This document shows, one piece after another, positions 1 to 64,000 of a stretch of 64,000 nt of DNA. The stretch comes from Venenivibrio stagnispumantis (GTDB lineage: Bacteria > Aquificota > Aquificia > Aquificales > Hydrogenothermaceae): NCBI RefSeq assembly GCF_900182795.1, contig NZ_FXTX01000001.1, positions 1-64,000 of the forward strand, given 5' to 3'. A program made the position numbers and the translations under genes. Below the pieces are notes generated by a model. That model did not search any database. It was not told the origin of the DNA and saw nothing but the letters and a program-made list of their open reading frames with translations. How positions within the stretch are numbered: the stretch's first letter is position 1; each line of letters begins with the position of its first letter.

Positions 1-796
1 AAAGAAACCAAAATATATAGTTAATGTAGATTTAAACATACAAAGAAATTTAGCAACAATATCAGTAAATGAGATAGATTGGAAGAATAAACAAAGCAAG
101 TTAAAGGAAATAACATTTATAAATGGAGAGATAACGAGATTAACATACAAAAGGGATTATCTACTGCATTTAATAAGAATAAAACAAAGATTAACCGGTA
201 GGAAACCAAACAAAGAAGATAACAAATACTTATGGAGAAAAATAAACAACTTAAACAGAGAAATAGCATTGAAAGTGGCAAAAGAGATAGACAAGATAGT
301 GAATAGTGAAGAGTGGAAAGTGGATAGTGAAAAAATAGTAGTATTTGAGAAATTAAAAGGATTAAGGGCAAATAAAGATAAAAGCAAGAAGTTAAACAGA
401 AAACTAAACTATTGGTTAAAAAGCAGAATAATAGATAAAGTAAAAGAAAAAGGATTAGAGAAAGGATATGTAGTAGATGATATATATCCACAATACACAT
501 CACAAAGATGCAGTAAATGTGGGGCTATCGGTGAAAGGTTTTCGCCGAATGGTTCTACTGCATTATTTGGGTGTCAATGTTGTGGGTATAAAGTAAATGC
601 AGATGTAAATGCAGTATTTAATCAGTTTTTCATTTACCTGTCCTACTTGCTAAAAGCAGGTAGGGAAGACGGCTCAGTGGTGCCGTTGGGGATTTCTCTG
701 AAAGGTTCTTCAAAAAGAAGGACAAAATCTAAGGGGAGTTCCCGAAAGTCAGCGGTTGTCAATGTTTAACTATGTTTTTTGGCAACTGTTGACACC
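1..796 (+). mobile_element. IS200/IS605-family element, right part (left end outside window)
   Basis: The segment carries the 3' part of a tnpB gene and then about 27 bases of non-coding DNA. It abuts, near 791-800, a porin-like gene on the minus strand whose reading frame becomes nonsense exactly there. This is the geometry of an IS605-type right end inserted in a gene. A 6-base inverted pair, TGTCAA (757-762) and TTGACA (789-794), could form the subterminal hairpin expected at such ends. The exact end and target tetranucleotide cannot be fixed without an empty-site comparison. No tnpA is visible; it could lie to the left or be absent. Confidence 0.7.
2..769 (+). CDS. tnpB: TnpB-type RNA-guided nuclease of an IS605-like element (5' truncated by window)
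   Basis: The frame is open from base 2 to the stop at 767-769, and the true start lies left of the window. The visible 255 residues contain the RuvC-like core: first acidic motif VDLN with the following QRNLATISV (about residues 9-21), second motif VFEKLKG (E), a zinc finger CSKC...CQCC, and the third acidic motif NADVNA. All three catalytic carboxylates appear intact, so the nuclease could be active. TnpB proteins are programmable nucleases guided by an omega-RNA made from the right end of the element, which overlaps the 3' end of the gene. The C-terminal tail is basic and Ser/Lys-rich. An internal ATG at 269 is not the start, because the RuvC-I motif lies before it. Confidence 0.85.
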   Translation, partial: KKPKYIVNVDLNIQRNLATISVNEIDWKNKQSKLKEITFINGEITRLTYKRDYLLHLIRIKQRLTGRKPNKEDNKYLWRKINNLNREIALKVAKEIDKIVNSEEWKVDSEKIVVFEKLKGLRANKDKSKKLNRKLNYWLKSRIIDKVKEKGLEKGYVVDDIYPQYTSQRCSKCGAIGERFSPNGSTALFGCQCCGYKVNADVNAVFNQFFIYLSYLLKAGREDGSVVPLGISLKGSSKRRTKSKGSSRKSAVVNV

Positions 797-1153
797 ACCG
801 GCATCTATTTCTAAATCCTTTATAGGAATATATGATGCATAACCATAAATTATTCCAAAATCTTTGTTTAAAATAGCTTTATTATCAACAAGTCCACCAT
901 CTAATATAGTAGGAAGAAGTATTGTTCCAAAAGCTGCATTAAATCCGATGCTTCCCTCTTTTGCATCAGAAGATAGATTTAATAGGAAATTTGATACTTT
1001 AAACGAGTCGTGATTATTACTACCGGTATTAGTGGAAGCAAAATAACCGGTAGTTACTGCCCCTGCAAAATTTAAATCTGAATTTGCTACATTAATTGTT
1101 CCTGCATTTGCAACACCTATTAAAAAGATTGTTGAAAATAATAATTTTTTCAT
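770..1153 (-). pseudogene. Porin-like outer-membrane protein, truncated by the IS insertion
   Basis: The reading frame begins with a clear signal peptide (MKKLLFSTIFLIGVANA, cleavage after residue 17) behind a strong AAGGAGGT ribosome site. It continues with Gly/Asn/Ser-rich, beta-strand-like sequence typical of outer-membrane barrels (TTGYFAS, FLLNLSS, IIYGYASYIPI). After the residues EIDAG the frame runs into transposon DNA and ends seven residues later in GVNSCQKT. At 127 residues it is far shorter than a porin, so it is read as the N-terminal third of a disrupted gene. It lies only 23 bases after amt on the same strand, so the intact gene was probably co-expressed with the ammonium transporter. 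The family is judged from composition only. Confidence 0.6.
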
Positions 1154-1176
1154 AGCTTTTTACCTCCTTAAAAATA

Positions 1177-2469
1177 TTATAATTCAAATCCTCTTTCTCC
1201 ATGGATTGCTTCATCTAATCCTTTTATTTCAGATTCTTTATCTACCCTTGCACCTTTAGTTAAGAATGAAGCAATAAAATAAACTATAAATGTCATAAAT
1301 GCAGTATATACGATAGTAACTAATACTGCTAATAGTTGTATTAAAATTTGTTTTGGATTTCCATACAATAGCCCTGTTCCTGCAGGATTTATTAAAGGAT
1401 TTGCAAAGATTCCGGTAGCAATAGTTCCCCATATTCCATTTAGACCATGAACTCCAAAAACATCTAAAGAATCATCATATCCAAAACGTTTTTTAACCCA
1501 ATATATACCAACAAATCCAATTAAACCTGCAACGATTCCAATTATAATACTACCTGCTAAATCAATAAAGCCTGCAGCCGGTGTTATAGCAACTAAACCT
1601 GCAACAACTCCAGAAGCAGCACCAAGCATAGTTGGTTTTTTAAATATAATCCACTCAGTTAACATCCATGAAATAGCACCAAAGGCAGCAGCTGTATTTG
1701 TTACTAAGAATGCAGAAACAGCTATACCATCAGCAGATAATTCACTCCCTGCATTAAATCCAAACCATCCAAACCATAATAAAATAGCTCCAACAGTTGT
1801 TAAAACTACAGATGAAGGAAGTATAGCCTTTTTGCCATAATCTAACCTTTTACCAAGGAGTAAAGCCATTACTAATCCTGCAATACCTGAATTAGTTTCT
1901 ATAACTGTTCCACCGGCAAAATCAAGCACACCAAGTTTAGATAAAAATCCTCCTCCCCATATCCAGTGAGCTATTGGAGCATATACTAAGGTTATCCATA
2001 ATATAACAATTATTAACCATGTTGAAAATTTCATTCTTTCTATAACAGAACCACTTATAAGAGCTACAGTTATAGCTGCAAATGTAAGCTGAAACATAAC
2101 AAACAACAAGGTAGGAATATTTCCGGTAGACCATACATCTTTAAGAGATATTCCAACTAAAAATATATGTTCTAAACTACCTATTAAACCGGATATATCT
2201 GTTCCAAAAGCCAATGTATAACCCCATAAAACCCAAACAACAGATGTTATACAGTAAGCAAGAAAACTCATTCCAATTGTATTAAGAATGTTTTTACTTC
2301 TGGTCATACCTCCATAAAATAAAGCCAATCCGGCAGGTGTCATAAGCATAACTAATGTTGTTGCTACAATCATCCATGCAGTATTACCTGTATCAATTTT
2401 TGGAGCTTCTTCTGCAAAAGCCAAAATAGGAAAGAGCATTGTAAATGTAGTATAAAATAACTTTTTCAT
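1177..2469 (-). CDS. amt: Ammonium transporter Amt
   Basis: A protein of 430 residues, normal for the Amt/MEP/Rh family, with an N-terminal signal sequence (about residues 1-19) and eleven predicted membrane helices. Family marks are GLALFYGGMTRSKN (46-60), the pore histidine in PIAHWIWGGG (His168) and its partner in VFGVHGLNGIWG (His341), and the conserved DFAGG stretch. It brings ammonium/ammonia across the inner membrane. A GG-N10-GC sigma54 promoter lies just upstream, which fits nitrogen-limitation control by NtrC. No glnB/glnK PII gene is adjacent, which is less usual. A porin-like gene, now broken, follows at once. Confidence 0.96.
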   Translation of the reverse strand: MKKLFYTTFTMLFPILAFAEEAPKIDTGNTAWMIVATTLVMLMTPAGLALFYGGMTRSKNILNTIGMSFLAYCITSVVWVLWGYTLAFGTDISGLIGSLEHIFLVGISLKDVWSTGNIPTLLFVMFQLTFAAITVALISGSVIERMKFSTWLIIVILWITLVYAPIAHWIWGGGFLSKLGVLDFAGGTVIETNSGIAGLVMALLLGKRLDYGKKAILPSSVVLTTVGAILLWFGWFGFNAGSELSADGIAVSAFLVTNTAAAFGAISWMLTEWIIFKKPTMLGAASGVVAGLVAITPAAGFIDLAGSIIIGIVAGLIGFVGIYWVKKRFGYDDSLDVFGVHGLNGIWGTIATGIFANPLINPAGTGLLYGNPKQILIQLLAVLVTIVYTAFMTFIVYFIASFLTKGARVDKESEIKGLDEAIHGERGFEL

Positions 2470-2502
2470 TCTTTCCTCCTATTAAAACTATTCTTTTACT
2501 AT

Positions 2503-2523
2503 AAAGCAAGAATTATGCCGGAT
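2503..2523 (-). promoter_or_regulatory. Candidate sigma54 promoter of amt
   Basis: Read on the minus strand the sequence is CCGGCATAATTCTTGCTT. It has the invariant GG and GC separated by exactly ten bases and matches TGGCAC-N5-TTGCW at all but two positions. It sits about 35 bases before the amt start codon, with an AGGAGG ribosome site between. Transcription from such promoters needs an enhancer-binding activator, here probably NtrC. Confidence 0.65.
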
Positions 2524-2583
2524 GTTAAAAATCTAATTTTATTATATACTTAGCTTAAATTATGTTTGATGGATAAAAAAAGA

Positions 2584-2634
2584 TTGCACTGATTTTGTGA
2601 TATTCCAATTATTATGTGCATATTTTATGTGCAA
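2584..2634. promoter_or_regulatory. Inverted TTGCAC/GTGCAA elements upstream of amt, possible activator sites
   Basis: TTGCAC (2584-2589) is mirrored by GTGCAA (2629-2634), with a further TGTGCA at 2615-2620. The half sites resemble the TGCAC/GTGCA arms of NtrC operators. They lie about 60-130 bases upstream of the sigma54 promoter, the usual distance for an enhancer. The internal spacing is not the classical NtrC one, so this is tentative. Confidence 0.35.
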
Positions 2635-2723
2635 TTTTTATCTTTTAAGATTTTTAGCTTCTATAATAATTGCTGTATCAATAGAAACATTAATTTATAA
2701 CAATACCGAAAATTAATAATAGT

Positions 2724-2864
2724 TTATCCTTTTGAAGAGAATGTTTTAATTCCCCAGTTTATCATTTCTCTATAAGTTCGGTTTTGGTATTGCTTAACAT
2801 ATAATAGTTGTTTTTTGATAAAAGCTCTTGGAATATCTGTTGATATGAATAAAGGTTTAAATCT
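2724..2864 (-). pseudogene. Short gene remnant (C-terminal 46 codons, no start)
   Basis: On the minus strand 46 sense codons with protein-like composition run into a TAA stop at 2724-2726. They include FISTDIPRAFIKKQLLYV and YREMINWGIKTFSSKG. An in-frame stop (TAG at 2865-2867) lies just before and no start codon is available, so this looks like the tail of a decayed gene. I do not recognise the family. This is the only protein-like content of the otherwise non-coding 2470-2931 gap, apart from the amt promoter region and a terminator hairpin. Confidence 0.35.
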
Positions 2865-2902
2865 CTATGAAAAATAAGACAAATTAAGATAAGTTTAAGT
2901 GG

Positions 2903-2924
2903 AAAGGGGGGATTACCCCTTTTT
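2903..2924. terminator. Hairpin after bpsA
   Basis: AAAGGGG and CCCCTTTT face each other around a short GGATTA loop, 8 bases beyond the bpsA stop. The T-run is better on the plus strand, but the position fits the end of the minus-strand bpsA-speE transcript. Confidence 0.55.
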
Positions 2925-2931
2925 ATTGATT

Positions 2932-4011
2932 TTATGTTGTTGAGCCTTCTTCGTCTAAGTATAATTCTCTAAATACTTCATCTGTTATCTGGACATTTTC
3001 ACCTTTAAATCCCGGTAAAGCTTCCATTCTTACCCATGCAGACCTATACCATATATCGGTAGGCACTTTATTTACCGGAGCTACTTCCTGTGCTTTAGTT
3101 TCTGCGTGATAATCCCAGTTCATATAAGCATTAAAATCTTGAATTATATCAGTTATAACCATTCCATAATCATTGATTAAAGCTTTTTGGAATTGATGCC
3201 ATCTTGTTATAGAAGAATCTCTAAGTGTTAAGCCGAAATATCCAACGCTTCCTTCTGATTTTAAAGAAGCTATTCCTCTTGCTATAAAGGCTTTAAATGC
3301 TTTTAAAGTTTCAGGTGGATCTGTTATAAATACATCAAAAGATTTAAGCCATTCTTCAGGGAAAGGATTTCTCAAATCAAATCTTATAGCTTCTGCGTTA
3401 TCTATTCCAAGCTCTTTAAATATTCTATTATCAAAATCTATTGAACGCTCATCTATATCTAAAACTAAAACTCTTCTTGGTAATCTTGTTAAAGCTACTG
3501 CTAAACCGGTCAAATCATCTTCTGCACCCATAACCAAAATATCTCTATCTCTTAAATCTTCTCTGGAATCAAGGAATAAAACTCTTGATACAGTAGTTTC
3601 CGGTGTTACACTTCCTTGGTCATATTCTTGAATTGCTTTTGGTCTATCTTTTGTAACCTGTAAAAATGTATGATACCAATCAAGATTTGCATAAAAAGGA
3701 ATACCTCTTCCTTCGCAGGCTTTACAGCTATAATCTACTGCCGGTGGTATTTTTAAATCTTTAACAAGTTGTAATCCTTTTTCTGTAAGATAAATTTCAT
3801 CATTTTCTATTTTTGCAAGGCTCTCTGCCACAAGTTGTCTAACTATTTCAGCAGTTGCCGGAACAGGTTGGTCTGCTAAATCTACCACTTTCCAAAAATC
3901 AGTAGTTGTTAAAAGGCCAGCAATAACCCTTTCTACACTTCTTCCGTAAAGTTTAATACCGGTTTTCTCTGAAGCTCTTTGGGCAATATTGTTTAACACT
4001 TCTCTTGCCAA
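2932..4011 (-). CDS. bpsA: Branched-chain polyamine synthase (N4-bis(aminopropyl)spermidine synthase)
   Basis: The 359-residue protein has an N-terminal winged-helix-like part (about 1-90), a CKAC zinc-type pair (Cys96, Cys99) and a Rossmann-type aminopropyltransferase domain. The cofactor loop is MGAEDDLTG (161-169) and the catalytic motif DPPET (231-235) matches the PDPPY-type motif of the BpsA family. The enzyme adds two aminopropyl groups from decarboxylated S-adenosylmethionine to spermidine. The branched polyamines that result stabilise nucleic acids in thermophiles. It lies 15 bases downstream of speE in the same operon, so the two steps are genetically coupled. The start ATG at 4011 has a good AGGAGAGGTGAT ribosome site. 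Confidence 0.9.
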   Translation of the reverse strand: MAREVLNNIAQRASEKTGIKLYGRSVERVIAGLLTTTDFWKVVDLADQPVPATAEIVRQLVAESLAKIENDEIYLTEKGLQLVKDLKIPPAVDYSCKACEGRGIPFYANLDWYHTFLQVTKDRPKAIQEYDQGSVTPETTVSRVLFLDSREDLRDRDILVMGAEDDLTGLAVALTRLPRRVLVLDIDERSIDFDNRIFKELGIDNAEAIRFDLRNPFPEEWLKSFDVFITDPPETLKAFKAFIARGIASLKSEGSVGYFGLTLRDSSITRWHQFQKALINDYGMVITDIIQDFNAYMNWDYHAETKAQEVAPVNKVPTDIWYRSAWVRMEALPGFKGENVQITDEVFRELYLDEEGSTT

Positions 4012-4026
4012 TTTATCACCTCTCCT

Positions 4027-4851
4027 TTAAGTTATTAATTCAGACACAAATTTTGGTAAACTAAACAAGGAAATATATATTTTATCACAAAAATATTTTG
4101 TATTCAATTTATCTATTCTTTCCATATTAGAATTTTCAAAAATATCAATATCATCACTTGCCATTGTAAAGCTCCACATTCCGGCAGGATAAGTAGGTAT
4201 AAATGCAAGATATGTTCCTACATTTTTAAACACTTCTTTTATCTCTAATACTGCCGATTTAAAATATTCTGTTTGTAAGAATGGAGATTCGGTTTGGGCT
4301 GTTAAAATTCCACCTTCTTTTAAAGCATTTTTTACTTTTTGATAAAAAGCTCTTCTAAATAAGGCTTCTGCCGGTCCGACAGGGTCAGATAAATCAAGTA
4401 ATATTACATCATAATATCCTTTTCTCTCATCTAAAAATTTGTTTCCATCTTCTACAAATATTTTTACTTTTTCATTATCAAGCATATTTGATATTGTTGG
4501 TAGATATTCCTTAGATACTTTTATAACTTCACCATCAATTTCACAAAGATGAACTTCTTTTACAGATTGATGTTTTAAAACTTCTCTAACAGTTCCACCA
4601 TCTCCGCCACCTATTACTAAAATTCTTTCAGGATTTGGATGTTTTATTAATGCCGGATGTGCAAGCATTTCATGGTAAATAAATTCATCTCTTTCTGTTG
4701 TCTGGACTGCACCATCTAAAACAAGCATTTTACCGTATTCATAAGTATCAAGTAGTAAAATCTCTTGATACTGGGAATTAAATCTTTTTGCTTCTTTCAC
4801 TCTTACTGTAAGACCTGTATTTTTTGTTTGATATTCTGTAAACCAAATCAA
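4027..4851 (-). CDS. speE: Polyamine aminopropyltransferase (spermidine synthase)
   Basis: 274 residues with the complete spermidine-synthase signature: GGGDGGTVREVL at 81-92 for decarboxylated SAM binding, HLCEIDGEVI for ribose binding, and the catalytic LLDLSDPVGPAE (Asp153/Asp156). It transfers aminopropyl groups to putrescine or, in many thermophiles, to agmatine; the substrate cannot be told from sequence. Its linear product would feed BpsA, encoded directly downstream. No speD or speA is visible in the window. Confidence 0.93.
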   Translation of the reverse strand: MIWFTEYQTKNTGLTVRVKEAKRFNSQYQEILLLDTYEYGKMLVLDGAVQTTERDEFIYHEMLAHPALIKHPNPERILVIGGGDGGTVREVLKHQSVKEVHLCEIDGEVIKVSKEYLPTISNMLDNEKVKIFVEDGNKFLDERKGYYDVILLDLSDPVGPAEALFRRAFYQKVKNALKEGGILTAQTESPFLQTEYFKSAVLEIKEVFKNVGTYLAFIPTYPAGMWSFTMASDDIDIFENSNMERIDKLNTKYFCDKIYISLFSLPKFVSELIT

Positions 4852-4906
4852 TTAAACAAAACCTCCAAATTTGATTTTGAATTATTATAACATTTATATT
4901 TAACAC

Positions 4907-7468
4907 TTAAAAAGATGTTCCTATGCTAAATTCTATTCTGTAATTACTTTCATCTGGTTTTTTATCAAGTTTTTTGGCAATATCAAAAATTAAGGCACCT
5001 ACCGGTGTAGGTATATAAACACCTACTCCTGCTGTTTTTCTAAAAGAAAATTCATATTTTTTTGAATAAACCTGTCCAAAATCAGCAAAAACCAAACCAT
5101 AAAGATTATATTTTGGATAAATAAGGAATCTTAAATCATTGTTTATTAGATTAAATGATTTACCGCCTATCTTTTCTTTACCGGCAAGTTCTTCAAAAGC
5201 AAATCCTCTCATAGAAGAGATACCACCAAGATAATATCTTTCTGATAATGGTAATTTTTCTATACTTTTATATATATAGCCGGTTTGAAATCTTTGGGAA
5301 AAGGTTATATAATCATCAAGAAAGGAAATATAATATCTTCCGGATAATTCTATTTTATAAAAATCAATATCTTTAAACTCTTTTTCCAATTTTCCTGAAA
5401 TATAATATCCGGATTTAGCATCAAATTTATTATCCCTATGGTCATCTATAATTGTGAGAGATGCTTTTAATGTATTAAAAGAACTTTTTGTTGTAGCTTT
5501 ATCCGATAAATCATTATTTTTATACTCTAAGAATAAAATGTTTGTAACCCATTTATTTACTCTTCTGGTTAATGTTAAATCATATCCTTTGAAATCTATA
5601 TCGTAATACCTATGGGTTTGAGTTGATTTAAATCCGGATACAAAGCCGGTTAATTTATAAGGTAAAAGTGTATTACCAAAAGCTAATCTGTAATTTGTTT
5701 GAAAATTTGACCTTTCTAAATAAAGGGAAGAAATAAAACCATAATTAAATAAATTTTTCAAAGTTGTTGAAATTGAAGCTTTAAACTGCTGGTCTGTATT
5801 ATATCCAACACTACCTTGAAAATATCCCCTTTTATCATCATGTATTATATATATTTTGTTTATTTTTTTATCTTCTGTATCTAAAACCGGATTAACAAAA
5901 TCAAACAATCTTGAGTTATAAATCTGCTCTACTTCTGTATCAAAATCTTCTTTATTAAAATATTTTTCTTTTGAAACTTGCCATAAAATTGGAGATGGCT
6001 TCATATAATAACTTCCATAAACAAAAACATCTCCGTTCTCATAAATATTTCCGGGTATCGCATTCATTATAGCTTTTGCATACATTTTATCTTCTTTTTC
6101 TTCAAACTGGACATCAAGTAAAACATCTGCATCTAAATATCCTTTGTCTTTCATAAATCTTTTAAAATTATCTTGAATTGATAAAATATATTCCGGATTA
6201 TAAACAGCAGGTAATTTCATCTTTTGTTTGTAAGGATATCCTTCAAACTTAACCTCTCCTAAAATATACTGTTTACCTACATTGAAAGATATATCTAAAT
6301 CTATCTTTTTTTCTAAATCAGATATTTTTTGTTGTAAGTTAAAATCTGCATTTAGATAACCATTTTTAATATATTTTTCTTTTAAATTTTCTAAGAATCT
6401 ATAAATTTCTCCAAGATTTTTATCTTTGATTTTTTCAATAATATAATTTTTTGTTGCTTCTTTATCTGAATATACATTAACCTTATCTATTTGATATTTT
6501 TCACCTTCTATTATGTAGTAATTAAGATAAGTAGTTCCATTTTCTTCCTCTGTTTCAAGTTTTATATTTGCATCTATATATCCATTCTCTTTATAAAAAT
6601 TTTCAATCCTGTTTGCAAAATCTCTAAGCCAGTAATATGTAATTCCTGTATCCTGAAAATTTATAAATTTTTCAAGCTGTTCTTTGCTGAAATTTTGATT
6701 CCCATAAAATCTAACTATATATTTAGTCCCAAAATTTATTGCAACTTTAATATCTGCTTTGTCTTTCTTTATATCAAATCCATCAAGCAAGCAATATGCT
6801 TCATAATATCCTTCTTTTTTTATCTCATCGCAAAAATCATCTATTTTATCCTGTATTTCCTGTAATCTTGCTATTTTTTTCGGTAAAAAGAAAAATAGAG
6901 TTTTTTCTTCTTTAAATAGATTTTTCAATCTGTTTTTATATTTGCTTATCTGTTCATCGGATAAAGATATATCGGAAATTATTATAAAATCATTTATCTT
7001 TATTTGATTTCCTTCATCAATAACTATTTTGATATATATATACCCATCACTTGTTATTTCTTTTTGTATCTGGACATCTGCTTTAAGATATCCATTATCG
7101 GCATAAAACTGTTTTATTCTCTGGGGTAAATTTTCCAAGATTTGTGGGTCTATTGATTGATTTTCCCTTATACCGGATACTGCAAGAATTTCATTATCCC
7201 AAAAAGCTTTATTTCCATATATTTCTATTTTTTTTATTATAGGTTTTTTTGTGGCTATGATTTTATTATTTTGTATCTTAATATCTAAAAAATCATTTGT
7301 GTAATCTAAAAATTTCTTAATTTCCTGAATATCTTTATGTTTTTCATAAATATCATATATGTTATTATAAGGCAAAGGATAGTTAGATTGAATTATATCA
7401 GTTTCACCGGCAAATGCAAATCCGAAAGTTATTAATGCTAAAAAAAGTTTATTCCTAATTTTCGTCAT
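4907..7468 (-). CDS. Omp85-family outer-membrane assembly protein (BamA/TamA type)
   Basis: About 853 residues: a signal peptide (MTKIRNKLFLALITFGFAFA), several POTRA-like repeats with the recurring pattern FYxxNGYxxADV (for example around YADNGYLKADV, FYKENGYIDANI and YIKNGYLNADF), and a C-terminal 16-strand barrel domain. The barrel has the diagnostic loop motif GGISSMRGF and ends in an aromatic residue (SIGTSF). It folds or inserts outer-membrane proteins. The ATG at 7468 is chosen because the signal peptide starts there; the frame is open further upstream but without plausible sequence. The AGAGG ribosome site is unusually close to this ATG. BamA versus TamA cannot be settled without comparison. 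Confidence 0.85.
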   Translation of the reverse strand: MTKIRNKLFLALITFGFAFAGETDIIQSNYPLPYNNIYDIYEKHKDIQEIKKFLDYTNDFLDIKIQNNKIIATKKPIIKKIEIYGNKAFWDNEILAVSGIRENQSIDPQILENLPQRIKQFYADNGYLKADVQIQKEITSDGYIYIKIVIDEGNQIKINDFIIISDISLSDEQISKYKNRLKNLFKEEKTLFFFLPKKIARLQEIQDKIDDFCDEIKKEGYYEAYCLLDGFDIKKDKADIKVAINFGTKYIVRFYGNQNFSKEQLEKFINFQDTGITYYWLRDFANRIENFYKENGYIDANIKLETEEENGTTYLNYYIIEGEKYQIDKVNVYSDKEATKNYIIEKIKDKNLGEIYRFLENLKEKYIKNGYLNADFNLQQKISDLEKKIDLDISFNVGKQYILGEVKFEGYPYKQKMKLPAVYNPEYILSIQDNFKRFMKDKGYLDADVLLDVQFEEKEDKMYAKAIMNAIPGNIYENGDVFVYGSYYMKPSPILWQVSKEKYFNKEDFDTEVEQIYNSRLFDFVNPVLDTEDKKINKIYIIHDDKRGYFQGSVGYNTDQQFKASISTTLKNLFNYGFISSLYLERSNFQTNYRLAFGNTLLPYKLTGFVSGFKSTQTHRYYDIDFKGYDLTLTRRVNKWVTNILFLEYKNNDLSDKATTKSSFNTLKASLTIIDDHRDNKFDAKSGYYISGKLEKEFKDIDFYKIELSGRYYISFLDDYITFSQRFQTGYIYKSIEKLPLSERYYLGGISSMRGFAFEELAGKEKIGGKSFNLINNDLRFLIYPKYNLYGLVFADFGQVYSKKYEFSFRKTAGVGVYIPTPVGALIFDIAKKLDKKPDESNYRIEFSIGTSF

Positions 7469-7493
7469 ACCTCTAATTATTTTTGGTGATAAA

Positions 7494-7502
7494 ATTATAT
7501 CA
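7494..7502 (-). promoter_or_regulatory. Extended -10 promoter for the Omp85 gene
   Basis: Read on the minus strand the sequence is TGATATAAT: a perfect TATAAT with the extended TGn element, about 25 bases before the start codon. The intergenic region is shared with the divergent ferredoxin gene. Confidence 0.5.
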
Positions 7503-7527
7503 TTATGAAATTCAAAGAGGTATAAAG

Positions 7528-7818
7528 ATGGGCAGATTAAAAGTTGTTGTAGATAGAACTTTATGTGAAGGAATAGGAGTATGTGTTCCAGAAGCTCCAA
7601 AATATCTTGTTTTAGATAAAAGGCATAAAGCTGTAATTTTAGAGCCAAATAAAGATAAAGATAAATTATTTGAAGAAGTAGCTGATAAAAAAAGACAGGA
7701 AGTTGTTTTAGAGCTAACTGTTGATGAAGAAGAGGATATATTTAGGGCAGCAGAGGTTTGTCCGGTAAAAGCTATTTTTATTTATGATGCAGAAACCGGT
7801 GAACAACTTTACCCATAA
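7528..7818 (+). CDS. Small low-potential ferredoxin with only three cluster cysteines
   Basis: 96 residues. The cluster motif is CEGIGVC (Cys13, Cys19) with CP at Cys78. The residue that would be the second cysteine of a CxxCxxC motif is Ile16. Three ligands in this arrangement are typical of [3Fe-4S] ferredoxins, such as those serving P450 systems, although a [4Fe-4S] cluster with an outside ligand is possible. The stretch between the motifs is Lys/Glu-rich and longer than usual. The start at 7528 is preferred over an in-frame ATG at 7483, because AGAGGT lies 8 bases before it and the earlier residues are unlike the family. It is the first gene of a plus-strand group with the rhodanese. Confidence 0.85.
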   Translation: MGRLKVVVDRTLCEGIGVCVPEAPKYLVLDKRHKAVILEPNKDKDKLFEEVADKKRQEVVLELTVDEEEDIFRAAEVCPVKAIFIYDAETGEQLYP

Positions 7819-7865
7819 ATGATTTACATCATCTAAAAAAATTTATTGTAGATTATATTTAAATT

Positions 7866-8759
7866 ATGGTTAAGTTTATAATTTTTATTCTGTTGGCATT
7901 TTTATATGCTTTTGCCGATGAAAATCCTTATTTAATTTCTGCAAAAGAAGCAAAGGAAAATTTTAAAGATTATATATTTATTTTTGCAGATTCAAAGGAA
8001 AATTATCAGAAAGAACATATACCAAACTCTATAAATATTGATGCATTTTATCTTCAAGATATAGCAATACAAAATAAAGAAAAAGAAAGATGTAAATATC
8101 TTCCTTTATGTCCACAGACAGCCAAAAAATTATTTTCAGAAAATGGAATATCAAATAAAAGCAAAGTAATTATTTATTATACAAATCCGGATAAACCTTA
8201 CACAGCTACTTATGTATGGTTCGTTTTATATTCAATGGGTATGCCTGAAACAAATTTAAAAATCCTTGATGGTGGATTAAATGCATGGAAAAATGCCGGT
8301 TATGAAACTACATCCACTTTTTATAATCCTAAAAAAGCAGATTTTAAACCAAATCCAAGATATAATGTTGTTGCTACAAAAGAAGAAGTTTTGAAATATG
8401 TAAAAGAAAGACCAGAAGATACTGTTTTATTAGATGTTAGAAGTTTTCTTGAACATGTAGGAAAACAACCTATTCAAGAAATTAAAAGAGTAGGACATAT
8501 TCCTGGGGCAAAATTTATATACTGGAAATTTTTCCAAGGAAAAGATAGTTTTTTCAAACCAAAAGAAAAAATATTCAAAACCTTAGATGAATTAAAGATA
8601 ACAAAAGATAAAAAAATAATAATTTCTTGCAGCATAGGCGTTCGCTCTTCTTTTGTATTTTTAGCTTTAAAATCTATCGGTTTTAATAATCTAAAAATAT
8701 ATACCGGTGGATGGTATGAGTGGGGAAATGATGAAAACCTACCTATATGGGAGCCATAG
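7866..8759 (+). CDS. Periplasmic two-domain rhodanese (thiosulfate sulfurtransferase)
   Basis: 297 residues with a signal peptide (cleavage near residue 18, YAFA-DE) and two rhodanese domains. Domain 1 (about 25-140) is inactive-type and ends with LDGGLNAWKNAGY. Domain 2 (about 160-297) carries the catalytic cysteine in IISCSIGVRSS and ends with TGGWYEWG. It moves sulfane sulfur from a donor such as thiosulfate to an acceptor, here outside the cytoplasm, which fits sulfur-compound oxidation. It follows the ferredoxin by 47 bases. The physiological donor and acceptor are unknown. Confidence 0.9.
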   Translation: MVKFIIFILLAFLYAFADENPYLISAKEAKENFKDYIFIFADSKENYQKEHIPNSINIDAFYLQDIAIQNKEKERCKYLPLCPQTAKKLFSENGISNKSKVIIYYTNPDKPYTATYVWFVLYSMGMPETNLKILDGGLNAWKNAGYETTSTFYNPKKADFKPNPRYNVVATKEEVLKYVKERPEDTVLLDVRSFLEHVGKQPIQEIKRVGHIPGAKFIYWKFFQGKDSFFKPKEKIFKTLDELKITKDKKIIISCSIGVRSSFVFLALKSIGFNNLKIYTGGWYEWGNDENLPIWEP

Positions 8760-8779
8760 TATGAGAACTATACTACTTA

Positions 8780-8807
8780 TTGACAAACTTTTTCCAAGAA
8801 TTATATT
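8780..8807 (+). promoter_or_regulatory. Sigma70-type promoter for the EAL gene
   Basis: A consensus -35 TTGACA (8780-8785) and a TATATT -10 (8802-8807) are separated by 16 bases, about 38 bases before the start codon of the EAL-domain gene. Confidence 0.6.
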
Positions 8808-8845
8808 TAAAATAGATTGAAAGAATAAGATTAGGGGTAAGATAT

Positions 8846-9913
8846 ATGAGTTGTGTTAAATGTAGTAATATTCCTAAAATTGAATCAAAGCCAGCAAGAA
8901 TATATTTTGTAGGTGAAGTTGATGAACTTGAAGCTAAACTAAAACAGTTTTTCTTAAATTTAGGTATTTATTTAAAAGAGGATAATGGAGCATATTTTAT
9001 TGATGTAGAAAATGCATTTAATTTTTTTGAACAGCATCTTGATAAATTTAAAGAAAATTTTCCAGAGCTTTTAGCCGATGCAATCCATGTAGTTATTTAC
9101 TATAACAACGAAAAATTTAATTTTAAATCTCTTTTATGTGATAAAAGCTTACAATATTATATTAATTCTTTTGAAGATAGGGAATTTTTTTATATTTTAG
9201 AAAATGCTTCATTTACATTTTATTTTCAACCAATTGTTAACGTAAATGATAAAAGTATATATGGATATGAGGCACTTGTTAGAGGTATTAAATCAGATGG
9301 TTCCATAATGTTTCCAGATGAGTTATTTAAAAAATCAAAACGCAATGATTCAGATTTTTTGCTTGATAAATTATGTAGAGAAAATGCTTTAAAAGCTACT
9401 GCAGCTAAAAATATAAAACAAAAAGTTTTTATAAATTTTTTACCAACAGCCATATATGACCCAGCATTTTGTTTAAAAACAACAATTGAATGGGCACATC
9501 AGTTAGAATTTGACCCTAAAAATATTGTATTTGAAGTTGTTGAAACTGAATCTGTTGAAGATAAAAAACATCTTTTATATATACTTGAATATTACAAAAA
9601 AGAAGGTTTTATGGTTGCCCTCGATGATGTTGGAGAGGGTTATTCTGGTCTAATAATGCTTATAGAAATTAAACCAGACATTATAAAAGTTGATAGAAAA
9701 ATAATACAAAACATAGACTCAAATAAACTAAAACAATCTACATATAAAGCTCTGTATAATCTTGCAAAAGAACATGATATTTTGGTTTTAGCAGAAGGAG
9801 TAGAAACTGCAAATGAATTTGCAACGATAAGAGAGATAGGTGTTGATTTGGCTCAAGGGTATTATTTTGCCAAACCTCAACCAGAACCTATAAGGTCTAT
9901 AAATTTTGATTAG
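8846..9913 (+). CDS. EAL-domain cyclic-di-GMP phosphodiesterase
   Basis: 355 residues: an N-terminal region of about 110 residues with a CVKC pair at the very start and no recognised domain, then an EAL domain (about 120-350). Active-site residues are present: the EAL motif in YEALVRG, FINFLP, the glutamate in FEVVETES, the metal-binding LDDVGEG, the lysine in IIKVDRK, the glutamate in LAEGVE and AQGYYFAKP. It should therefore hydrolyse c-di-GMP to pGpG. This is a cytoplasmic enzyme with no membrane helix. Its likely relevance here is that both polysaccharide operons at 37-61 kb carry c-di-GMP receptors. That functional link is inference; the genes are 28 kb apart. Confidence 0.9.
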   Translation: MSCVKCSNIPKIESKPARIYFVGEVDELEAKLKQFFLNLGIYLKEDNGAYFIDVENAFNFFEQHLDKFKENFPELLADAIHVVIYYNNEKFNFKSLLCDKSLQYYINSFEDREFFYILENASFTFYFQPIVNVNDKSIYGYEALVRGIKSDGSIMFPDELFKKSKRNDSDFLLDKLCRENALKATAAKNIKQKVFINFLPTAIYDPAFCLKTTIEWAHQLEFDPKNIVFEVVETESVEDKKHLLYILEYYKKEGFMVALDDVGEGYSGLIMLIEIKPDIIKVDRKIIQNIDSNKLKQSTYKALYNLAKEHDILVLAEGVETANEFATIREIGVDLAQGYYFAKPQPEPIRSINFD

Positions 9914-9916
9914 TTA

Positions 9917-9940
9917 TTTAAAAAATCTTAGTTTTTTAAA
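9917..9940 (+). terminator. AT-rich hairpin after the EAL gene
   Basis: TTTAAAAAA and TTTTTTAAA are perfectly complementary around TCTTAG, 4 bases past the stop codon. The stem has no G-C pairs, so it is a weak terminator at best. Confidence 0.35.
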
Positions 9941-10000
9941 TTAAAAACCGTAAAGATTAAATATTAATCTGTCAAAATTCTCATTTATAAAAACAGCAGG

Positions 10001-10009
10001 TGATATAAT
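10001..10009 (+). promoter_or_regulatory. Extended -10 promoter for the TusA-DUF3343 gene
   Basis: TGATATAAT is a perfect extended -10 element 34 bases before the start codon. The same nine bases occur in front of the Omp85 gene. No clear -35 is present. Confidence 0.5.
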
Positions 10010-10043
10010 ATTTAATTAATATTAAAACTAAGTTGGAGCAAAT

Positions 10044-10625
10044 ATGAAAGAAGTTGATACAAGAGGTTTATTTTGTCCTCTTCCGCTTACCATTGTTTCA
10101 AAAAATTTAAAAGAGATACCGGTTGGTGAAAGATTAAAAATTTTGGCAGATGATAAAGCATTTAAAAAAGATATAGAGATTTGGGCGTATGAAACCGGAA
10201 ATAAATTATTAGAATTTAAAGAAGAAAATGGATATTATGTAGCTATTATAGAAAGAGGAAAAGGATTTAAAGGAGAAAATATTATAGATAAAATAAAATT
10301 CATATCTCTTGGTGTTAAATTACATTTTATAAAACATCTTTTAGATTTATTTCCACCTAAGAAACCAAAATATTTATTAACATTTGTTTCAGTAGCAGAA
10401 GGATTAAGGGCAGATAAATGGTTAAAAGAAGAAAAAAATGTTAATAATAAATATATACTTCTTCCGGTTCCAAAAGAGATATATCCACATTGTGGGCTTG
10501 TATTTGGATTTTTAAATAAAGAAGATGCAATAAATATCTATAATCTACTAAAAGAAAATAAATTTGCAGTTGAAGATATTCATATAGTAGATAAAGATAA
10601 AAAATATCCAGTTTTAAAAATTTAG
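10044..10625 (+). CDS. TusA-like sulfur carrier fused to a DUF3343 (Se/S carrier-like) domain
   Basis: 193 residues. The N-terminal domain (1-72) is a TusA/SirA fold with the signature RGLFCPLPL, and Cys11 is the persulfide-carrying residue. The C-terminal half (about 105-193) matches the DUF3343 pattern: a first strand LLTFVSVAEGLRADKWLK, then LLPVPKEIYPHCG with Cys150 in the family's conserved P-x-P...CG loop. DUF3343 is described as a putative selenium/sulfur carrier-like domain. Two candidate thiol carriers in one chain suggest intramolecular relay of sulfur or selenium. The gene overlaps convergent folC by 4 bases. Confidence 0.8.
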   Translation: MKEVDTRGLFCPLPLTIVSKNLKEIPVGERLKILADDKAFKKDIEIWAYETGNKLLEFKEENGYYVAIIERGKGFKGENIIDKIKFISLGVKLHFIKHLLDLFPPKKPKYLLTFVSVAEGLRADKWLKEEKNVNNKYILLPVPKEIYPHCGLVFGFLNKEDAINIYNLLKENKFAVEDIHIVDKDKKYPVLKI

Positions 10626-11842
10626 CTATAAAATTTAAGAACTTCTCCGGCAGTATATAATGAGCCAATAAAGAGGAAAAGATTATTATCTTGATTATTT
10701 TCTTTTATAAATTTATCAATATCTTTTAAATCTTCAAAAGCGATATATACTTTATCTTTTATATCTTCTATTTTCAGGCTTCTATCCATATTGGCTTGAT
10801 AAAAGATTATATTTTTTGAATATCTTTTTATTATATCTATCTCTTTTTGCCAATCTTTATCTTTCATTGCAGAAAAAATAACATATATATTTTTTTCAGG
10901 ATAAATCTCTTTTATTTCGCTTAATGTTTTTTCTATTCCATCCGGATTATGTCCGCCATCTAATATTATTAATGGATTTTGTTTTAAAATCTGCATTCTT
11001 GCCGGTATAGTAGTATCAAAAATTGCTTTTTTAATAATTTCTTCATTGATAGATATATTTTCTTTTTTCAGATATGTTAAAAATGCAGTAATTGCAGTAG
11101 ATATATTATTTGCCTGTCTTTTCCCAAGCATTTTTGTTTTTATATCTTTTATTGTAATATCTTTAAACCAATAATCTATTAAACCTTCTTCTTTTACCGA
11201 AAAATCAAAATCTTTTTTTAGATGATATATCTTTTTTATTCCAAGTTCATAAGCCTGATTTATAATTTCTTTTTGGTCACTTCCTATTATAAGTGGTCTA
11301 TCTTTTCTTGCTATGCCGAGCTTTTCATAAGCTATTTTTTCAAGGGTATCTCCTAAAAGATGTGTATGGTCGTAAGATACATTTGTTATTACTGAAACTT
11401 CCGGATAAACAACATTTGTGCTATCCCATCTTCCACCAAGACCTACTTCAAGTATTGCTATATCTATTTTTTCATCTTGAAAATATTTAAAAGCAATCAG
11501 AGTGCAGGCTTCAAAATATGTAAGATTATATTTTTCAATTAATGGTTTTATCTGATTTATATAATTTTCTAAAATATATTGTTTTATATTAATGCCGTTT
11601 ATCTTCCATCTTTCATTTTCTTCTACAAGATGGGGAGATGTGAATAATCCGGTTTTTTTGCCATAATTTCTAAAAAGGGCTTCTAAATAGTTAGATACAG
11701 AACCTTTCCCATTTGTTCCGGTTATTATAATAGATTGATAACTTTTTTCCGGATTATTTAGCTCAGATAAAGCGTTTTTTATTCTATCAAGAGTAGGATT
11801 TATATCAAAAACTTTTTTCTTAAATAATTCATAAAGTTTCAT
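10622..11842 (-). CDS. folC: Folylpolyglutamate synthase / dihydrofolate synthase
   Basis: 406 residues, Mur-ligase superfamily. The ATP loop is ITGTNGKGSVSNYLE (about 41-55); further marks are LEVGLGGRWDSTNVV, SYDHTHLLGDT and the C-terminal domain motif ILDGGHNPDG. The enzyme adds glutamate to dihydropteroate and/or folates. It is the last gene of the rnpB-to-folC minus-strand group, overlapping murD by 14 bases, so translation is probably coupled. Confidence 0.94.
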   Translation of the reverse strand: MKLYELFKKKVFDINPTLDRIKNALSELNNPEKSYQSIIITGTNGKGSVSNYLEALFRNYGKKTGLFTSPHLVEENERWKINGINIKQYILENYINQIKPLIEKYNLTYFEACTLIAFKYFQDEKIDIAILEVGLGGRWDSTNVVYPEVSVITNVSYDHTHLLGDTLEKIAYEKLGIARKDRPLIIGSDQKEIINQAYELGIKKIYHLKKDFDFSVKEEGLIDYWFKDITIKDIKTKMLGKRQANNISTAITAFLTYLKKENISINEEIIKKAIFDTTIPARMQILKQNPLIILDGGHNPDGIEKTLSEIKEIYPEKNIYVIFSAMKDKDWQKEIDIIKRYSKNIIFYQANMDRSLKIEDIKDKVYIAFEDLKDIDKFIKENNQDNNLFLFIGSLYTAGEVLKFYS

Positions 11843-13100
11843 TTTTTTCTTCTTTTACTCTTTTTACTATATCTTTAAATTTGTTTCCTCTATCTGCATA
11901 ATTTTTAAACATATCAAAACTTGCACATCCGGGAGAAAATAGTATCGTATCTCCTTTTTCTGCTATTTCCATAGCTTTTAAAACTGCATCTTGCAGGCTT
12001 TCTTCCAATGAATAATCTGCAAAATCTTTTATCATATCTTTAATTTCTTCTTTGCTTTTTCCTATTATGAATACTTTTTTTATTTTATCTTTAAAATTTT
12101 TCAAAGCAGAGAAATCTCCGCCTTTGTTTATACCACCGAGTATAAGGATTATTTTATTATTAAAGCTTTCTACTGCTCTATAAACTGCCTGAACTGTTGT
12201 AGCCTTTGAATCATTGTAAAAATCTACTCCATTTATTGTATCTACATACTCAATTCTATGCTCAAGGGGTTTAAAATTTTGTATAACCTCTTCCATCTTT
12301 TCAATCGGCACACCTTTTATATATCCAACTATCAATCCTGCCATTACATTTTCTAAGTTATGTTTTCCCTTTAATTTAACTTTTTCTATCGGGAATAATT
12401 TTATTTCATCTTCTGCTCTTATCCAAAAATAGTTATCTTTTATATATATTCCTTTATATTCCTCTGGTAATGGTGTTAAAGAAAAGAATAATTTTTTTGA
12501 TTTAATATTTAAATCTCTTAAAAATTGATAACTAAAATTTAGGACTGCATAATCATTTTCTTGTTGATTTTTGAATATTTTAAGTTTTGATAATAGATAA
12601 TGTTTATATTTTTTATGCCAATCAAGATGGTCTGTTGATATATTTAAAAATACGGCAATGTTGGGTCTAAAATCTTTTATTGAGTAGATTTGAAAAGAAG
12701 ATAGCTCTAAAACTGCAATCCCGTCTTCTGTTTCTTTTAAAATATCAGTAAAAGGAATACCATAATTTCCGCCAATATATGTTTTTTCAAAATGGGATTT
12801 TAAGATATTATAGATAATTGTGGTAGTTGTTGTTTTTCCATCTGTTCCGGTTATTGCTACTATTTCTCCTTTGAAATATTTATATCCAAGCTCTATATCT
12901 GTAAATACCGGTATTTTTCTTTTTTTTGCTTCTTTATAAATTTTATGAGAAAAAGGAACTCCGGGAGAGATTACTATATAATCTATATTATTTAAGTTAT
13001 AGCTGTCATTATCATCAATTAAGATATTCTGTATATTTTTATTGTCTAAAAAATCTTTTACCGATAATCCGGTTTTTCCTTTTCCGAAAATAAGCACCAT
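11829..13100 (-). CDS. murD: UDP-N-acetylmuramoylalanine-D-glutamate ligase
   Basis: 423 residues with the three Mur-ligase domains: an N-terminal Rossmann part (LIFGKGKTGLSVKDFL), the central ATPase with AITGTDGKTTTTTI near residue 85, SSFQIYSI and NISTDHLDWH, and a C-terminal domain containing HRIEYVDTINGVDFYNDSKATT. It adds D-glutamate to UDP-MurNAc-L-alanine in the cytoplasm during peptidoglycan synthesis. It is slightly shorter than the E. coli enzyme. It starts one base inside the pgi stop. It is not in a dcw cluster here, as is common in Aquificota. Confidence 0.95.
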   Translation of the reverse strand: MVLIFGKGKTGLSVKDFLDNKNIQNILIDDNDSYNLNNIDYIVISPGVPFSHKIYKEAKKRKIPVFTDIELGYKYFKGEIVAITGTDGKTTTTTIIYNILKSHFEKTYIGGNYGIPFTDILKETEDGIAVLELSSFQIYSIKDFRPNIAVFLNISTDHLDWHKKYKHYLLSKLKIFKNQQENDYAVLNFSYQFLRDLNIKSKKLFFSLTPLPEEYKGIYIKDNYFWIRAEDEIKLFPIEKVKLKGKHNLENVMAGLIVGYIKGVPIEKMEEVIQNFKPLEHRIEYVDTINGVDFYNDSKATTVQAVYRAVESFNNKIILILGGINKGGDFSALKNFKDKIKKVFIIGKSKEEIKDMIKDFADYSLEESLQDAVLKAMEIAEKGDTILFSPGCASFDMFKNYADRGNKFKDIVKRVKEEKNETL

Positions 13101-14446
13101 TAAGAAATCTCTAATTTATATTTTTCTTTATAAATTGATTTAAACTCTTCTAATTTTTGCTCGTAGCCTTTTCTACCCATTAATGCATAAGTGAAATTTT
13201 TTCCTTCTTCTACTGCCGGCTGGTCAAATGGGTTTATTTTGTATAGATAACCGGAAAATGCCGTTGCCATCTCATAAAGATATATAAGCATACCAATATT
13301 ATATGGATTTATCTCATCTAAAACAATAGTTAGGTTAGGCACTTTACTTTTTGTTAATGCTACTTTTGTTCCAAGTAATTCTTTATTTAATATTTCTGAT
13401 AAGCTATGTCCTGCAAGATAATTCAAATCTTCCGGTATATCGGTAGGAATTTTAAAATCTCTTTTAAATTTTTCAACCTGAATAAATGTAACGATTTTAT
13501 CTCTTGGGCCTTCTCTAAATAATTGGATTTGAGAGTGCTGGTCTATTGCACCGATTGCTTTTATCGGTGTTTGTCCAAATCCTTCTTTCCCAAGGCTTTC
13601 TGCCCAAAGTTGTTTATACCAATCAACAAAAGAAGATAATCTTTCAGAATAAGGCATCATTACTGATATAGATTTTCCTCTTCTAATATTTGCAAGATAA
13701 TGTAAAATGGCTATAAGATATGCCGGATTATGTTCTATATGCTCTTCTACAGAGCAGATTAAATCCATTTTTCTTGCTCCTTCTAAAATCTGCTCTATAT
13801 CTATTCCACAAACAGCCGCAGATAAAAGTCCTACCGATGATAAAACTGAAAATCTTCCACCTACATTTTCGGGAATTGAAAAACTTTTTATATTATTTTC
13901 ATTGGCAAATTTTCTTAAAAATCCTTTTTCAGGGTCTGTAGTAATTATTAGATGTTCTTTATATTTTTCTCCAAGCTCTTCTTTTAAAATATCAAGTATT
14001 ATTAAAAAATTGGCTATTGTTTCAACAGTTGAACCGGATTTTGTTATAACATTAAAGCAACTTCTTTTTATATCAATTCTATCAATAACTGCTCCAAATT
14101 TTTCCGGGTCAACATTATCAAGAACATAAAACTTAGGAAAATGGTTTTCATTATAGTTAAAATCATTTAAAGCCTCGTGAAGCATTATATTTCCAAGGGA
14201 AGAACCACCTATTCCTATAACAATAAAATAATCAAAATTTTCCCTTATTTGTTTAGCAGTTTCCAATATATCCGTTATATCTTGATAAGGAAGTTTAGCA
14301 AAATAAAAACTGTTATCTTTTTCTCTTTGAATTAAAGAATGGGTTTCTACGGTAAAATATCTAAATGATAAAAGCTCTTCCCTTAAAATACCATCTCTTT
14401 CTCCTATTCTATCTGCCATAACATCTGTATAATCTATTTTTATCAT
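13100..14446 (-). CDS. pgi: Glucose-6-phosphate isomerase
   Basis: 448 residues, the short bacterial form. Sugar-isomerase signatures are present: GIGGSSLGNIML (about 79-90), TKSGSTVETIANF, AESLGKEGFGQTPI with the catalytic glutamate, GAIDQHSQIQLF and the C-terminal QPAVEEGKN with the catalytic lysine. It interconverts glucose-6-phosphate and fructose-6-phosphate in gluconeogenesis/glycolysis. In this likely autotroph it would help supply hexose for cell wall and exopolysaccharide. It lies between lolD (30 bases) and murD (1-base overlap). Confidence 0.96.
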   Translation of the reverse strand: MIKIDYTDVMADRIGERDGILREELLSFRYFTVETHSLIQREKDNSFYFAKLPYQDITDILETAKQIRENFDYFIVIGIGGSSLGNIMLHEALNDFNYNENHFPKFYVLDNVDPEKFGAVIDRIDIKRSCFNVITKSGSTVETIANFLIILDILKEELGEKYKEHLIITTDPEKGFLRKFANENNIKSFSIPENVGGRFSVLSSVGLLSAAVCGIDIEQILEGARKMDLICSVEEHIEHNPAYLIAILHYLANIRRGKSISVMMPYSERLSSFVDWYKQLWAESLGKEGFGQTPIKAIGAIDQHSQIQLFREGPRDKIVTFIQVEKFKRDFKIPTDIPEDLNYLAGHSLSEILNKELLGTKVALTKSKVPNLTIVLDEINPYNIGMLIYLYEMATAFSGYLYKINPFDQPAVEEGKNFTYALMGRKGYEQKLEEFKSIYKEKYKLEIS

Positions 14447-14475
14447 ATCTATCCCCTCTTTTTATTTCTATTTTA

Positions 14476-15156
14476 TCATACTCTTTCAAATGCTTTCTCT
14501 TCTTTAAGGATTTTTCCATCTTTTATATAGATTATTCTGTCGCAATTTTTTGCTACTTCTATATCGTGGGTGGCTATTATTATTGTTGTGTTTTTTTCTT
14601 TGTTTAGATTTTTAAAAATTTCCATAACTATTTTTGTATTTTCTGAATCAAGATTTCCGGTTGGCTCGTCAGCAACCAATATCTTAGGATTATTTACAAT
14701 AGCCCTTGCAATAGCTACCCTCTGTTGCTCTCCACCGGATAACTGGGAAGGTTTATGATTAACCCTATGCTCCAAACCAAGTTTTTTTAAAATATTTATA
14801 GCTTTTTCTTTTGGTTTTTCTTTTTTTGATATTAAAAGTGGCATCATAACATTTTCCAAAGCTGTAAATTCCGGTAAAAGATAAGAAAGCTGAAAAACAA
14901 ACCCTATATATTCATTTCTAAATTTTGATAAATTCAGTTTTGAAACATCTTTATTATCTATTTCTATACTGCCTTCTGTTGGAGTATCTATTAAACCGAT
15001 AATATGAAGTAGTGTGCTTTTTCCTGAACCGGAAGGGCCCATAACTGCAACCATTTCACCTTCATTTATTGTTAAAGATATACTTTTTAATGCTTCTACT
15101 TCTTCATTTTTTGATTTATAAATCTTTTTTATATCTTTTAGCCTTACTATTTCCAA
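14476..15156 (-). CDS. lolD: ABC transporter ATP-binding protein, LolD type
   Basis: 226 residues with Walker A GPSGSGKST (about 41-49), signature LSGGEQQRVAIARA, Walker B ILVADEPTGNLD and switch histidine in IIATHDIEVA. The GNLD extension and QLSYLLPEFTALENV loop place it in the MacB/LolD branch, which releases lipoproteins from the inner membrane or performs mechanotransmission. No permease (lolC/E) gene is adjacent, so the partner must be elsewhere. It overlaps nadK by 10 bases. Confidence 0.88.
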   Translation of the reverse strand: MEIVRLKDIKKIYKSKNEEVEALKSISLTINEGEMVAVMGPSGSGKSTLLHIIGLIDTPTEGSIEIDNKDVSKLNLSKFRNEYIGFVFQLSYLLPEFTALENVMMPLLISKKEKPKEKAINILKKLGLEHRVNHKPSQLSGGEQQRVAIARAIVNNPKILVADEPTGNLDSENTKIVMEIFKNLNKEKNTTIIIATHDIEVAKNCDRIIYIKDGKILKEEKAFERV

Positions 15157-15995
15157 TTTAACTTTTCTCGTAAAATATCAAAATAGTTTTTATAAGGTGT
15201 TCTTATTAGATGGGCATAGTATGGAGATTTTTTTACTACAATTTCATCATTATACATTAGCTGTGTTCCTTCCTGTCCATCAAGGGTAAGCCAAGCATCT
15301 TTTTCTTTTGCAACAAGCTTTATAGTTATAGGTTCTAAGGTAGGAAGGACAATAGGTCTATCTGTTAATGTATGGGGGCAGATTGGAACCACAAGAAGCA
15401 CTTCCATCATAGGATAAACAATAGGCCCTCCGGCAGATAATGCATATCCGGTTGAACCATTAGGAGTTGATATTATTATCCCATCGCCGTTATATGTTGT
15501 TATATATCTATCTCCCACATATACTGCCACATCTACTATTCTTGCAAGAATGGCTTTATTTACAACCACATCATTTAAAACATCTGCTTCTAAAATCTTT
15601 TTCCCTTCTCTGTATAATGTAGCCCTTAGCATCATTCTTTTAGAGATACACAGCGGTTTTGATAATATCTGCTTTAATTTATCAAAGGCTTCATCTTCAT
15701 TTATCTCTGTTAAAAATCCAAGTCTTCCAAGATTTATACCTATTATAGGTATTTCATATTTTGCTACTCTTCTTGCAGAGATAAGTAAAGAGCCATCTCC
15801 CCCTACCACAATAAGAAAATCTATATCTTTTAAAAATTCTTCATGTTCTAAATCAGCAAGATTATCTGTTATATTGGATTCTATGCCGTGTAGATTTAAC
15901 CAATTTTTTATTTTTACGGCAAAATCCTTTGCTTCTTTACTTGCTTTTGTAAAAATATTTATTTTTTTATAAAACGGTAAAATTTTCTCTTCCAT
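15147..15995 (-). CDS. nadK: NAD kinase
   Basis: 282 residues with the NAD-kinase signatures VVGGDGSLLISARR (catalytic GGDGS), GRLGFLTEI, the NE/D-like ADVLNDVVVNK, and GDGIIISTPNGSTGYALSAGGPIV. It phosphorylates NAD to NADP in the cytoplasm. I prefer the ATG at 15995 (MEEKILPF), which sits 2 bases after the glyA stop. An in-frame TTG at 16022 would add nine residues and overlap glyA by 25 bases; neither start has a strong ribosome site. It overlaps lolD. Confidence 0.93.
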   Translation of the reverse strand: MEEKILPFYKKINIFTKASKEAKDFAVKIKNWLNLHGIESNITDNLADLEHEEFLKDIDFLIVVGGDGSLLISARRVAKYEIPIIGINLGRLGFLTEINEDEAFDKLKQILSKPLCISKRMMLRATLYREGKKILEADVLNDVVVNKAILARIVDVAVYVGDRYITTYNGDGIIISTPNGSTGYALSAGGPIVYPMMEVLLVVPICPHTLTDRPIVLPTLEPITIKLVAKEKDAWLTLDGQEGTQLMYNDEIVVKKSPYYAHLIRTPYKNYFDILREKLNWK

Positions 15996-15997
15996 TT

Positions 15998-17260
15998 TTA
16001 CTGTAGGTAATCCTTTGTCCAATCTGGATATAATGGATAACTACTGCATAAAGATAAAACATCTTCTTTGACTTCTTGTATTACTTTTTCATTATCAAGA
16101 TTTTTTAATACTTTTACTATGTTTTGGGCAATTCTTCTCATATCGTTTTCTTTCATTCCTCTTGTGGTAAGTGCAGCAGTTCCAAGTCTTATTCCAGATG
16201 TTATTGTAGGTTTTTCCGGGTCATAAGGTATAGCATTTTTATTTACGGTAATATTGGCTTTTCCAAGAGCTTCTTCTGCCTGATTTCCTTTTACATTTAA
16301 TGGTCTTAAATCTACAAGCATCATGTGGGAATCTGTTCCACCGGAAACTATTCTAAGGCCAAGGGCTTTTAACTCTTCTGCAAGAGCCTGAGCATTTTTA
16401 ACTACTTGGTGGGCATATTGTTTAAACTCTTCCGATAATGCTTCTTTAAATGCAACGGCTTTACCGGCTATAACATGCATTAAAGGGCCACCTTGTAATC
16501 TCGGGAATACCCATTTATCTATATCTTTTGCATATTTTTCTTTACAAAGGATTATTCCACCTCTTGGGCCTCTTAAAGTTTTATGGGTTGTAGAAGTAAC
16601 AAAATCTGCATAAGGAACAGGTGAAGGATAAGCACCACCGGCTACAAGTCCTGCATAATGTGCCATATCTACCAATAATAATGCTCCAACTTCATCTGCT
16701 ATCTCTTTAAATTTTGCCCAATCTATAACCCTTGAATAAGCAGATGCACCGGCTATAATCATCTTAGGTTTATGTTCTTTTGCAAATCTATAAACCTCAT
16801 CATAATCTATTAATTCTGTTTCCGGATGTAAGCCGTATTGGACTGAATTAAAAACTATACCGGAAACATTAACTTTTGCTCCATGGGTAAGGTGTCCGCC
16901 GTGGTCAAGTCTCATTCCAAGAATTGTATCTCCCGGTTGTAATTGGGAGAAAAAAACTGCCTGATTAGCCTGTGAGCCAGAATGGGGCTGGACATTTGCA
17001 TGTTCTGCATTAAAAAGTTTTTTTAATCTTTGGATTGCTAAATCTTCTACAATATCAACATACTCACAGCCACCATAATATCTTTTAAAAGGTAATCCTT
17101 CTGCATATTTGTTTGTTAAAACACTACCTTGGGCTTCCATTACTGCATAGGAAGTGTAATTTTCGGAAGCTATCATTTCAAGATGTTCTTGTTGTCTTTT
17201 AAATTCATTGGAAATAGCTTTAAATACTTCTTCATCTACTGCTTTTAAATGCTTCAGCAA
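15998..17260 (-). CDS. glyA: Serine hydroxymethyltransferase
   Basis: 420 residues, full length for the bacterial enzyme. Marks include [42 protein letters not shown] and the PLP-lysine motif [14 protein letters not shown], followed by [17 protein letters not shown]. It makes glycine and 5,10-methylene-tetrahydrofolate from serine. The folate link to folC at the end of the same operon is noteworthy but may be coincidental. An AGGAGG-type site precedes the ATG. Confidence 0.97.
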
Positions 17261-17277
17261 TTTTTTTCCTCCTATGG

Positions 17278-17724
17278 TTAAAGATTTTGATTTTCTATAT
17301 CTAATATAAGTTTTACCCTTCTTTCGTGTCTTCCACCTTCAAAAGGTGTATTTAAAAATACATCTATTATGGCAAATGCATGGTCTAAGCCAATAACCCT
17401 TTGACCAAGGGCAAGTATGTTGGCATCGTTATGAGAGCGAGCCATTCTTGCCATAAATTCATTAGTGCATAATGCAGCCCTTATTCCTTTTACTTTATTT
17501 GCAGCAATTGATATTCCTATACCGGTTCCACATATTATAATTCCAAATTCTGCTTCTTTTTCTGCTACAGATTTTGCAACTTCTTCTCCAAAATAAGGAT
17601 AATCAACCGGCTCAGGTGAATATGTTCCTTTATCTATAATTTCATACTTTTGAGATTTAAGATATTCTTTAATTTTCTCTTTGTAAAAAAATCCGCCGTG
17701 GTCACTTCCTATTGCAATTTTCAT
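17278..17724 (-). CDS. rpiB: Ribose-5-phosphate isomerase B
   Basis: 148 residues from the ATG at 17724 ([12 protein letters not shown]), chosen because GAGG lies 6-7 bases upstream; an in-frame TTG four codons earlier would overlap that ribosome site. RpiB/LacAB marks are [20 protein letters not shown], the catalytic cysteine in [15 protein letters not shown], and [15 protein letters not shown]. It interconverts ribose-5-phosphate and ribulose-5-phosphate. Confidence 0.94.
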
Positions 17725-17755
17725 CTTTAACCTCAAAAATTTTTTAATAAAAAAA

Positions 17756-18508
17756 TTATACCCTAACTTTTTCTATAAAATCTTCAAAATTATCATATTC
17801 AAGCATTTTTTTATCTAAATCTGATAAATTTGCTTTTTGTAATAAATCCGGTCTTTTTTCTTTTGTTCTTTTAAGTTGTTGCCATCTTCTCCATAAAGAG
17901 ATTAATTTATGATTTCCGGATAAAAGAATTTGTGGAACTTTCATACCTCTAAATTCTGCCGGTCTTGTATAGTTTGGATAACCAAGAAGACCATCAGAAA
18001 AAGAATCTACCTTTAAACTTTCTTCTTCAGACAAAGCTCCCGGAATTAATCTTATAACTGCATCCATTATAACGATTGCTGCCGGTTCCCCTCCTGATAA
18101 TATAAAATCTCCTATGGAGATTTCATCATCTACAAGGGTTTTTACTCTTTCATCAACTCCTTCATATCTGCCACAGATTATTGCTATTTCTTTTTTTTCT
18201 GATAAAAATTTTGCATAATCTTGATTAAATCTTTTTCCCCAAGGTTCTGTGATTAATGTATAAGGCAAAGCTCCTTTTTCTTTTATATAATCAAATGCTT
18301 TAAATATCGGTTCCGGTTTTAGTAGCATACCGGGGCCACCACCATAAACAACATCATCTACCGTTTTATGCTTATCGGTAGCAAAATCTCTCGGATTTAT
18401 TATCTCTATACTGACTTTGTTGGATTTAATAGCACGGGAAACAATGCCAACATTTTTAAAACATTCAAAAAATTCAGGAAAAATTGAGATAATATAAAAT
18501 TTAATCAA
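17756..18508 (-). CDS. trmD: tRNA (guanine37-N1)-methyltransferase
   Basis: 250 residues of the SPOUT superfamily with a trefoil-knot SAM site. Signatures: IISIFPEFF at the start, [47 protein letters not shown] and [14 protein letters not shown]. It methylates G37 of tRNAs reading CNN codons and prevents frameshifting. It lies 27 bases downstream of the RNase P RNA on the same strand, so two tRNA-maturation functions may share a transcript. The usual rimM-trmD-rplS order is not seen. Confidence 0.96.
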
Positions 18509-18534
18509 TCCAAGGCCACCTCAAAACAAAATAA

Positions 18535-18877
18535 AGCCATAGCTTCCGAGTAAGCCGGATTCTGTTTTAGCAGTCATTTCTCTAAGCTTCCTACCCGAGG
18601 GTATAGGCGGACACACCCACCCTCCTACTTGGAATTGCTCCGGGAGAGGGTTGCCGAGCCAGTAGCGTCACCGCTACTGCTGGTGGGCTCTTACCCCACC
18701 GTTTCACCATTGCCTCCATGACCCTACTTATAAGGTAGGCGGATTGGCTGTCTATTCTCTGTGGCCCTATCTGTGAGGTTGCCCCCACCTGCCTTTTAGA
18801 CAGCTCCCTGTCCTTCGGAGTCCGGACTTTCCTCAGAAAGCTAAAAAGCTTTCCGCGACTGCCTGGAAGCTATGGCT
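18535..18877 (-). ncRNA. rnpB: RNase P RNA
   Basis: About 343 nt. The ends form a perfect 13-bp P1 helix (AGCCATAGCTTCC with GGAAGCTATGGCT). Conserved core elements in order on the minus strand: GAGGAAAGTCCGGACTCC (CR I), ACAGGGAGCTG, CAGAGAATAGACAGCC, GGTGAAACGGTGGGGTAAGAG (CR II/III), GGAGCAATTCC, and near the 3' end ACAGAATCCGGCTTA (CR V, pairing with CR I in P4). This is a standard type-A-like bacterial RNA. It matters taxonomically because Aquifex lacks it. Confidence 0.95.
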
Positions 18878-18882
18878 CTATT

Positions 18883-18888
18883 ATTATA
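18883..18888 (-). promoter_or_regulatory. -10 box of rnpB
   Basis: A perfect TATAAT on the minus strand lies so that initiation six bases further would fall on the predicted RNA 5' end at 18877. No clear -35 is seen. The 45-base gap is shared with divergent birA. Confidence 0.55.
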
Positions 18889-18922
18889 TAATATATGCAA
18901 AATTTTTAAAAAGTGAAAATAG

Positions 18923-19690
18923 ATGAAAAATTTAATATTTAACACAAAATTTATAGGCAAAAATTATATATATTTTGATGAGATAGATAGCACAAATCTA
19001 TTTGCAAAAAGAACAAAAGATTTAGAAGATGGAACTGTTATATTAGCAGAAAGCCAAACATCTGGAAGAGGAAGAAATAATAGAAAATGGATTTCTCCTA
19101 AAAATAAAGGTTTATATTTCTCAATAGTTTTAAAGCCAGATATTGAAAATAAAGATTTATCAAAATTATCCTTAATATTCCCGATAGCCGTTAGAGATAC
19201 ACTTCAAAAATATATATCTTTACAAGTATTTATAAAATGGCCTAATGATATATATATTAACAATAAAAAAATATCCGGATTTTTATTTGAAACAGATATT
19301 GAAAATAATAAAATATCAAGAATAATAGCCGGAATAGGAATAAATATAAACCATTCAAAAGATGATTTAAAAGATGTGCAAGATATAGCCACATCTTTAA
19401 AAATACTGCAAAATAAAGAGTTTGACCGGAAAGAAATTTTAAATGATATTTTACAAAAAATAGAAGAGCTTTATCTTGATTTTGATAAATACAAGGATAG
19501 ATTGCATCAGATTGTATCTGAAAATCTTTTATGGAAAGGAGAAAAAATAGTTATAATAGAAAATGATAAAATAATTGAAGAAGGAATTTTGCTTAATATA
19601 AATCAAGATGGATTTGCTACTATTTTAACAAAAAAAGGAATAAAATATATATATTCCGGAGATTTATCTATCAGAAAAGGTGAAAAATGA
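18923..19690 (+). CDS. birA: Biotin-[acetyl-CoA-carboxylase] ligase
   Basis: 255 residues with the biotin-ligase core: FDEIDSTNLFAKR, AESQTSGRGRNNRKWISP (the GRGRxxRxW biotin loop), IKWPNDIYINNKKISGFLFE and IAGIGININ, then a short C-terminal SH3-like domain. There is no N-terminal helix-turn-helix, so it is a monofunctional ligase rather than a bio-operon repressor. It is transcribed divergently from rnpB and its stop overlaps the next gene by 4 bases. Confidence 0.93.
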   Translation: MKNLIFNTKFIGKNYIYFDEIDSTNLFAKRTKDLEDGTVILAESQTSGRGRNNRKWISPKNKGLYFSIVLKPDIENKDLSKLSLIFPIAVRDTLQKYISLQVFIKWPNDIYINNKKISGFLFETDIENNKISRIIAGIGININHSKDDLKDVQDIATSLKILQNKEFDRKEILNDILQKIEELYLDFDKYKDRLHQIVSENLLWKGEKIVIIENDKIIEEGILLNINQDGFATILTKKGIKYIYSGDLSIRKGEK

Positions 19691-20394
19691 TTTTAAAAAA
19701 AGATATAGAAGAGATAAAATGCAATAAATGTTATGATACCGGCTGGATAAAAACAGATGAAGGCGTAGTAAGGTGCGATTGTAAAGAAAAGGAATACCAA
19801 AAAAAAGCTAATATATTAATGAATATACCAAAAAGATATGCAGATGCAACTTTTGAAAATTTTAGACCTATATCAGAAGAGCAAAAAAAGGCGAAAAATA
19901 TATCCCAAGAGTATGTTTATGAAAATGATTATAAAAAAGGTAAAGGATTGTTTTTTTACGGAAAGCCGGGGGTAGGGAAAACCCATCTTGCTGTTGCAAT
20001 TTTAAAAGAGTTTTATAAAACAAGAAATATTATTGGATTTTTTTACGATGCAAGAATCTTAATGAATGATTTAAAATCTGCTTTTGATGTAAGCTCCTCA
20101 AATAAAGACTTACTGCAAAGGGTAATAAAAACACCTATTCTTGTTCTTGATGATTTTGGTTCAGAAAGACTTACCGATTGGGCAAGGGATATTATAAATT
20201 ATATAATTGCAAGCAGATATAATGAAGAATTGCCTATAATAATAACATCAAATATACAGATAGAAGCCAAAGAAAATCCAGAACAATTAAGAGAAAGAAT
20301 AGGAGAATCAATAACTTCAAGGCTTTTACATATGTGCGAATTTATAGAGGTAGCAGGTGAAGATTATAGAATGTTAGGTAAAGCCAAAGATTAA
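19687..20394 (+). CDS. dnaC: DnaC-like helicase loader / IstB-like ATPase
   Basis: 235 residues: a small N-terminal zinc motif (CNKC...CDC, about residues 11-29) followed by an AAA+ domain with Walker [14 protein letters not shown], Walker [11 protein letters not shown], and sensor-1 IIITSNIQ. The FEN-type [12 protein letters not shown] linker is typical of DnaC/DnaI. It probably loads the replicative helicase DnaB on DNA. IstB proteins of IS21 are close relatives, but no transposase accompanies this gene and the zinc motif favours the housekeeping loader. Confidence 0.82.
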
Positions 20395-20410
20395 AAGAGG
20401 TGAAAAACTA

Positions 20411-20998
20411 ATGGAAAGAAAAGCAACAATAAAAAGAGAAACAAAAGAAACCCAGATAGAGTTATCATTAAATTTAGATGGAACAGGAAAACATTTAATT
20501 GATACCCAAATAGGATTTTTATCCCATATGCTTGAAAGTTTTTCTTATCATTCTATGATAGATTTAGAAATAATGGCAACCGGTGATATACATGTTAGCC
20601 ATCATCATCTTGTTGAAGATGTTGGAATAGTCTTAGGCAGTGCTATAAAAGAAGCCCTTGGAGACAAAAAAGGAATAAAAAGATTTGGATATGCAATAAT
20701 CCCTATGGATGAAGCCCTTGTTTTATCATCAATAGATTTATCCGGAAGACCACTTTTATTTTATGATGATAATAAATTAAGAGGGAAAATAACAAATTTT
20801 GATTTTGAATTAATGGGAGAGTTCTTTAAAGGATTAGTTTTATCGCTAAATGCAACGGTGCATCTTAAAATGCTTGCAGGACATAATCTCCACCATATAG
20901 CAGAATGCTTCGTAAAAGCTTTTGCAATATCTTTAAAAGAGGCTATATCCGTAGATGAAAGAAGAAAAGGAATACCTTCAACAAAAGGAAGTTTATAA
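20411..20998 (+). CDS. hisB: Imidazoleglycerol-phosphate dehydratase
   Basis: 195 residues, the monofunctional form. Metal-binding motifs are [50 protein letters not shown] and [17 protein letters not shown]. It catalyses the dehydration step of histidine synthesis. No other his gene is near, so the pathway is scattered, as commonly seen in Aquificota. It is preceded by a GAGGTGAAAA ribosome site 16 bases after the dnaC-like gene. Confidence 0.96.
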
Positions 20999-21013
20999 GA
21001 GAGGTGAAAAAAT

Positions 21014-21631
21014 ATGGATAGAAAACAACAGATTTTAGAAATAATTAGAGAAAAAAAGGAAGTAACCGTCAAAGAGCTTGCCCATATATTCAAAGTTTCA
21101 GAAATGACCATATATAGAGATGTAAGACAGTTAGAAAAAGAAGGAGAAATAATCAGAAAACACGTTTCTTTGGTTCTTAATACAGAAGAAAATATAGCCA
21201 ATTTAAATCTAAAAGCCTGTCCGGTATGTAATAAGCCTATTACCCGTTCCCACCCTTATAGAATAATAGTAGAAAATACGAAGGTTGTAGAAGCTTGCTG
21301 TGAGCATTGTGGTTTGATGCTTCACCAAAGATATGCAGATAAAGATGTATCGGCTTTAACCTTTGATTTTATAACAGAGAAACCGGTATCTGCCCTTGAT
21401 GCATATTATGTAGTAGGTAGTTCTGCTGTACCTTGTTGTAGCCCAAGTGTTATACCATTTGTAAATAAAGAAGATGCAGAAAAATTTCAAAAAGGATTTG
21501 GTGGAAAAGTTTTAAACTTTGTAGATGCTTATAATGAAATTGTCAATAGAACAAATGTTAATATCAAAAGCTGTTGTGAAACACCACAGCTTGTTAGCTT
21601 TAAACTTTCTCAGCTGAAGAAAGAAGAATGA
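21014..21631 (+). CDS. DeoR-type helix-turn-helix regulator fused to a NosL-like cysteine-rich domain
   Basis: 205 residues. Residues 1-55 are a DeoR winged helix-turn-helix (VTVKELAHIFKVSEMTIYRD). The remainder is not a sugar-binding DeoR effector domain. It resembles the copper-binding NosL fold: ACPVCNKPI (Cys69, Cys72), EACCEHCGLMLH (Cys95, Cys96, Cys99), DAYYVVGSSAVPCC (Cys141, Cys142), FVNKEDAEKFQKGFGGKVL, plus a late CC pair (187-188). Nine cysteines suggest metal or redox sensing. It probably represses or activates metal-handling genes; the target is unknown. It overlaps the next glycosyltransferase gene by 4 bases. Confidence 0.78.
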   Translation: MDRKQQILEIIREKKEVTVKELAHIFKVSEMTIYRDVRQLEKEGEIIRKHVSLVLNTEENIANLNLKACPVCNKPITRSHPYRIIVENTKVVEACCEHCGLMLHQRYADKDVSALTFDFITEKPVSALDAYYVVGSSAVPCCSPSVIPFVNKEDAEKFQKGFGGKVLNFVDAYNEIVNRTNVNIKSCCETPQLVSFKLSQLKKEE

Positions 21632-23118
21632 AAGAAAAACTATTCCCCACAGTTTCTGCCTGCATAATAGCAAAAAATGAAGAAAAAAATCTTCCAAGAC
21701 TTTTAGAAAGCCTAAAAGGAAAATTTGACGAGATAGTATTAGTAGATACCGGTTCAACAGATAAAACAATAGAAATAGCAAAAAGCTATGGTGCAAAAGT
21801 TTATCAAAAAGAATGGAAAGGTTTTGGAGATGCAAGACAGTTTGCAGTAGATAAAGCAACATCAGATTGGATATGGTTTTTTGATGCCGATATGGAGCTG
21901 GAAGAAGAAGAATATAAAAAATTCCAACTAATAATAAACCAAATTCATAAAGATGAAAATATAGAAGGTCTCAGGGTTTATTACAAAAATATGACTCCTT
22001 ATGGAAAAATTCAATCAATCAGCACAACAGTTCATATTCATAGAAATAAACCTTATTTAAAATGGGTAGGAAAAATCCATGAAAGGGTTGTAAATATAAA
22101 CACAAATACGATAGTGGTTCCACAATACCAGATATTTGTAAGGCATTATGGTTATAGCGATGCATCTACCCAAAAGGAAAAAGCAAAAAGAAATCTAAAT
22201 CTATTATTTGAAGAGCTAAAAGAAACAGAGAAAAACAGTTATGATTATTTTATAAATCTATTTTATATAGTCCAAAGTTATACTACTTTATCGGCTTTTG
22301 ACAAATTTTATCTAAAAGAGGTAATAAAATATGCCCAGCAATTTTTTGAAGAAATAAATCCACAGGATTATAAAAATACAATTTTTTACAAACATATATT
22401 CGTATATACCATAAAAGCATATTTTGAGCTTGATGATTTAGAAAATGCAAAAAAATATCTTAATAAATTTTTGGAAGAACTCGGAGATTATCCGGATATA
22501 ATCTATCTAAAAGCAATGATAGAAGAAAAGGAAAACAAAATAGAAGATAGCATAGAAACATTTTTATATTTTGTTTATTTATCGGATAAAATAAAGCAAC
22601 TTGGTATATTGGAAAATGTTATTTCCGATTACATAATAAATATAAATTATGTTATTTATGAAAAAATAGATAAATACAGTTCTAAAAAAGAGCTTCTTGA
22701 AATGGCAGAAAGATATTGGAAAGAAACAAAAGGAAAAAATACAGCCCTTGTTTATTATTTAATTCAAAAAGAGATAGATAAAGAAAAGGCAGAAAAATTA
22801 TTAGATAAATTTATAAAACTATATCAAGATGATGACAGATTTTTCATAGAACTGGCAAAAAATAAAGAAGATATAGAAGAACAGATAAAGATATTGGAAG
22901 AAGCAAAAATTATAAATCCGGATAATCCGGATATAAATCTAAATCTTGGTAAATTATATTTTAAAAAAGAAGATTATGAAAAAGCTTTTTACAATCTGAA
23001 AAATTATCTTGAAGTTTCAAAAGATAGCTCTGTAATACCTCTTTTAAAAGAAAGCATTGAAAAACTTGGATTTTCAGAACTTTCAAAAAATCTGACAGAA
23101 AAACTAAAAAATTTTTAA
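21628..23118 (+). CDS. Family 2 glycosyltransferase with C-terminal TPR repeats
   Basis: 496 residues. The first 230 are a GT2 (SunS/WaaE-like) domain: SACIIAKNEEKNLPRLLESL, IVLVDTGSTDKT, DARQFAVDKATSDWIWFFDADMEL (DAD metal site) and HERVVNINTN. The rest is helical with TPR-like repeats, the last being NPDINLNLGKLYFKKEDYEKAFYNLKNYL-type sequence near 430-470. It is cytoplasmic, without membrane segments. It ends just before the flagellin promoter, which even overlaps its last codons, so flagellin glycosylation is a reasonable role. That role is inferred from position only. Confidence 0.82.
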   Translation: MKEKLFPTVSACIIAKNEEKNLPRLLESLKGKFDEIVLVDTGSTDKTIEIAKSYGAKVYQKEWKGFGDARQFAVDKATSDWIWFFDADMELEEEEYKKFQLIINQIHKDENIEGLRVYYKNMTPYGKIQSISTTVHIHRNKPYLKWVGKIHERVVNINTNTIVVPQYQIFVRHYGYSDASTQKEKAKRNLNLLFEELKETEKNSYDYFINLFYIVQSYTTLSAFDKFYLKEVIKYAQQFFEEINPQDYKNTIFYKHIFVYTIKAYFELDDLENAKKYLNKFLEELGDYPDIIYLKAMIEEKENKIEDSIETFLYFVYLSDKIKQLGILENVISDYIININYVIYEKIDKYSSKKELLEMAERYWKETKGKNTALVYYLIQKEIDKEKAEKLLDKFIKLYQDDDRFFIELAKNKEDIEEQIKILEEAKIINPDNPDINLNLGKLYFKKEDYEKAFYNLKNYLEVSKDSSVIPLLKESIEKLGFSELSKNLTEKLKNF

Positions 23119-23131
23119 AAATCTCCGATAA
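23105..23131 (+). promoter_or_regulatory. Sigma28 (FliA) promoter of flagellin
   Basis: TAAA (23105-23108), 15 bases, then TCCGATAA (23124-23131) matches the sigma28 consensus TAAA-N15-GCCGATAA at all but one position. It lies 38 bases before the flagellin start codon. Confidence 0.8.
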
Positions 23132-23169
23132 TAAAATCAAATTTTAATTCCAAAAAGGAGGTATGTGCT

Positions 23170-24060
23170 ATGGCATTAAAAATTAATTACAACTACCAAA
23201 CAGATTTTGGTTTGGTAAACTTGGCAAGAACTGAGCAAAGCATGAACACAGCAATGCAAAGACTTCAATCCGGTATGAGAATTAACACTGCAGCAGATGA
23301 TGCAGCCGGATACTTCATTTCAGACCAATTAAAAACTTATTCAATTTCATTGGATCAAGGAACAAGAAATGCAAATGATGGTATCTCAATTGCTCAAATA
23401 GCACAAGGTGCTTTAAAAGAAGTATATAACATCTTAAACGACATTAAACAAAAAGCTATCCAAGCTTCCAATACTTCTGACGATACTTCAAGAGGTCAAA
23501 TCCAGCAGGATATAAATAGCCTTGTTGATTCTATTGCTAAAATATTCAAGGATACAGAATTTAACGGGTTAAATATATTTTCAAGTTCTGGACAAAAAAC
23601 ATTTACAATTCATTATGGTGGAAGAACGGATCAGGAAATTGTATTAACAACTGCAACTGCCGGAGCAGCATCTAATACTATAACTGCAGCAGGTACAATT
23701 ACTGTTGGAGGATCTGCTATTAATGCAAGCTTGGTTACAATAGGAACTACTGGATTTACAATAGACGTAACAACTCAAGCACAGGCAAATGCTACAGTTT
23801 CTACTGTTGATGCTTTAATTAAAGCAGTAGATGATATGGCAGCCCAATTTGGTTCTTACCAAATTGAACTTCAAAAGATAATAAATAATAACGATTCACA
23901 AAGAATTAATACAAATGCAGCTTATGACAGAGTCAGAAATGCTAATATGGCTGAAGAAATGTCTAACTTTACTAAATATCAAATACTTATGCAGTCCGGT
24001 ATTGCTATGCTTGCTCAGGCTAACCAATCTAATCAACTTGTTTTACAATTACTTAGATAA
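23170..24060 (+). CDS. fliC: Flagellin
   Basis: 296 residues with conserved ends and a short, Thr/Ala/Gly-rich variable centre (about 150-220). The N-terminal D0/D1 region reads ARTEQSMNTAMQRLQSG and INTAADDAAGYFISDQL; the C-terminal region reads RVRNANMAEEMSNFTK and ends in LVLQLLR. This is the filament subunit, exported by the flagellar type III system, with no signal peptide. It is short compared with enteric flagellins, lacking D2/D3-like domains. It has a strong AGGAGG site. The cluster flaG-fliD-fliS follows. Confidence 0.97.
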   Translation: MALKINYNYQTDFGLVNLARTEQSMNTAMQRLQSGMRINTAADDAAGYFISDQLKTYSISLDQGTRNANDGISIAQIAQGALKEVYNILNDIKQKAIQASNTSDDTSRGQIQQDINSLVDSIAKIFKDTEFNGLNIFSSSGQKTFTIHYGGRTDQEIVLTTATAGAASNTITAAGTITVGGSAINASLVTIGTTGFTIDVTTQAQANATVSTVDALIKAVDDMAAQFGSYQIELQKIINNNDSQRINTNAAYDRVRNANMAEEMSNFTKYQILMQSGIAMLAQANQSNQLVLQLLR

Positions 24061-24072
24061 TATAATTATGTA

Positions 24073-24099
24073 TACCGGTAGGTTTTTCCCCTACCGGTA
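24073..24099 (+). terminator. Terminator-like hairpin after flagellin
   Basis: TACCGGTAGG and CCTACCGGTA pair perfectly over ten bases around TTTTTCC, 12 bases after the flagellin stop. They are followed by ATTTTAAAA, which is a poor T-run. It could attenuate rather than stop transcription into flaG-fliD-fliS, or stabilise the flagellin mRNA 3' end. Confidence 0.65.
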
Positions 24100-24125
24100 A
24101 TTTTAAAACAAATGGAGTATAAGCC

Positions 24126-24500
24126 ATGGAAATAAAGGCTATAACAAATCTAACAGATACTAACCTTGTCCAAGGTAGCAATAACTCAAAAGAAAACTTA
24201 AAACTCCAGCAACCTCAAGCTCAAATAGATAATAATCAAGAACAATTAAATCAAAAAGAAGAAATAAAAAATCTTGATGAAAAACAATTAAAAGAATTAA
24301 TGGATAATTTAAAACAAAAATTTGAGTATTACTCAAAATATCTAAAAATAGAAATTGATAAAGATTTACATCAGCCAATTGTAAAAATAATAGACCAAAA
24401 AACAAATGAAGTAATAAAACAGATACCACCGGAAGAAATATTAAAAATAATGAAAAAAATAGAAGAAATGATTGGTGTTTTATTTAAAAAAGAAATCTAA
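24126..24500 (+). CDS. flaG: FlaG family protein
   Basis: 124 residues. The N-terminal half is Gln/Asn-rich and probably disordered. The C-terminal half carries the FlaG core LKIEIDKDLHQPIVKIIDQKT and IKQIPPEEILKIMKKIEEM. FlaG proteins influence filament length or flagellin regulation and commonly lie between flagellin and fliD, as here. It is cytoplasmic or secreted at low level; its precise function is not settled in the family. Confidence 0.9.
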   Translation: MEIKAITNLTDTNLVQGSNNSKENLKLQQPQAQIDNNQEQLNQKEEIKNLDEKQLKELMDNLKQKFEYYSKYLKIEIDKDLHQPIVKIIDQKTNEVIKQIPPEEILKIMKKIEEMIGVLFKKEI

Positions 24501-24520
24501 AATAAATGAGGTAATATATC

Positions 24521-25837
24521 ATGGCTGGAGAAATAACTGTTGGAAATTTGGTAGGAAATATAGATATAAATCAGATACTTCAGATGATGCAAACGATAAA
24601 AAGTCAGCAAATTTTGTATTATCAATCCCAACAATCAGATATAAGTAATAAAAAATCTGCTATAAATCAGCTTGGTTCTCTTGTAAATGATTTTAAAAAT
24701 GCTTTTAATACCTTAACAGACTCTACGATATTTAACAATAAAAATGTTTCTGTTTCAAATCAGAATGTTGTATCTGCAGTGGTAACAGATACTACTAAAT
24801 TAAATCTTACAAATATAGATTTAACAGTAAATCAGCTTGCTAAAAATGCTGTTTGGCTGAGTAATAGCGGAGTATCAGATGCAAATGCTCCTATCACTAC
24901 TCTTGGAAATGGAACCCTTACAATCAATTATGCGAATGGTACCAAAAGTATAAATATAAATTATGATAACACAAAATCTCTAAACGATATAGCAAATGCT
25001 ATAACTTCTGCATCAAACGGAGAAATTATAGGTTCTATTGTTTATGATGGCTCAAAATATAGATTAATGGTAACAAGTAAAGATACCGGAGCAAATAATG
25101 ATATAACCGGTATGGTAGATTCTTTATCTGATTCTTCTTCCTTGGCAGCAGCAATAGGTGGTATATATCAAAAGCAACAAGCACAAGACTCTCAAATAAC
25201 ATTATACGGTAACACAATAACAAGTAGTAATAACACATTTAACAACTTAATACCCGGATTATCTATAACTGCATTATCTACCGGTAGTTCAAATATATCT
25301 GTTTCTAATGATTATAGTAGTTTAAAACAAACCATATCAAATTTAGTAGATAAATATAATAAAATAGTTGATTTTATATCTACGAATACAGGTAAAGATG
25401 GTGTTTTATCCGGTGAATATTCTTTAAACAGTATAACTGACCAAATATTTAACGGTTTACAACCACTTTTAACAGAAGGAATTTTAAATTTTGATTATCA
25501 TACCGGACATTTATCTGTAGATAATACAAAATTAGATGCAGAAATATCTACCAACCTTGATACATTAAAAACTAATATATCTCAAGTTAAAAATAATCTT
25601 TTCAATTATATGTTGTATATAACCGGAATTGATGGAATTATTCAGCAAAAATCTGTATCTTATGATAACCAAATAAACAGTATAAATGAAACTATCCAGT
25701 CTTTGCAAGATAGACTTAATTCCGAAATGGATAATTTAAAACAGCAATTTATATATATGCAAAATATAATGCAACAATATCAAAGTTTGGGAACAACTAT
25801 CTCGGCTACATTTTTAAATAAAAGTAATAACGGTTAA
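24521..25837 (+). CDS. fliD: Flagellar filament cap protein
   Basis: 438 residues with the FliD N-terminal heptad region (residues 1-80, GNIDINQILQMMQTIKSQQ...ISNKKSAINQLG), a variable beta-rich centre (about 90-250) and the C-terminal coiled coil (YDNQINSINETIQSLQDRL...LKQQFIYMQNIMQQYQS). It caps the growing filament and folds flagellin subunits into place. FliD is directly followed by its relative in export, fliS. GAGGTAATATATC precedes the ATG. Confidence 0.93.
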   Translation: MAGEITVGNLVGNIDINQILQMMQTIKSQQILYYQSQQSDISNKKSAINQLGSLVNDFKNAFNTLTDSTIFNNKNVSVSNQNVVSAVVTDTTKLNLTNIDLTVNQLAKNAVWLSNSGVSDANAPITTLGNGTLTINYANGTKSININYDNTKSLNDIANAITSASNGEIIGSIVYDGSKYRLMVTSKDTGANNDITGMVDSLSDSSSLAAAIGGIYQKQQAQDSQITLYGNTITSSNNTFNNLIPGLSITALSTGSSNISVSNDYSSLKQTISNLVDKYNKIVDFISTNTGKDGVLSGEYSLNSITDQIFNGLQPLLTEGILNFDYHTGHLSVDNTKLDAEISTNLDTLKTNISQVKNNLFNYMLYITGIDGIIQQKSVSYDNQINSINETIQSLQDRLNSEMDNLKQQFIYMQNIMQQYQSLGTTISATFLNKSNNG

Positions 25838-25848
25838 AAGGAGATAAT

Positions 25849-26217
25849 ATGATAAATCCTTATGAAGCATATTTAGAAAGTAATATATCAACTGCTTCAA
25901 AATTAGACCAGATAATTATGTTATATGATAAAGCAATTATCTCATTGGAAAGAGCAAAAGAGGATATAAAAAATAATGATATTAAATCTAAAATAAACAA
26001 TATTAACAAAGCATTAGATATTATAAACTATCTGAATGCTATTCTTGATATGGAGAAAGGAGAAGAAATAGCTCAAAATTTAAGGGATATATATACCTTC
26101 TTGATGAAACATATAACTATAGCCAATGCTGAAAACAGCGTAGAAAAAATAGATGAAAGTATAAAGGTATTAAAAAATCTAAATGAAGGTTGGATAGGAA
26201 TAAAAGATAAAATATAA
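25849..26217 (+). CDS. fliS: Flagellin export chaperone FliS
   Basis: 122 residues, mostly helical. The family start NPYEAYLESNISTASKLDQIIMLYDKAIISLERAKED is present, followed by NKALDIINYLNAILDMEKG and TFLMKHITIAN. It binds the flagellin C-terminus in the cytoplasm to prevent premature polymerisation. It is 11 bases after fliD and 10 before the next small gene. Confidence 0.95.
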   Translation: MINPYEAYLESNISTASKLDQIIMLYDKAIISLERAKEDIKNNDIKSKINNINKALDIINYLNAILDMEKGEEIAQNLRDIYTFLMKHITIANAENSVEKIDESIKVLKNLNEGWIGIKDKI

Positions 26218-26227
26218 GGGGTTAATA

Positions 26228-26503
26228 TTGAAAGATGAATTAGATAAATTATTTGATGATGTACTTGTAATTTTAGCTCAAAAAAATTTTGATTTTAATA
26301 ATTTTAAAGAAAACATTGAGAGATTATCATCGGTTGTTTTTAATATAGACATAAACTCTCTACCGGAAGAAGATAAAAAATTATTATTAGATAAAATAAA
26401 TAATCTATTAAATCTCCTTGCTGAAAAACAAAAAGAGATGATAAAATCTATAGAAGGAAAAAAATTAGAGCAAAAGTATATAAACAATATGCAAATAAGC
26501 TAA
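26228..26503 (+). CDS. Small helical protein in the FliT position
   Basis: 91 residues, highly charged and predicted all-helical; no domain is recognised. The start is TTG at 26228 because AAGGGG lies 8 bases upstream and the only nearby ATG is out of frame. Its place directly after fliS, its size and its helical nature match FliT, the FliD export chaperone, but I see no decisive sequence match. It is probably a fourth member of the flaG-fliD-fliS operon. Confidence 0.6.
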   Translation: MKDELDKLFDDVLVILAQKNFDFNNFKENIERLSSVVFNIDINSLPEEDKKLLLDKINNLLNLLAEKQKEMIKSIEGKKLEQKYINNMQIS

Positions 26504-26518
26504 AAGGAGGATTTTTAT

Positions 26519-27739
26519 ATGTTTTCTGTGGCTATTTTAAATTTGTATAATGATAACCAAAAACTGCAAAAAAATTTAGACATTATTCAAGAAAGTATGG
26601 AAATAGATAATCTTGATAAGATAGTGATTGTTGGAAAAAAACCGGAAGATATTAACACAGAACTTGATGTGGAATATTTGGAGATAAACTCTGATAATAA
26701 AGCATTTTTGAGAAATAAAGCCTTAGAAAAGATAGATTCTGAATATACTTTATGGCTTTCTGATTTTTCAGAACTTGATGATTTTACTATAGATGAGCTT
26801 GTGGAAGTAGCAAATGAATATAAAGATGCTGATATAATATATCCTAACTCTGTTTATAAAAATCTTCAAGGTGATAAATCTATAAATATGTATCCGGATT
26901 TTTACGGTAGAGAAAAAGATATTTTACAAACATTAAGTATTGAAAATTTTTTGCCGGAGTTTGGAGTTTTGACAAAAAATCAGACTGTAAAAGATTTTAA
27001 TGAAGATTTTGATGATTTTGAATTTTATGAAAAGATATATAAAAATCTGAATAATTTAAAACTAAAATGTTCTGATATTAGCTTTATAACTATAAATGAG
27101 AAAGATAGTTTTATAGATACATCTTATAGAGCAAAAGCTATTAGAGATTTATTAGAAATTTATGATTTAAAAGAGATATTTAAAAATATCAATTGGGAAG
27201 ATGAGAACTCTGCATTGGCTACTGCATATACCATAATAGGAGATAGATTATCAAATTATTATGATTTCTTCAATGCAACGGAATTTTACAGAAAAGCTTT
27301 ATTATCTTTTCATAATAAACATACATTAAAACAATTAATAAAAGCTTATGTTTATATGGGATTATTTGATAAAGCAAAAGAGTTGGTATCGCAGGAACAA
27401 GGTTTAAATCAAGATGAGATAAAAGCGATAACCCAAGAAATATCACAAGCAGAGCAGATAATAAATCTTCTTGAAAAATCAGTCCTTGAAAATAAACTTG
27501 ATGATGTTCTATCAATGATAAATGAGGTTATACAGTATTATAAAGGTGCTATGATTTATAATATTCTCGGTGTGATTTTTTATTATAAACAAGATTTAAT
27601 AAATTCTTATAGATTTTTCCATAAAGCTTTTACAATGAATCCTATAGATGAAGATATACTTAGAAATTTAGTAGATTTAGCAAAATTAACCGGTAATGAG
27701 GAAAAAGTTAAAAAATTAGTAAAAAGATTAATAGGATAA
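26519..27739 (+). CDS. Degenerate GT2-like protein with TPR repeats, flagellar cluster
   Basis: 406 residues. The first 190 have the outline of a GT-A glycosyltransferase (SVAILNLYNDNQKLQKNLDII, KAFLRNKALEKIDSEYTLWLSDFSEL). The expected DxD is replaced by SDFSE, so catalysis is doubtful. Residues about 230-400 are TPR-like helices (DFFNATEFYRKALLSF, NILGVIFYYKQDLINSYRFFHKAF). Family resemblance to the GT2-TPR protein before flagellin suggests a pair acting on the same substrate, perhaps flagellin glycosylation. It has a strong AAAGGAGG site. Confidence 0.65.
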   Translation: MFSVAILNLYNDNQKLQKNLDIIQESMEIDNLDKIVIVGKKPEDINTELDVEYLEINSDNKAFLRNKALEKIDSEYTLWLSDFSELDDFTIDELVEVANEYKDADIIYPNSVYKNLQGDKSINMYPDFYGREKDILQTLSIENFLPEFGVLTKNQTVKDFNEDFDDFEFYEKIYKNLNNLKLKCSDISFITINEKDSFIDTSYRAKAIRDLLEIYDLKEIFKNINWEDENSALATAYTIIGDRLSNYYDFFNATEFYRKALLSFHNKHTLKQLIKAYVYMGLFDKAKELVSQEQGLNQDEIKAITQEISQAEQIINLLEKSVLENKLDDVLSMINEVIQYYKGAMIYNILGVIFYYKQDLINSYRFFHKAFTMNPIDEDILRNLVDLAKLTGNEEKVKKLVKRLIG

Positions 27740-27781
27740 AATTTATTTATTTGAAGTTATGTAAAGTATAAATAGAGGTTT

Positions 27782-29089
27782 ATGATGGATGCCTTGAAAA
27801 AATTAATAGAGGCTTATTGGTTAACAGGTTCTCAAAATATAAAAAATATTTTAATAAAAAAAATCAGATTTCAAAATTTATCAAGAATAAAAAAATATCA
27901 TTCAAATAAGAAATTACCATTAAAAGTATTATTTATAGTTATGCATAGTAGTGGGTTTAAATCTTTAAATGTTTTGAGAGAAATGATAAATGATAAAACT
28001 TTTGAGCCTATAATAATGGTCAATCCTTATACACTTAAAGATAAAGAATCTATGATAGAACAAATAGAGGAAGAATTTGAACATATAAAAAACATGAATT
28101 TACCTGTACAAATAATAAGTTCATATAAAAAAGAAAGTGATTCTTGGGTTAATATAAAGGAAGAAATAAATCCGGATATTGTATTTTTTACAAATCCTCA
28201 TAAACTAACTTATTATGAATATTATGAAGAATTGTTTATAAATTATATTTCTTATTATGTTCCATATTCACACCAAATATCAAATTATGGAAATTATTAT
28301 CCACAATACAATCAATTATTTCATAATGCCGTATTTAAAATTTTTACTCCTCACAAAGATGATTTAATAATTCATCAAAAATATTCCGATAATAAGGGTA
28401 TAAATGTAGAAGTGACAGGTTATCCTGCAACAGAAAAATTAATTGATAAAAATTATGTACCAGTGGATGTATGGAAACCTCAAAAAAAGAAAAAAATTAG
28501 AATTATTTATGCTCCACATCATACCTTTAATTATCAAGAACTTCCTTTATCTACATTTTTAAGATACTCAGAGTTTATGAAAAATTTAGTTGAAAAATAT
28601 AAAGATGAAGTACAGTGGGTATTTAGACCTCACCCTCTTCTCAAAGAAAAATTGATAAAATACAAGGATTGGGGAGAATATAAAACAAAAAAATATTGGG
28701 AGTTTTGGGAAGAACATCCAAATTGTCAGATAAGTGAAGGTGGAGAATATATAGACTTATTTCTAACTTCAGATGCAATGATTCATGATTGCGGTTCTTT
28801 CTTAGCAGAATACCTATATGTAAATAAGCCGGTTTTATATTTAGTAGCAAATAGTAATATAAAGGAATATTTTAACTCTTTTGGATTGAAAGCTTTTGAA
28901 GCTTGTTATCATGCCTATAAGGAAGAAGATATTGACAATTTTATAAAGAGTTTAATTGAAGGTAAAAAAGATGTTAAAAAAACAGTTAGAGAAAAATTTT
29001 TAGAAGAAAACATTTATCCATTTTTTAAAGATAAAACTCCTTCTCAAAGAATAATTGAATCTATAAAAAAGGATTTTAATATTATCTAA
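27782..29089 (+). CDS. CDP-glycerol glycerophosphotransferase-like protein (TagF/TagB family)
   Basis: 435 residues. Family motifs are APHHTFN (about 240), WVFRPHPLLKEKL (the RPHP motif, about 280) and FLTSDAMIHDCGSFLAEYLYVNKPVLYL, which corresponds to the SDxSSxxxE nucleotide-sugar-like site. Such enzymes transfer glycerol phosphate (or a related polyol phosphate) from CDP-glycerol to a glycan acceptor. A TagD-like gene that would make CDP-glycerol lies convergently only 109 bases away. In a Gram-negative cell the acceptor is probably a surface or flagellar glycan rather than wall teichoic acid. A second ATG (27785) fits the GAGG site equally well. Confidence 0.82.
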   Translation: MMDALKKLIEAYWLTGSQNIKNILIKKIRFQNLSRIKKYHSNKKLPLKVLFIVMHSSGFKSLNVLREMINDKTFEPIIMVNPYTLKDKESMIEQIEEEFEHIKNMNLPVQIISSYKKESDSWVNIKEEINPDIVFFTNPHKLTYYEYYEELFINYISYYVPYSHQISNYGNYYPQYNQLFHNAVFKIFTPHKDDLIIHQKYSDNKGINVEVTGYPATEKLIDKNYVPVDVWKPQKKKKIRIIYAPHHTFNYQELPLSTFLRYSEFMKNLVEKYKDEVQWVFRPHPLLKEKLIKYKDWGEYKTKKYWEFWEEHPNCQISEGGEYIDLFLTSDAMIHDCGSFLAEYLYVNKPVLYLVANSNIKEYFNSFGLKAFEACYHAYKEEDIDNFIKSLIEGKKDVKKTVREKFLEENIYPFFKDKTPSQRIIESIKKDFNII

Positions 29090-29136
29090 TATCAGTTCGA
29101 AAATAGAAAAGTTATTGATTTTAATCAATTAACAAA

Positions 29137-29150
29137 GTTTAATATTAAAC
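29137..29150. repeat. 14-base perfect palindrome between convergent genes
   Basis: GTTTAATATTAAAC lies in the 108-base gap between the convergent TagF-like and TagD-like genes. It is preceded by a weaker inverted pair TTGATT/AATCAA (29115-29128). It may serve as a poor bidirectional terminator; no T-run follows directly. Confidence 0.4.
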
Positions 29151-29197
29151 ATAATTTTTAATTTCCAAACTTGTGGTTCTTTTATCTTAAATTTGTA

Positions 29198-29668
29198 TTA
29201 ATCTAAGTCCCTTTTTAATTGCTCTAAAATTTCTATTGCTTTAATAATTTCGAATTTTGAAACTGAAAGAGATTTTAATGTTTGTTTCAATTGAGTAGTA
29301 GAAATATCTTTCGTTCTATCTAAGTAAACAACCTCACAGTATTCTTTCAAAAAATCAAACTTACCCTTCCAATCATTACCCATCACAAATACATCAACAT
29401 TATATTTTTTTATATCGTTAATTTTCTGTTCCCAGCAATATTCTGGAATTACTAAATCAACGCATTTTATGTTGGCAACAATTTCTGCTCTATGAGAATA
29501 AGGAATTATTGTTTTTTTTCCTTTTATTTCATTAAACTCATCCGTAGATACTCCAACAATTAAATAATCTCCAAGTTCTTTAGCCCTTTTTAGCAAATTT
29601 AAATGTCCTATGTGAAATAAATCAAATGTACCATAAGTAATAACTACTTTTCTGCTTTTATTGTCCAT
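29198..29668 (-). CDS. tagD: Glycerol-3-phosphate cytidylyltransferase-like (TagD family)
   Basis: 156 residues with the cytidylyltransferase signature ITYGTFDLFHIGHLNLLKRA (HxGH) and the C-terminal RTKDISTTQL, a variant of RTxGISTT. YSHRAEIVANIKCVD lies between. The enzyme would form CDP-glycerol from CTP and glycerol-3-phosphate; other alcohol phosphates are possible in this fold. The start ATG at 29668 is chosen because GGAAAGG precedes it; a TTG five codons earlier is less likely. It overlaps the large glycosyltransferase upstream by 11 bases. Confidence 0.85.
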   Translation of the reverse strand: MDNKSRKVVITYGTFDLFHIGHLNLLKRAKELGDYLIVGVSTDEFNEIKGKKTIIPYSHRAEIVANIKCVDLVIPEYCWEQKINDIKKYNVDVFVMGNDWKGKFDFLKEYCEVVYLDRTKDISTTQLKQTLKSLSVSKFEIIKAIEILEQLKRDLD

Positions 29669-32525
29669 ATCCTTTCCTTGCAAATTTTATTAATTCTGTA
29701 AACTGCTCTTTATCTCTTGGTTTGTTCATACATTTTACATATAATTCAAGCAATTCTTTGGGTGCATCTTTATAAATTTCTCTTAATTTATCTTCATCTT
29801 TTCTTTTGTAGTTTATTATTAAATCCGGATTAAATGATTTTCCGGTTTTGCCTGTAAAAATATCTATTACTACCGTAAAGATTGTTCTTAGATTACCAAT
29901 ATTTTCTACATAATTATTAAAATAGTCTTTAACTAACTCTATAAAATAACTGTCATCAATATCCCCGTAATGTTTTTTCATGAATAAAGCTCTATTTCGC
30001 ATAGCATAATAGAGGGAAAGCTCATTTTGTTTCCATTTTCCTATTGTAGAGCCACCTTTGTGATAGATTTCGGTATATGGAGTATATATCAATTTATAAC
30101 CTTTTTTTAATAATCTTTGATGAATATCGTTATCTTCGTAATATAAAAAGTAGCATTCTTCCCATAAGCCTATCTCATCATATATTTTGGATTTCATAAG
30201 TAGATTTGCACCGGATAAAAATTTAGCTTCTTTAATTCTATCCGGTGTATCATCAATGGGTATATAAGAAGCCATAACTCCGTTATATTGGACTTTATCT
30301 TTTTGGTGAAAATCTTTTATTTTGCAAGTTACTACCGGATTATCTGTTTTTAATGAAGTTTCTAATAAATGGCTCAATGTATCCGGATTTACTACAGTAT
30401 CATTATTGAGAACCCATATATAATCAAATTTATCTTTTATCTTTTTTATAGCAACATTATTGGCATGAGAAAATCCTTTATTTTCTGTTAGGATAACAAC
30501 CGGCTTAGAAAAATCTTTTATCTCTTCATTTTCTTCTATTATTTGATATTCATCTTTATAATAATTTTTAATAATTTCTTTATCTTCTTCGCTGTTATCA
30601 ACAATAAAAATTGCAAAATTTTTATAATCTAAATTTTTTAAAGAATTAACACACTCTTTTGTATCTTTCCAGTTTTTATAATTTACCAAAATTATGGCTA
30701 CCGAATATTTGTTATTCTTTATTTCTTCTTCTACTTTTTTAAAATCTATATCTTTATCACTATATTTAAACATAAAAGCATATTTTTTATCTGTAGGGCA
30801 AAACCAGCTTATTCCCCATAATTTTTCCGGAGTAGGAACATTACCATATCCGTAATAATCAACTAATTTTTGTGCAAGAATATTTGTGCTTTCTTCGACA
30901 AGTTTTTCTGCTATTGAACCTGATTTTCTAAAAGATTCATGTCCTTTATGATATATAAAGCAATTTTTAACAATAGCCTGTTTATATCCATTTAACTGTA
31001 ATCTCCAAGAAAACTCTAAATCATCATTTCCAAGAAATAAATCTTCATCTAAACCACCTATTTTATCTACAATTTCTTTTTTTGTTGCTAAACAAAAACC
31101 AACTAATAATTTACTCTCTTTATATGGCTCATCTTTATATAAACATCCAAGATAATCCGAAATTTCATCATAAGATAAATCCTCAAAAAGTATAGATATT
31201 TTAGAATAATATCTTAAATGCTGATTTGGAATTACATAAGAGCTCAAAGGAGAAGATGCTGCATATCCATGATTTATAAGTGGGTCTAATAATTTTTGGA
31301 CAAAATTTTTTGTTACTATTGTATCCGGATTTAAAAATATATAAAAATCATACTTTGCATATTCAATACCCCTATTTATACCGGCTGAATAACCTATATT
31401 TTCATTTAATGATAAAATTTTTATTCTTTTATCATTAAAACTTTTTACAATATTTAATGTGTTATCCCTTGAATTGTTATCAACAATAATAACTTCATCA
31501 TCTTTTCTCATATTCCTTGATACAGAGTCTAAACATTGATAAATTGTATCTTCATTGTTGTATGTAACTATAATAATTGAAACATTTTGCTCTATTTTAT
31601 CTTCATATTGGCATTTATTTATATCCTCTTTTATTTTTGATAAAAGTTTATTTTTTATATTCATTAACTTTTGATTTGCTTCATTCTTTTGTGCCAGAGA
31701 TAAAGATGTAAAGTGTAAATTTCCTATAAGTTTATCATATACATTGAATTTATCTTTTATATCTATATCTATGTCAAGATAGTTTAGAAATTGATTGCTT
31801 ACAAAGAAAAGTAGTTCATTTAATCCATTTATCATTTGTTCTTCTGATAATTGCTCATTAGTATGTCCAAATCTAAACATTGATAAAGGTTGTGTTAGAT
31901 ATGCAACTTTTCCTTTTTTAGCCAAAGACATCCATAAAAACCAATCGGCATTTGCTTTAAATTCAAAATCACAACATTTAAAAAGTTCAAAATCTACATC
32001 TTTTTTCCTAAACATATATGTTGAAAACTCACCTATATAATTTTGTGAATCTATTATGGATTTTTTTATAACTATTTTTCCATCAATTATAGTATCTTCC
32101 GGAAAGATTTGAGTTGCTGCAGGGATTTCTATTTTTTCTTTGGTAACTTCATTTATAACATCTCTTACAGAAGTGGCTACGGTTATATTTTCATCACTAT
32201 CTAATATTTTTGATAACTTTTCCAAATTTTCCGGATATAAAATATCATCTTCAGCAAGATATTTTATATATTCACCTCTTGCAAGATAAAAAAGATTTTT
32301 ATAGTTTCCGGCTCCACCTAATCTATGTATATTTTGAACATATTTTATATGTGGATATTTCTCTAAGTATGGCAGTAATGCTTTAAAATTAGTTTCTCTA
32401 TCATCCACATTATCATCAGCAATAATAATTTCATCCGGTTGTAATGTTTGATTTAAAATACTTTCCAACGCTTCAATAAGATAATGTGGTCTATTGTAAG
32501 TAGGTATAAGCACAGAGATTTTCAT
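29658..32525 (-). CDS. Glycosyltransferase with three tandem family-2 domains
   Basis: 955 residues. Domain 1 (about 1-230) begins SVLIPTYNRPHYLIEALESIL and contains LAEDDILYPENL. Domain 2 (about 310-560) begins SIIIVTYNNEDTIYQCLDSV and has IVDNNSRDNT and FLNPDTIVT. Domain 3 (about 605-870) begins VAIILVNYKNWKDTKECVNSL with WVLNNDTVVNPDT and LYYEDNDIHQRL. There is no membrane segment. The three modules probably add successive sugars to one glycan, such as a flagellin glycan, O-antigen or glycerol-phosphate polymer primer. It overlaps its upstream GT2 neighbour by 4 bases and tagD downstream. Confidence 0.88.
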   Translation of the reverse strand: MKISVLIPTYNRPHYLIEALESILNQTLQPDEIIIADDNVDDRETNFKALLPYLEKYPHIKYVQNIHRLGGAGNYKNLFYLARGEYIKYLAEDDILYPENLEKLSKILDSDENITVATSVRDVINEVTKEKIEIPAATQIFPEDTIIDGKIVIKKSIIDSQNYIGEFSTYMFRKKDVDFELFKCCDFEFKANADWFLWMSLAKKGKVAYLTQPLSMFRFGHTNEQLSEEQMINGLNELLFFVSNQFLNYLDIDIDIKDKFNVYDKLIGNLHFTSLSLAQKNEANQKLMNIKNKLLSKIKEDINKCQYEDKIEQNVSIIIVTYNNEDTIYQCLDSVSRNMRKDDEVIIVDNNSRDNTLNIVKSFNDKRIKILSLNENIGYSAGINRGIEYAKYDFYIFLNPDTIVTKNFVQKLLDPLINHGYAASSPLSSYVIPNQHLRYYSKISILFEDLSYDEISDYLGCLYKDEPYKESKLLVGFCLATKKEIVDKIGGLDEDLFLGNDDLEFSWRLQLNGYKQAIVKNCFIYHKGHESFRKSGSIAEKLVEESTNILAQKLVDYYGYGNVPTPEKLWGISWFCPTDKKYAFMFKYSDKDIDFKKVEEEIKNNKYSVAIILVNYKNWKDTKECVNSLKNLDYKNFAIFIVDNSEEDKEIIKNYYKDEYQIIEENEEIKDFSKPVVILTENKGFSHANNVAIKKIKDKFDYIWVLNNDTVVNPDTLSHLLETSLKTDNPVVTCKIKDFHQKDKVQYNGVMASYIPIDDTPDRIKEAKFLSGANLLMKSKIYDEIGLWEECYFLYYEDNDIHQRLLKKGYKLIYTPYTEIYHKGGSTIGKWKQNELSLYYAMRNRALFMKKHYGDIDDSYFIELVKDYFNNYVENIGNLRTIFTVVIDIFTGKTGKSFNPDLIINYKRKDEDKLREIYKDAPKELLELYVKCMNKPRDKEQFTELIKFARKGYGQ

Positions 32526-33406
32526 ATATGTCCTTCCATTACCAAAATTTTTTTTATTAATCTATAATGAAATTGCCAAATATCTCCAAAACCATTAGAA
32601 AATGCATATTCTTTCTCTTTATTCAAAATTTTTAGGATATCATAAAGGATTCTTTTTCTTTTTTCTATACTTTTCTTATTTGTATGCATCCTATAAAGAG
32701 CAACAACTTTATCAACATAAGCAAATTTGTATTTTTTCGCTAACCTTAACCACAGCTCCCAATCTTCTATTGTATTCCAATCAGACCATCCACCTACTTC
32801 CTTTATTTTTTCAGTTTTTGCCAAATAACCATTAGCAGGTAAATAATTACCTGCTAATAATGTTTTATAACTTCCAAATACTTCTTTATCTCTATAATTT
32901 ATATTTCTTCCATAAGTATGAAATTCTAAAAATGAATTAGTTCTTTTTTCTGCCGATATAGTTCTCCATGTTCCAAATTCCAAATAAATTTTATTAGAAT
33001 TTTCATCTATAAAGCTATTATCTCCAAAAGCAACAGCATAACTATCATCTAAATTTTCTAATTCATTAACTAATAAAGAAACTTTATCAGGAAGCATAAT
33101 ATCATCTGCATCTATCTGTGTAAAATATTTACTCTTAGCCCAGTCAAGCATTTCGTTTAGAGTTGCAGCAGTCCCTCTATTTTCTCTATTCCTGTATTCA
33201 AATCTTACAAATCTATTTTTACATTCATTTATAAAGCTCATAATAACATCATGAGTATTATCCGTAGAACCATCATTTATTATTATAAATTCTATGTTTT
33301 CATAATCTTGATTAATAACGCTTTTTATTGCCTCTGCTACATATTTCTCATGATTATAAACAGGCATAACAGCCGTTACTAATGGTGATTTATTTTCTTT
33401 TTTCAT
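32522..33406 (-). CDS. Family 2 glycosyltransferase
   Basis: 294 residues with the GT2 core: TAVMPVYNHEKYVAEAIKSV, FIIINDGSTDNTHDVI, the metal site IDADDIMLPDK and GGWSDWNTIEDWELWLRLAKK. It transfers a sugar from a nucleotide donor in the cytoplasm. Its ATG overlaps the TAA of the truncated moeA (TAATG), so it is translated by coupling to the rpsA operon, an acquired expression context. Confidence 0.9.
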   Translation of the reverse strand: MKKENKSPLVTAVMPVYNHEKYVAEAIKSVINQDYENIEFIIINDGSTDNTHDVIMSFINECKNRFVRFEYRNRENRGTAATLNEMLDWAKSKYFTQIDADDIMLPDKVSLLVNELENLDDSYAVAFGDNSFIDENSNKIYLEFGTWRTISAEKRTNSFLEFHTYGRNINYRDKEVFGSYKTLLAGNYLPANGYLAKTEKIKEVGGWSDWNTIEDWELWLRLAKKYKFAYVDKVVALYRMHTNKKSIEKRKRILYDILKILNKEKEYAFSNGFGDIWQFHYRLIKKILVMEGHI

Positions 33407-33537
33407 TAAATATCCCTATCTGCAAAAATATCCTCTGCCAAAACTCTTCCAAGAGCATCTGTTATAGCAACTTTTTCTATTCCTATCTCTTTTGTATTTT
33501 CAAGAATTATTTTTAAAGCTTCTTCAAATGCTATCAT
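33406..33537 (-). pseudogene. moeA: N-terminal stump of molybdopterin molybdenumtransferase
   Basis: 43 codons running from an ATG that overlaps the rpsA stop (ATGA). Residues such as FEEALKIILENTKEIG and VAITDALGRVLAEDIFADRD match the start of MoeA, which normally continues with PPFDNSAMDGYA. Here the frame stops after ADRDI. The rest of the roughly 400-residue gene is absent from the window and glycosyltransferase genes follow at once. This is read as a gene cut by insertion or deletion, not a functional enzyme. Confidence 0.78.
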
Positions 33538-35168
33538 TTTTTATCTCCAAGTTTTTGCTTTAATATATCCCCAAGTGTTCCAAGTCCTTCTACTTTTTTA
33601 GTTTCTTCCTGTTTTTCTTTTACTTCTTCCTGTTTTTTCTTCTCTTCTTCCTTTCTCTTTTCTTCCAAGAGTAATGCTTTTATGCTTAATTTTATTTTTT
33701 TATTTTTTTCGTCTATATCTATTATCTTTGCTTTTACTTTTTGATGTAAAGATAATTTATCACTTGGTATATTTATCCTTTCTATTGCAATTTCAGAGAC
33801 AGGGATGAATCCTTCTATATCTTCATTTATATCTACAAAAGCTCCCTTATCTATTAATTTTTTAACTTCTGCTTCTATTACATCTCCTATTTTATGATTT
33901 TTTATAAACTCATTCCAAGCTTCTTCTTTTACCTGCTTTAATCCAACTATTATCTTATCTTTTTGCGTTCCAATGATTTTAAATTTATAAATTTGATTTG
34001 GTTTTAAAATAGAGTTTAAATCTTTAACTTCTTTTCCAAAGATTGCATCTTCTAATCTTAAAATACCTTCTATCTCACCTAAATCTATAAATGCTATTTT
34101 ATTTTTTACAGATTTTACTTTTGCTTTGATTATATTTCCTATGGGATTTTCTTTTAAAAATTTTTCTACCGGATTTTCTTCTATCTCTTTTATGCTTAAT
34201 TTTAATTGACCTTTTTCTTTATCAATTTCTATTATTTTTGCCTTTATTTTTTGTCCTATTTGGAATTTTTTCATATTATAACCAAAATGGCTTGTATGAG
34301 ATGCAGGAATAAATCCTTCTGCATTATCTACCACTACTACTAAACCATATTTATTTATTTCTTTTATCTGAGCTTCTACTATATCTCCTATGCTAAATTT
34401 CTCATACGGATTTGGCTCTAAATCTTTCATTGAAACAATGATTTTATCTTCTTTTTTTTCTTTTACAATGGCTTCTATCTCTTGATTTGGCTCTAAGGTT
34501 TTATTTTTATCCCATGAGATTAAATGCTTTGGTAAAAATGCATAAATGATATTATCTATATTTATAACTGCACCTTTATCTGTTATTTTTACAACTTTTC
34601 CTTTTATTATCTGTCCTTCTTTTATTAAAGATAATAATTTTTCTTTTTCTGCTTTTCTTTCTTCTTCTAAAACTTTTTTTCTTGATACGATTATTTTTGG
34701 ATATTTTTTAGATGTATTTAGATTTATTATATAAAATTCAACCGGCATATTTTCAAAAAGTTGTTCTTCTTTATTTAAAGAGCTTTCTGATTTTGGCATA
34801 AATGCTTTTAAGCCTTTTATATCAACAATATATCCTTTTTCTAATACTTTTTCTATTTCTCCTCTTAATTTATATTTTTTCTCAAAAGCTTCTTTTAAGA
34901 ACTTTATTTTTTCTTGTATATCTATGCCTTTTCTTGAAAGAATAAAGTATCCATCTTTATCTTTTTTCCCTGTAAAAATAGCTATTATCTCATCGCCTTC
35001 TTTATATCCTTCTATCTGATTTACCGGTATAACTGCTTCTATCTTTTGTCCTATATCTATATAAGCTTTATCATCTTGGATTTTAATAATCTTTCCTTTT
35101 ATTTTTTCTCCTTTTTGATAAAAGCTTTCTGCTTCATATTGCTGAATTAATTTTTCAAACTCTTCCAT
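33534..35168 (-). CDS. rpsA: 30S ribosomal protein S1
   Basis: 544 residues with six S1 (OB-fold) repeats. They begin approximately at KGKIIKIQDDKAYIDIG, RGEIEKVLEKGYIVDI, KGKVVKITDKGAVINI, GDIVEAQIKEINKYGLVV, GNIIKAKVKSVKNKIAFIDLG and GDVIEAEVKKLIDKGAFVDI. A Lys/Glu-rich tail follows. It binds mRNA on the ribosome. It lies 2 bases after ispH; several Gram-positive and deep-branching genomes have an IspH-S1 pairing or fusion. The stop overlaps the moeA stump. Confidence 0.93.
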   Translation of the reverse strand: MEEFEKLIQQYEAESFYQKGEKIKGKIIKIQDDKAYIDIGQKIEAVIPVNQIEGYKEGDEIIAIFTGKKDKDGYFILSRKGIDIQEKIKFLKEAFEKKYKLRGEIEKVLEKGYIVDIKGLKAFMPKSESSLNKEEQLFENMPVEFYIINLNTSKKYPKIIVSRKKVLEEERKAEKEKLLSLIKEGQIIKGKVVKITDKGAVINIDNIIYAFLPKHLISWDKNKTLEPNQEIEAIVKEKKEDKIIVSMKDLEPNPYEKFSIGDIVEAQIKEINKYGLVVVVDNAEGFIPASHTSHFGYNMKKFQIGQKIKAKIIEIDKEKGQLKLSIKEIEENPVEKFLKENPIGNIIKAKVKSVKNKIAFIDLGEIEGILRLEDAIFGKEVKDLNSILKPNQIYKFKIIGTQKDKIIVGLKQVKEEAWNEFIKNHKIGDVIEAEVKKLIDKGAFVDINEDIEGFIPVSEIAIERINIPSDKLSLHQKVKAKIIDIDEKNKKIKLSIKALLLEEKRKEEEKKKQEEVKEKQEETKKVEGLGTLGDILKQKLGDKK

Positions 35169-35170
35169 TT

Positions 35171-36028
35171 TTAAACTCCTTTTATCTGTTTTATTTTTTC
35201 TACAACTTCATTTATTATCCAATCCGGTGTAGATGCACCGGCTGATATTCCTATTTTTTCTTTTCCTTCAAACCATTCTTCTTGTAATTCGTCGGCTTTT
35301 TCTATATGGTAAGTATTTGGGTTTAATGCTTTAGATATTTGTGCTAAACGCTGGGTATTTCCGCTATGTTTTCCTCCTATTATTATCATTATATCAACAT
35401 TTGGGGCAATTTGTTTAACTTCTTCTTGTCTTACAGATGTTGCATCACATATTGTATTAAATATTTTTACTTCATCGCTATTTTCTGCTATATAACCTAC
35501 TGCTTCTCTGAAAAAATCTTCATTTTGTGTAGTTTGGGCAACTACTCCTATTTTGTTTCTTCTTGGGAGTTTTTTTACTAAATCTTCAAAATTTTCTACT
35601 ACTACTCCTTGTCCTCCGACTTCTTCAAGATGTCCAAGAGTTCCGATTACTTCCGGATGTCCTTCCTCTCCAATAATAACCACAAAATAGCCTTCTTCTG
35701 CAAGTTGTCTAACTTTATCATGCACTTTTTTAACGAATGGACAGGTTGCATCAAGCAAATTTACACCTATGCTTTTTAGCTCTCTTTCTGTTTTCGGTGG
35801 GACTCCATGGGAACGGATAATTACCGTATCTCCTTCTTTTAAAACAGATTTATCCGGTAGTTCTTTTACATTTAATTTTTCCAAAAACTCTACAACCTGT
35901 TTATTATGAATAATCGGGCCATTTGTATAAGCAGAGCCAAGTTTTTCTCCGGCTTCTTTTGCCATATCTACTGCTATTTTTACTCCAAAGCAAAATCCTG
36001 CTGTTTTTGCAACTATTATATTAGCCAT
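35171..36028 (-). CDS. ispH: 4-hydroxy-3-methylbut-2-enyl diphosphate reductase
   Basis: 285 residues with the three iron-sulfur ligands of IspH/LytB: AKTAGFCFGVKIAV (Cys13), LDATCPFVKKVH (about 96) and NTICDATSVRQEE (about 193). Substrate motifs RSHGVPP, GEEGHPEVIGTLGH and GKHSGNTQRL are also present. It makes IPP and DMAPP in the last step of the MEP isoprenoid pathway. It overlaps plsC by 8 bases. Confidence 0.97.
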   Translation of the reverse strand: MANIIVAKTAGFCFGVKIAVDMAKEAGEKLGSAYTNGPIIHNKQVVEFLEKLNVKELPDKSVLKEGDTVIIRSHGVPPKTERELKSIGVNLLDATCPFVKKVHDKVRQLAEEGYFVVIIGEEGHPEVIGTLGHLEEVGGQGVVVENFEDLVKKLPRRNKIGVVAQTTQNEDFFREAVGYIAENSDEVKIFNTICDATSVRQEEVKQIAPNVDIMIIIGGKHSGNTQRLAQISKALNPNTYHIEKADELQEEWFEGKEKIGISAGASTPDWIINEVVEKIKQIKGV

Positions 36029-36647
36029 TGTTGATACCTCTTTTTAGATTTTTAATTTCATCCATAACTTTTTCTGCAATATGTTCATAACTTGATATTC
36101 CTTCAAAATGAATTCTCTTTCCGACTTTTACATGAATATCATATTTAAATAATTTAGGAAATTTTGACTTTACAGGTAGTACTTTATCTGTGCCTTCTAT
36201 TAGCACAGGTATAACCGGAACTTTTGCTTTTTCTATTAAAAATCCTATCCCTGATTTTGGTTTTCTAAACTCTCCCGGTTTTGCTCTGCTTCCTTCAGGG
36301 AAAATTCCTATGCAATGTCCCTCTTTTAAAAGTTTTATAGCTGTTTTTAATGTATTTAAATCTCTGTTATCTCTTTTAACAGGTATTGCCCCTGCTTTTT
36401 TTATAAACCATGATAAAACAGGAATTTCAAATAGTTCTTTTTTAGCCAAAAATAAAATAGGTCTTGGAGAAATTGTATTTAAAACCGGTGGGTCTAAATG
36501 GCTTCTATGATTTGAAGCAATAATACATCCCCCTTCAACCGGTATATTTTCAGCACCTTCTACCTTTATTCTGAGTAATTTTTTTATAAAAGGTTTTAAC
36601 TTAAAAAATATCTCATAACCTTTCTTAGAATAAGGCAAATCCTTCAA
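36021..36647 (-). CDS. plsC: 1-acyl-sn-glycerol-3-phosphate acyltransferase
   Basis: 208 residues with the PlsC acyltransferase blocks ASNHRSHLDPPVL (HX4D catalytic), KKAGAIPVKRDNRD, GIFPEGSRAKPGEFRKPKSG and VPVIPVLIEGTD. It attaches the second acyl chain in phosphatidic acid synthesis at the inner membrane. Part of DUF507-plsC-ispH-rpsA. Confidence 0.93.
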   Translation of the reverse strand: MKDLPYSKKGYEIFFKLKPFIKKLLRIKVEGAENIPVEGGCIIASNHRSHLDPPVLNTISPRPILFLAKKELFEIPVLSWFIKKAGAIPVKRDNRDLNTLKTAIKLLKEGHCIGIFPEGSRAKPGEFRKPKSGIGFLIEKAKVPVIPVLIEGTDKVLPVKSKFPKLFKYDIHVKVGKRIHFEGISSYEHIAEKVMDEIKNLKRGINNG

Positions 36648-36674
36648 AAATCACCTCTTTTTAAAAAGGAGTTT

Positions 36675-37223
36675 CTATAATAAACCTCTCCTTCTTAAAG
36701 CATCTTCATATATTCTGCTATATAAAATCTTCCATTCAGGAGTTCCTTCTAAGATTTTCCTTGAATAAGATTTTATTCTACTTCTTACTTCCTTATCTAT
36801 CTCTTTTTCTTGTTTTACTATCTCTTTTAATCTTTCATGCACCATTCTTCTTATCTTGTTTGGTTCTTCAAATATCTCAACAGATGGTTCTGTTTCTAAA
36901 TATCTTTTTATTCTGTGGGCTATTTGGTTTAATCTTTCTTCCGGTTCTAAATGGATATTTCTTTCTTCTGCAAGTTTTTCTTTAACTTTCATTACAGCTG
37001 TTCTGTATCTGATTTCTTCCGATTCTAATATCTCCATATGCTCCTGAACTAATCTTTCAGCCTCCTCTTCAAGCTGTTTTTCTTCTTCTATTGCTTGGGA
37101 AATTATATTGTAAATATCTTCCCTGAATTTCTTTTCATCATCAGCTTCCACTATATGCTTTTTAAGTAATTCATCTGCTATGGAACCGGCTATTCTTTCT
37201 ACCAACTTTGCCGGTAATTTCAT
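36675..37223 (-). CDS. DUF507 family protein
   Basis: 182 residues, almost wholly helical and Glu/Arg/Lys-rich, with two repeated-looking halves. The DUF507 pattern is visible in the N-terminal half (LVERIAGSIADELLKKHIVEAD...FREDIYNIISQAI) and again in the C-terminal half (RRMVHERLKEIVKQEKEIDKEVRSRIKSYSRKILEGTPEW). Function unknown; the family is typical of Aquificota and deltaproteobacteria-like lineages. It leads the minus-strand operon and has an excellent promoter. Confidence 0.85.
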   Translation of the reverse strand: MKLPAKLVERIAGSIADELLKKHIVEADDEKKFREDIYNIISQAIEEEKQLEEEAERLVQEHMEILESEEIRYRTAVMKVKEKLAEERNIHLEPEERLNQIAHRIKRYLETEPSVEIFEEPNKIRRMVHERLKEIVKQEKEIDKEVRSRIKSYSRKILEGTPEWKILYSRIYEDALRRRGLL

Positions 37224-37252
37224 TAATCTCCTCCAAAATTTAATTAAAAAAC

Positions 37253-37281
37253 ATTATAATATATTCATAAAAAGTTTGCAA
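37253..37281 (-). promoter_or_regulatory. Sigma70-type promoter of the DUF507-plsC-ispH-rpsA operon
   Basis: On the minus strand TTGCAA (37276-37281), a 17-base spacer and a perfect TATAAT (37253-37258), ending 30 bases before the DUF507 start codon. Confidence 0.7.
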
Positions 37282-37297
37282 AAAAGTTTTATATTAT

Positions 37298-37325
37298 TAA
37301 AGAGTATTAACTGAAAAGCCGATAA
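37298..37325 (+). promoter_or_regulatory. Sigma28-type promoter in front of the cellulose operon
   Basis: An exact GCCGATAA -10 element (37318-37325) is preceded by TAAA (37298-37301) with a 16-base spacer, one more than the usual 15. It lies 32 bases before the first ORF of the operon. Together with the flagellin promoter it is one of only two intergenic sigma28 signatures I found. Confidence 0.65.
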
Positions 37326-37357
37326 GTATATTAACATCAATTTTTAAAGGAGAAATT

Positions 37358-37564
37358 ATGGAAAATATATCCGAAGCACCGGTTTTTTATATAGATGCAG
37401 AATTTGAAAAGTTGAAACAAAAATGGAAAATAATAGAATTTTTAGAAAAAGAAGGAGTTAATCAAAATTTTTTAAGGAATCTTGAGGATTTATCATTAAG
37501 TAAAGATGACTATCCTATATCAAAATTTTTGAGTTTGCTTAGAAAAAATGAAAGTAATATATAA
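37358..37564 (+). CDS. 68-residue protein leading the cellulose operon
   Basis: A small, charged, probably helical protein with no recognised domain. AAAGGAG lies 7 bases before its ATG and its 3' end overlaps bcsA by 17 bases, so it is likely to be translated. Enterobacteria also begin the bcs operon with a tiny gene (bcsR), and the analogy is positional only. It may regulate synthase assembly, or it may simply couple translation of bcsA. Confidence 0.6.
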   Translation: MENISEAPVFYIDAEFEKLKQKWKIIEFLEKEGVNQNFLRNLEDLSLSKDDYPISKFLSLLRKNESNI

Positions 37565-39824
37565 TTTAGTTGTTAATTTAATAAATAATGAAAAAATTGC
37601 TAAAATAGCTTTAGTTATTTTACTTCTCATATATGGATTTTTTATTACGCTTCCAACGCAAACTTTAAACCAGCTTATCATTTCACTTCTATTTTTTGGA
37701 GTTTTAATTGTTATTTTCAGACATAGAACCGAATATATAAAATTGATAGTAATTTTTTCTACTTTATTTATAACTTTAAGGTATTTTTATTGGAGAACAT
37801 TCAATACTATAAACACAGATAATATTTTAAATTTTATCCTTTCTATGCTTTTATATTTTGCAGAGTTTTACTCTATAATAATAGCCGTTTTGGGAGCATT
37901 TATAGCATTAAGGCTTTTAGAAAGAAATAGAATTGATATTCGTTCGTATAAACCGGAAGAACTCCCAACTGTAGATATATTTATTCCAACTTATAATGAA
38001 CCTGTGGATGTTGTAAAAATAACGGCACTTGCTGCATCATCTTTAGATTATCCAAAAGATAAATTTAAAGTATATATATTAGATGATGGTGGTACAACTC
38101 AAAAGCTAAATGACCCTGATCCGGAAAAAAGGAAAGAAAATATAGAAAGGGCAAATGCTTTAAAAGAATTTGTTAAAAATGCTAATACTAATATTTATTA
38201 TCTTACAAGAGAAAAAAATCTACATGCAAAAGCCGGAAATATAAATGAAGCTTTAAAAAAAACAGATGGAGATTTAATTCTTATATTAGATTGTGACCAT
38301 ATCCCTACTCAAGATTTTTTAAGGAATACGGTAGGTTTCTTCTTAAAATATCCAAAACTGTTTTTAGTTCAAACACCGCACAGCTTTCAAAATCCTGACC
38401 CGATAGAAAAAAATTTAGAATTATTTAGAAAAGTACCTTCAGAAAATGATATGTTTTATAAATTTATTCAAAAAGGTCTTGATTTTTGGTCATGTTCATT
38501 TTTCTGTGGCTCAGCAGCGATTCTCAGAAGGAAATATTTAAATGAGGTTGGTGGAGTTCAAGGAACAACAATCACTGAAGATGCAGAAACAGCCCTTGAG
38601 CTTCATTCTAGAGGATTAGATAGTGCTTATTTTGGAAAGAAGATGGTTTATGGTCTTCAGCCTGAAACATTTTCATCATTTATTGTTCAAAGGTCAAGAT
38701 GGGCACAGGGAATGGTGCAGATATTTTTATTAAAAAATCCATTATTAAAAAAAGGATTAAAATGGTATCAAAAGATAGGATATTTAAATTCCAGTTTTTT
38801 CTGGTTTTTCGGAATTGCAAGGGCAATATTTTTAATCGCACCAACCTTTTACCTGTTTTTTGGAGCCAGAATATATGATGCAACTTTGGAGGAATCTCTT
38901 GCTTATGCAATTCCTCATTTTATAGGATCTGTATTATTATCAAATTATCTATATGCACGGGTAAGGTGGAATTTCTTTTCAGAATTATATGAAGCATTGC
39001 AAAGCTTATTTATTTTACCTGCAATTTTAAGTGTCTTTATCAATCCAAGAAAACCTACTTTTAAGGTAACTCCAAAAGGTGAAAACATAGAAGAGGAATT
39101 TTTAAATCCTTTTTATAAACCTATTTATATTTTATTTAATCTTACTGTATTATCATTCTTTTTTGCCGTTTATAGATGGATAGAATATCCGGATGAAAGA
39201 GGAACTATCCTAATAACATTATTCTGGCAAACATTTAATTTTCTTATACTTGCATTGGGTATTATATCTATGTTAGAAAAACCTGAGAGAAGAAGGGCAT
39301 ATAGGATACCTTCAGATGATTTTGCTTTTGTTTATGTAAATAACAAAACTTTTTCCGGAAAAATTAAAGATATCTCTTTAACCGGCATATGGATTGAAGC
39401 AGACCAAGATTTAACAAATTATTTATCAGAAATAAGAGATAATTATATAAAATTTGCCATAAAAGATATAAGAGGTATATTATTTACAATAGAAGGGAAA
39501 GTAGTAAATGCCAATTCTAAAAATATAAGAGCTACTTTCTTCAATGTTGAAAAAGATTTAAAATCGTTTAGAAAATTAGTAGAAATTGTTTACTCGGATA
39601 GTACAATATGGCAATTCTGGGATCCTGATAAGGAAGCATCTCCTATTTATTCATTAAAATTTTTAACTAAAATAGCGATAATAAATTTTAGAAGAGCTTA
39701 TATTTTAGCAACAAAAGAATTTATAAATGAAATAAAGAAACTGTTTTACAATATTCTTATTAATTTAAAATCTCAAGGAGATAAGGTATGGGCATATTTA
39801 GCAAGAAATTTGAAGAAAATTTAG
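37548..39824 (+). CDS. bcsA: Cellulose synthase catalytic subunit BcsA
   Basis: 758 residues: membrane helices at both ends of a GT2 core. Processive-synthase motifs are IPTYNEP, YILDDGG, LDCDHIPT (DxD), ITEDAETALE (TED), and QRSRWAQG (QxxRW, Gln381-Trp385). The gating loop FKVTPKG (FxVTxK) is present. The C-terminal PilZ domain has both c-di-GMP motifs, RRAYR (Arg582...Arg586) and DISLTG (608-613). It polymerises UDP-glucose to beta-1,4-glucan and extrudes it, with activation by c-di-GMP. All features of an active cellulose synthase are kept, although a variant product cannot be excluded. Confidence 0.95.
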   Translation: MKVIYNLVVNLINNEKIAKIALVILLLIYGFFITLPTQTLNQLIISLLFFGVLIVIFRHRTEYIKLIVIFSTLFITLRYFYWRTFNTINTDNILNFILSMLLYFAEFYSIIIAVLGAFIALRLLERNRIDIRSYKPEELPTVDIFIPTYNEPVDVVKITALAASSLDYPKDKFKVYILDDGGTTQKLNDPDPEKRKENIERANALKEFVKNANTNIYYLTREKNLHAKAGNINEALKKTDGDLILILDCDHIPTQDFLRNTVGFFLKYPKLFLVQTPHSFQNPDPIEKNLELFRKVPSENDMFYKFIQKGLDFWSCSFFCGSAAILRRKYLNEVGGVQGTTITEDAETALELHSRGLDSAYFGKKMVYGLQPETFSSFIVQRSRWAQGMVQIFLLKNPLLKKGLKWYQKIGYLNSSFFWFFGIARAIFLIAPTFYLFFGARIYDATLEESLAYAIPHFIGSVLLSNYLYARVRWNFFSELYEALQSLFILPAILSVFINPRKPTFKVTPKGENIEEEFLNPFYKPIYILFNLTVLSFFFAVYRWIEYPDERGTILITLFWQTFNFLILALGIISMLEKPERRRAYRIPSDDFAFVYVNNKTFSGKIKDISLTGIWIEADQDLTNYLSEIRDNYIKFAIKDIRGILFTIEGKVVNANSKNIRATFFNVEKDLKSFRKLVEIVYSDSTIWQFWDPDKEASPIYSLKFLTKIAIINFRRAYILATKEFINEIKKLFYNILINLKSQGDKVWAYLARNLKKI

Positions 39825-40345
39825 AAAAATCAATATTTGAAAAACCTTCCATGGTAGAAGAAATCTTTATTCCAAAAGGTTCTGTTTATGAGGAAATTTA
39901 TAAAAATTCATTGATAGGAAGTTTTTTTGAAATCATTCTAAAAGTAGGAGATATGGATGATTTTAGAGTTTTAACAGAAAAATCTGCAGAGTTATTTTTT
40001 GAAAAAAATAAATCTTTATTTATGAGTATGAAATCTTATTCTATTTCTATTGATAGTTTAAAAAATATGGTTATAACATTAAATCAATTCTTGGATTATC
40101 ATAAATTGGGAGCCGTAAAAATAGCCATAAAAGAAAAAGAAAGTAGTTTTTATATTATACATTATAATTCTCCTTTTGCTTTAATGCTAAAAGAAAAATC
40201 TAAACAGAATGTATGTTTTTTCTTCTCTGAATTCTATTCTAAAACTTTTTCCTTAATATTTGATAGACCTATAAAAATAATGGAGGATAATTGTGCAGCT
40301 TATAATAAAGAGGATTATTGTATTTTTAAACCTTCTAATATTTAG
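39788..40345 (+). CDS. V4R-like domain protein of the cellulose operon
   Basis: 185 residues, soluble. The start ATG at 39788 lies inside the end of bcsA and has a good AAGGAG...AAGGT site. The C-terminal part (FFSEFYSKTFSLIFDRPIKI, then DNCAAYNKEDYCIF) resembles the end of 4-vinyl-reductase (V4R) domains, where a C-x7-C-x-F pattern closes a small-molecule-binding fold. Its place between bcsA and bcsB is where accessory bcs genes are found. It could be a ligand sensor or an assembly factor of the synthase. It is not recognisably BcsD. Function unproven. Confidence 0.6.
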   Translation: MGIFSKKFEENLEKSIFEKPSMVEEIFIPKGSVYEEIYKNSLIGSFFEIILKVGDMDDFRVLTEKSAELFFEKNKSLFMSMKSYSISIDSLKNMVITLNQFLDYHKLGAVKIAIKEKESSFYIIHYNSPFALMLKEKSKQNVCFFFSEFYSKTFSLIFDRPIKIMEDNCAAYNKEDYCIFKPSNI

Positions 40346-42443
40346 TTATGGCTATGCAAAAACCGACATAGTTTATTTAGATACTTTTTTGCCTAATGTT
40401 GATATTTTAAGAGGAATGTCTGGATATGCCTCTCTAACTATACCGGTTCCTGATAGATATATAATAAATGAAGCCACATTACATTTAGAGTTGAGCAAGT
40501 CTCAGGCTCTTGTACCTGAAAGAAGTTTTATATCTGTGTTTTTTAACGGAGTTTTGGTATTTCAAAAAAGATATGATCCGAGAATTGATACATTGGTTGA
40601 AGATATAAAGATTCCTATCTCATTAATAAAAGATTATAATCAATTGGAAATTAAAACTTCACAGCATTATTGTGTTAACTGTTGTGAATATGAGGCAAGT
40701 CCTGAGCTCTGGACAAAAATTTATTGGGATTATAGCTATTTAAGATTAGATTATCAAGAAAAACCATTAAAAAATAATATAATCTTTTTGAGAGATTATG
40801 TTTTAGATATTAAACAGTATAATCCTTTAAAATTTGCAATAATGACACAAAATAAATCAGATAAAATGATAACTTTTGGAGCTAAGGTTGCAGGATATAT
40901 AGGAAGGTATATTAAATATAGAAAAATCAATATAAATTATACATCTAAAATACCGGAAGATAGAGATACATTTATAATAGGAACTACAGATTATGTTAAG
41001 CAGATACTTAATATAAACAATGATATTATCCCGAATATATTTTTAGTTCCTAATCCGTATGATAGTTCAAAAGCAGTTGTAGTTATAAATGCTCCATCTA
41101 TAGATGAACTTGAGAATGTTATAAATACTTTCATATCTTTAAATGCAGAAGCATTTATAGGAGAAAATATAAGCATAAAAGAGTTTAAAAATTTCAATAT
41201 CAAACCTTATCAATCTCCTAACTTAATTCCTTTAGATAAAAAAATTCATTTAAAAAGCTTAGGATATCAGGATACAGTATTTTATGGATTTTTCCCACCA
41301 ACTTTAGATATAAATTTTGAAATTCCGGTAGATTTATTTATTTCAGGAAAAGAAAAATTTACATTCCATTTGTTTTACAATTATGGCCCTGGAGTTAGAG
41401 ATGACTCGGTAATAAATATTTTTGTTAATGATAAATTTTTAAGACAGATAAAAGTAAAAAAAGATTATGGAACTATAATGGAAGATTTAAAGCTATCCAT
41501 TCCGGTATATATGCTAAAACCAGGAAAAAATAAAATAACAGTGCAGTATGCATTAATGCCAAGAAATCAAGGATTTTGTGTAGCTCCAAATATAGAAGCA
41601 TTAAAAGGAACTGTATTTTCAAGAGAAACATATATAGAACTACCGGATTTACCACATTGGGTAGAAATGCCTTATATGGAATATTTTACAATGCAAGCTT
41701 TCCCATTTAGCATATATCCGGATTTATCAGATACGCAGATATATTTATCAAATGTTGAAGATGAAACATTATCTGCAATGTTTACATTGATGGCTTATAT
41801 AGGAGAGAAAACTGCAGTATCTCCTTATAATATATCTGTAACATCAGATATACAAAGGGTTAATAAAAATAAAAATTTAATTCTAATAGGAAACAATTTT
41901 GACCCTGTATTTTTTGAAAATACACCGATAAAAGTATCTTCAAACAATATTACCTTAAAATATAGAATTTTTGAGTTGATAAGAGAAAAGATAGAAGGGA
42001 AACTTTTGAGTAAAGAGGAATTAGAAGAATTAGAAAATTTAAGGGCAGTTTTATCAGAAAAAAATAGCCTGCAGAATGAAGTTATATTTACGATGGGTAA
42101 ATCTCCTTTTTCAGAAAATAAAACAGTATTTTTAATAATTTCAAGGGACAATAATGCATTATTTAACTCTATTCAATTATTATATGAGCCTAAATATTCA
42201 GCTAAAATAAAAGGGGATATATCTGTTGTAGATTGGGAAAAATTTGATATATATAGTGGTTCCTTAGGAGATAAATATTTTGTAGGGAATTTACCTTTTA
42301 TTAAATATATAATTTATAGAATAGGATACACTTCTCCTGTTGTATTTTTCATAATAGCAGTAGCAATTATTATACTAATAGCAATAATCCTTAAGAAGAT
42401 ATTGGATATAAGGGAAAAAAGGAGATTAGAAGGTGAAGTTTAG
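40293..42443 (+). CDS. bcsB: Cellulose synthase periplasmic subunit BcsB
   Basis: 716 residues: signal sequence (about 1-22), a periplasmic body with two carbohydrate-binding-like/ferredoxin-like repeats, and one C-terminal membrane helix (about 680-702, SPVVFFIIAVAIIILIAII). Family marks include LDTFLPNVDILRGMSGYASLTI at the N-terminus and LELSKSQALVPERS. The start is GTG at 40293 because GGAGGATAATT precedes it; this overlaps the preceding gene by 53 bases. BcsB guides the nascent glucan across the periplasm and its helix is needed by BcsA. Confidence 0.92.
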   Translation: MQLIIKRIIVFLNLLIFSYGYAKTDIVYLDTFLPNVDILRGMSGYASLTIPVPDRYIINEATLHLELSKSQALVPERSFISVFFNGVLVFQKRYDPRIDTLVEDIKIPISLIKDYNQLEIKTSQHYCVNCCEYEASPELWTKIYWDYSYLRLDYQEKPLKNNIIFLRDYVLDIKQYNPLKFAIMTQNKSDKMITFGAKVAGYIGRYIKYRKININYTSKIPEDRDTFIIGTTDYVKQILNINNDIIPNIFLVPNPYDSSKAVVVINAPSIDELENVINTFISLNAEAFIGENISIKEFKNFNIKPYQSPNLIPLDKKIHLKSLGYQDTVFYGFFPPTLDINFEIPVDLFISGKEKFTFHLFYNYGPGVRDDSVINIFVNDKFLRQIKVKKDYGTIMEDLKLSIPVYMLKPGKNKITVQYALMPRNQGFCVAPNIEALKGTVFSRETYIELPDLPHWVEMPYMEYFTMQAFPFSIYPDLSDTQIYLSNVEDETLSAMFTLMAYIGEKTAVSPYNISVTSDIQRVNKNKNLILIGNNFDPVFFENTPIKVSSNNITLKYRIFELIREKIEGKLLSKEELEELENLRAVLSEKNSLQNEVIFTMGKSPFSENKTVFLIISRDNNALFNSIQLLYEPKYSAKIKGDISVVDWEKFDIYSGSLGDKYFVGNLPFIKYIIYRIGYTSPVVFFIIAVAIIILIAIILKKILDIREKRRLEGEV

Positions 42444-43428
42444 GTATCTAATATTTAGCATAATTGCTATCTTTTTAGTTAAACCTGTATTATCGGCAGA
42501 TTGGGAGAGTTTTAAAGCTAAATTTATGAAAAATAATGAATATATAGTTGACCCTTACAATAATTATAGGGTTACTTCAGAAGCTCAGGGATATGGAATG
42601 CTAATAGCAGTTTTAAATAATGATAAATATACTTTTGACAAGATGTTAAATTGGAGTATAAATAATTTACAAAGAGAAGATAAACTTTTTAATTGGCATT
42701 GGAATGGTGGTAAAGTTATAGATAAAAATAATGCCTTGGATGGAGATTTATTTATAGCATATTCTTTATTAATGGCTTATAAAACTTGGAAAGATGAAAA
42801 ATATATTAATTTATTTAATCAAATTTTGCCGGCAATAAAACAGCTTATTTTGCCAATTTTGTGGGATAATAATGAAAATATTTTATTAATACCGGCAAAA
42901 TATGGTTTTATTCATGAAAATGAAGGAACAATTACATTAATACCAAGTTATTATATACCTTTTATCTTTAATGAATTTTATAATTATACAGCTGATGAGA
43001 TATGGGAAAAGTTATATAACTATACATTAAACCGGATTTACTCAATAAGAGATATTCCTTTCTCGGTTGATTACTCCTTATTTAGTAAAAATATTTGCAA
43101 AGTAACAAATTATGTAGATATTGATACTTATAGAATAATATTATATGCATATCTTGACGAAAATGTGGATATAATAAGAAGCTCAGGTACTTTCCAGAAA
43201 GTTATTGAATTTTATAAAAAAGAAGGTTATATACCAATTAAATTTTTCCTTGATGGAACTCCTCAAACAAAAGAAAATTCACCTTATTGTGTATACAGAT
43301 GGTTTTATTTTATTTATAATGATAAAAAACTTTTAGAAATTTACGAAAAGAATAAAGAGATAGATAAAAACAATTATTTTTGTGAAGCTCTTGATCTTAT
43401 TGAAAAAGGGCTTAAAAGAGGTAAATGA
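42433..43428 (+). CDS. bcsZ: Endo-1,4-beta-glucanase BcsZ (GH8)
   Basis: 331 residues with a signal peptide (about 1-21, cleavage near VLSA-DW). GH8 residues are conserved: the catalytic acid Glu50 in VTSEAQGYGM, WHWNGG, and Asp103/Asp105 in NALDGDLFIAY. It is periplasmic and trims cellulose, which paradoxically is needed for normal output in other bacteria. The GTG start overlaps bcsB by 11 bases and the stop overlaps the next gene by 4. Confidence 0.92.
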   Translation: MKFRYLIFSIIAIFLVKPVLSADWESFKAKFMKNNEYIVDPYNNYRVTSEAQGYGMLIAVLNNDKYTFDKMLNWSINNLQREDKLFNWHWNGGKVIDKNNALDGDLFIAYSLLMAYKTWKDEKYINLFNQILPAIKQLILPILWDNNENILLIPAKYGFIHENEGTITLIPSYYIPFIFNEFYNYTADEIWEKLYNYTLNRIYSIRDIPFSVDYSLFSKNICKVTNYVDIDTYRIILYAYLDENVDIIRSSGTFQKVIEFYKKEGYIPIKFFLDGTPQTKENSPYCVYRWFYFIYNDKKLLEIYEKNKEIDKNNYFCEALDLIEKGLKRGK

Positions 43429-46400
43429 TGGCTGTTAAATTTTTAATGTTGATATTGCTTCTGTTTAATTTTAGTTTTGCTTTTTATTTAAAGATACCGG
43501 TTAAATCTGAAAAAGAAATAAATGAAAAATTAAAAATACTCCAAGGAATAGGTTTTAATAACTGCATTATATTAAAAGATGCTATTATATGTGATGGAAA
43601 AGATGATATATATGAATTTTTAAGAGCAAGAGATTATCTTAGAAGATATAATATTATTTCTTATATAGTGGAAGATAAACCTTCATTTATTGAAAAATCA
43701 GAACAAACCAAAAAAGAAGAAAAACCAGTAGAAAAATCAGCACAAAATAAAGAAGAACCAAAAAAGGAACAGTTTTATAAAGAAATTACAAAAGAAGAAA
43801 AATCTGAACCAATATTAAAAAAAGAAAGAGAGGATAAAGCATTTGCAAAGGAAAGAATTGATAAAACAAAAGCAGAAAAAAAAGAACAAAAAGATAAAAC
43901 TGTTTATAAAGCTGATAAAAAGGTAGAAGAGGATTTAGCCGGAAAAAATTTATTTTGTATACAACTTGGTGCTTCAACAAATCTTAGCAAAGATTTATTA
44001 TCAAAATATGAAAATATAAAAAATTATCCTTTTGCAAGAATAGAAAAAATAGATGGATATTTTAAGCTTTTAATAGGAGCATTTAAAAATAGAAATGAAG
44101 CATCAAGTTTATTGAAAGAGTTGAAAAGCAGTTTTAAAGATGCTTTTATAAGAGAATGTAATATAGATAAATCAAGGATTGTTTATCCTAAAAATCAAGA
44201 TTACCAAATATCTACATCTTCTGATAAGAAAGAAATTACTCAACCAAAACAGAAAGATGATATATTAGAATTTATGGAAAGTAAAATATATCCTATCAAA
44301 AAAGAAGAAACAAAAGAAAATATAGATAATATTCAAACAAATACATCAAAAAAAGAAAAATCAATAGAAAGTCCGGAAAAAAATTCTGTAGAACTTTTAT
44401 ATGAAAATTTAAATAGTGGAAATTTAGATAAAGCAGAAGATATAGCCCAAAATTTATTAAGAAAAAATCCTAAATCTTTTGATGCTTATTTTGTACTCGG
44501 AATAATTAATTTAAAAAAGAACGAATTTAAAAGTGCTTGTAGCTATTTAGAAAAAGCTTATCAATTAAATAAAAGAAAAGATGCTAAAAATTTAAGGGAT
44601 GATGCATGTTTTGCATATTATATAAATCAAGGATATTCAAATATAGAAACACGACCTTTAGTAGCTATATCTTTATTTAAAAATGCAAAAGAATATAAAT
44701 ATGATATTAAAGCAGACATCGGAATAGGATATGCATACATAAATGCAAAAGATTATGAAAAAGCTTATTTAATATTTAAAAATCTTTATGATAGGTATCC
44801 GGATAATGATGATATTTTAAAAGGTTATATAATAACATTAAATAGGTTAAATAAAAAAGAAGAATTGAACCAAGTTATCTCAACATTACCAAAAGAAAGA
44901 TTAAAAAATTTATCTGATATTTATCTTTATGTAGAAATTGAAAATATAAATAAATTGATAAAGGAAAGAAAATTTGATGAAGCTGAAGCCAAATTAAAAG
45001 AATTATATAATAAATATCCTTCTAATATAAATGTATTGCTTGCTTTTGGAAATTTATATACAGAGCAAGGAAATTATCTAAAAGCCAAGGATTTTTATGA
45101 AAATATTCTAATATTAGAACCGGATAACATTTATGCTTTACAAGGTCTAAAATTGGTTTATATAAAAGAAGGAAATTATGATAAAGCTATAGAAATTATT
45201 GAGAAATTAGAAAGAAAAGGAATAAAAGTAGAAGATAAAGAAAAAATTTACGCTATTTATTATCTAAATAAAGCTGAGGAACTAAAAAAACAAGGCAATT
45301 TAGATGAGGCTAAAAGAATATATGAAAATATATTAAAAACCCAGCCGGATAATACATTAGCTCTAATTGGAATTGGAGATATATATCAAAAGAAAGGAAA
45401 CAAAAAAGAAGCATTCAATTATTACTCAAAAGCTTATTCCTTGGCTAAAGATAATTTTGATATAAAGATTAAATTTTTATATGCTTTATTAGATTTAAAT
45501 CTTTTTGCACAAATTAAAACCATATTAGAAGACATTGATATAAATAAATTATCTTTAGAACAACAAAGGGAGTTAAAAAAATTTTATAAAGCTTTATATA
45601 TAAAGTATGCAACTTATTTATATGAAAATAAAGATTATGAAATGGCTCTAAGAGTAGCAAGAGAAGGAATTTTGTTATTTCCGGAAGATTCTGACTTAAT
45701 AGCTATGGTAGGATGGAGCTTTTATCAATTAAAAGATTATCAATGTGCAGAAGATAACTTTAAAACATCTTATACTTTATCCGGAGATGAAAAAATTGCC
45801 ATAGGACTTGCATATGTTTATCTGAATACTGGAAAGAAAGAGCAGTTAAAACAACTTCTTCAAAAATTAGAAAACAGCACAAATCCGGAAATTTTAGTAG
45901 ATGTAGCAAATATTTATGCTTCAATAGGAGATTATAAAAAAGCAGAGAAGACTTTAGAAAATGCTAAAATTTTAAAAAATCAGGGAAGAGTTACAGAATT
46001 TAGTCCTAAATCTGAAGAAACAAAAGTTATACAAACCCAGCCTAAAACAATAGAAAAACCTAAAACAATAATACCAAACCCATTTATCCAACAGATAGAT
46101 ACAGATTTTGATTTAAAAAAAAATGAAAGAATAAATTATAATTCTTCAGATATTCCGGAAAAAGATGTTGCATATATTGATAAACAAGAAAATTCTGATA
46201 TAAATAAAAAAATAGAGCAAGTTAAAAAAATGATAGAAGAAAGCAAGCAAAATTATATATCAAATGTATCTATTGGTGGAAAATTTAGATATAAAAGTGG
46301 TGATATAGGAACCGGAAAATTACTAATTTTTTCTCCATTTGTAAAAGGTGAATACTTTTTAAAACCGGATTTAGCTTTATATTACGGTGCATATTATCCA

Positions 46401-47309
46401 TTCATAAGTTCAGGTGGAAAACCAGACTATACAAAATTTGGAACCGTAGATAACCCTGTTATAAGAGATACGGATACTTCTGCCTCCGGTTTAGAACCAT
46501 TCTTAGGAATTAAATATAATAGAGATTATATCTTACGGGCAGAGCTTTCATATTCTCCTATAGGAAATACAGCAGTAAAATCAACATTCCTTGGTAATTT
46601 TGAAATAGGAAAAGTATTAGATGATAATAAAATAACTGTTGAAGCTGGAAGATATAGTGAAAAAAATACACTTTTATCTTATGTAGGAGCACAGGATCCA
46701 CATTCTAACAATTCTTGGGGTAGAGTTACAGAAACAAGATTAGGAGTAAATTATGAAAGAATGCTTGATAAAAATGATAGTTTGATATTTTCTAGTTTAA
46801 GATATGGTAAATTGGAAGGTGAAAATACAAATAAGAATGATAAGATAGATGTCATACTTTTACCAAAAATATATATAGGAGAAAATATTTTAACAAAAGA
46901 TTATGTTGGCTTATATACACAATTTATGTCTTATAAGAAAGATGAAGATTCTTTTTATTATGGAGAAGGAGGATATTTTTCTCCTAAAAGTTATCTTATG
47001 TTAGCTCCTATGTATGAAGGATACTATTTTTCTAAGGATAGCTCTTTCGGCTTAATGGCAAAAATAATGGCCGGATTATTGAGTATAAAAACTTCCAAAT
47101 ATACAGAAAATACCTTTGCATTTGATGGATTTTTTGCAATTGAAAAGCTATTAACCAGCAGGATATCTGCATATGGAGGTTTAGATTTGAGAAAAACAGC
47201 ATCTTACTCTGAACTTTTTTATATGATGGGAATTAATTATTATTTTGACCAGAAAAATAGATTAAATAGACAGGATTTACAAAAATATGAGAAGGAAATA
47301 ATAAAATGA
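43425..47309 (+). CDS. bcsC: BcsC-type cellulose export porin with an added SPOR domain
   Basis: 1294 residues. In order: signal peptide (about 1-19); a Lys/Glu-rich linker (about 85-170); a SPOR-like domain (about 175-250) with NLFCIQLGAS...YFKLLIGAFKNRNEA; a long TPR array (about 325-870) with many DAYFVLGI- and YDKAIEI-type repeats; a second linker; and a C-terminal BcsC beta-barrel (about 945-1294) with NVSIGGKFRYKSGDIG, FVKGEYFLKPDLALYYGAYY, SGLEPFLGIKYN and a barrel end. It takes the glucan through the periplasm and outer membrane. The SPOR domain, which binds denuded peptidoglycan at septa, is not part of standard BcsC. Confidence 0.88.
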   Translation: MMAVKFLMLILLLFNFSFAFYLKIPVKSEKEINEKLKILQGIGFNNCIILKDAIICDGKDDIYEFLRARDYLRRYNIISYIVEDKPSFIEKSEQTKKEEKPVEKSAQNKEEPKKEQFYKEITKEEKSEPILKKEREDKAFAKERIDKTKAEKKEQKDKTVYKADKKVEEDLAGKNLFCIQLGASTNLSKDLLSKYENIKNYPFARIEKIDGYFKLLIGAFKNRNEASSLLKELKSSFKDAFIRECNIDKSRIVYPKNQDYQISTSSDKKEITQPKQKDDILEFMESKIYPIKKEETKENIDNIQTNTSKKEKSIESPEKNSVELLYENLNSGNLDKAEDIAQNLLRKNPKSFDAYFVLGIINLKKNEFKSACSYLEKAYQLNKRKDAKNLRDDACFAYYINQGYSNIETRPLVAISLFKNAKEYKYDIKADIGIGYAYINAKDYEKAYLIFKNLYDRYPDNDDILKGYIITLNRLNKKEELNQVISTLPKERLKNLSDIYLYVEIENINKLIKERKFDEAEAKLKELYNKYPSNINVLLAFGNLYTEQGNYLKAKDFYENILILEPDNIYALQGLKLVYIKEGNYDKAIEIIEKLERKGIKVEDKEKIYAIYYLNKAEELKKQGNLDEAKRIYENILKTQPDNTLALIGIGDIYQKKGNKKEAFNYYSKAYSLAKDNFDIKIKFLYALLDLNLFAQIKTILEDIDINKLSLEQQRELKKFYKALYIKYATYLYENKDYEMALRVAREGILLFPEDSDLIAMVGWSFYQLKDYQCAEDNFKTSYTLSGDEKIAIGLAYVYLNTGKKEQLKQLLQKLENSTNPEILVDVANIYASIGDYKKAEKTLENAKILKNQGRVTEFSPKSEETKVIQTQPKTIEKPKTIIPNPFIQQIDTDFDLKKNERINYNSSDIPEKDVAYIDKQENSDINKKIEQVKKMIEESKQNYISNVSIGGKFRYKSGDIGTGKLLIFSPFVKGEYFLKPDLALYYGAYYPFISSGGKPDYTKFGTVDNPVIRDTDTSASGLEPFLGIKYNRDYILRAELSYSPIGNTAVKSTFLGNFEIGKVLDDNKITVEAGRYSEKNTLLSYVGAQDPHSNNSWGRVTETRLGVNYERMLDKNDSLIFSSLRYGKLEGENTNKNDKIDVILLPKIYIGENILTKDYVGLYTQFMSYKKDEDSFYYGEGGYFSPKSYLMLAPMYEGYYFSKDSSFGLMAKIMAGLLSIKTSKYTENTFAFDGFFAIEKLLTSRISAYGGLDLRKTASYSELFYMMGINYYFDQKNRLNRQDLQKYEKEIIK

Positions 47310-48034
47310 TTATAACAGTAGCTTCTTTAAAAGGAGGTGTAGGAAAATCTACAGTAGCTTTAAATATTGCATATGGATTATCAACAAAATATAAAGTTTT
47401 ACTTATAGATTCAGATCCTCAAAACAGTATATCATCTTTTTTATGTACAGATTTCAGCAAAGGTTTTTCTGAAGTATTATTTGGAGATGTTGCTTTAAAA
47501 GATGTTATTATCAAACCTTATTTGGATAATAATAATTTTTTTATAATACCAACCGGATTAAAAAGTTTAAGATATACTGAAAAATATGAAGAACTTTTCG
47601 ATTCTGAAAGCTTTAAAGAAGTTATTAATCAGATAAAAGAATTATCGTTTGATTTTGTTTTATTTGATACTCCTCCAAGAATCTCTAAACAAAATGAAGC
47701 TTTATTAAAGAATTCTGATTATTTCTTTATAGTAGTTAATCCGGATCCTGCTTCTTATGCTTCTTTTTATCTATTTTTAGAATTTTTAAAAGAAAATAAT
47801 CTTGAAAATTTTTATGTAATAGTTAATAAAGTAGAAGCAACTGAAATAGCAGAAGAATTTAGTTTAGCCATAAAACATAAATCAAGTAATCGGATAATAG
47901 CTTTTGTACCTTCTGATATTGTAGTAACAGAATCGGAAGGTAAATGTGAACCGGCAATCAAAAGAAATCCGTCATCGGCATTTTCTTTATCTATAAAAGA
48001 GTTGATAGATAACTTTTTAAAAATCTTAAGTTAA
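47306..48034 (+). CDS. bcsQ: ParA/MinD-type ATPase BcsQ
   Basis: 242 residues with the deviant Walker A VASLKGGVGKSTVALNIAYG (residues 5-24), IDSDPQNS, and the FVLFDTPPRISK switch. BcsQ positions the cellulose machinery, at a pole in E. coli. Here it closes the operon rather than opening it, overlapping bcsC by 4 bases. A septal SPOR domain on BcsC and this localiser together point to a spatially fixed synthase. Confidence 0.9.
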   Translation: MIITVASLKGGVGKSTVALNIAYGLSTKYKVLLIDSDPQNSISSFLCTDFSKGFSEVLFGDVALKDVIIKPYLDNNNFFIIPTGLKSLRYTEKYEELFDSESFKEVINQIKELSFDFVLFDTPPRISKQNEALLKNSDYFFIVVNPDPASYASFYLFLEFLKENNLENFYVIVNKVEATEIAEEFSLAIKHKSSNRIIAFVPSDIVVTESEGKCEPAIKRNPSSAFSLSIKELIDNFLKILS

Positions 48035-48070
48035 AATATTAATTAGAAAATTTATAACCGAGGTAAAACT

Positions 48071-48745
48071 ATGTTTGAACAAAAACCTTTAATTGCAATA
48101 CCTTTAAATGATGAAAATATTTATAAAAATATAGATATAGCAAAAGAGAAAGGTGCAGATATTATAGAACTTCGGATAGACCAGTTTAACAAAATTAATA
48201 TAGAAGAGATAATCAATATATTAAAATATATAAAAGCTAAAGATTTAAAATCAATATCTACAATAAGGTCTGAAAAAGAAGGCGGTAAATTTATCCAAAA
48301 TAGATATGAAATTTTTAAAGAGATTGTAAAATATACCGATATAATTGATATAGAATTAACATCTTTTGATATAAGGGAAAAAGTTATAAAGCTTGCGAAA
48401 GAAAATGGTAAATATGCCCTTATATCTTATCATGATTTTGAAAAAACTCCTGATAATATACAGCAAATAATAAATCAAGCTTATAACTTAGGTGCAGATA
48501 TTATAAAATTTGCATTTAAAGCAAATAGCTTTGAAGATGTGGCTAAAATATTGTGTATCACAAACCAAAATAAAGATAAAAATATAGTTGCAATAGCAAT
48601 GGGAGATTATGGAAAAATAAGTAGATTGGCAGGTTTTGTTTTTGGAAGTTTAATAACATACTCATTTTTAGGTGAGGCTTTTGCTTCGGGACAAATACAG
48701 ATAGATAAATTGATTGAAGATATGAAATTTTACAATCTCAGATAG
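48071..48745 (+). CDS. aroD: 3-dehydroquinate dehydratase, type I
   Basis: 224 residues. Type I active-site marks are IIELRIDQF, ISTIRSEKEGGKF, ISYHDFEKTP (His base) and the Schiff-base lysine in IIKFAFKAN, followed by IAMGDYGKISRLAGFVFGSLITYSFLG. It catalyses the third step of the shikimate pathway. Its presence between two polysaccharide operons looks accidental. GAGGTAAAACT precedes the ATG. Confidence 0.95.
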   Translation: MFEQKPLIAIPLNDENIYKNIDIAKEKGADIIELRIDQFNKINIEEIINILKYIKAKDLKSISTIRSEKEGGKFIQNRYEIFKEIVKYTDIIDIELTSFDIREKVIKLAKENGKYALISYHDFEKTPDNIQQIINQAYNLGADIIKFAFKANSFEDVAKILCITNQNKDKNIVAIAMGDYGKISRLAGFVFGSLITYSFLGEAFASGQIQIDKLIEDMKFYNLR

Positions 48746-48758
48746 GAGGTATAAAAAA

Positions 48759-49310
48759 ATGGCTTTGATGTATTCAATTGATATACCACTTGGAACAGAA
48801 ATGCCAAAATTTAGATTAAAAGACCCTTTTGGCAAAGAATATTTTAGTGATGAGCTTTATGGTGAAAAAGGTTTGCTTGTGATTTTTAGTTGTAATCATT
48901 GTCCTTATGCTTTAGCAGTTTGGCCAAGGGTTATAAAAATTGCAAGGTATGCAAGAGAGCTGGGAATAAATACCGTAGTTATAAATCCGAATATCCATCC
49001 TGATTATCCGGAAGATGCACCGGAAAAAATGATAGAAAAAATTAAAGAATGGGGAATAGATTTTCCATATCTTGTAGATGAAACCCAAGAGGTAGCAAAG
49101 GCATTTAAAGCACAATGCACACCGGATATATATCTTTTTGATAAAGACCATAAACTTGTATATCATGGAAGAATAGATGACAACTGGCAAGATGAATCAA
49201 AAGTTACAAAAGAAGAATTAAAAGAAGCAATAACAAATTTGGCAGAAGGAAAACCAATCTCTCCTGTTCCATATCCATCTATGGGTTGTTCTATCAAATG
49301 GAGAGAATAG
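48759..49310 (+). CDS. Thioredoxin-fold redoxin (AhpC/TSA-like) with CNHC motif
   Basis: 183 residues with a thioredoxin/peroxiredoxin fold. The active-site motif is FSCNHCPYALAVWPR (Cys45, Cys48). There is a further cysteine next to the cis-proline loop (QCTPDIYLF, Cys120) and one near the C-terminus (MGCSIKW, Cys177). Residue order LRLKDPFGKEYF...VIFSC is that of the AhpC/TSA thioredoxin-like family. It is cytoplasmic, with no signal peptide; it may be a thiol oxidoreductase or peroxidase. A consensus AGGAGGT site precedes the start, and aroD is 13 bases upstream. Confidence 0.85.
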   Translation: MALMYSIDIPLGTEMPKFRLKDPFGKEYFSDELYGEKGLLVIFSCNHCPYALAVWPRVIKIARYARELGINTVVINPNIHPDYPEDAPEKMIEKIKEWGIDFPYLVDETQEVAKAFKAQCTPDIYLFDKDHKLVYHGRIDDNWQDESKVTKEELKEAITNLAEGKPISPVPYPSMGCSIKWRE

Positions 49311-49354
49311 AAAATAATTGATTTTAATAAACAATTTAAAAAGGGGTTAATAAA

Positions 49355-49834
49355 ATGAGAAAATTTGCAATCTTAATTATATCAGCATTCTTCTTATTGT
49401 CTTGCTCTACAGTTACAAATATTCAAAATACAAAATTAGAAAAAGATAAAAAAATTGTTATTTTGCCATTAAAAAATAATACGGAAACTATCTATGCCGG
49501 TAAAAGAGTATCAAGTATTATTAGAAATATTTTACAAACAAAAGGTTATGATGTTGTTTATATAGAAACAAAGGATGATGAAAATATTGATATAGACAGA
49601 TATAAAGAGTTAGCAAAAAGTAATGGTGATTATATTTTAATCGGAGAAGTTAATGAGTTTAGATATAAAACAGGAATAGATGGAGAGCCGGCTGTAAATA
49701 TTTCTCTTAATCTTATTGATTTAAAATCAGATAAAGTAGTGTGGTCTGCTGTTGGTTCTAAAACTGGCTGGGGACATGAGTCTATTACTACTATTGGACA
49801 AAAATTGATAAATGAATTATTTAGGAATTTTTGA
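49355..49834 (+). CDS. pelC: PelC-like outer-membrane lipoprotein
   Basis: 159 residues with a lipoprotein signal ending in the lipobox FLLSC (Cys17). The mature part has the PelC alpha/beta outline (KIVILPLKNNTETIYAGKRVSSIIRNIL, GDYILIGEVNEFRY, KVVWSAVGSKTGW). In Pseudomonas PelC forms a dodecameric ring under the outer membrane that funnels the positively charged Pel polymer to PelB. It opens the Pel operon, and its TGA overlaps the pelD start (TGATG). Confidence 0.82.
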   Translation: MRKFAILIISAFFLLSCSTVTNIQNTKLEKDKKIVILPLKNNTETIYAGKRVSSIIRNILQTKGYDVVYIETKDDENIDIDRYKELAKSNGDYILIGEVNEFRYKTGIDGEPAVNISLNLIDLKSDKVVWSAVGSKTGWGHESITTIGQKLINELFRNF

Positions 49835-51063
49835 TGTTAAAAAGATTTTTTAGAGTTGAAACAGATTTATTTACAATAGGTATCCTTTTTGAGGTAATTT
49901 TATTTAGTATAATATATTTTGGTATAGGATATTTTTACAATAAGACAGACCCTTTTTTAATAAAGCAAGAAATAAACTTCCTTCTTATATTTTTATTAAC
50001 TTTAACTCTTTTTTATGGTTTAGCAATAGGGTTATTAATTATATTTTTATTTGCTGTTTTTATGTATTATTACTATCATCCATTTCCAATATATTATTTT
50101 TTAGAAAATTTGGTGGTTGTATTAATTGCCGGTGAATTTAATTTCTTTTATAAAAAAAGTTTTAAAAGACTAAAAGAAGAAAATAAATATATAGAATCTA
50201 AAATTAACCAACTTAGAAATGCTTTTTATTCTTTAAAATTGTCCCACGACCAACTTGAAAAAAGTTATATTTTAAAACCGGTTAGTTTAAGGGCTATTTT
50301 ATATGATATAAAAAATCTTACTTTACAAAATGAAAAAGAAGCTGCAGAAGAAGTCATGAAAATAATTGTTAAGTTATTTGATGTTAAACAAGCATTATTT
50401 TTAAAAGATAATCAAATATTAGCTTATATTGGAGAAAAATTTAGTATAAATCAAGATGATGAGATGATAAAAACTGCCATAGAAGAAAAAAGAGCCGTAT
50501 ATATTGCAGAAAATATAAATAAGGAAGAGCTTGGTGAAGAATATCTTGCCGTTATACCGGCTATAAATATGGAAAACGAAATAACAGGATTATTCATAAT
50601 AAAAGAAATGCCTTTTTTAAATTTTAATAAGGAAAATATAATGGTTATATCTATAATAATTTCTTTATTTGCAGATTTCTTAACATATAAAAAATCCGTA
50701 GAAAAATATAGAGATATTAGTTTATGTGAGCCGGAGTTTATGTATGAAGTTGATAGATTAACCAAATTACAAAAAGATTTTGGTATAGAAACCCATTTAG
50801 TAATGTTTAAATATTATGAAAAGTTTAATATAGATAAAGAAGAATTTTTTGAATTTATAGAGAATAATATAAGGACCGTAGATATGGTTTGCAAACAAGG
50901 AGATATTGCCATTGTTTTATTACCTTTTGTGCCTTTATCAGGTGCAAAAGCTTTTCAAGAAAGGATGAAAGAAAAATTATATCAAGAATTGAATATAGAA
51001 TTATTTTATAGCAAAATTATTAAATTAGAAGAGAAAAATATAAATAAAATATGGAAATATTAA
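49834..51063 (+). CDS. pelD: PelD-like c-di-GMP receptor
   Basis: 409 residues: four N-terminal membrane helices (about 8-105), a coiled segment (about 108-140), a GAF domain (about 145-290) and a degenerate GGDEF domain (about 300-409). The diguanylate-cyclase active site is gone, but an inhibitory-site-like RTVD motif (Arg347-Asp350) is retained in the position used by Pseudomonas PelD to bind c-di-GMP. Arg377 may be the second arginine. It should license Pel synthesis at the inner membrane by activating the PelF-containing complex. The ATG at 49834 is preferred over TTG at 49831. Confidence 0.88.
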   Translation: MLKRFFRVETDLFTIGILFEVILFSIIYFGIGYFYNKTDPFLIKQEINFLLIFLLTLTLFYGLAIGLLIIFLFAVFMYYYYHPFPIYYFLENLVVVLIAGEFNFFYKKSFKRLKEENKYIESKINQLRNAFYSLKLSHDQLEKSYILKPVSLRAILYDIKNLTLQNEKEAAEEVMKIIVKLFDVKQALFLKDNQILAYIGEKFSINQDDEMIKTAIEEKRAVYIAENINKEELGEEYLAVIPAINMENEITGLFIIKEMPFLNFNKENIMVISIIISLFADFLTYKKSVEKYRDISLCEPEFMYEVDRLTKLQKDFGIETHLVMFKYYEKFNIDKEEFFEFIENNIRTVDMVCKQGDIAIVLLPFVPLSGAKAFQERMKEKLYQELNIELFYSKIIKLEEKNINKIWKY

Positions 51064-51065
51064 TT

Positions 51066-52076
51066 ATGAATTATAAAAAATTATCTATTTCCTTATTATT
51101 AGAAATGTCTGCAATAGCTTTTTTATTAATGAATAATTTATATGGGATAATAGTTTTTTATACTTTCCATAGTTTAGCAAGTTTTATACTCAGTTTGGTT
51201 CTTTATCCCCTAATCCCTATAAAATTTAAGATTAGAAACAATAAGATATTTTTTATATTTTTTGTAACATTAATTCAAATTGCTACATTGTTAGTTGGAT
51301 ATATATTCTTTATTTTCATCGTTTTGTGGTTACTTAGACACCAGGAAAAACCAGAAGAAAAATTTTTAGATAAATTTTCTTATTCAGAAATTTTTGAGTT
51401 TCCTTCTGTAAAAAGACAATTCGGAGAGTCTGCAATTATAGAAGTTTTAACAGGAAAAACTCAAAAAGCTACAAAACTAAAATTAGTATCTCTTTTATCT
51501 GAATTTAAATCAAAAGAAGCTATTCAAGTAATAAAAACATTACTTTCTGAAAAAGATGACGAAATTAGATTGATGAGTTTTGGTATTATAAATAAAATTG
51601 AAACAAAGATTAATAGAGAAATTAAAGAGAAATTAGATATATTAGAAAAAAAGTTAGATAATTTAGAAAAAGCTTATATTTATAAAGATTTGGCCAAATT
51701 ATATTGGGAATTAGTTTATCTTGAAATAGCTGACAAAGAGATAGAAAAATTTTTACTTGAAAAGGTAAAATATTACATAGAAGAGAGCAAAAAATTTGGT
51801 CTTGAAGATGCAGAAATATTCTTTTTAGAAGGAAGAGTTTTACTCGAAATTTACAAAGAAAAAGAGTTTTTAAAAAAAATAATTTTAGAACAGGCTTTAA
51901 ATAAATTTTTGGAAGCAATTAAATATAAATATCCCAAAGAAAAAGTTTATCCTTATATAGCTGAAATTTATTTCTATAAAAAAGAATACAAAAGATTAAA
52001 AGAAATTCTACAAGAGATTAAGGATATTGCTAAATATGATTTTAAATTATATCCGATATTAGAAGTATGGGAATAA
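51066..52076 (+). CDS. pelE: PelE-like inner-membrane TPR protein
   Basis: About 336 residues: two or three N-terminal membrane helices (about 8-90) and a cytoplasmic, TPR-like helical C-terminal part (EKAYIYKDLAKLYWELVYLEIADKEIEKFL, YPYIAEIYFYKKEYKRLKEIL). This architecture and its place between pelD and pelF identify PelE, a partner of PelD/PelF/PelG in the synthase complex. Sequence similarity itself is low. ATG 51066 has GGAA 9 bases upstream; an in-frame ATG at 51051 overlaps pelD. Confidence 0.8.
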   Translation: MNYKKLSISLLLEMSAIAFLLMNNLYGIIVFYTFHSLASFILSLVLYPLIPIKFKIRNNKIFFIFFVTLIQIATLLVGYIFFIFIVLWLLRHQEKPEEKFLDKFSYSEIFEFPSVKRQFGESAIIEVLTGKTQKATKLKLVSLLSEFKSKEAIQVIKTLLSEKDDEIRLMSFGIINKIETKINREIKEKLDILEKKLDNLEKAYIYKDLAKLYWELVYLEIADKEIEKFLLEKVKYYIEESKKFGLEDAEIFFLEGRVLLEIYKEKEFLKKIILEQALNKFLEAIKYKYPKEKVYPYIAEIYFYKKEYKRLKEILQEIKDIAKYDFKLYPILEVWE

Positions 52077-52079
52077 ATA

Positions 52080-53591
52080 ATGAGCTATATAAGAAAAGCT
52101 GATAATGTAGATATTTTGATATTGGCAGAAGGAACATATCCTTATATAAAAGGTGGAGTATCTTCTTGGATACATCAACTAATATCCGGTTTAAAAGATT
52201 TTACATTTGGTGTGGTTTTTTTGGGAAGTAGAAAGGAAGATTATGGTGAGATAGGCTATAAGCTTCCTGATAATTTATTACATTTAGAAGTCCATTATCT
52301 ATTTGATAATTTTGATAAACCTGTGATAAGAAAGCTTAAAGGGAATAAAAAATCTTTTAAGAAAGTAGAAGAACTTCATAATTTTTTTAAAGAAAAGAAA
52401 GAATTACCGAAATATTTGAAAAATTTAGATTTTTACAATAAAGAGGTTGATTTTCCTCAATTTTTATATAGCAAACTTTCTTTTGAAAGAATTGTAAATG
52501 AATATATGAAACATTGTCCCGATTTGCCATTTATTGATTATTTCTGGACAGTCAGGAATATACATTATCCTATTTGGAAAATTACGAAAATTGCAGAAAA
52601 TTTAAATATTGCAAAAATATACCATAGTCCTTCAACAGGTTATGCTGGATTTTTGGGGTCTTTGCTAAAATTTAGTTTTAAAAAACCTTTTATACTTACA
52701 GAACATGGAATTTATACAAGGGAAAGGAAAATAGATTTACTTACTGCTGAGTGGGTAAAAGAACATAAACCGTATTTATTAAAAGGTTCTATTGAAGAAA
52801 ATTATATCAAAAATATGTGGGTAAAGTTTTTTGAAGGTATAAACTATTTTTGTTATGAAGGAGCAGATAAAATCTTATCTTTATTTGAAGGGGCAAGACA
52901 GATACAGATCAGTTATGGAGCAAAAGCCGAAAAAACAGAAGTTATACCAAATGGTGTTGATATAGAAAGATATATAAAACTCGTTCCTGAAAAAGAGAAA
53001 TATAAAAATTTAAAAACAATTTCACTTATAGGCAGAGTTGTGCCTATAAAAGATATTAAAACTTTTATAAGAGCTATTAGAATAGTTGTAGATAAAATTC
53101 CTGATGTTCAAGGATGGATAGTAGGACCTGAAGACGAAGATAAGGAGTATGCGCAAGAATGCAGAGATATGGTTAAGATGTTATCTTTGGAAGATAATGT
53201 AAAATTTCTTGGATTTCAAAAAATAGATGAAATACTGCCTAAAACAAAAATATTAACTTTGACATCTATCAGTGAAGGTATGCCACTGGTAATATTGGAA
53301 GCATTTGCAACAGGGACACCGGTTGTAGCTACTGATGTAGGTTCATGTAAAGATTTAATATATGGCTCCTTAGATGAAGAAGATAAGGAAATAGGACAGG
53401 CAGGATTTGTAACATCCATAGCAAACCCTACAGAACTTGCAGATAAATATATAAAATTATTAACTGATGAAAATTTATGGAAAGCCTGTCAGAAAGCTGC
53501 ATTGGAAAGGGTAAAAAAATATTATTCTCAAGAACTATTTTTCCAAAATTATAGAAGAGTATATGATGAGGCATTAAGATGGCAGGAATAG
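52080..53591 (+). CDS. pelF: PelF glycosyltransferase (GT4)
   Basis: 503 residues. The PelF hallmark AEGTYPYIKGGVSSWIHQL (about 17-35) is present, followed by FGVVFLGSR and a GT4 C-terminal half with IPNGVDIERY, ISLIGRVVPIKDIKTFI and SEGMPLVILEAFATGTPVV (the E-x7-E type site). It is a cytoplasmic GT-B enzyme that polymerises GalNAc/GlcNAc from UDP-sugars in Pel synthesis. It ends 13 bases inside pelG. Confidence 0.95.
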   Translation: MSYIRKADNVDILILAEGTYPYIKGGVSSWIHQLISGLKDFTFGVVFLGSRKEDYGEIGYKLPDNLLHLEVHYLFDNFDKPVIRKLKGNKKSFKKVEELHNFFKEKKELPKYLKNLDFYNKEVDFPQFLYSKLSFERIVNEYMKHCPDLPFIDYFWTVRNIHYPIWKITKIAENLNIAKIYHSPSTGYAGFLGSLLKFSFKKPFILTEHGIYTRERKIDLLTAEWVKEHKPYLLKGSIEENYIKNMWVKFFEGINYFCYEGADKILSLFEGARQIQISYGAKAEKTEVIPNGVDIERYIKLVPEKEKYKNLKTISLIGRVVPIKDIKTFIRAIRIVVDKIPDVQGWIVGPEDEDKEYAQECRDMVKMLSLEDNVKFLGFQKIDEILPKTKILTLTSISEGMPLVILEAFATGTPVVATDVGSCKDLIYGSLDEEDKEIGQAGFVTSIANPTELADKYIKLLTDENLWKACQKAALERVKKYYSQELFFQNYRRVYDEALRWQE

Positions 53592-54955
53592 GCTTTGAAC
53601 TTAGAAAAATCTTAAAGGAAAACAGTTTACTTTCTATTCTCAAAGTTTACGGATACTCTGCTGTTTTATCTTCCGGTAGTTGGATTATTTCTATATTAAG
53701 TATTGTTTTTATTGGAATTGTTAATATATATATTACAAAAAAATATACAGATATAGTTCAATTTCAGGTAGTTATAACTTATCTCATTGCTTTTAGTTTG
53801 ATTTTTACAGGGTTTTTTCAGCTATCTTTTACAAGATATATTGCAGATAGACTTTTTGAAAAAGATTATAAAAGGGTTTTGCCTAATTATTTTGGTGTTT
53901 TGTTTATAACTTTTTTAGTAGGTCTTTTAGTTTTTATTCCTTTATCATTATGGATTTTCCCCCAGCAGAGTAATTTGTTTAAAATTCTTTTTATTTCTTC
54001 TTTTCTTGTATTATGTGGTATCTGGCTTTCTAACTCTTTATTACTTGGGCTGAAAGAATATAAAAAAATAGTTTCTTTCTTTGCAATAGGATATCTAATT
54101 GTTATAATTTTGAGTTATTTAATTAGAAAATTTGGATTAGATGGATATTTGTTTTCTTTTTTCTTAGGTAATAGCTTTATATTTTTCTCTATAGTTTATC
54201 TTATTGTTAAACATTATGAATCTGATAAATTATTTGAACTTGATTTTTTATTAAATAAAAAACATAGAATATATTTTTCTATTGCCGGTGCTGGACTTTT
54301 TTATAATCTCGGTATTTGGATTGATAAATTTATATTTTGGATACATCCGGAAACAAATTATAATGTAATAGGCAAACTTAATGCTTCTATTGTTTATGAT
54401 TTACCGATTTTCTTAGCGTATCTGTCAATAGTTCCTGGAATGGCTATATTCTTTTATAGATTAGAGGCAGATTTTGCGGAAAAATATGATAATTTATTTA
54501 ATGCCATTAGGACAGATGGAACTTTTGAGCAAATTATAACATATAAAAATGATATGATTGAAACTATTCGTATAGCAATAAAAGAAACTATCATTACCCA
54601 AGGAATATTTAATATTTTAATTTATATCTTCTCAAAAGATATATTCAAGGTACTTAATATTCCTTTATTATATTTACCATTATTTTACATTGATTTAGTA
54701 GGTGTTCAATTGCAATTAGCATTTATGGCTATTCTTGCTATACTTTTTTATATTGATAGAAAAAGAGAAAGTTTGTTTTTAACTTTATTATTCTTTTGTT
54801 TAAATGGAATTTTTTCTTATCTTTCTATTAAAGCCGGATATATGTTTTACGGTTATGGATTTGCTTTATCTTTACTTATCTCTTTTATTGTATCTCTTAT
54901 TATATTAAGGAGGAATATAGATGATATTGAGTATGAAACGTTTTCTTTACAGTAA
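53579..54955 (+). CDS. pelG: PelG inner-membrane transporter
   Basis: 458 residues with about twelve membrane helices in an MOP/Wzx-like layout. The N-terminus MAGIGFELRKILKENSLLS is the characteristic PelG start; SGSWIISI and GAGLFYNLGIWIDKFIFW follow. It moves the polymer made by PelF across the inner membrane. It overlaps pelF by 13 bases and pelA by 35. Confidence 0.95.
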   Translation: MAGIGFELRKILKENSLLSILKVYGYSAVLSSGSWIISILSIVFIGIVNIYITKKYTDIVQFQVVITYLIAFSLIFTGFFQLSFTRYIADRLFEKDYKRVLPNYFGVLFITFLVGLLVFIPLSLWIFPQQSNLFKILFISSFLVLCGIWLSNSLLLGLKEYKKIVSFFAIGYLIVIILSYLIRKFGLDGYLFSFFLGNSFIFFSIVYLIVKHYESDKLFELDFLLNKKHRIYFSIAGAGLFYNLGIWIDKFIFWIHPETNYNVIGKLNASIVYDLPIFLAYLSIVPGMAIFFYRLEADFAEKYDNLFNAIRTDGTFEQIITYKNDMIETIRIAIKETIITQGIFNILIYIFSKDIFKVLNIPLLYLPLFYIDLVGVQLQLAFMAILAILFYIDRKRESLFLTLLFFCLNGIFSYLSIKAGYMFYGYGFALSLLISFIVSLIILRRNIDDIEYETFSLQ

Positions 54956-57653
54956 ATTATTATTTATATTTCTTTTTATTTATGGTGTAAGTTTTGCAAA
55001 TGAAAATTTAAATTGTGGTGTTTTATTCTATTATAAGGATAAACCTCCTCCAGAAGCAGTAAAACTTTTTGATTATATAGTAGTTGATCCGGATGTTGTA
55101 AATAAAGCAGAAAAAAAATATGTTGCTTATTTATCAGTAGGAGAAATAGAGCCTTATAGAAATTATTACAAGAATATAAAAAAAGAATGGATTATAGGTG
55201 AAAATAAAGTTTGGAAAAGTTATATAGCAGATGTATCTAATCAAGATTATATAGCTTTTCTGATGAAATTAGTTGATAATTTATATCAAAAAGGATATAG
55301 AGCTATATTTTTTGATACCTTAGATAGTTATCAGCAAGTTGTAAAACAAGATAAATGGAATATTTATGCAACTTCTATTGGAAATTTTGTAAAACAAGTT
55401 AAATATAAATATCCTGATATAAAAATATTTACCAATAGAGGATTTGAATTTATAGATAACTCTTTTAATGGTATTATTGATTTTGTTGTTGCAGAAGGAT
55501 TATTTAGTTCTTACGATTTTAAAAATCAAAAATATAAAGATGCTTCTTTTTCTGATACAAAATGGCTACTTGATAAATTAAATTATGTAAAACAAGTAAT
55601 AAATGCAAAGATTATAGTTATAGATTATACCGATAATAAACAAAAAGCCATAGAATATGCTAAAAAAATAAAATCCCTCGGATTTATTCCGTATGTGGCA
55701 GATATAAATCTTGAAACCATAGGTATAGGAAATTGTATATATAAACCAAGAAAAATTTTAGTAATTTATAATGATGAAGCATCTAAGGATTTTTCCAAAA
55801 CAGTTGCTTACAGACTTATACCTATTGCACTTGAATTTATGGGATATATGATAGAAGGAGTAAATCCTGATAAAGAGAACCTTCCGGAAAAGACCTTAGA
55901 TAGATATGCAGGAATAATTGTAATTCCTGAAAGTAGTTCTTTCAAAAATGAAAATTTTTTTCAATGGATAAAAAAAAGAATAGATGAAGGTAATAAAGTT
56001 TTATTTTTAAATTATTTTGGATTTGATATAACAGAAGATAATATGAAACAACTTGGAATAGAAATATCACAAAATCAGGATAAAAAAGATTTTAAAATAA
56101 AAAAAGCAGAAAAATATACAGGTTTTGAAGCACCGATAGATACAAGCTATACGGATACTTTATTTTCTATAAAAGAAGGAAAACCGGTTATAGAGCTTGA
56201 AAATAGTATTAATCAAATCCATATTCCTGTTGCCATAACAAAATGGGGTGGATATGCACTTTCAGAAAATTTTTTAATTTCTTCTCCGAATGAACTATTT
56301 ATTATAGACCCATTTATTTTTATAAAAGAAGCTTTAAGATTGGAAGATATTCCGGCGCCTGATATAACGACAGAAAATGGAAGAAGAATATTTTTTTCAC
56401 ATATAGATGGAGATGGTTTTATAGAAAAAGCAGTATTTAATCCATCTAAATATGCAAGTCAAATAATAAAAGAAGAAATCTTTGAAAAATATGATATACC
56501 TATTACCGTATCTATCATAGAAGGAGAGATAGCACCTTACGGAATTAGACCTCAAGAATCTGAAAAACTTGAAAAAATAGCAAAAGAGATATTTGCTATG
56601 CCAAATATAGAGATTGCAAACCATTCTTTTTCCCATCCATTTAAATGGCAAAATTTGGAGGTAGAAGGAGAAAAAGAAGGTTATAACCTGAATATACCGG
56701 GTTATAAATTTTCCTTAGAAAGAGAGATAATTGGTTCTACAGAATATATAAATAATAAATTGGCTCCGGAAGATAAAAAAGTTAAAGTGTTCCTATGGAC
56801 AGGTGATTGTAATCCGTCAGAAAATGCTTTAAAGCTTACTTATCAAATAGGTCTTTTGAATATGAACGGTGGCGGTTCTACAATGACAAATCTAAAACCT
56901 TATTTAGCTCAAAACTATCCAATAGGTGTCAAAAAAGGAGATTATTATCAGATATATGCACCAAATCAAAATGAAAATGTTTATACAAATCTGTGGACAA
57001 GCAATTTTCACGGATTTGTAAATGTAATTCAAACATTTAAATTAACAGATAAACCAAGAAGAATTAAACCTATTAATGTTTATTATCATTTTTATTCCGG
57101 TTCAAAGTTATCATCATTAAAAGCATTGAAAGAAGTATATGATTATGTTTTATCACAAAAAATCACTCCTATGTTTGCTTCCCAATGGATAGAAAGAGCT
57201 TTAGATTTTTACAATACCGTATTGGCACAGGATTTAGAAGGTAATTGGTTAATCAAAACTGATGGAAAATTAAGAACAATAAAAATACCAAAATCAAAAG
57301 GTTATCCTTCAATTACTGAAAGCGTAGGAATAATAGGTTTTAATGATTACAATAATGAAAGATATATACATTTATCAAATGGTGATAAATATTATTTGGT
57401 TTTAAAAGATAAACCGGAGAATAATATTTATTTAAAAGAAAGCAATGCAATGATAGAAAAATTTGAAAAAAATAAAGATGGATTTTATTTAAAATTAAAA
57501 GGATATTTACCGGTTGAAGTTATATTTTCAAATGCAAAAAATTGCGTTATTAAATCAGATAAATATATAAATATAAAAAATATAAATGATGAACTCATCA
57601 TAAACTCAGAAGAGAAAGAGGTTAATCTAAATGTACAATGTTCCAAAAAGTGA
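54921..57653 (+). CDS. pelA: PelA hydrolase/deacetylase
   Basis: 910 residues with a signal peptide (about 1-25). The N-terminal part (about 30-275) is a GH114-like TIM-barrel hydrolase (YVAYLSVGEIEPYRNYY, AIFFDTLDSYQ). A central flavodoxin-like region precedes a CE4-like deacetylase (about 490-760) with FFSHIDGDGF and IANHSFSHPFKW, which hold the metal and catalytic residues, and FLWTGDCNPSENALKL. It partially deacetylates Pel in the periplasm, which makes the polymer cationic and exportable, and can cleave it. An AAGGAGG site supports ATG 54921 inside pelG. Confidence 0.93.
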   Translation: MILSMKRFLYSKLLFIFLFIYGVSFANENLNCGVLFYYKDKPPPEAVKLFDYIVVDPDVVNKAEKKYVAYLSVGEIEPYRNYYKNIKKEWIIGENKVWKSYIADVSNQDYIAFLMKLVDNLYQKGYRAIFFDTLDSYQQVVKQDKWNIYATSIGNFVKQVKYKYPDIKIFTNRGFEFIDNSFNGIIDFVVAEGLFSSYDFKNQKYKDASFSDTKWLLDKLNYVKQVINAKIIVIDYTDNKQKAIEYAKKIKSLGFIPYVADINLETIGIGNCIYKPRKILVIYNDEASKDFSKTVAYRLIPIALEFMGYMIEGVNPDKENLPEKTLDRYAGIIVIPESSSFKNENFFQWIKKRIDEGNKVLFLNYFGFDITEDNMKQLGIEISQNQDKKDFKIKKAEKYTGFEAPIDTSYTDTLFSIKEGKPVIELENSINQIHIPVAITKWGGYALSENFLISSPNELFIIDPFIFIKEALRLEDIPAPDITTENGRRIFFSHIDGDGFIEKAVFNPSKYASQIIKEEIFEKYDIPITVSIIEGEIAPYGIRPQESEKLEKIAKEIFAMPNIEIANHSFSHPFKWQNLEVEGEKEGYNLNIPGYKFSLEREIIGSTEYINNKLAPEDKKVKVFLWTGDCNPSENALKLTYQIGLLNMNGGGSTMTNLKPYLAQNYPIGVKKGDYYQIYAPNQNENVYTNLWTSNFHGFVNVIQTFKLTDKPRRIKPINVYYHFYSGSKLSSLKALKEVYDYVLSQKITPMFASQWIERALDFYNTVLAQDLEGNWLIKTDGKLRTIKIPKSKGYPSITESVGIIGFNDYNNERYIHLSNGDKYYLVLKDKPENNIYLKESNAMIEKFEKNKDGFYLKLKGYLPVEVIFSNAKNCVIKSDKYINIKNINDELIINSEEKEVNLNVQCSKK

Positions 57654-58590
57654 GCCGGTAATTTTATATAGGGAAATAGTTGCTTTATTTGTAATATTTA
57701 TCATAATCTTATATTTATTATATCCGGCAGATAAAATATTAGAATTAGTACAAAAAGAAGAAAGCAATATAGATTTAACAATAACTTATCTTGAAAAGAT
57801 ACAAAAAACAAATCCTGCTGATATATCAATATGGGAAAGATTATTAGAACTTTACATAAGAAAAGGAGATTACAATAAAGCAAACGATTTAATAGAAAAG
57901 ATGGGAAATTATCCTAAGGAAGATATTTCATCAAAAGCTGTATTATTAAGATTCATATTAAATAAAAATTTATATTATGCAACAAATAATCAAAAATATA
58001 GATTGATATTATCAAATATGGCTGAAAATTTATTAGAAGGATTTAAAGATGATAAAATAAGATTAGCAGAGCTTTATAAAGATTATTTATCACTAGCAAT
58101 GCCAGATAAAGCATTATTCTTTGCAAAAGAATTAGCAATATTGTATTTAAAAGAAAAAGATTTTAAAAATGCAAAAATATGGCTTGAAAATGTTTATAAA
58201 CAAGCATTAGCCACATCTAATTTTGACGAAGCTTTAAAAGCTCTAAAAGCATTAATATCAATTGAACCGACAAATATCACTTATTATGAAAATCTTGCAA
58301 AAATATATATTGCAAAAAAGGAGTATAAAGAAGCATCAAATATATACTTACAATTAGCCGAAAAAGATATTACAAAAAGAAAAATATATATAATAAAAGC
58401 TATAAAAACATTACAATCAGGAAATATGTTATCAGATGCAGCAGAATTGGCAAAAAGAAATGAAAAATTATTAATTCACAATAAAGCCGATTTTGAATTT
58501 TTGATGAAACTTTATATTGCAACTGGTAAATTAGAATATGCAAAAGAACTTGCTATAATGTATGGAAAGAGCGTAGGGGCATTAAAATGA
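57631..58590 (+). CDS. Membrane-anchored TPR protein, N-terminal part of a split PelB
   Basis: 319 residues: one membrane helix (about 16-34) and then TPR repeats through the periplasmic region (ISIWERLLELYIRKGDYNKANDLI, NITYYENLAKIYIAKKEYKEASNIY). In Pseudomonas a single PelB of about 1190 residues has an N-terminal anchor, TPRs and a C-terminal barrel. Here the anchor plus first TPRs form this gene and the remainder the next. GAGG sites and 23-base/4-base overlaps show that both frames are translated units rather than a sequencing frameshift. Confidence 0.75.
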   Translation: MYNVPKSEPVILYREIVALFVIFIIILYLLYPADKILELVQKEESNIDLTITYLEKIQKTNPADISIWERLLELYIRKGDYNKANDLIEKMGNYPKEDISSKAVLLRFILNKNLYYATNNQKYRLILSNMAENLLEGFKDDKIRLAELYKDYLSLAMPDKALFFAKELAILYLKEKDFKNAKIWLENVYKQALATSNFDEALKALKALISIEPTNITYYENLAKIYIAKKEYKEASNIYLQLAEKDITKRKIYIIKAIKTLQSGNMLSDAAELAKRNEKLLIHNKADFEFLMKLYIATGKLEYAKELAIMYGKSVGALK

Positions 58591-61448
58591 AAATGAAGAA
58601 TATTAAATATACTCTATTATTAATGGCAATTTTAAATTGTAGTATATATGCCGAAGATATAAAAAATAATCCATCTTTCAAAGAAATAAAAAAAACTGAA
58701 GAAAATATAAAACTTCCGATAGATGAAAATTTATTAAAACTTTCTTTTCAAATATTTTTACAAACAAGAGATTTAGAAAATGCATATAAATTAGCTAAAT
58801 TTGCAGTAGAAAAATTTCCTGATAGCATATATTGGAGAAAAAATCTTTTTATGGTTTCCCTTTGGACACAGCATTTAGATGATGCTTACGAATCTGCAAT
58901 ATTTTTATTTAGAAAAAAGGTAAAAGATATAAAAGATTTAGAAAAAACTGTATATTCTCTATCTATATACAAAGGAGATTATTTCACTATTTCTGAAATT
59001 CTAAAAAAAGATATAGAAAGAGGCAACCTGAAAAAATTAGATGAATTTGTTTATATAAATACAGAAATACTTGGCAATATTAATGAAACAATAGATTTTT
59101 TAAATAATATTTATCAAAAAATTGATGATAAACAGCAAAAATTCAATATATTAAAGGCTCTTTTTAAGATATATTACGGATTAGAAGATATTAAAAATGC
59201 AAATCTAATTTTAAATAAAATAGAAGAAGAAAATTATCTTGGATTTGTTGATGATGATTTTGCTATGCTTGCTTCTGATATATATTTTGTTCAAAAAGAG
59301 TATAAAAAAGCATTAAATATATTGAAAATAGCAATGCCAAAAGCAAAAGATAATAATTTAGATTACTGGAAAACATTAAGTGATATGGCTGTTTTTATAA
59401 AAGATTATGAAACAGCATATGAAGCCTCAAAACATCTTTATAAGATAGATAAATTCAGAGATGTAGATATAGAAAGAATATATTTATATTCTAAGGATAA
59501 TAAAGAAAAAGAAGAAATATTATTAAAAGGGTGGGAAAAATTTAAAAAACCTTATTATGCAATTTTATATATCAATTTTTTAATGGAAACAAAACAGTAT
59601 GAAAAGGCATTAGCTTTTGCCGAAAAAACAAAAGATGATATTACTTTAAAAAATGATATGATTTTTTATCTTTCTCTTGCAAATTTATACTACACTTTGA
59701 AAGATTATGAAAAAACTAAGGATATTTATCTATATTTGATTGCTAAGACAAGTAGTTTATCCGTTAAAGAAAGTTTATTATGGCTCTTAATGGAAATAAA
59801 AGATAAAGATTTGGATTATTATTTAAAAGCTTTTGAAAATGATGTTGCTAAGAATAAAAATTTGGCTTTAGTTTATGCTTCTGCATATTTTCAAAAACAG
59901 AAATATAATGTTGCAGTTGCATATTTGAAGGAATATATAAAATTTAAAGGTGCAACACCGGATTTACTATCTCTTTATGCAGATATCTTACAAGCAGCCG
60001 GTAGAGATGAAGAAGCAGAAAATATAAGAAAGCAAGCTTATACCTTGATTATTGAAAAATTGAATAAAGAAAAAGATTTTTTTGAAAAAAGAGAAAATAT
60101 ATCAACATATCTTAGATTATCTATATATTACAAAACACCGGAAGAGTTTAAAAAATTATTTATAAAATACAAAGATAAATTAGAAGAACAGGAAAGAAAA
60201 GATTTAGAAATTTTATATTATTTGCAAAATAATGAGCAAGAAAGAGCGAATTATTTGATGAGAAAGTATAGTTATAGCCAGCCCTGGATGCTTCTTAATG
60301 TTGCTTTAACTTTTAATGATAAAGATATGATGGAAGATTTACTTTATAAATATATAAATTCATTACCAACAAGGGATAGAGTAGAAGCAGCAAGAAGAGT
60401 CGGAAATATTCAAGAAGCTTTTGAACTTGCTTATGAAGGACTTGAAGAAGAAACCCAATCTAAAATAAAATTACCTTCCCAAAGGTCAGAAGATTATCAG
60501 TTATATAAACAATATTTAGATTTAATAAAAGAAAATAGTAATAATCTTACACTTATACAAACATTTCAAAGAAGAGATGTATTAGATACATCAAATACCA
60601 ATATTAATTTATATCAGCATATAGCTAAATCTTTTTATATTGATTTAAATTTAGATTGGTATTATTTTAAATCTTCAAATAAAAACACACTTATAAACCT
60701 CCCTTCCTTGGCAAAAAGATTAGATATAGAATTTATAAAAAGATTAGATTTAAACTCAAAAATATATTTTTCACTCGGTTTAATTGATTCTTTAAAATCT
60801 ATGGCTATTTATGGTTTTGGATTTGATTATTATATTCTTAATAACTCAATGTTAGGTCTATCGTATAATTATGGAAAAAAAGCTGATGAAACTACTTATC
60901 TATTAATAGGTGGATTTAAGGAAGAATATAAATTATCAATTACTAATAATTTAACTTCTAAAAATACAGTATACGGAAGTTTAGCATATCAAAGATTTTA
61001 CTCCCAAGATAAAAAATTATTAGGTAGTGGTAAAAATTTATACTTAGAGTATGCTTACTATTTAAGACGTGGTTATCCGGATATTACATTAAGAAATTAT
61101 TTTAGTTATGGTATTTATGATGAGAAAAATTGCCGAGATTGCATTATAAATCAATTATCACCTTATTTAAATACACAATTTTTGCCACAAACATTTTATG
61201 AATATGGAGCTGGAATTATAATTGGAGAAGTTAATAGATTAGGTTATACAAGGGTAGTTAGACCTTTTGGACATTTAACGGCATCGTATAATAATAAATA
61301 TGGTATAGGATATAATTTTGGGGCAGGGATAGGAGGGCATATATTTAAGCAAGACCATCTTTCTATTGGATTTAACATAGGTAGAGGATTTAAATCTGCA
61401 AAAGATTACATTTATGAAATATTTGAAATTTATAATCTTTTCTACTAA
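58587..61448 (+). CDS. pelB: PelB-type outer-membrane Pel exporter (TPR + beta-barrel)
   Basis: 953 residues: its own signal peptide (about 1-22), a TPR/helical-repeat periplasmic domain (about 45-640) and a C-terminal beta-barrel (about 650-953, for example KSFYIDLNLDWYYF, FGFDYYILNNSMLGLSYNYG, GIGYNFGAGIGGHIF) ending in aromatic residues. It gives passage to Pel through the outer membrane and its TPRs bind PelA in the known system. The separate signal peptide indicates that it is secreted independently of the anchored TPR protein upstream. Confidence 0.85.
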   Translation: MKMKNIKYTLLLMAILNCSIYAEDIKNNPSFKEIKKTEENIKLPIDENLLKLSFQIFLQTRDLENAYKLAKFAVEKFPDSIYWRKNLFMVSLWTQHLDDAYESAIFLFRKKVKDIKDLEKTVYSLSIYKGDYFTISEILKKDIERGNLKKLDEFVYINTEILGNINETIDFLNNIYQKIDDKQQKFNILKALFKIYYGLEDIKNANLILNKIEEENYLGFVDDDFAMLASDIYFVQKEYKKALNILKIAMPKAKDNNLDYWKTLSDMAVFIKDYETAYEASKHLYKIDKFRDVDIERIYLYSKDNKEKEEILLKGWEKFKKPYYAILYINFLMETKQYEKALAFAEKTKDDITLKNDMIFYLSLANLYYTLKDYEKTKDIYLYLIAKTSSLSVKESLLWLLMEIKDKDLDYYLKAFENDVAKNKNLALVYASAYFQKQKYNVAVAYLKEYIKFKGATPDLLSLYADILQAAGRDEEAENIRKQAYTLIIEKLNKEKDFFEKRENISTYLRLSIYYKTPEEFKKLFIKYKDKLEEQERKDLEILYYLQNNEQERANYLMRKYSYSQPWMLLNVALTFNDKDMMEDLLYKYINSLPTRDRVEAARRVGNIQEAFELAYEGLEEETQSKIKLPSQRSEDYQLYKQYLDLIKENSNNLTLIQTFQRRDVLDTSNTNINLYQHIAKSFYIDLNLDWYYFKSSNKNTLINLPSLAKRLDIEFIKRLDLNSKIYFSLGLIDSLKSMAIYGFGFDYYILNNSMLGLSYNYGKKADETTYLLIGGFKEEYKLSITNNLTSKNTVYGSLAYQRFYSQDKKLLGSGKNLYLEYAYYLRRGYPDITLRNYFSYGIYDEKNCRDCIINQLSPYLNTQFLPQTFYEYGAGIIIGEVNRLGYTRVVRPFGHLTASYNNKYGIGYNFGAGIGGHIFKQDHLSIGFNIGRGFKSAKDYIYEIFEIYNLFY

Positions 61449-61533
61449 AAAACCTAACAAAAATCATTTTTCTTTTCTTTGCTTTTTTATAAGCTATTTA
61501 TCAAAAATTTGAGATTAGGAGGTAAGTTAAGTT

Positions 61534-61860
61534 ATGTCTGAATTTAAACATGTATTTGTATGTATGCAAAGAAAACCACCTGGAATGCCTTCCTGTGGTG
61601 ATAAAGGTTCAGACCAGATATTTATGAAATTCCAAGAAGCTTTGATGATGAAAGGTTTATTTAACAAAATGGCCGTTACTCCTACCGGTTGTCTTGGACC
61701 TTGTATGTTTGGACCAAATGTTGTTGTTTATCCGGATGCAATCTGGTATGGAAATGTAACTCCGGCAGATGTTGAAGAGATTATTCAAAAACATATAATA
61801 GAAGGACAGCCTGTTGAGAGATTGATTGTTTCAAGAGGAAAACCACCGGGAATGTTCTAA
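61534..61860 (+). CDS. Thioredoxin-like [2Fe-2S] ferredoxin
   Basis: 108 residues that strongly recall the Aquifex aeolicus thioredoxin-fold ferredoxin (Fd4): FKHVFVC, PPGMPSCG, TPTGCLGPCMFGPNVVVYPDAIWYG and the end PVERLIVSRGKPPGMF. Cluster ligands are Cys10, Cys21, Cys53 and Cys57. It is a soluble electron carrier whose partner is unknown; related domains occur in NuoE-type subunits and hydrogenases. An AGGAGGT site precedes the ATG. It is monocistronic, followed by a strong terminator. Confidence 0.95.
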   Translation: MSEFKHVFVCMQRKPPGMPSCGDKGSDQIFMKFQEALMMKGLFNKMAVTPTGCLGPCMFGPNVVVYPDAIWYGNVTPADVEEIIQKHIIEGQPVERLIVSRGKPPGMF

Positions 61861-61866
61861 TATAAA

Positions 61867-61890
61867 AGAGAGGGCTTTATAGCCCTCTTT
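61867..61890. terminator. Bidirectional terminator between ferredoxin and purD
   Basis: AGAGGGC and GCCCTCT (extendable to nine pairs including a G-T) surround the loop TTTATA. A's precede and T's follow, so it can work for both the plus-strand ferredoxin and the minus-strand lysA-purD transcript. Confidence 0.85.
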
Positions 61891-61894
61891 ATTC

Positions 61895-64000
<2,106 letters not shown>

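Follow-up and report, generated by a model that had tools for sequence, protein, structure and literature searches.

A sigma28 (FliA-family) promoter at positions 37298-37325 probably drives the cellulose (bcs) operon in the analysed window, a stretch of 64,000 nucleotides from Venenivibrio stagnispumantis (Hydrogenothermaceae); judged from the sequence, a probability of roughly 0.78 is given to this reading. Motility and cellulose synthesis are commonly presented as programmes that exclude each other and are kept apart by transcription. For this early-branching thermophile family, the conserved sigma28 promoter ahead of bcs suggests a later separation, at the level of the enzyme and probably via c-di-GMP.

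The sigma28-type box and the operon behind it

The box TAAAGAGTATTAACTGAAAAGCCGATAA is located at 37298-37325 on the + strand, upstream of the bcs operon. It has the layout TAAA-N16-GCCGATAA, and 32 nt separate its end from the ATG at 37358. Sequence and coordinates agree with the preliminary description, which had placed such a box 32 bases before the first bcs gene and had called its -10 element an exact sigma28 consensus; GCCGATAA is found exactly at 37318-37325. The presence of a flagellar-type (sigma28) box before bcs is confirmed. The features of this region are as follows.

37298..37301, + strand: -35 core TAAA; octamer TAAAGAGT at 37298-37305
37318..37325, + strand: -10 element GCCGATAA, an exact match to the sigma28 consensus, separated from TAAA by 16 nt, matrix score 13.8
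37343..37357, + strand: end of the leader with Shine-Dalgarno sequence AAAGGAGA, upstream of the ATG
37358..37564, + strand: 68-aa ORF that opens the bcs operon and overlaps bcsA; relatives have counterparts in the same position
37548..39824, + strand: bcsA, cellulose synthase with C-terminal PilZ domain (TIGR03030, 889 bits; PF07238)
39788..40345, + strand: 185-aa protein encoded between bcsA and bcsB, with weak resemblance to BcsD and to V4R
40293..42443, + strand: bcsB (PF03170, E 1e-98)
42433..43428, + strand: bcsZ, GH8 endoglucanase (PF01270)
43425..47309, + strand: bcsC with SPOR, TPR and BCSC_C barrel (PF05420)
47306..48034, + strand: bcsQ, ParA-like ATPase (PF13614, PF06564)

Gene identities were derived from Pfam and NCBIfam, with TIGR03030, PF03170, PF05420 and PF01270 over their cut-offs. 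The operon is genuine and comprises bcsA, bcsB, bcsZ, bcsC and bcsQ together with two small genes. Both small genes are conserved across relatives, with 68-105 aa for the first ORF and 174-185 aa for the BcsD/V4R-like protein; homologues of the latter match PF03500 in three of five cases (below cut-off) and PF02830 in four of five, with a best E of 4.6e-4. BcsD is the subunit associated with type I bcs operons. The PilZ domain of BcsA (PF07238, 7e-7, residues 580-682) contains RRRAYR...DISLTG, corresponding to the RxxxR and DxSxxG motifs. A pel exopolysaccharide operon follows downstream on the + strand (49355-61448) and encodes a pelC-like lipoprotein, a PelD GGDEF protein, PelF, PelG, a PelA-like protein and a PelB barrel. 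The gaps from bcs to pel, through aroD and a redoxin gene, measure 13-44 nt and a terminator is predicted nowhere there, so that read-through from bcs to pel is possible.

The published sigma28 consensus of E. coli is TAAAGTTT-n11-GCCGATAA (PMC2859248). The -35 octamer TAAAGAGT is identical to TAAAGTTT at six of eight positions; it starts with TAAAG and the TAAA core is exact. The spacer between TAAA and the -10 octamer is 16 nt, one base above the consensus of 15. A 15-nt spacer is present in nearly all fliC, flgK and flgM promoters of Hydrogenothermaceae, with an N16 reading possible for two flgK promoters; scored with an N15 spacer only, the bcs box drops to 4.8, which is the top 2.3% of controls. 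In the window, the pattern TAAAN{14,17}GCCGATAA has a single match, the bcs box (shuffled-sequence mean 0.05).

The preliminary description had also reported a box of the same class before flagellin, and this was found as given:

23105..23131, + strand: reference sigma28 promoter of fliC, TAAA-N15-TCCGATAA

The gene downstream is flagellin, with both the Flagellin_N and Flagellin_C domains present. The species' own genome (1.56 Mb, 41 contigs) was scanned for the box. The pattern TAAAN{13,17}NCCGATA gave 48 matches in the whole genome versus 89 for the reversed control; genome-wide enrichment was consequently discarded as an argument, and position and conservation were used as evidence instead. 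When the 47 different match sequences were sorted by script, five fell outside ORFs of 100 aa or longer and the others inside. Just three of the genome's matches lie between genes and are followed by a ribosome-binding site and, at a distance of 33-39 nt, by a start codon, namely those before fliC, flgK (identity confirmed by TIGR02492) and bcs. Taken alone, this three-gene count could contain one chance intergenic match, which would not be surprising at such a position, and it is therefore supportive, not decisive.

Conservation of the box among relatives

A promoter matrix was trained on 31 fliC, flgK and flgM promoters from loci of relatives within Hydrogenothermaceae; sites of the own genome and bcs sites were excluded. 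The fliC and flgK promoters of the relatives read TAAAAAAW-N11-(T/G)CCGATAATAA, nearly always with N15 from TAAA, an invariance that stems partly from selection because these sites were chosen with a CCGAT-like pattern. The flgM promoters read TAAAGTTT-N11-ACCGAAAA, in one case ACCGAATA. Across genera, the flgM promoters (loci L163-L171) conserve the form TAAAGTTT-N11-ACCGAAA, which differs from the CCGATAA found at fliC and flgK. A matrix built from fliC and flgK alone was rejected, as it scored bcs sites with CCGAATA too low; this undervaluing was corrected by adding the flgM promoters (CCGAAA/CCGAATA), with no bcs site used. The matrix was applied to the 110 nt upstream of the first bcs ORF, and 220 upstream regions served as controls.

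BcsB is encoded in seven of the Hydrogenothermaceae genomes analysed. The upstream DNA is readable in six of them; G031 was left out of the box comparison since its bcs upstream region lies beyond the contig end. The best sites and their matrix scores are listed below (G000 is the own genome).

G025: TAAA-N16-TCCGAATA, 17.2
G000: TAAA-N16-GCCGATAA, 13.8
G028: TAAA-N15-TACGATAAG, 12.5
G018: TAAA-N15-ACCGAATAA, 10.0
G023: TAAA-N15-ACCGAATAA, 6.6
G013: weak TTAA-N16-GTCGATAAG, 1.3

A box was found before bcs in five of the six genomes, in three genera, and in four of the six its score exceeds that of all 220 controls (top control 9.1). The difference between bcs regions and controls has a Mann-Whitney p of 7e-7 for all six genomes and of 1e-4 with one value per genus; the independent genera that carry the box number only three. 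G018 and G023 have CCGAATAA in place of CCGATAA. The flgM promoters share the CCGAA variant seen in G018, G023 and G025, e.g. TAAA-N15-ACCGAATA in G008, and the CCGAATA form of the G018 and G023 boxes is present in one flgM promoter, too. Between these two genomes, whose bcs DNA is 81% identical, TACCGAATAATAAG is unchanged and the remaining leader has diverged. The putative boxes of G018 and G023 are nevertheless less certain, because a sigma70-like match (9/12) overlaps them.

Close relatives with the operon but without the box had been named at the outset as evidence against a sigma28 promoter. The only such case among the six is G013, a genome without flagella: bcs is kept, FliF and flgK are absent, flagellin is broken, and no clear box is seen. 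Its bcs operon begins 22 nt after another gene, and the weak TTAA-N16-GTCGATAAG lies inside that gene. The joint loss of box and flagella fits the sigma28 model, as a single case. No such box precedes bcs in a Campylobacterota relative (L047), which limits the conservation to Hydrogenothermaceae.

Sigma factors and competing promoters

The genome of V. stagnispumantis encodes FliF, FlgK and flagellin, two sigma factors of the FliA/WhiG family, and the anti-sigma factor FlgM. The longer FliA/WhiG-type sigma (about 243 aa, contig C21) has a non-flagellar neighbourhood, whose ORFs we take to be homologues of ruvA, aroK and acpS. The shorter one is 208 aa long, lacks Sigma70_r3, heads a flagellar cluster and has Aquifex FliA (1RP3) as its best PDB hit:

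16240-16866 of locus L174, equal to about 156740-157366 of contig C1, - strand: short FliA-family sigma

In a tree of FliA-family sigma factors the short and long forms are clearly apart, and the FliA of Aquificaceae groups securely with neither (support 80/65). Across Hydrogenothermaceae the presence of the short sigma tracks flagella and that of the long sigma does not; the short form was not found in the non-flagellated genomes of the family. The long form is retained by non-flagellated G013, G022, G016 and G031 (loci L161, L187, L188 and L162, respectively). G013 and G031 retain FlgM as well, beside the long sigma, which suggests a non-flagellar role for the pair. With two FliA-family sigmas the name FliA is ambiguous, and "read by FliA" serves here as shorthand for a FliA-family sigma. 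Of the original proposal that FliA drives bcs, the sigma28-type promoter is supported, being conserved and having no rival sigma70 site on the + strand; the naming of the factor has to be widened to the family.

It is unlikely, albeit conceivable, that the long sigma of C21 reads the box and that bcs belongs to a non-flagellar regulon with a common recognition sequence. Its gene neighbourhood and its persistence in the four genomes devoid of flgK and/or FliF are consistent with such a regulon; yet the same box stands at fliC and flgK, and G013 has the long sigma without a clear bcs box, the short sigma being absent there.

Sigma70, extended -10 and sigma54 readings of the bcs promoter were also tried; on its + strand, the 134-nt intergenic region holds no match of these kinds that could serve bcs. 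The sole strong sigma70 site of this region faces the opposite way:

37253..37281, - strand: divergent sigma70-type promoter TTGCAA-N17-TATAAT, serving the DUF507 gene (36675-37223)

The orientation of this site, together with the lack of sigma70 matches on the + strand over the 134 nt before bcs in G000, G028, G025 and G013, makes it improbable that bcs depends mainly on a housekeeping promoter missed by simple scans, with the sigma28 box adding a modest boost. Such a promoter would find some support in the 9/12 match overlapping the box in G018 and G023, in a TATAAT within the bcs upstream region of G025, and in the fact that sigma70 -35 elements of thermophiles can be weak. That the box is a functionless chance match in AT-rich DNA is very improbable: the 48 genome matches (89 in the reversed control) would put about one before a gene by chance and the N16 spacer is not ideal, but three genera have a box of this class ahead of bcs, four of the six bcs regions score above all controls, and TACCGAATAATAAG has stayed constant between otherwise diverged leaders.

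Proposed timing of cellulose synthesis and known systems

If the sigma28 promoter is used, transcription of bcs would start about 25-27 nt upstream of the first ORF. FlgM would hold back the FliA-type sigma until the hook is finished; its release would free the sigma, and polymerase carrying it would transcribe bcs together with fliC and flgK. Flagellated swimming cells would thus be pre-loaded with cellulose synthase. Upon surface contact, c-di-GMP would bind the PilZ domain of BcsA and cellulose synthesis would start. As this domain has both the RxxxR and the DxSxxG motif, polymerisation probably waits for c-di-GMP, which probably gates the activity of the enzyme through PilZ. Motility and cellulose would then be separated at the level of the enzyme, not of transcription; swimming cells probably build the cellulose machine in advance and do not face a choice to swim or to stick. 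The filament-linked attachment in flowing hot springs suggested in the preliminary description would be a hypothetical role for such cellulose. A more far-reaching version remains doubtful: bcs of Hydrogenothermaceae might be a true late-flagellar operon, gated by FlgM and read by the region-3-less sigma28 from the head of the flagellar cluster, with transcription possibly reaching pel via aroD and the redoxin gene, so that completion of the hook would equip swimming cells in advance with the machinery for two matrix polysaccharides.

No earlier report of a FliA-driven bcs operon was found in the literature searched. In Pseudomonas putida a cellulose operon is likewise linked to c-di-GMP and to the network of flagellar regulators, but its promoter PbcsD was measured as independent of sigmaN and FliA and is repressed by FleQ/FleN (PMC5026340, PMC6424431); here the predicted promoter itself is a sigma28 box. 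Sigma28 promoters of E. coli such as that of aer (PMC2859248) have a -10 identical to that of the bcs box and share TAAAG at -35, whereas the bcs box has one more base in its spacer and would control a matrix polysaccharide instead of a flagellar or chemotaxis gene. The view in the preliminary description that motility and cellulose synthesis are opposed in most bacteria needs qualifying in the light of nfrBA-ybcH of E. coli, a FliA-dependent, c-di-GMP-activated exopolysaccharide operon whose product can slow motility (PMC8669469). As is proposed here for bcs, nfrBA is an exopolysaccharide operon under FliA control. NfrB, unlike BcsA, is not a cellulose synthase, has a MshEN domain and probably uses a ManNAc precursor, and it belongs to another phylum; in V. 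stagnispumantis a full bcs operon is present. The proposed regulatory logic has a precedent in nfrBA, for a different polysaccharide.

Follow-up and report, generated by a model that had tools for sequence, protein, structure and literature searches.

The 2025 PelBC structure paper (PMC12141448) suggests that a single chain of PelB may form a physical bridge between the two membranes. We analyzed a window of 64,000 nucleotides from Venenivibrio stagnispumantis (Aquificota, Hydrogenothermaceae; GCF_900182795.1, contig NZ_FXTX01000001.1, positions 1 to 64,000), in which two open reading frames (ORFs) in different frames, pelB1 and pelB2, directly follow pelA where one continuous polypeptide would be expected. 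The pair together, and neither gene alone, therefore stands for PelB. The genes upstream of the pair are as follows:

49355..49834, + strand: pelC-like lipoprotein gene (lipoprotein-family matches weak and below cut-off; phmmer matches at the pelC place in other pel operons)
49831..51063, + strand: pelD (PF16963, 26.0 bits, 1 below the cut-off of 27)
51051..52076, + strand: pelE, by position (phmmer matches in other pel operons)
52080..53591, + strand: pelF (NF038011, 647.2 bits)
53579..54955, + strand: pelG (PF16933, 451.5 bits)
54921..57653, + strand: pelA (GH114 domain, 69.8 bits, and position)

The operon thus has the order pelC-D-E-F-G-A-B1-B2 and spans positions 49355–61448. PelF and PelG scored above curated cut-offs and PelA was assigned by its hydrolase domain, while PelC and PelE were assigned by position and phmmer only; a family search with the pelE product returned nothing above cut-off. 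The pair accordingly shares a pel operon with PelA and with PelC, the latter as assigned by position and phmmer, and its PelB2 is the only one in the whole genome (1.56 Mb, 41 contigs). Directly upstream of the operon, at 40293–48034, lies a cellulose (bcs) cluster with bcsB, bcsZ, bcsC and bcsQ-like genes, and its BcsC-like ORF (43425–47309) carries a SPOR domain (31.9 bits) N-terminal to the TPRs.

The two genes and their parts are listed below:

57631..58590, + strand: pelB1, 319 aa, inner-membrane-anchored TPR protein (ORF; TPR Pfam matches; AlphaFold2 pLDDT 94.0; profile)
57667..57720, + strand: PelB1 membrane helix, residues 13–30 (hydropathy and AlphaFold2 model)
58471..58578, + strand: last TPR of PelB1, residues 281–316, proposed docking end (conservation; model)
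58587..58590, + strand: ATGA overlap of the pelB1 stop and the pelB2 start (sequence)
58587..61448, + strand: pelB2, 953 aa, exported TPR rod and 16-strand outer-membrane barrel (ORF; PF13429; PF24604; model; Foldseek)
58587..58652, + strand: PelB2 putative export signal, about residues 1–22 (hydropathy and reading of the sequence)
58725..58865, + strand: first TPR helices of PelB2, residues 47–93, proposed docking end (conservation)
60543..61442, + strand: PelB2 beta-barrel, residues 653–952 (PF24604 at residues 650–933; 16 strands)

An earlier note, made from the sequence alone, had described PelB here as two overlapping genes with their own starts, the first product an anchored TPR protein and the second an exported TPR-barrel protein, and the analysis agrees with it on each of these points. 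Of the two proteins, only PelB1 has an N-terminal inner-membrane helix. In its AlphaFold2 model, TPR-type helices follow the membrane helix up to residue 314, and the final helix pair (285–297/301–314) is complete and lacks a capping helix. A Pfam scan of PelB1 matched several TPR families and no barrel, Foldseek gave generic TPR matches only, and no AlgK-type lipobox cysteine was found near the start of its sequence.

PelB2 matched TPR_15 (E 2.2e-38) and the PelB_C barrel PF24604 (E 1.2e-35; 124 bits against a cut-off of 31), a TPR rod preceding the barrel both by PF13429 and in the models of the two halves. Its model (pLDDT 89.3) has a hydrophobic start at residues 6–16, a low-confidence stretch at 20–43, TPR helices from residue 47 and 16 strands at 653–952, and the rod begins with a complete helix pair, again without a capping helix. 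Its best fold match in the PDB was P. aeruginosa PelB (9h80_M; E 1.8e-17, TM 0.82 by target length). The putative export signal is modest, with a mean hydropathy of 1.65 over 15 residues, and the hydrophobic stretch is followed by a putative SIYA/ED cleavage site, read by eye. The sequence AGGGGC lies 6 bases upstream of the PelB2 ATG (0.06 expected in the window, for a pattern picked after being seen), and an alternative start is possible 6 bases downstream, at 58593. No SPOR domain was found in this PelB2 by the Pfam scan.

To place the cut on single-chain PelBs, we used profiles built from 34 rows (PelB1) and 55 rows (PelB2). On P. aeruginosa PelB (9h80_M), they covered residues 54–314 and 284–1176, respectively, and they lay in order and side by side on six other single chains: three from beta-proteobacteria and three from one-frame relatives described below. 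Together with the models, this mapping puts the cut between TPRs, a point that the earlier note had proposed to check. In P. aeruginosa PelB, TPRs 1–19 correspond to residues 69–726 and PelA binds TPRs 9–14 (PMC12022489). Assuming even TPR spacing, the cut falls near TPR 7, which by homology to P. aeruginosa would put all of the PelA-binding repeats on PelB2. Because the TPRs are alike among themselves, exact repeat boundaries are approximate. The overlap of the two profiles was ≈28–35 residues for P. aeruginosa PelB, L034 and L123, but a gap of 12 to 97 residues separated them for L108 and the three beta-proteobacterial chains; a duplicated TPR at the cut is therefore not claimed. On the beta-proteobacterial PelBs, all from plasmids, the uncovered stretch was 33, 92 and 97 residues long and had no repeat pattern visible by eye in the alignment, so that even in a single chain the rod can be interrupted at the split site.

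The earlier note had also proposed looking for the same split in related genomes, and there we found it in 55 complete pairs. In the Aquificota genome search, 50 of 136 genomes had a PelB2 match at E ≤ 1e-3, although a few of these matches are weak and probably represent TPR proteins of another kind. A scan of named genomes gave 21 loci, a phylum search around a Sulfurovum genome (G139) matched 20 of 397 genomes at E 1e-10, and a phylum search around G138 matched 15 of 247, five of these full-length. Combined, the searches yielded 84 non-plasmid PelB2-like ORFs, of which 55 passed a filter for pairs with both genes complete and a PelB2 of more than 800 aa; those dropped were contig-end fragments, interrupted copies, three-piece, single-frame and rod/barrel-cut forms, and the Thermocrinis loci. 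By a taxonomic grouping made in this analysis, 33 pairs are from Aquificota, 16 from Campylobacterota (the Sulfurovum phylum), three from MAGs titled Deltaproteobacteria and three others from the phylum of G138. The 4-base overlap is exact in 38 of the 55 pairs, the spacing is −43 to +4 in 54, and one pair has an 84-base gap. In each split pair, PelB2 has its own start and a hydrophobic N-terminus, and the PelB_C barrel was present in all 52 PelB2 proteins scanned together.

In four genomes from the genus to which Thermocrinis MAGs belong, one of them cut at a contig end, pelB1 is not adjacent to pelB2. Three had a strong PelB1 match 8–9 kb from pelB2 on the same contig; in the fourth, a search for a PelB1 profile match found none. 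The complete locus reads B2-C-D-E-F-G-A-B1, with the halves at opposite ends of the operon. Since the two genes are not neighbours there, translational coupling must be dispensable.

Several loci showed further peculiarities. Five of them (L110, L111, L112, L113 and L114) carry another PelA-like gene, longer than the first, after pelB2, which places pelB1-pelB2 between two pelA copies. In L064 (5194–9050), pelB2 is broken into 761-aa and 177-aa parts around a 278-aa transposase-like ORF, and intact copies are present in close relatives. The pel genes of L047/L097 (G040) lie in converging halves, G-A-B1-B2 and C-D-E-F, on opposite strands; the G040 record is titled Acidobacteria, yet the locus falls among Aquificota. 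In the pelF-pelG clusters of two plasmids, from Cetobacterium somerae (L084) and Sulfitobacter indolifex (L085), a PelB-like gene is not annotated in the stretch shown, and L085 contains in its place a gene of a polysaccharide export family.

Other forms of PelB were found beside the split pairs. Three relatives have PelB in a single frame: L034, from a Hydrogenothermaceae MAG (JALSPY010000292.1; 1252 aa), L108, on a 2.25-Mb contig (1213 aa), and L123 (1204 aa). Three loci have it in three pieces (L070, 314+529+673 aa; L105, 350+526+565 aa; L121, 361+548+573 aa), with a hydrophobic start on each later piece and the second cut between rod and barrel. L124 is cut only between rod and barrel (723+413 aa); its 413-aa piece is presumably the barrel from position and alignment, and a Pfam scan of that piece gave no match. 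Two Azospirillum plasmids have the same single cut: L083 (1018+526 aa), with a barrel match of 22.4 bits, below the cut-off of 31, and L131 (992 and 598 aa), in which the second piece is a putative barrel.

In a tree of 68 rows, from which truncated copies and L124 were left out, the single-frame PelBs fall in three separate places among split forms, a count that does not separate gain from loss of the split. The three-piece forms make up one group (support 97) that unites Campylobacterota and the family of the window. A single clade of single-frame forms was rejected (AU p 9e-49) on 24 chosen rows that were picked after the tree had been seen and tested under a simpler model; two long branches (L119 and L123) meet in these rows, so that the placement of L123 is unsure, as is that of L082 (branch 3.74). 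L034 forms a group with two relatives from its own family whose PelB is split (support 99). Rejoining of the halves is the simplest account of its sequence, judging from this nesting and the outgroup, while L108 and L123 could be unsplit remnants. The genome bin of L034 (G097) also contains L068, so that one of its pel loci has a single-frame PelB and the other a split one.

The ligand of SPOR domains is denuded glycan of peptidoglycan. Pfam reported SPOR close to the PelB2 start at L049 (34.7 bits), L040 (36.7 bits) and L052 (28.4 bits), against a cut-off of 21, and on the third piece of L070 (55.1 bits); at E 0.01, it was found in nine of the 52 PelB2 proteins scanned together. Our own iterated profile, trained on the PelB2 SPORs, reported a SPOR-like domain in 18 of 59 PelB2 proteins and in all three third pieces, and in none of 55 PelB1 proteins, four single-frame or rod chains (L034, L108, L123 and L124) and four proteobacterial single chains. 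For L104 and for the L105 and L121 third pieces, this profile alone, and not Pfam, reported the domain. The near-identical loci L039 and L040 (G100 and G102; branches 0.04), from the genus that holds S. yellowstonense, differ in the PelB2 N-terminus: in L040, a new signal and a SPOR-like stretch replace the old signal, whereas L039 has no such exchange. The old pelB2 start is still present in the L040 DNA at the end of pelB1, with a stop within a few codons. Barring an assembly error, the SPOR-like domain of L040 looks like a recent gain.

Conservation is high on both sides of the cut. The PelB2 helices beside it rank 4, 6 and 1 among 53 elements, and those of the last TPR of PelB1 rank 3 and 6 among 17. 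In the full set, none of 511 sliding segments of the PelB2 rod was as conserved as residues 47–93, and none of 213 segments from residues 33–280 of PelB1 was as conserved as 281–316 (0.413 against a best of 0.412). Both maxima also hold in the Aquificota subset; in the Campylobacterota subset, 21 of 213 segments reach the conservation of the PelB1 end, which is not the top there. The conserved cut ends and the single-frame forms together favour end-to-end docking of PelB1 and PelB2, and we consider it probable that PelB is here two proteins that dock into a non-covalent periplasmic rod. The re-formed bridge imagined in the earlier note thus gains indirect support, from the cut ends being the most conserved in the full set and from single-frame forms in three places of the tree. 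Conservation beside the cut could also serve another partner, such as PelA.

Gene structure, homology, cut position, conservation, spread and the single-frame and further-cut forms are observed; the scheme below goes beyond them and infers the export signals, the docking of the halves, their equal amounts, the binding of PelA by PelB2 and a role in Pel export. The uncleaved N-terminal helix would keep PelB1 in the inner membrane, where its membrane-proximal TPRs, roughly TPRs 1–7 of P. aeruginosa PelB, would take over the Pel chain leaving PelDEFG. PelB2 would be exported separately and insert its 16-strand barrel into the outer membrane, bringing the rest of the rod, including those repeats whose P. 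aeruginosa counterparts bind PelA and lie within the PelC ring. The conserved terminal TPR of PelB1 would stack on the conserved first TPR of PelB2 and give the polymer a continuous TPR path across the periplasm, with a docking joint instead of a covalent chain linking the two membranes. The ATGA overlap may couple translation and so help to produce equal amounts of PelB1 and PelB2.

The strongest competitor, though unlikely, is that the halves do not dock: PelB1 would act alone at the inner membrane as a TPR scaffold serving PelDEFG or PelA, and PelB2 would take up periplasmic polymer without an inner-membrane link. BcsC and PgaA export without an inner-membrane helix, the two genes can sit far apart in the operon, as in the Thermocrinis genus, and the SPOR-like domains on some PelB2 proteins would tether these to the cell wall instead. 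The conservation of both cut ends speaks against it, as does the adjacency of the same two segments in single-chain forms. We think it improbable that PelB1 is an unrelated inner-membrane TPR protein recruited to the operon, PelB2 then being PelB minus its anchor. An engineered TPR protein (9qhb_A, E 2.3e-31) is a better match to the PelB1 profile than P. aeruginosa PelB is (E 1.5e-22), and part of the likeness is thus common to TPRs in general; however, on single-chain PelBs this profile spans the N-terminus and stops at the beginning of the PelB2 profile, and on 9h80_M it reaches from 54 to 314, with PelB2 starting at 284. A sequencing frameshift, or decay of a single gene, is ruled out by the 55 pairs from several phyla, of which 38 share the overlap, by the own start and hydrophobic N-terminus of PelB2, and by the Thermocrinis order, for which a frameshift is no explanation; the continuous frame that the earlier note had named as a sign of local frameshifting does exist in three relatives, but these lie among split forms.

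Docking of the two proteins fits into a wider picture, to which we give not quite an even chance. PelB would be a rod jointed naturally at two sites, first between its membrane-proximal TPRs and the part that binds PelA and again between rod and barrel; in evolution, the joints would have been left covalent, or one or both of them cut. Freed N-termini would gain an export signal and, repeatedly, a SPOR domain; the channel would then be held by the cell wall, and the polymer would arrive through docked, unfused subunits. The added SPOR-like domains suggest that polysaccharide export is linked to the cell wall. The split forms are natural tests, in that Pel export by them would show a covalent bridge to be unnecessary. 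With the membrane-proximal repeats on one gene and those predicted to bind PelA on the other, the two sets also lend themselves to separate study.

The split itself is already known: the legend to Fig. 5 (iii) of PMC7112194 lists "pelB fission ... in aquatic thermophilic species", and most probably this is the arrangement described here, as it occurs in relatives. The window likewise has PelB from two genes in the pel operon of a thermophile, as judged from the names of its relatives. The passages covered in that paper name the fission in the figure legend and network only and do not give the anatomy, the cut site or the further forms; the reach of the split is extended here to Campylobacterota and delta-type genomes. 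Our literature searches, which covered few subscription papers and no supplements, found PMC7112194 alone on the split, and nothing on its anatomy, reach or further forms. The PelBC structure paper cites a Sulfurihydrogenibium gene and a Persephonella gene as PelB homologues, and its main text does not contain the word "split" (PMC12141448).

P. aeruginosa PelB (9h80 chain M) has the same order of inner-membrane helix, TPR rod and PelB-type barrel, and its barrel and last TPRs match PelB2 in profile (E 2e-78) and fold; it is one chain of 1193 aa, whereas the window has two chains, cut at about residue 284–314 of that protein. In the alginate system, the TPR part and the barrel part are likewise separate proteins working together, AlgK being an outer-membrane lipoprotein and AlgE a bare barrel. 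In the window, by contrast, the first piece bears a membrane helix, and most of the TPRs remain with the barrel piece. The cellulose exporter BcsC is also an exported TPR-barrel chain, with SPOR before the TPRs in the BcsC of the window, but it has a different barrel family (BCSC_C), belongs to another operon and is one chain.
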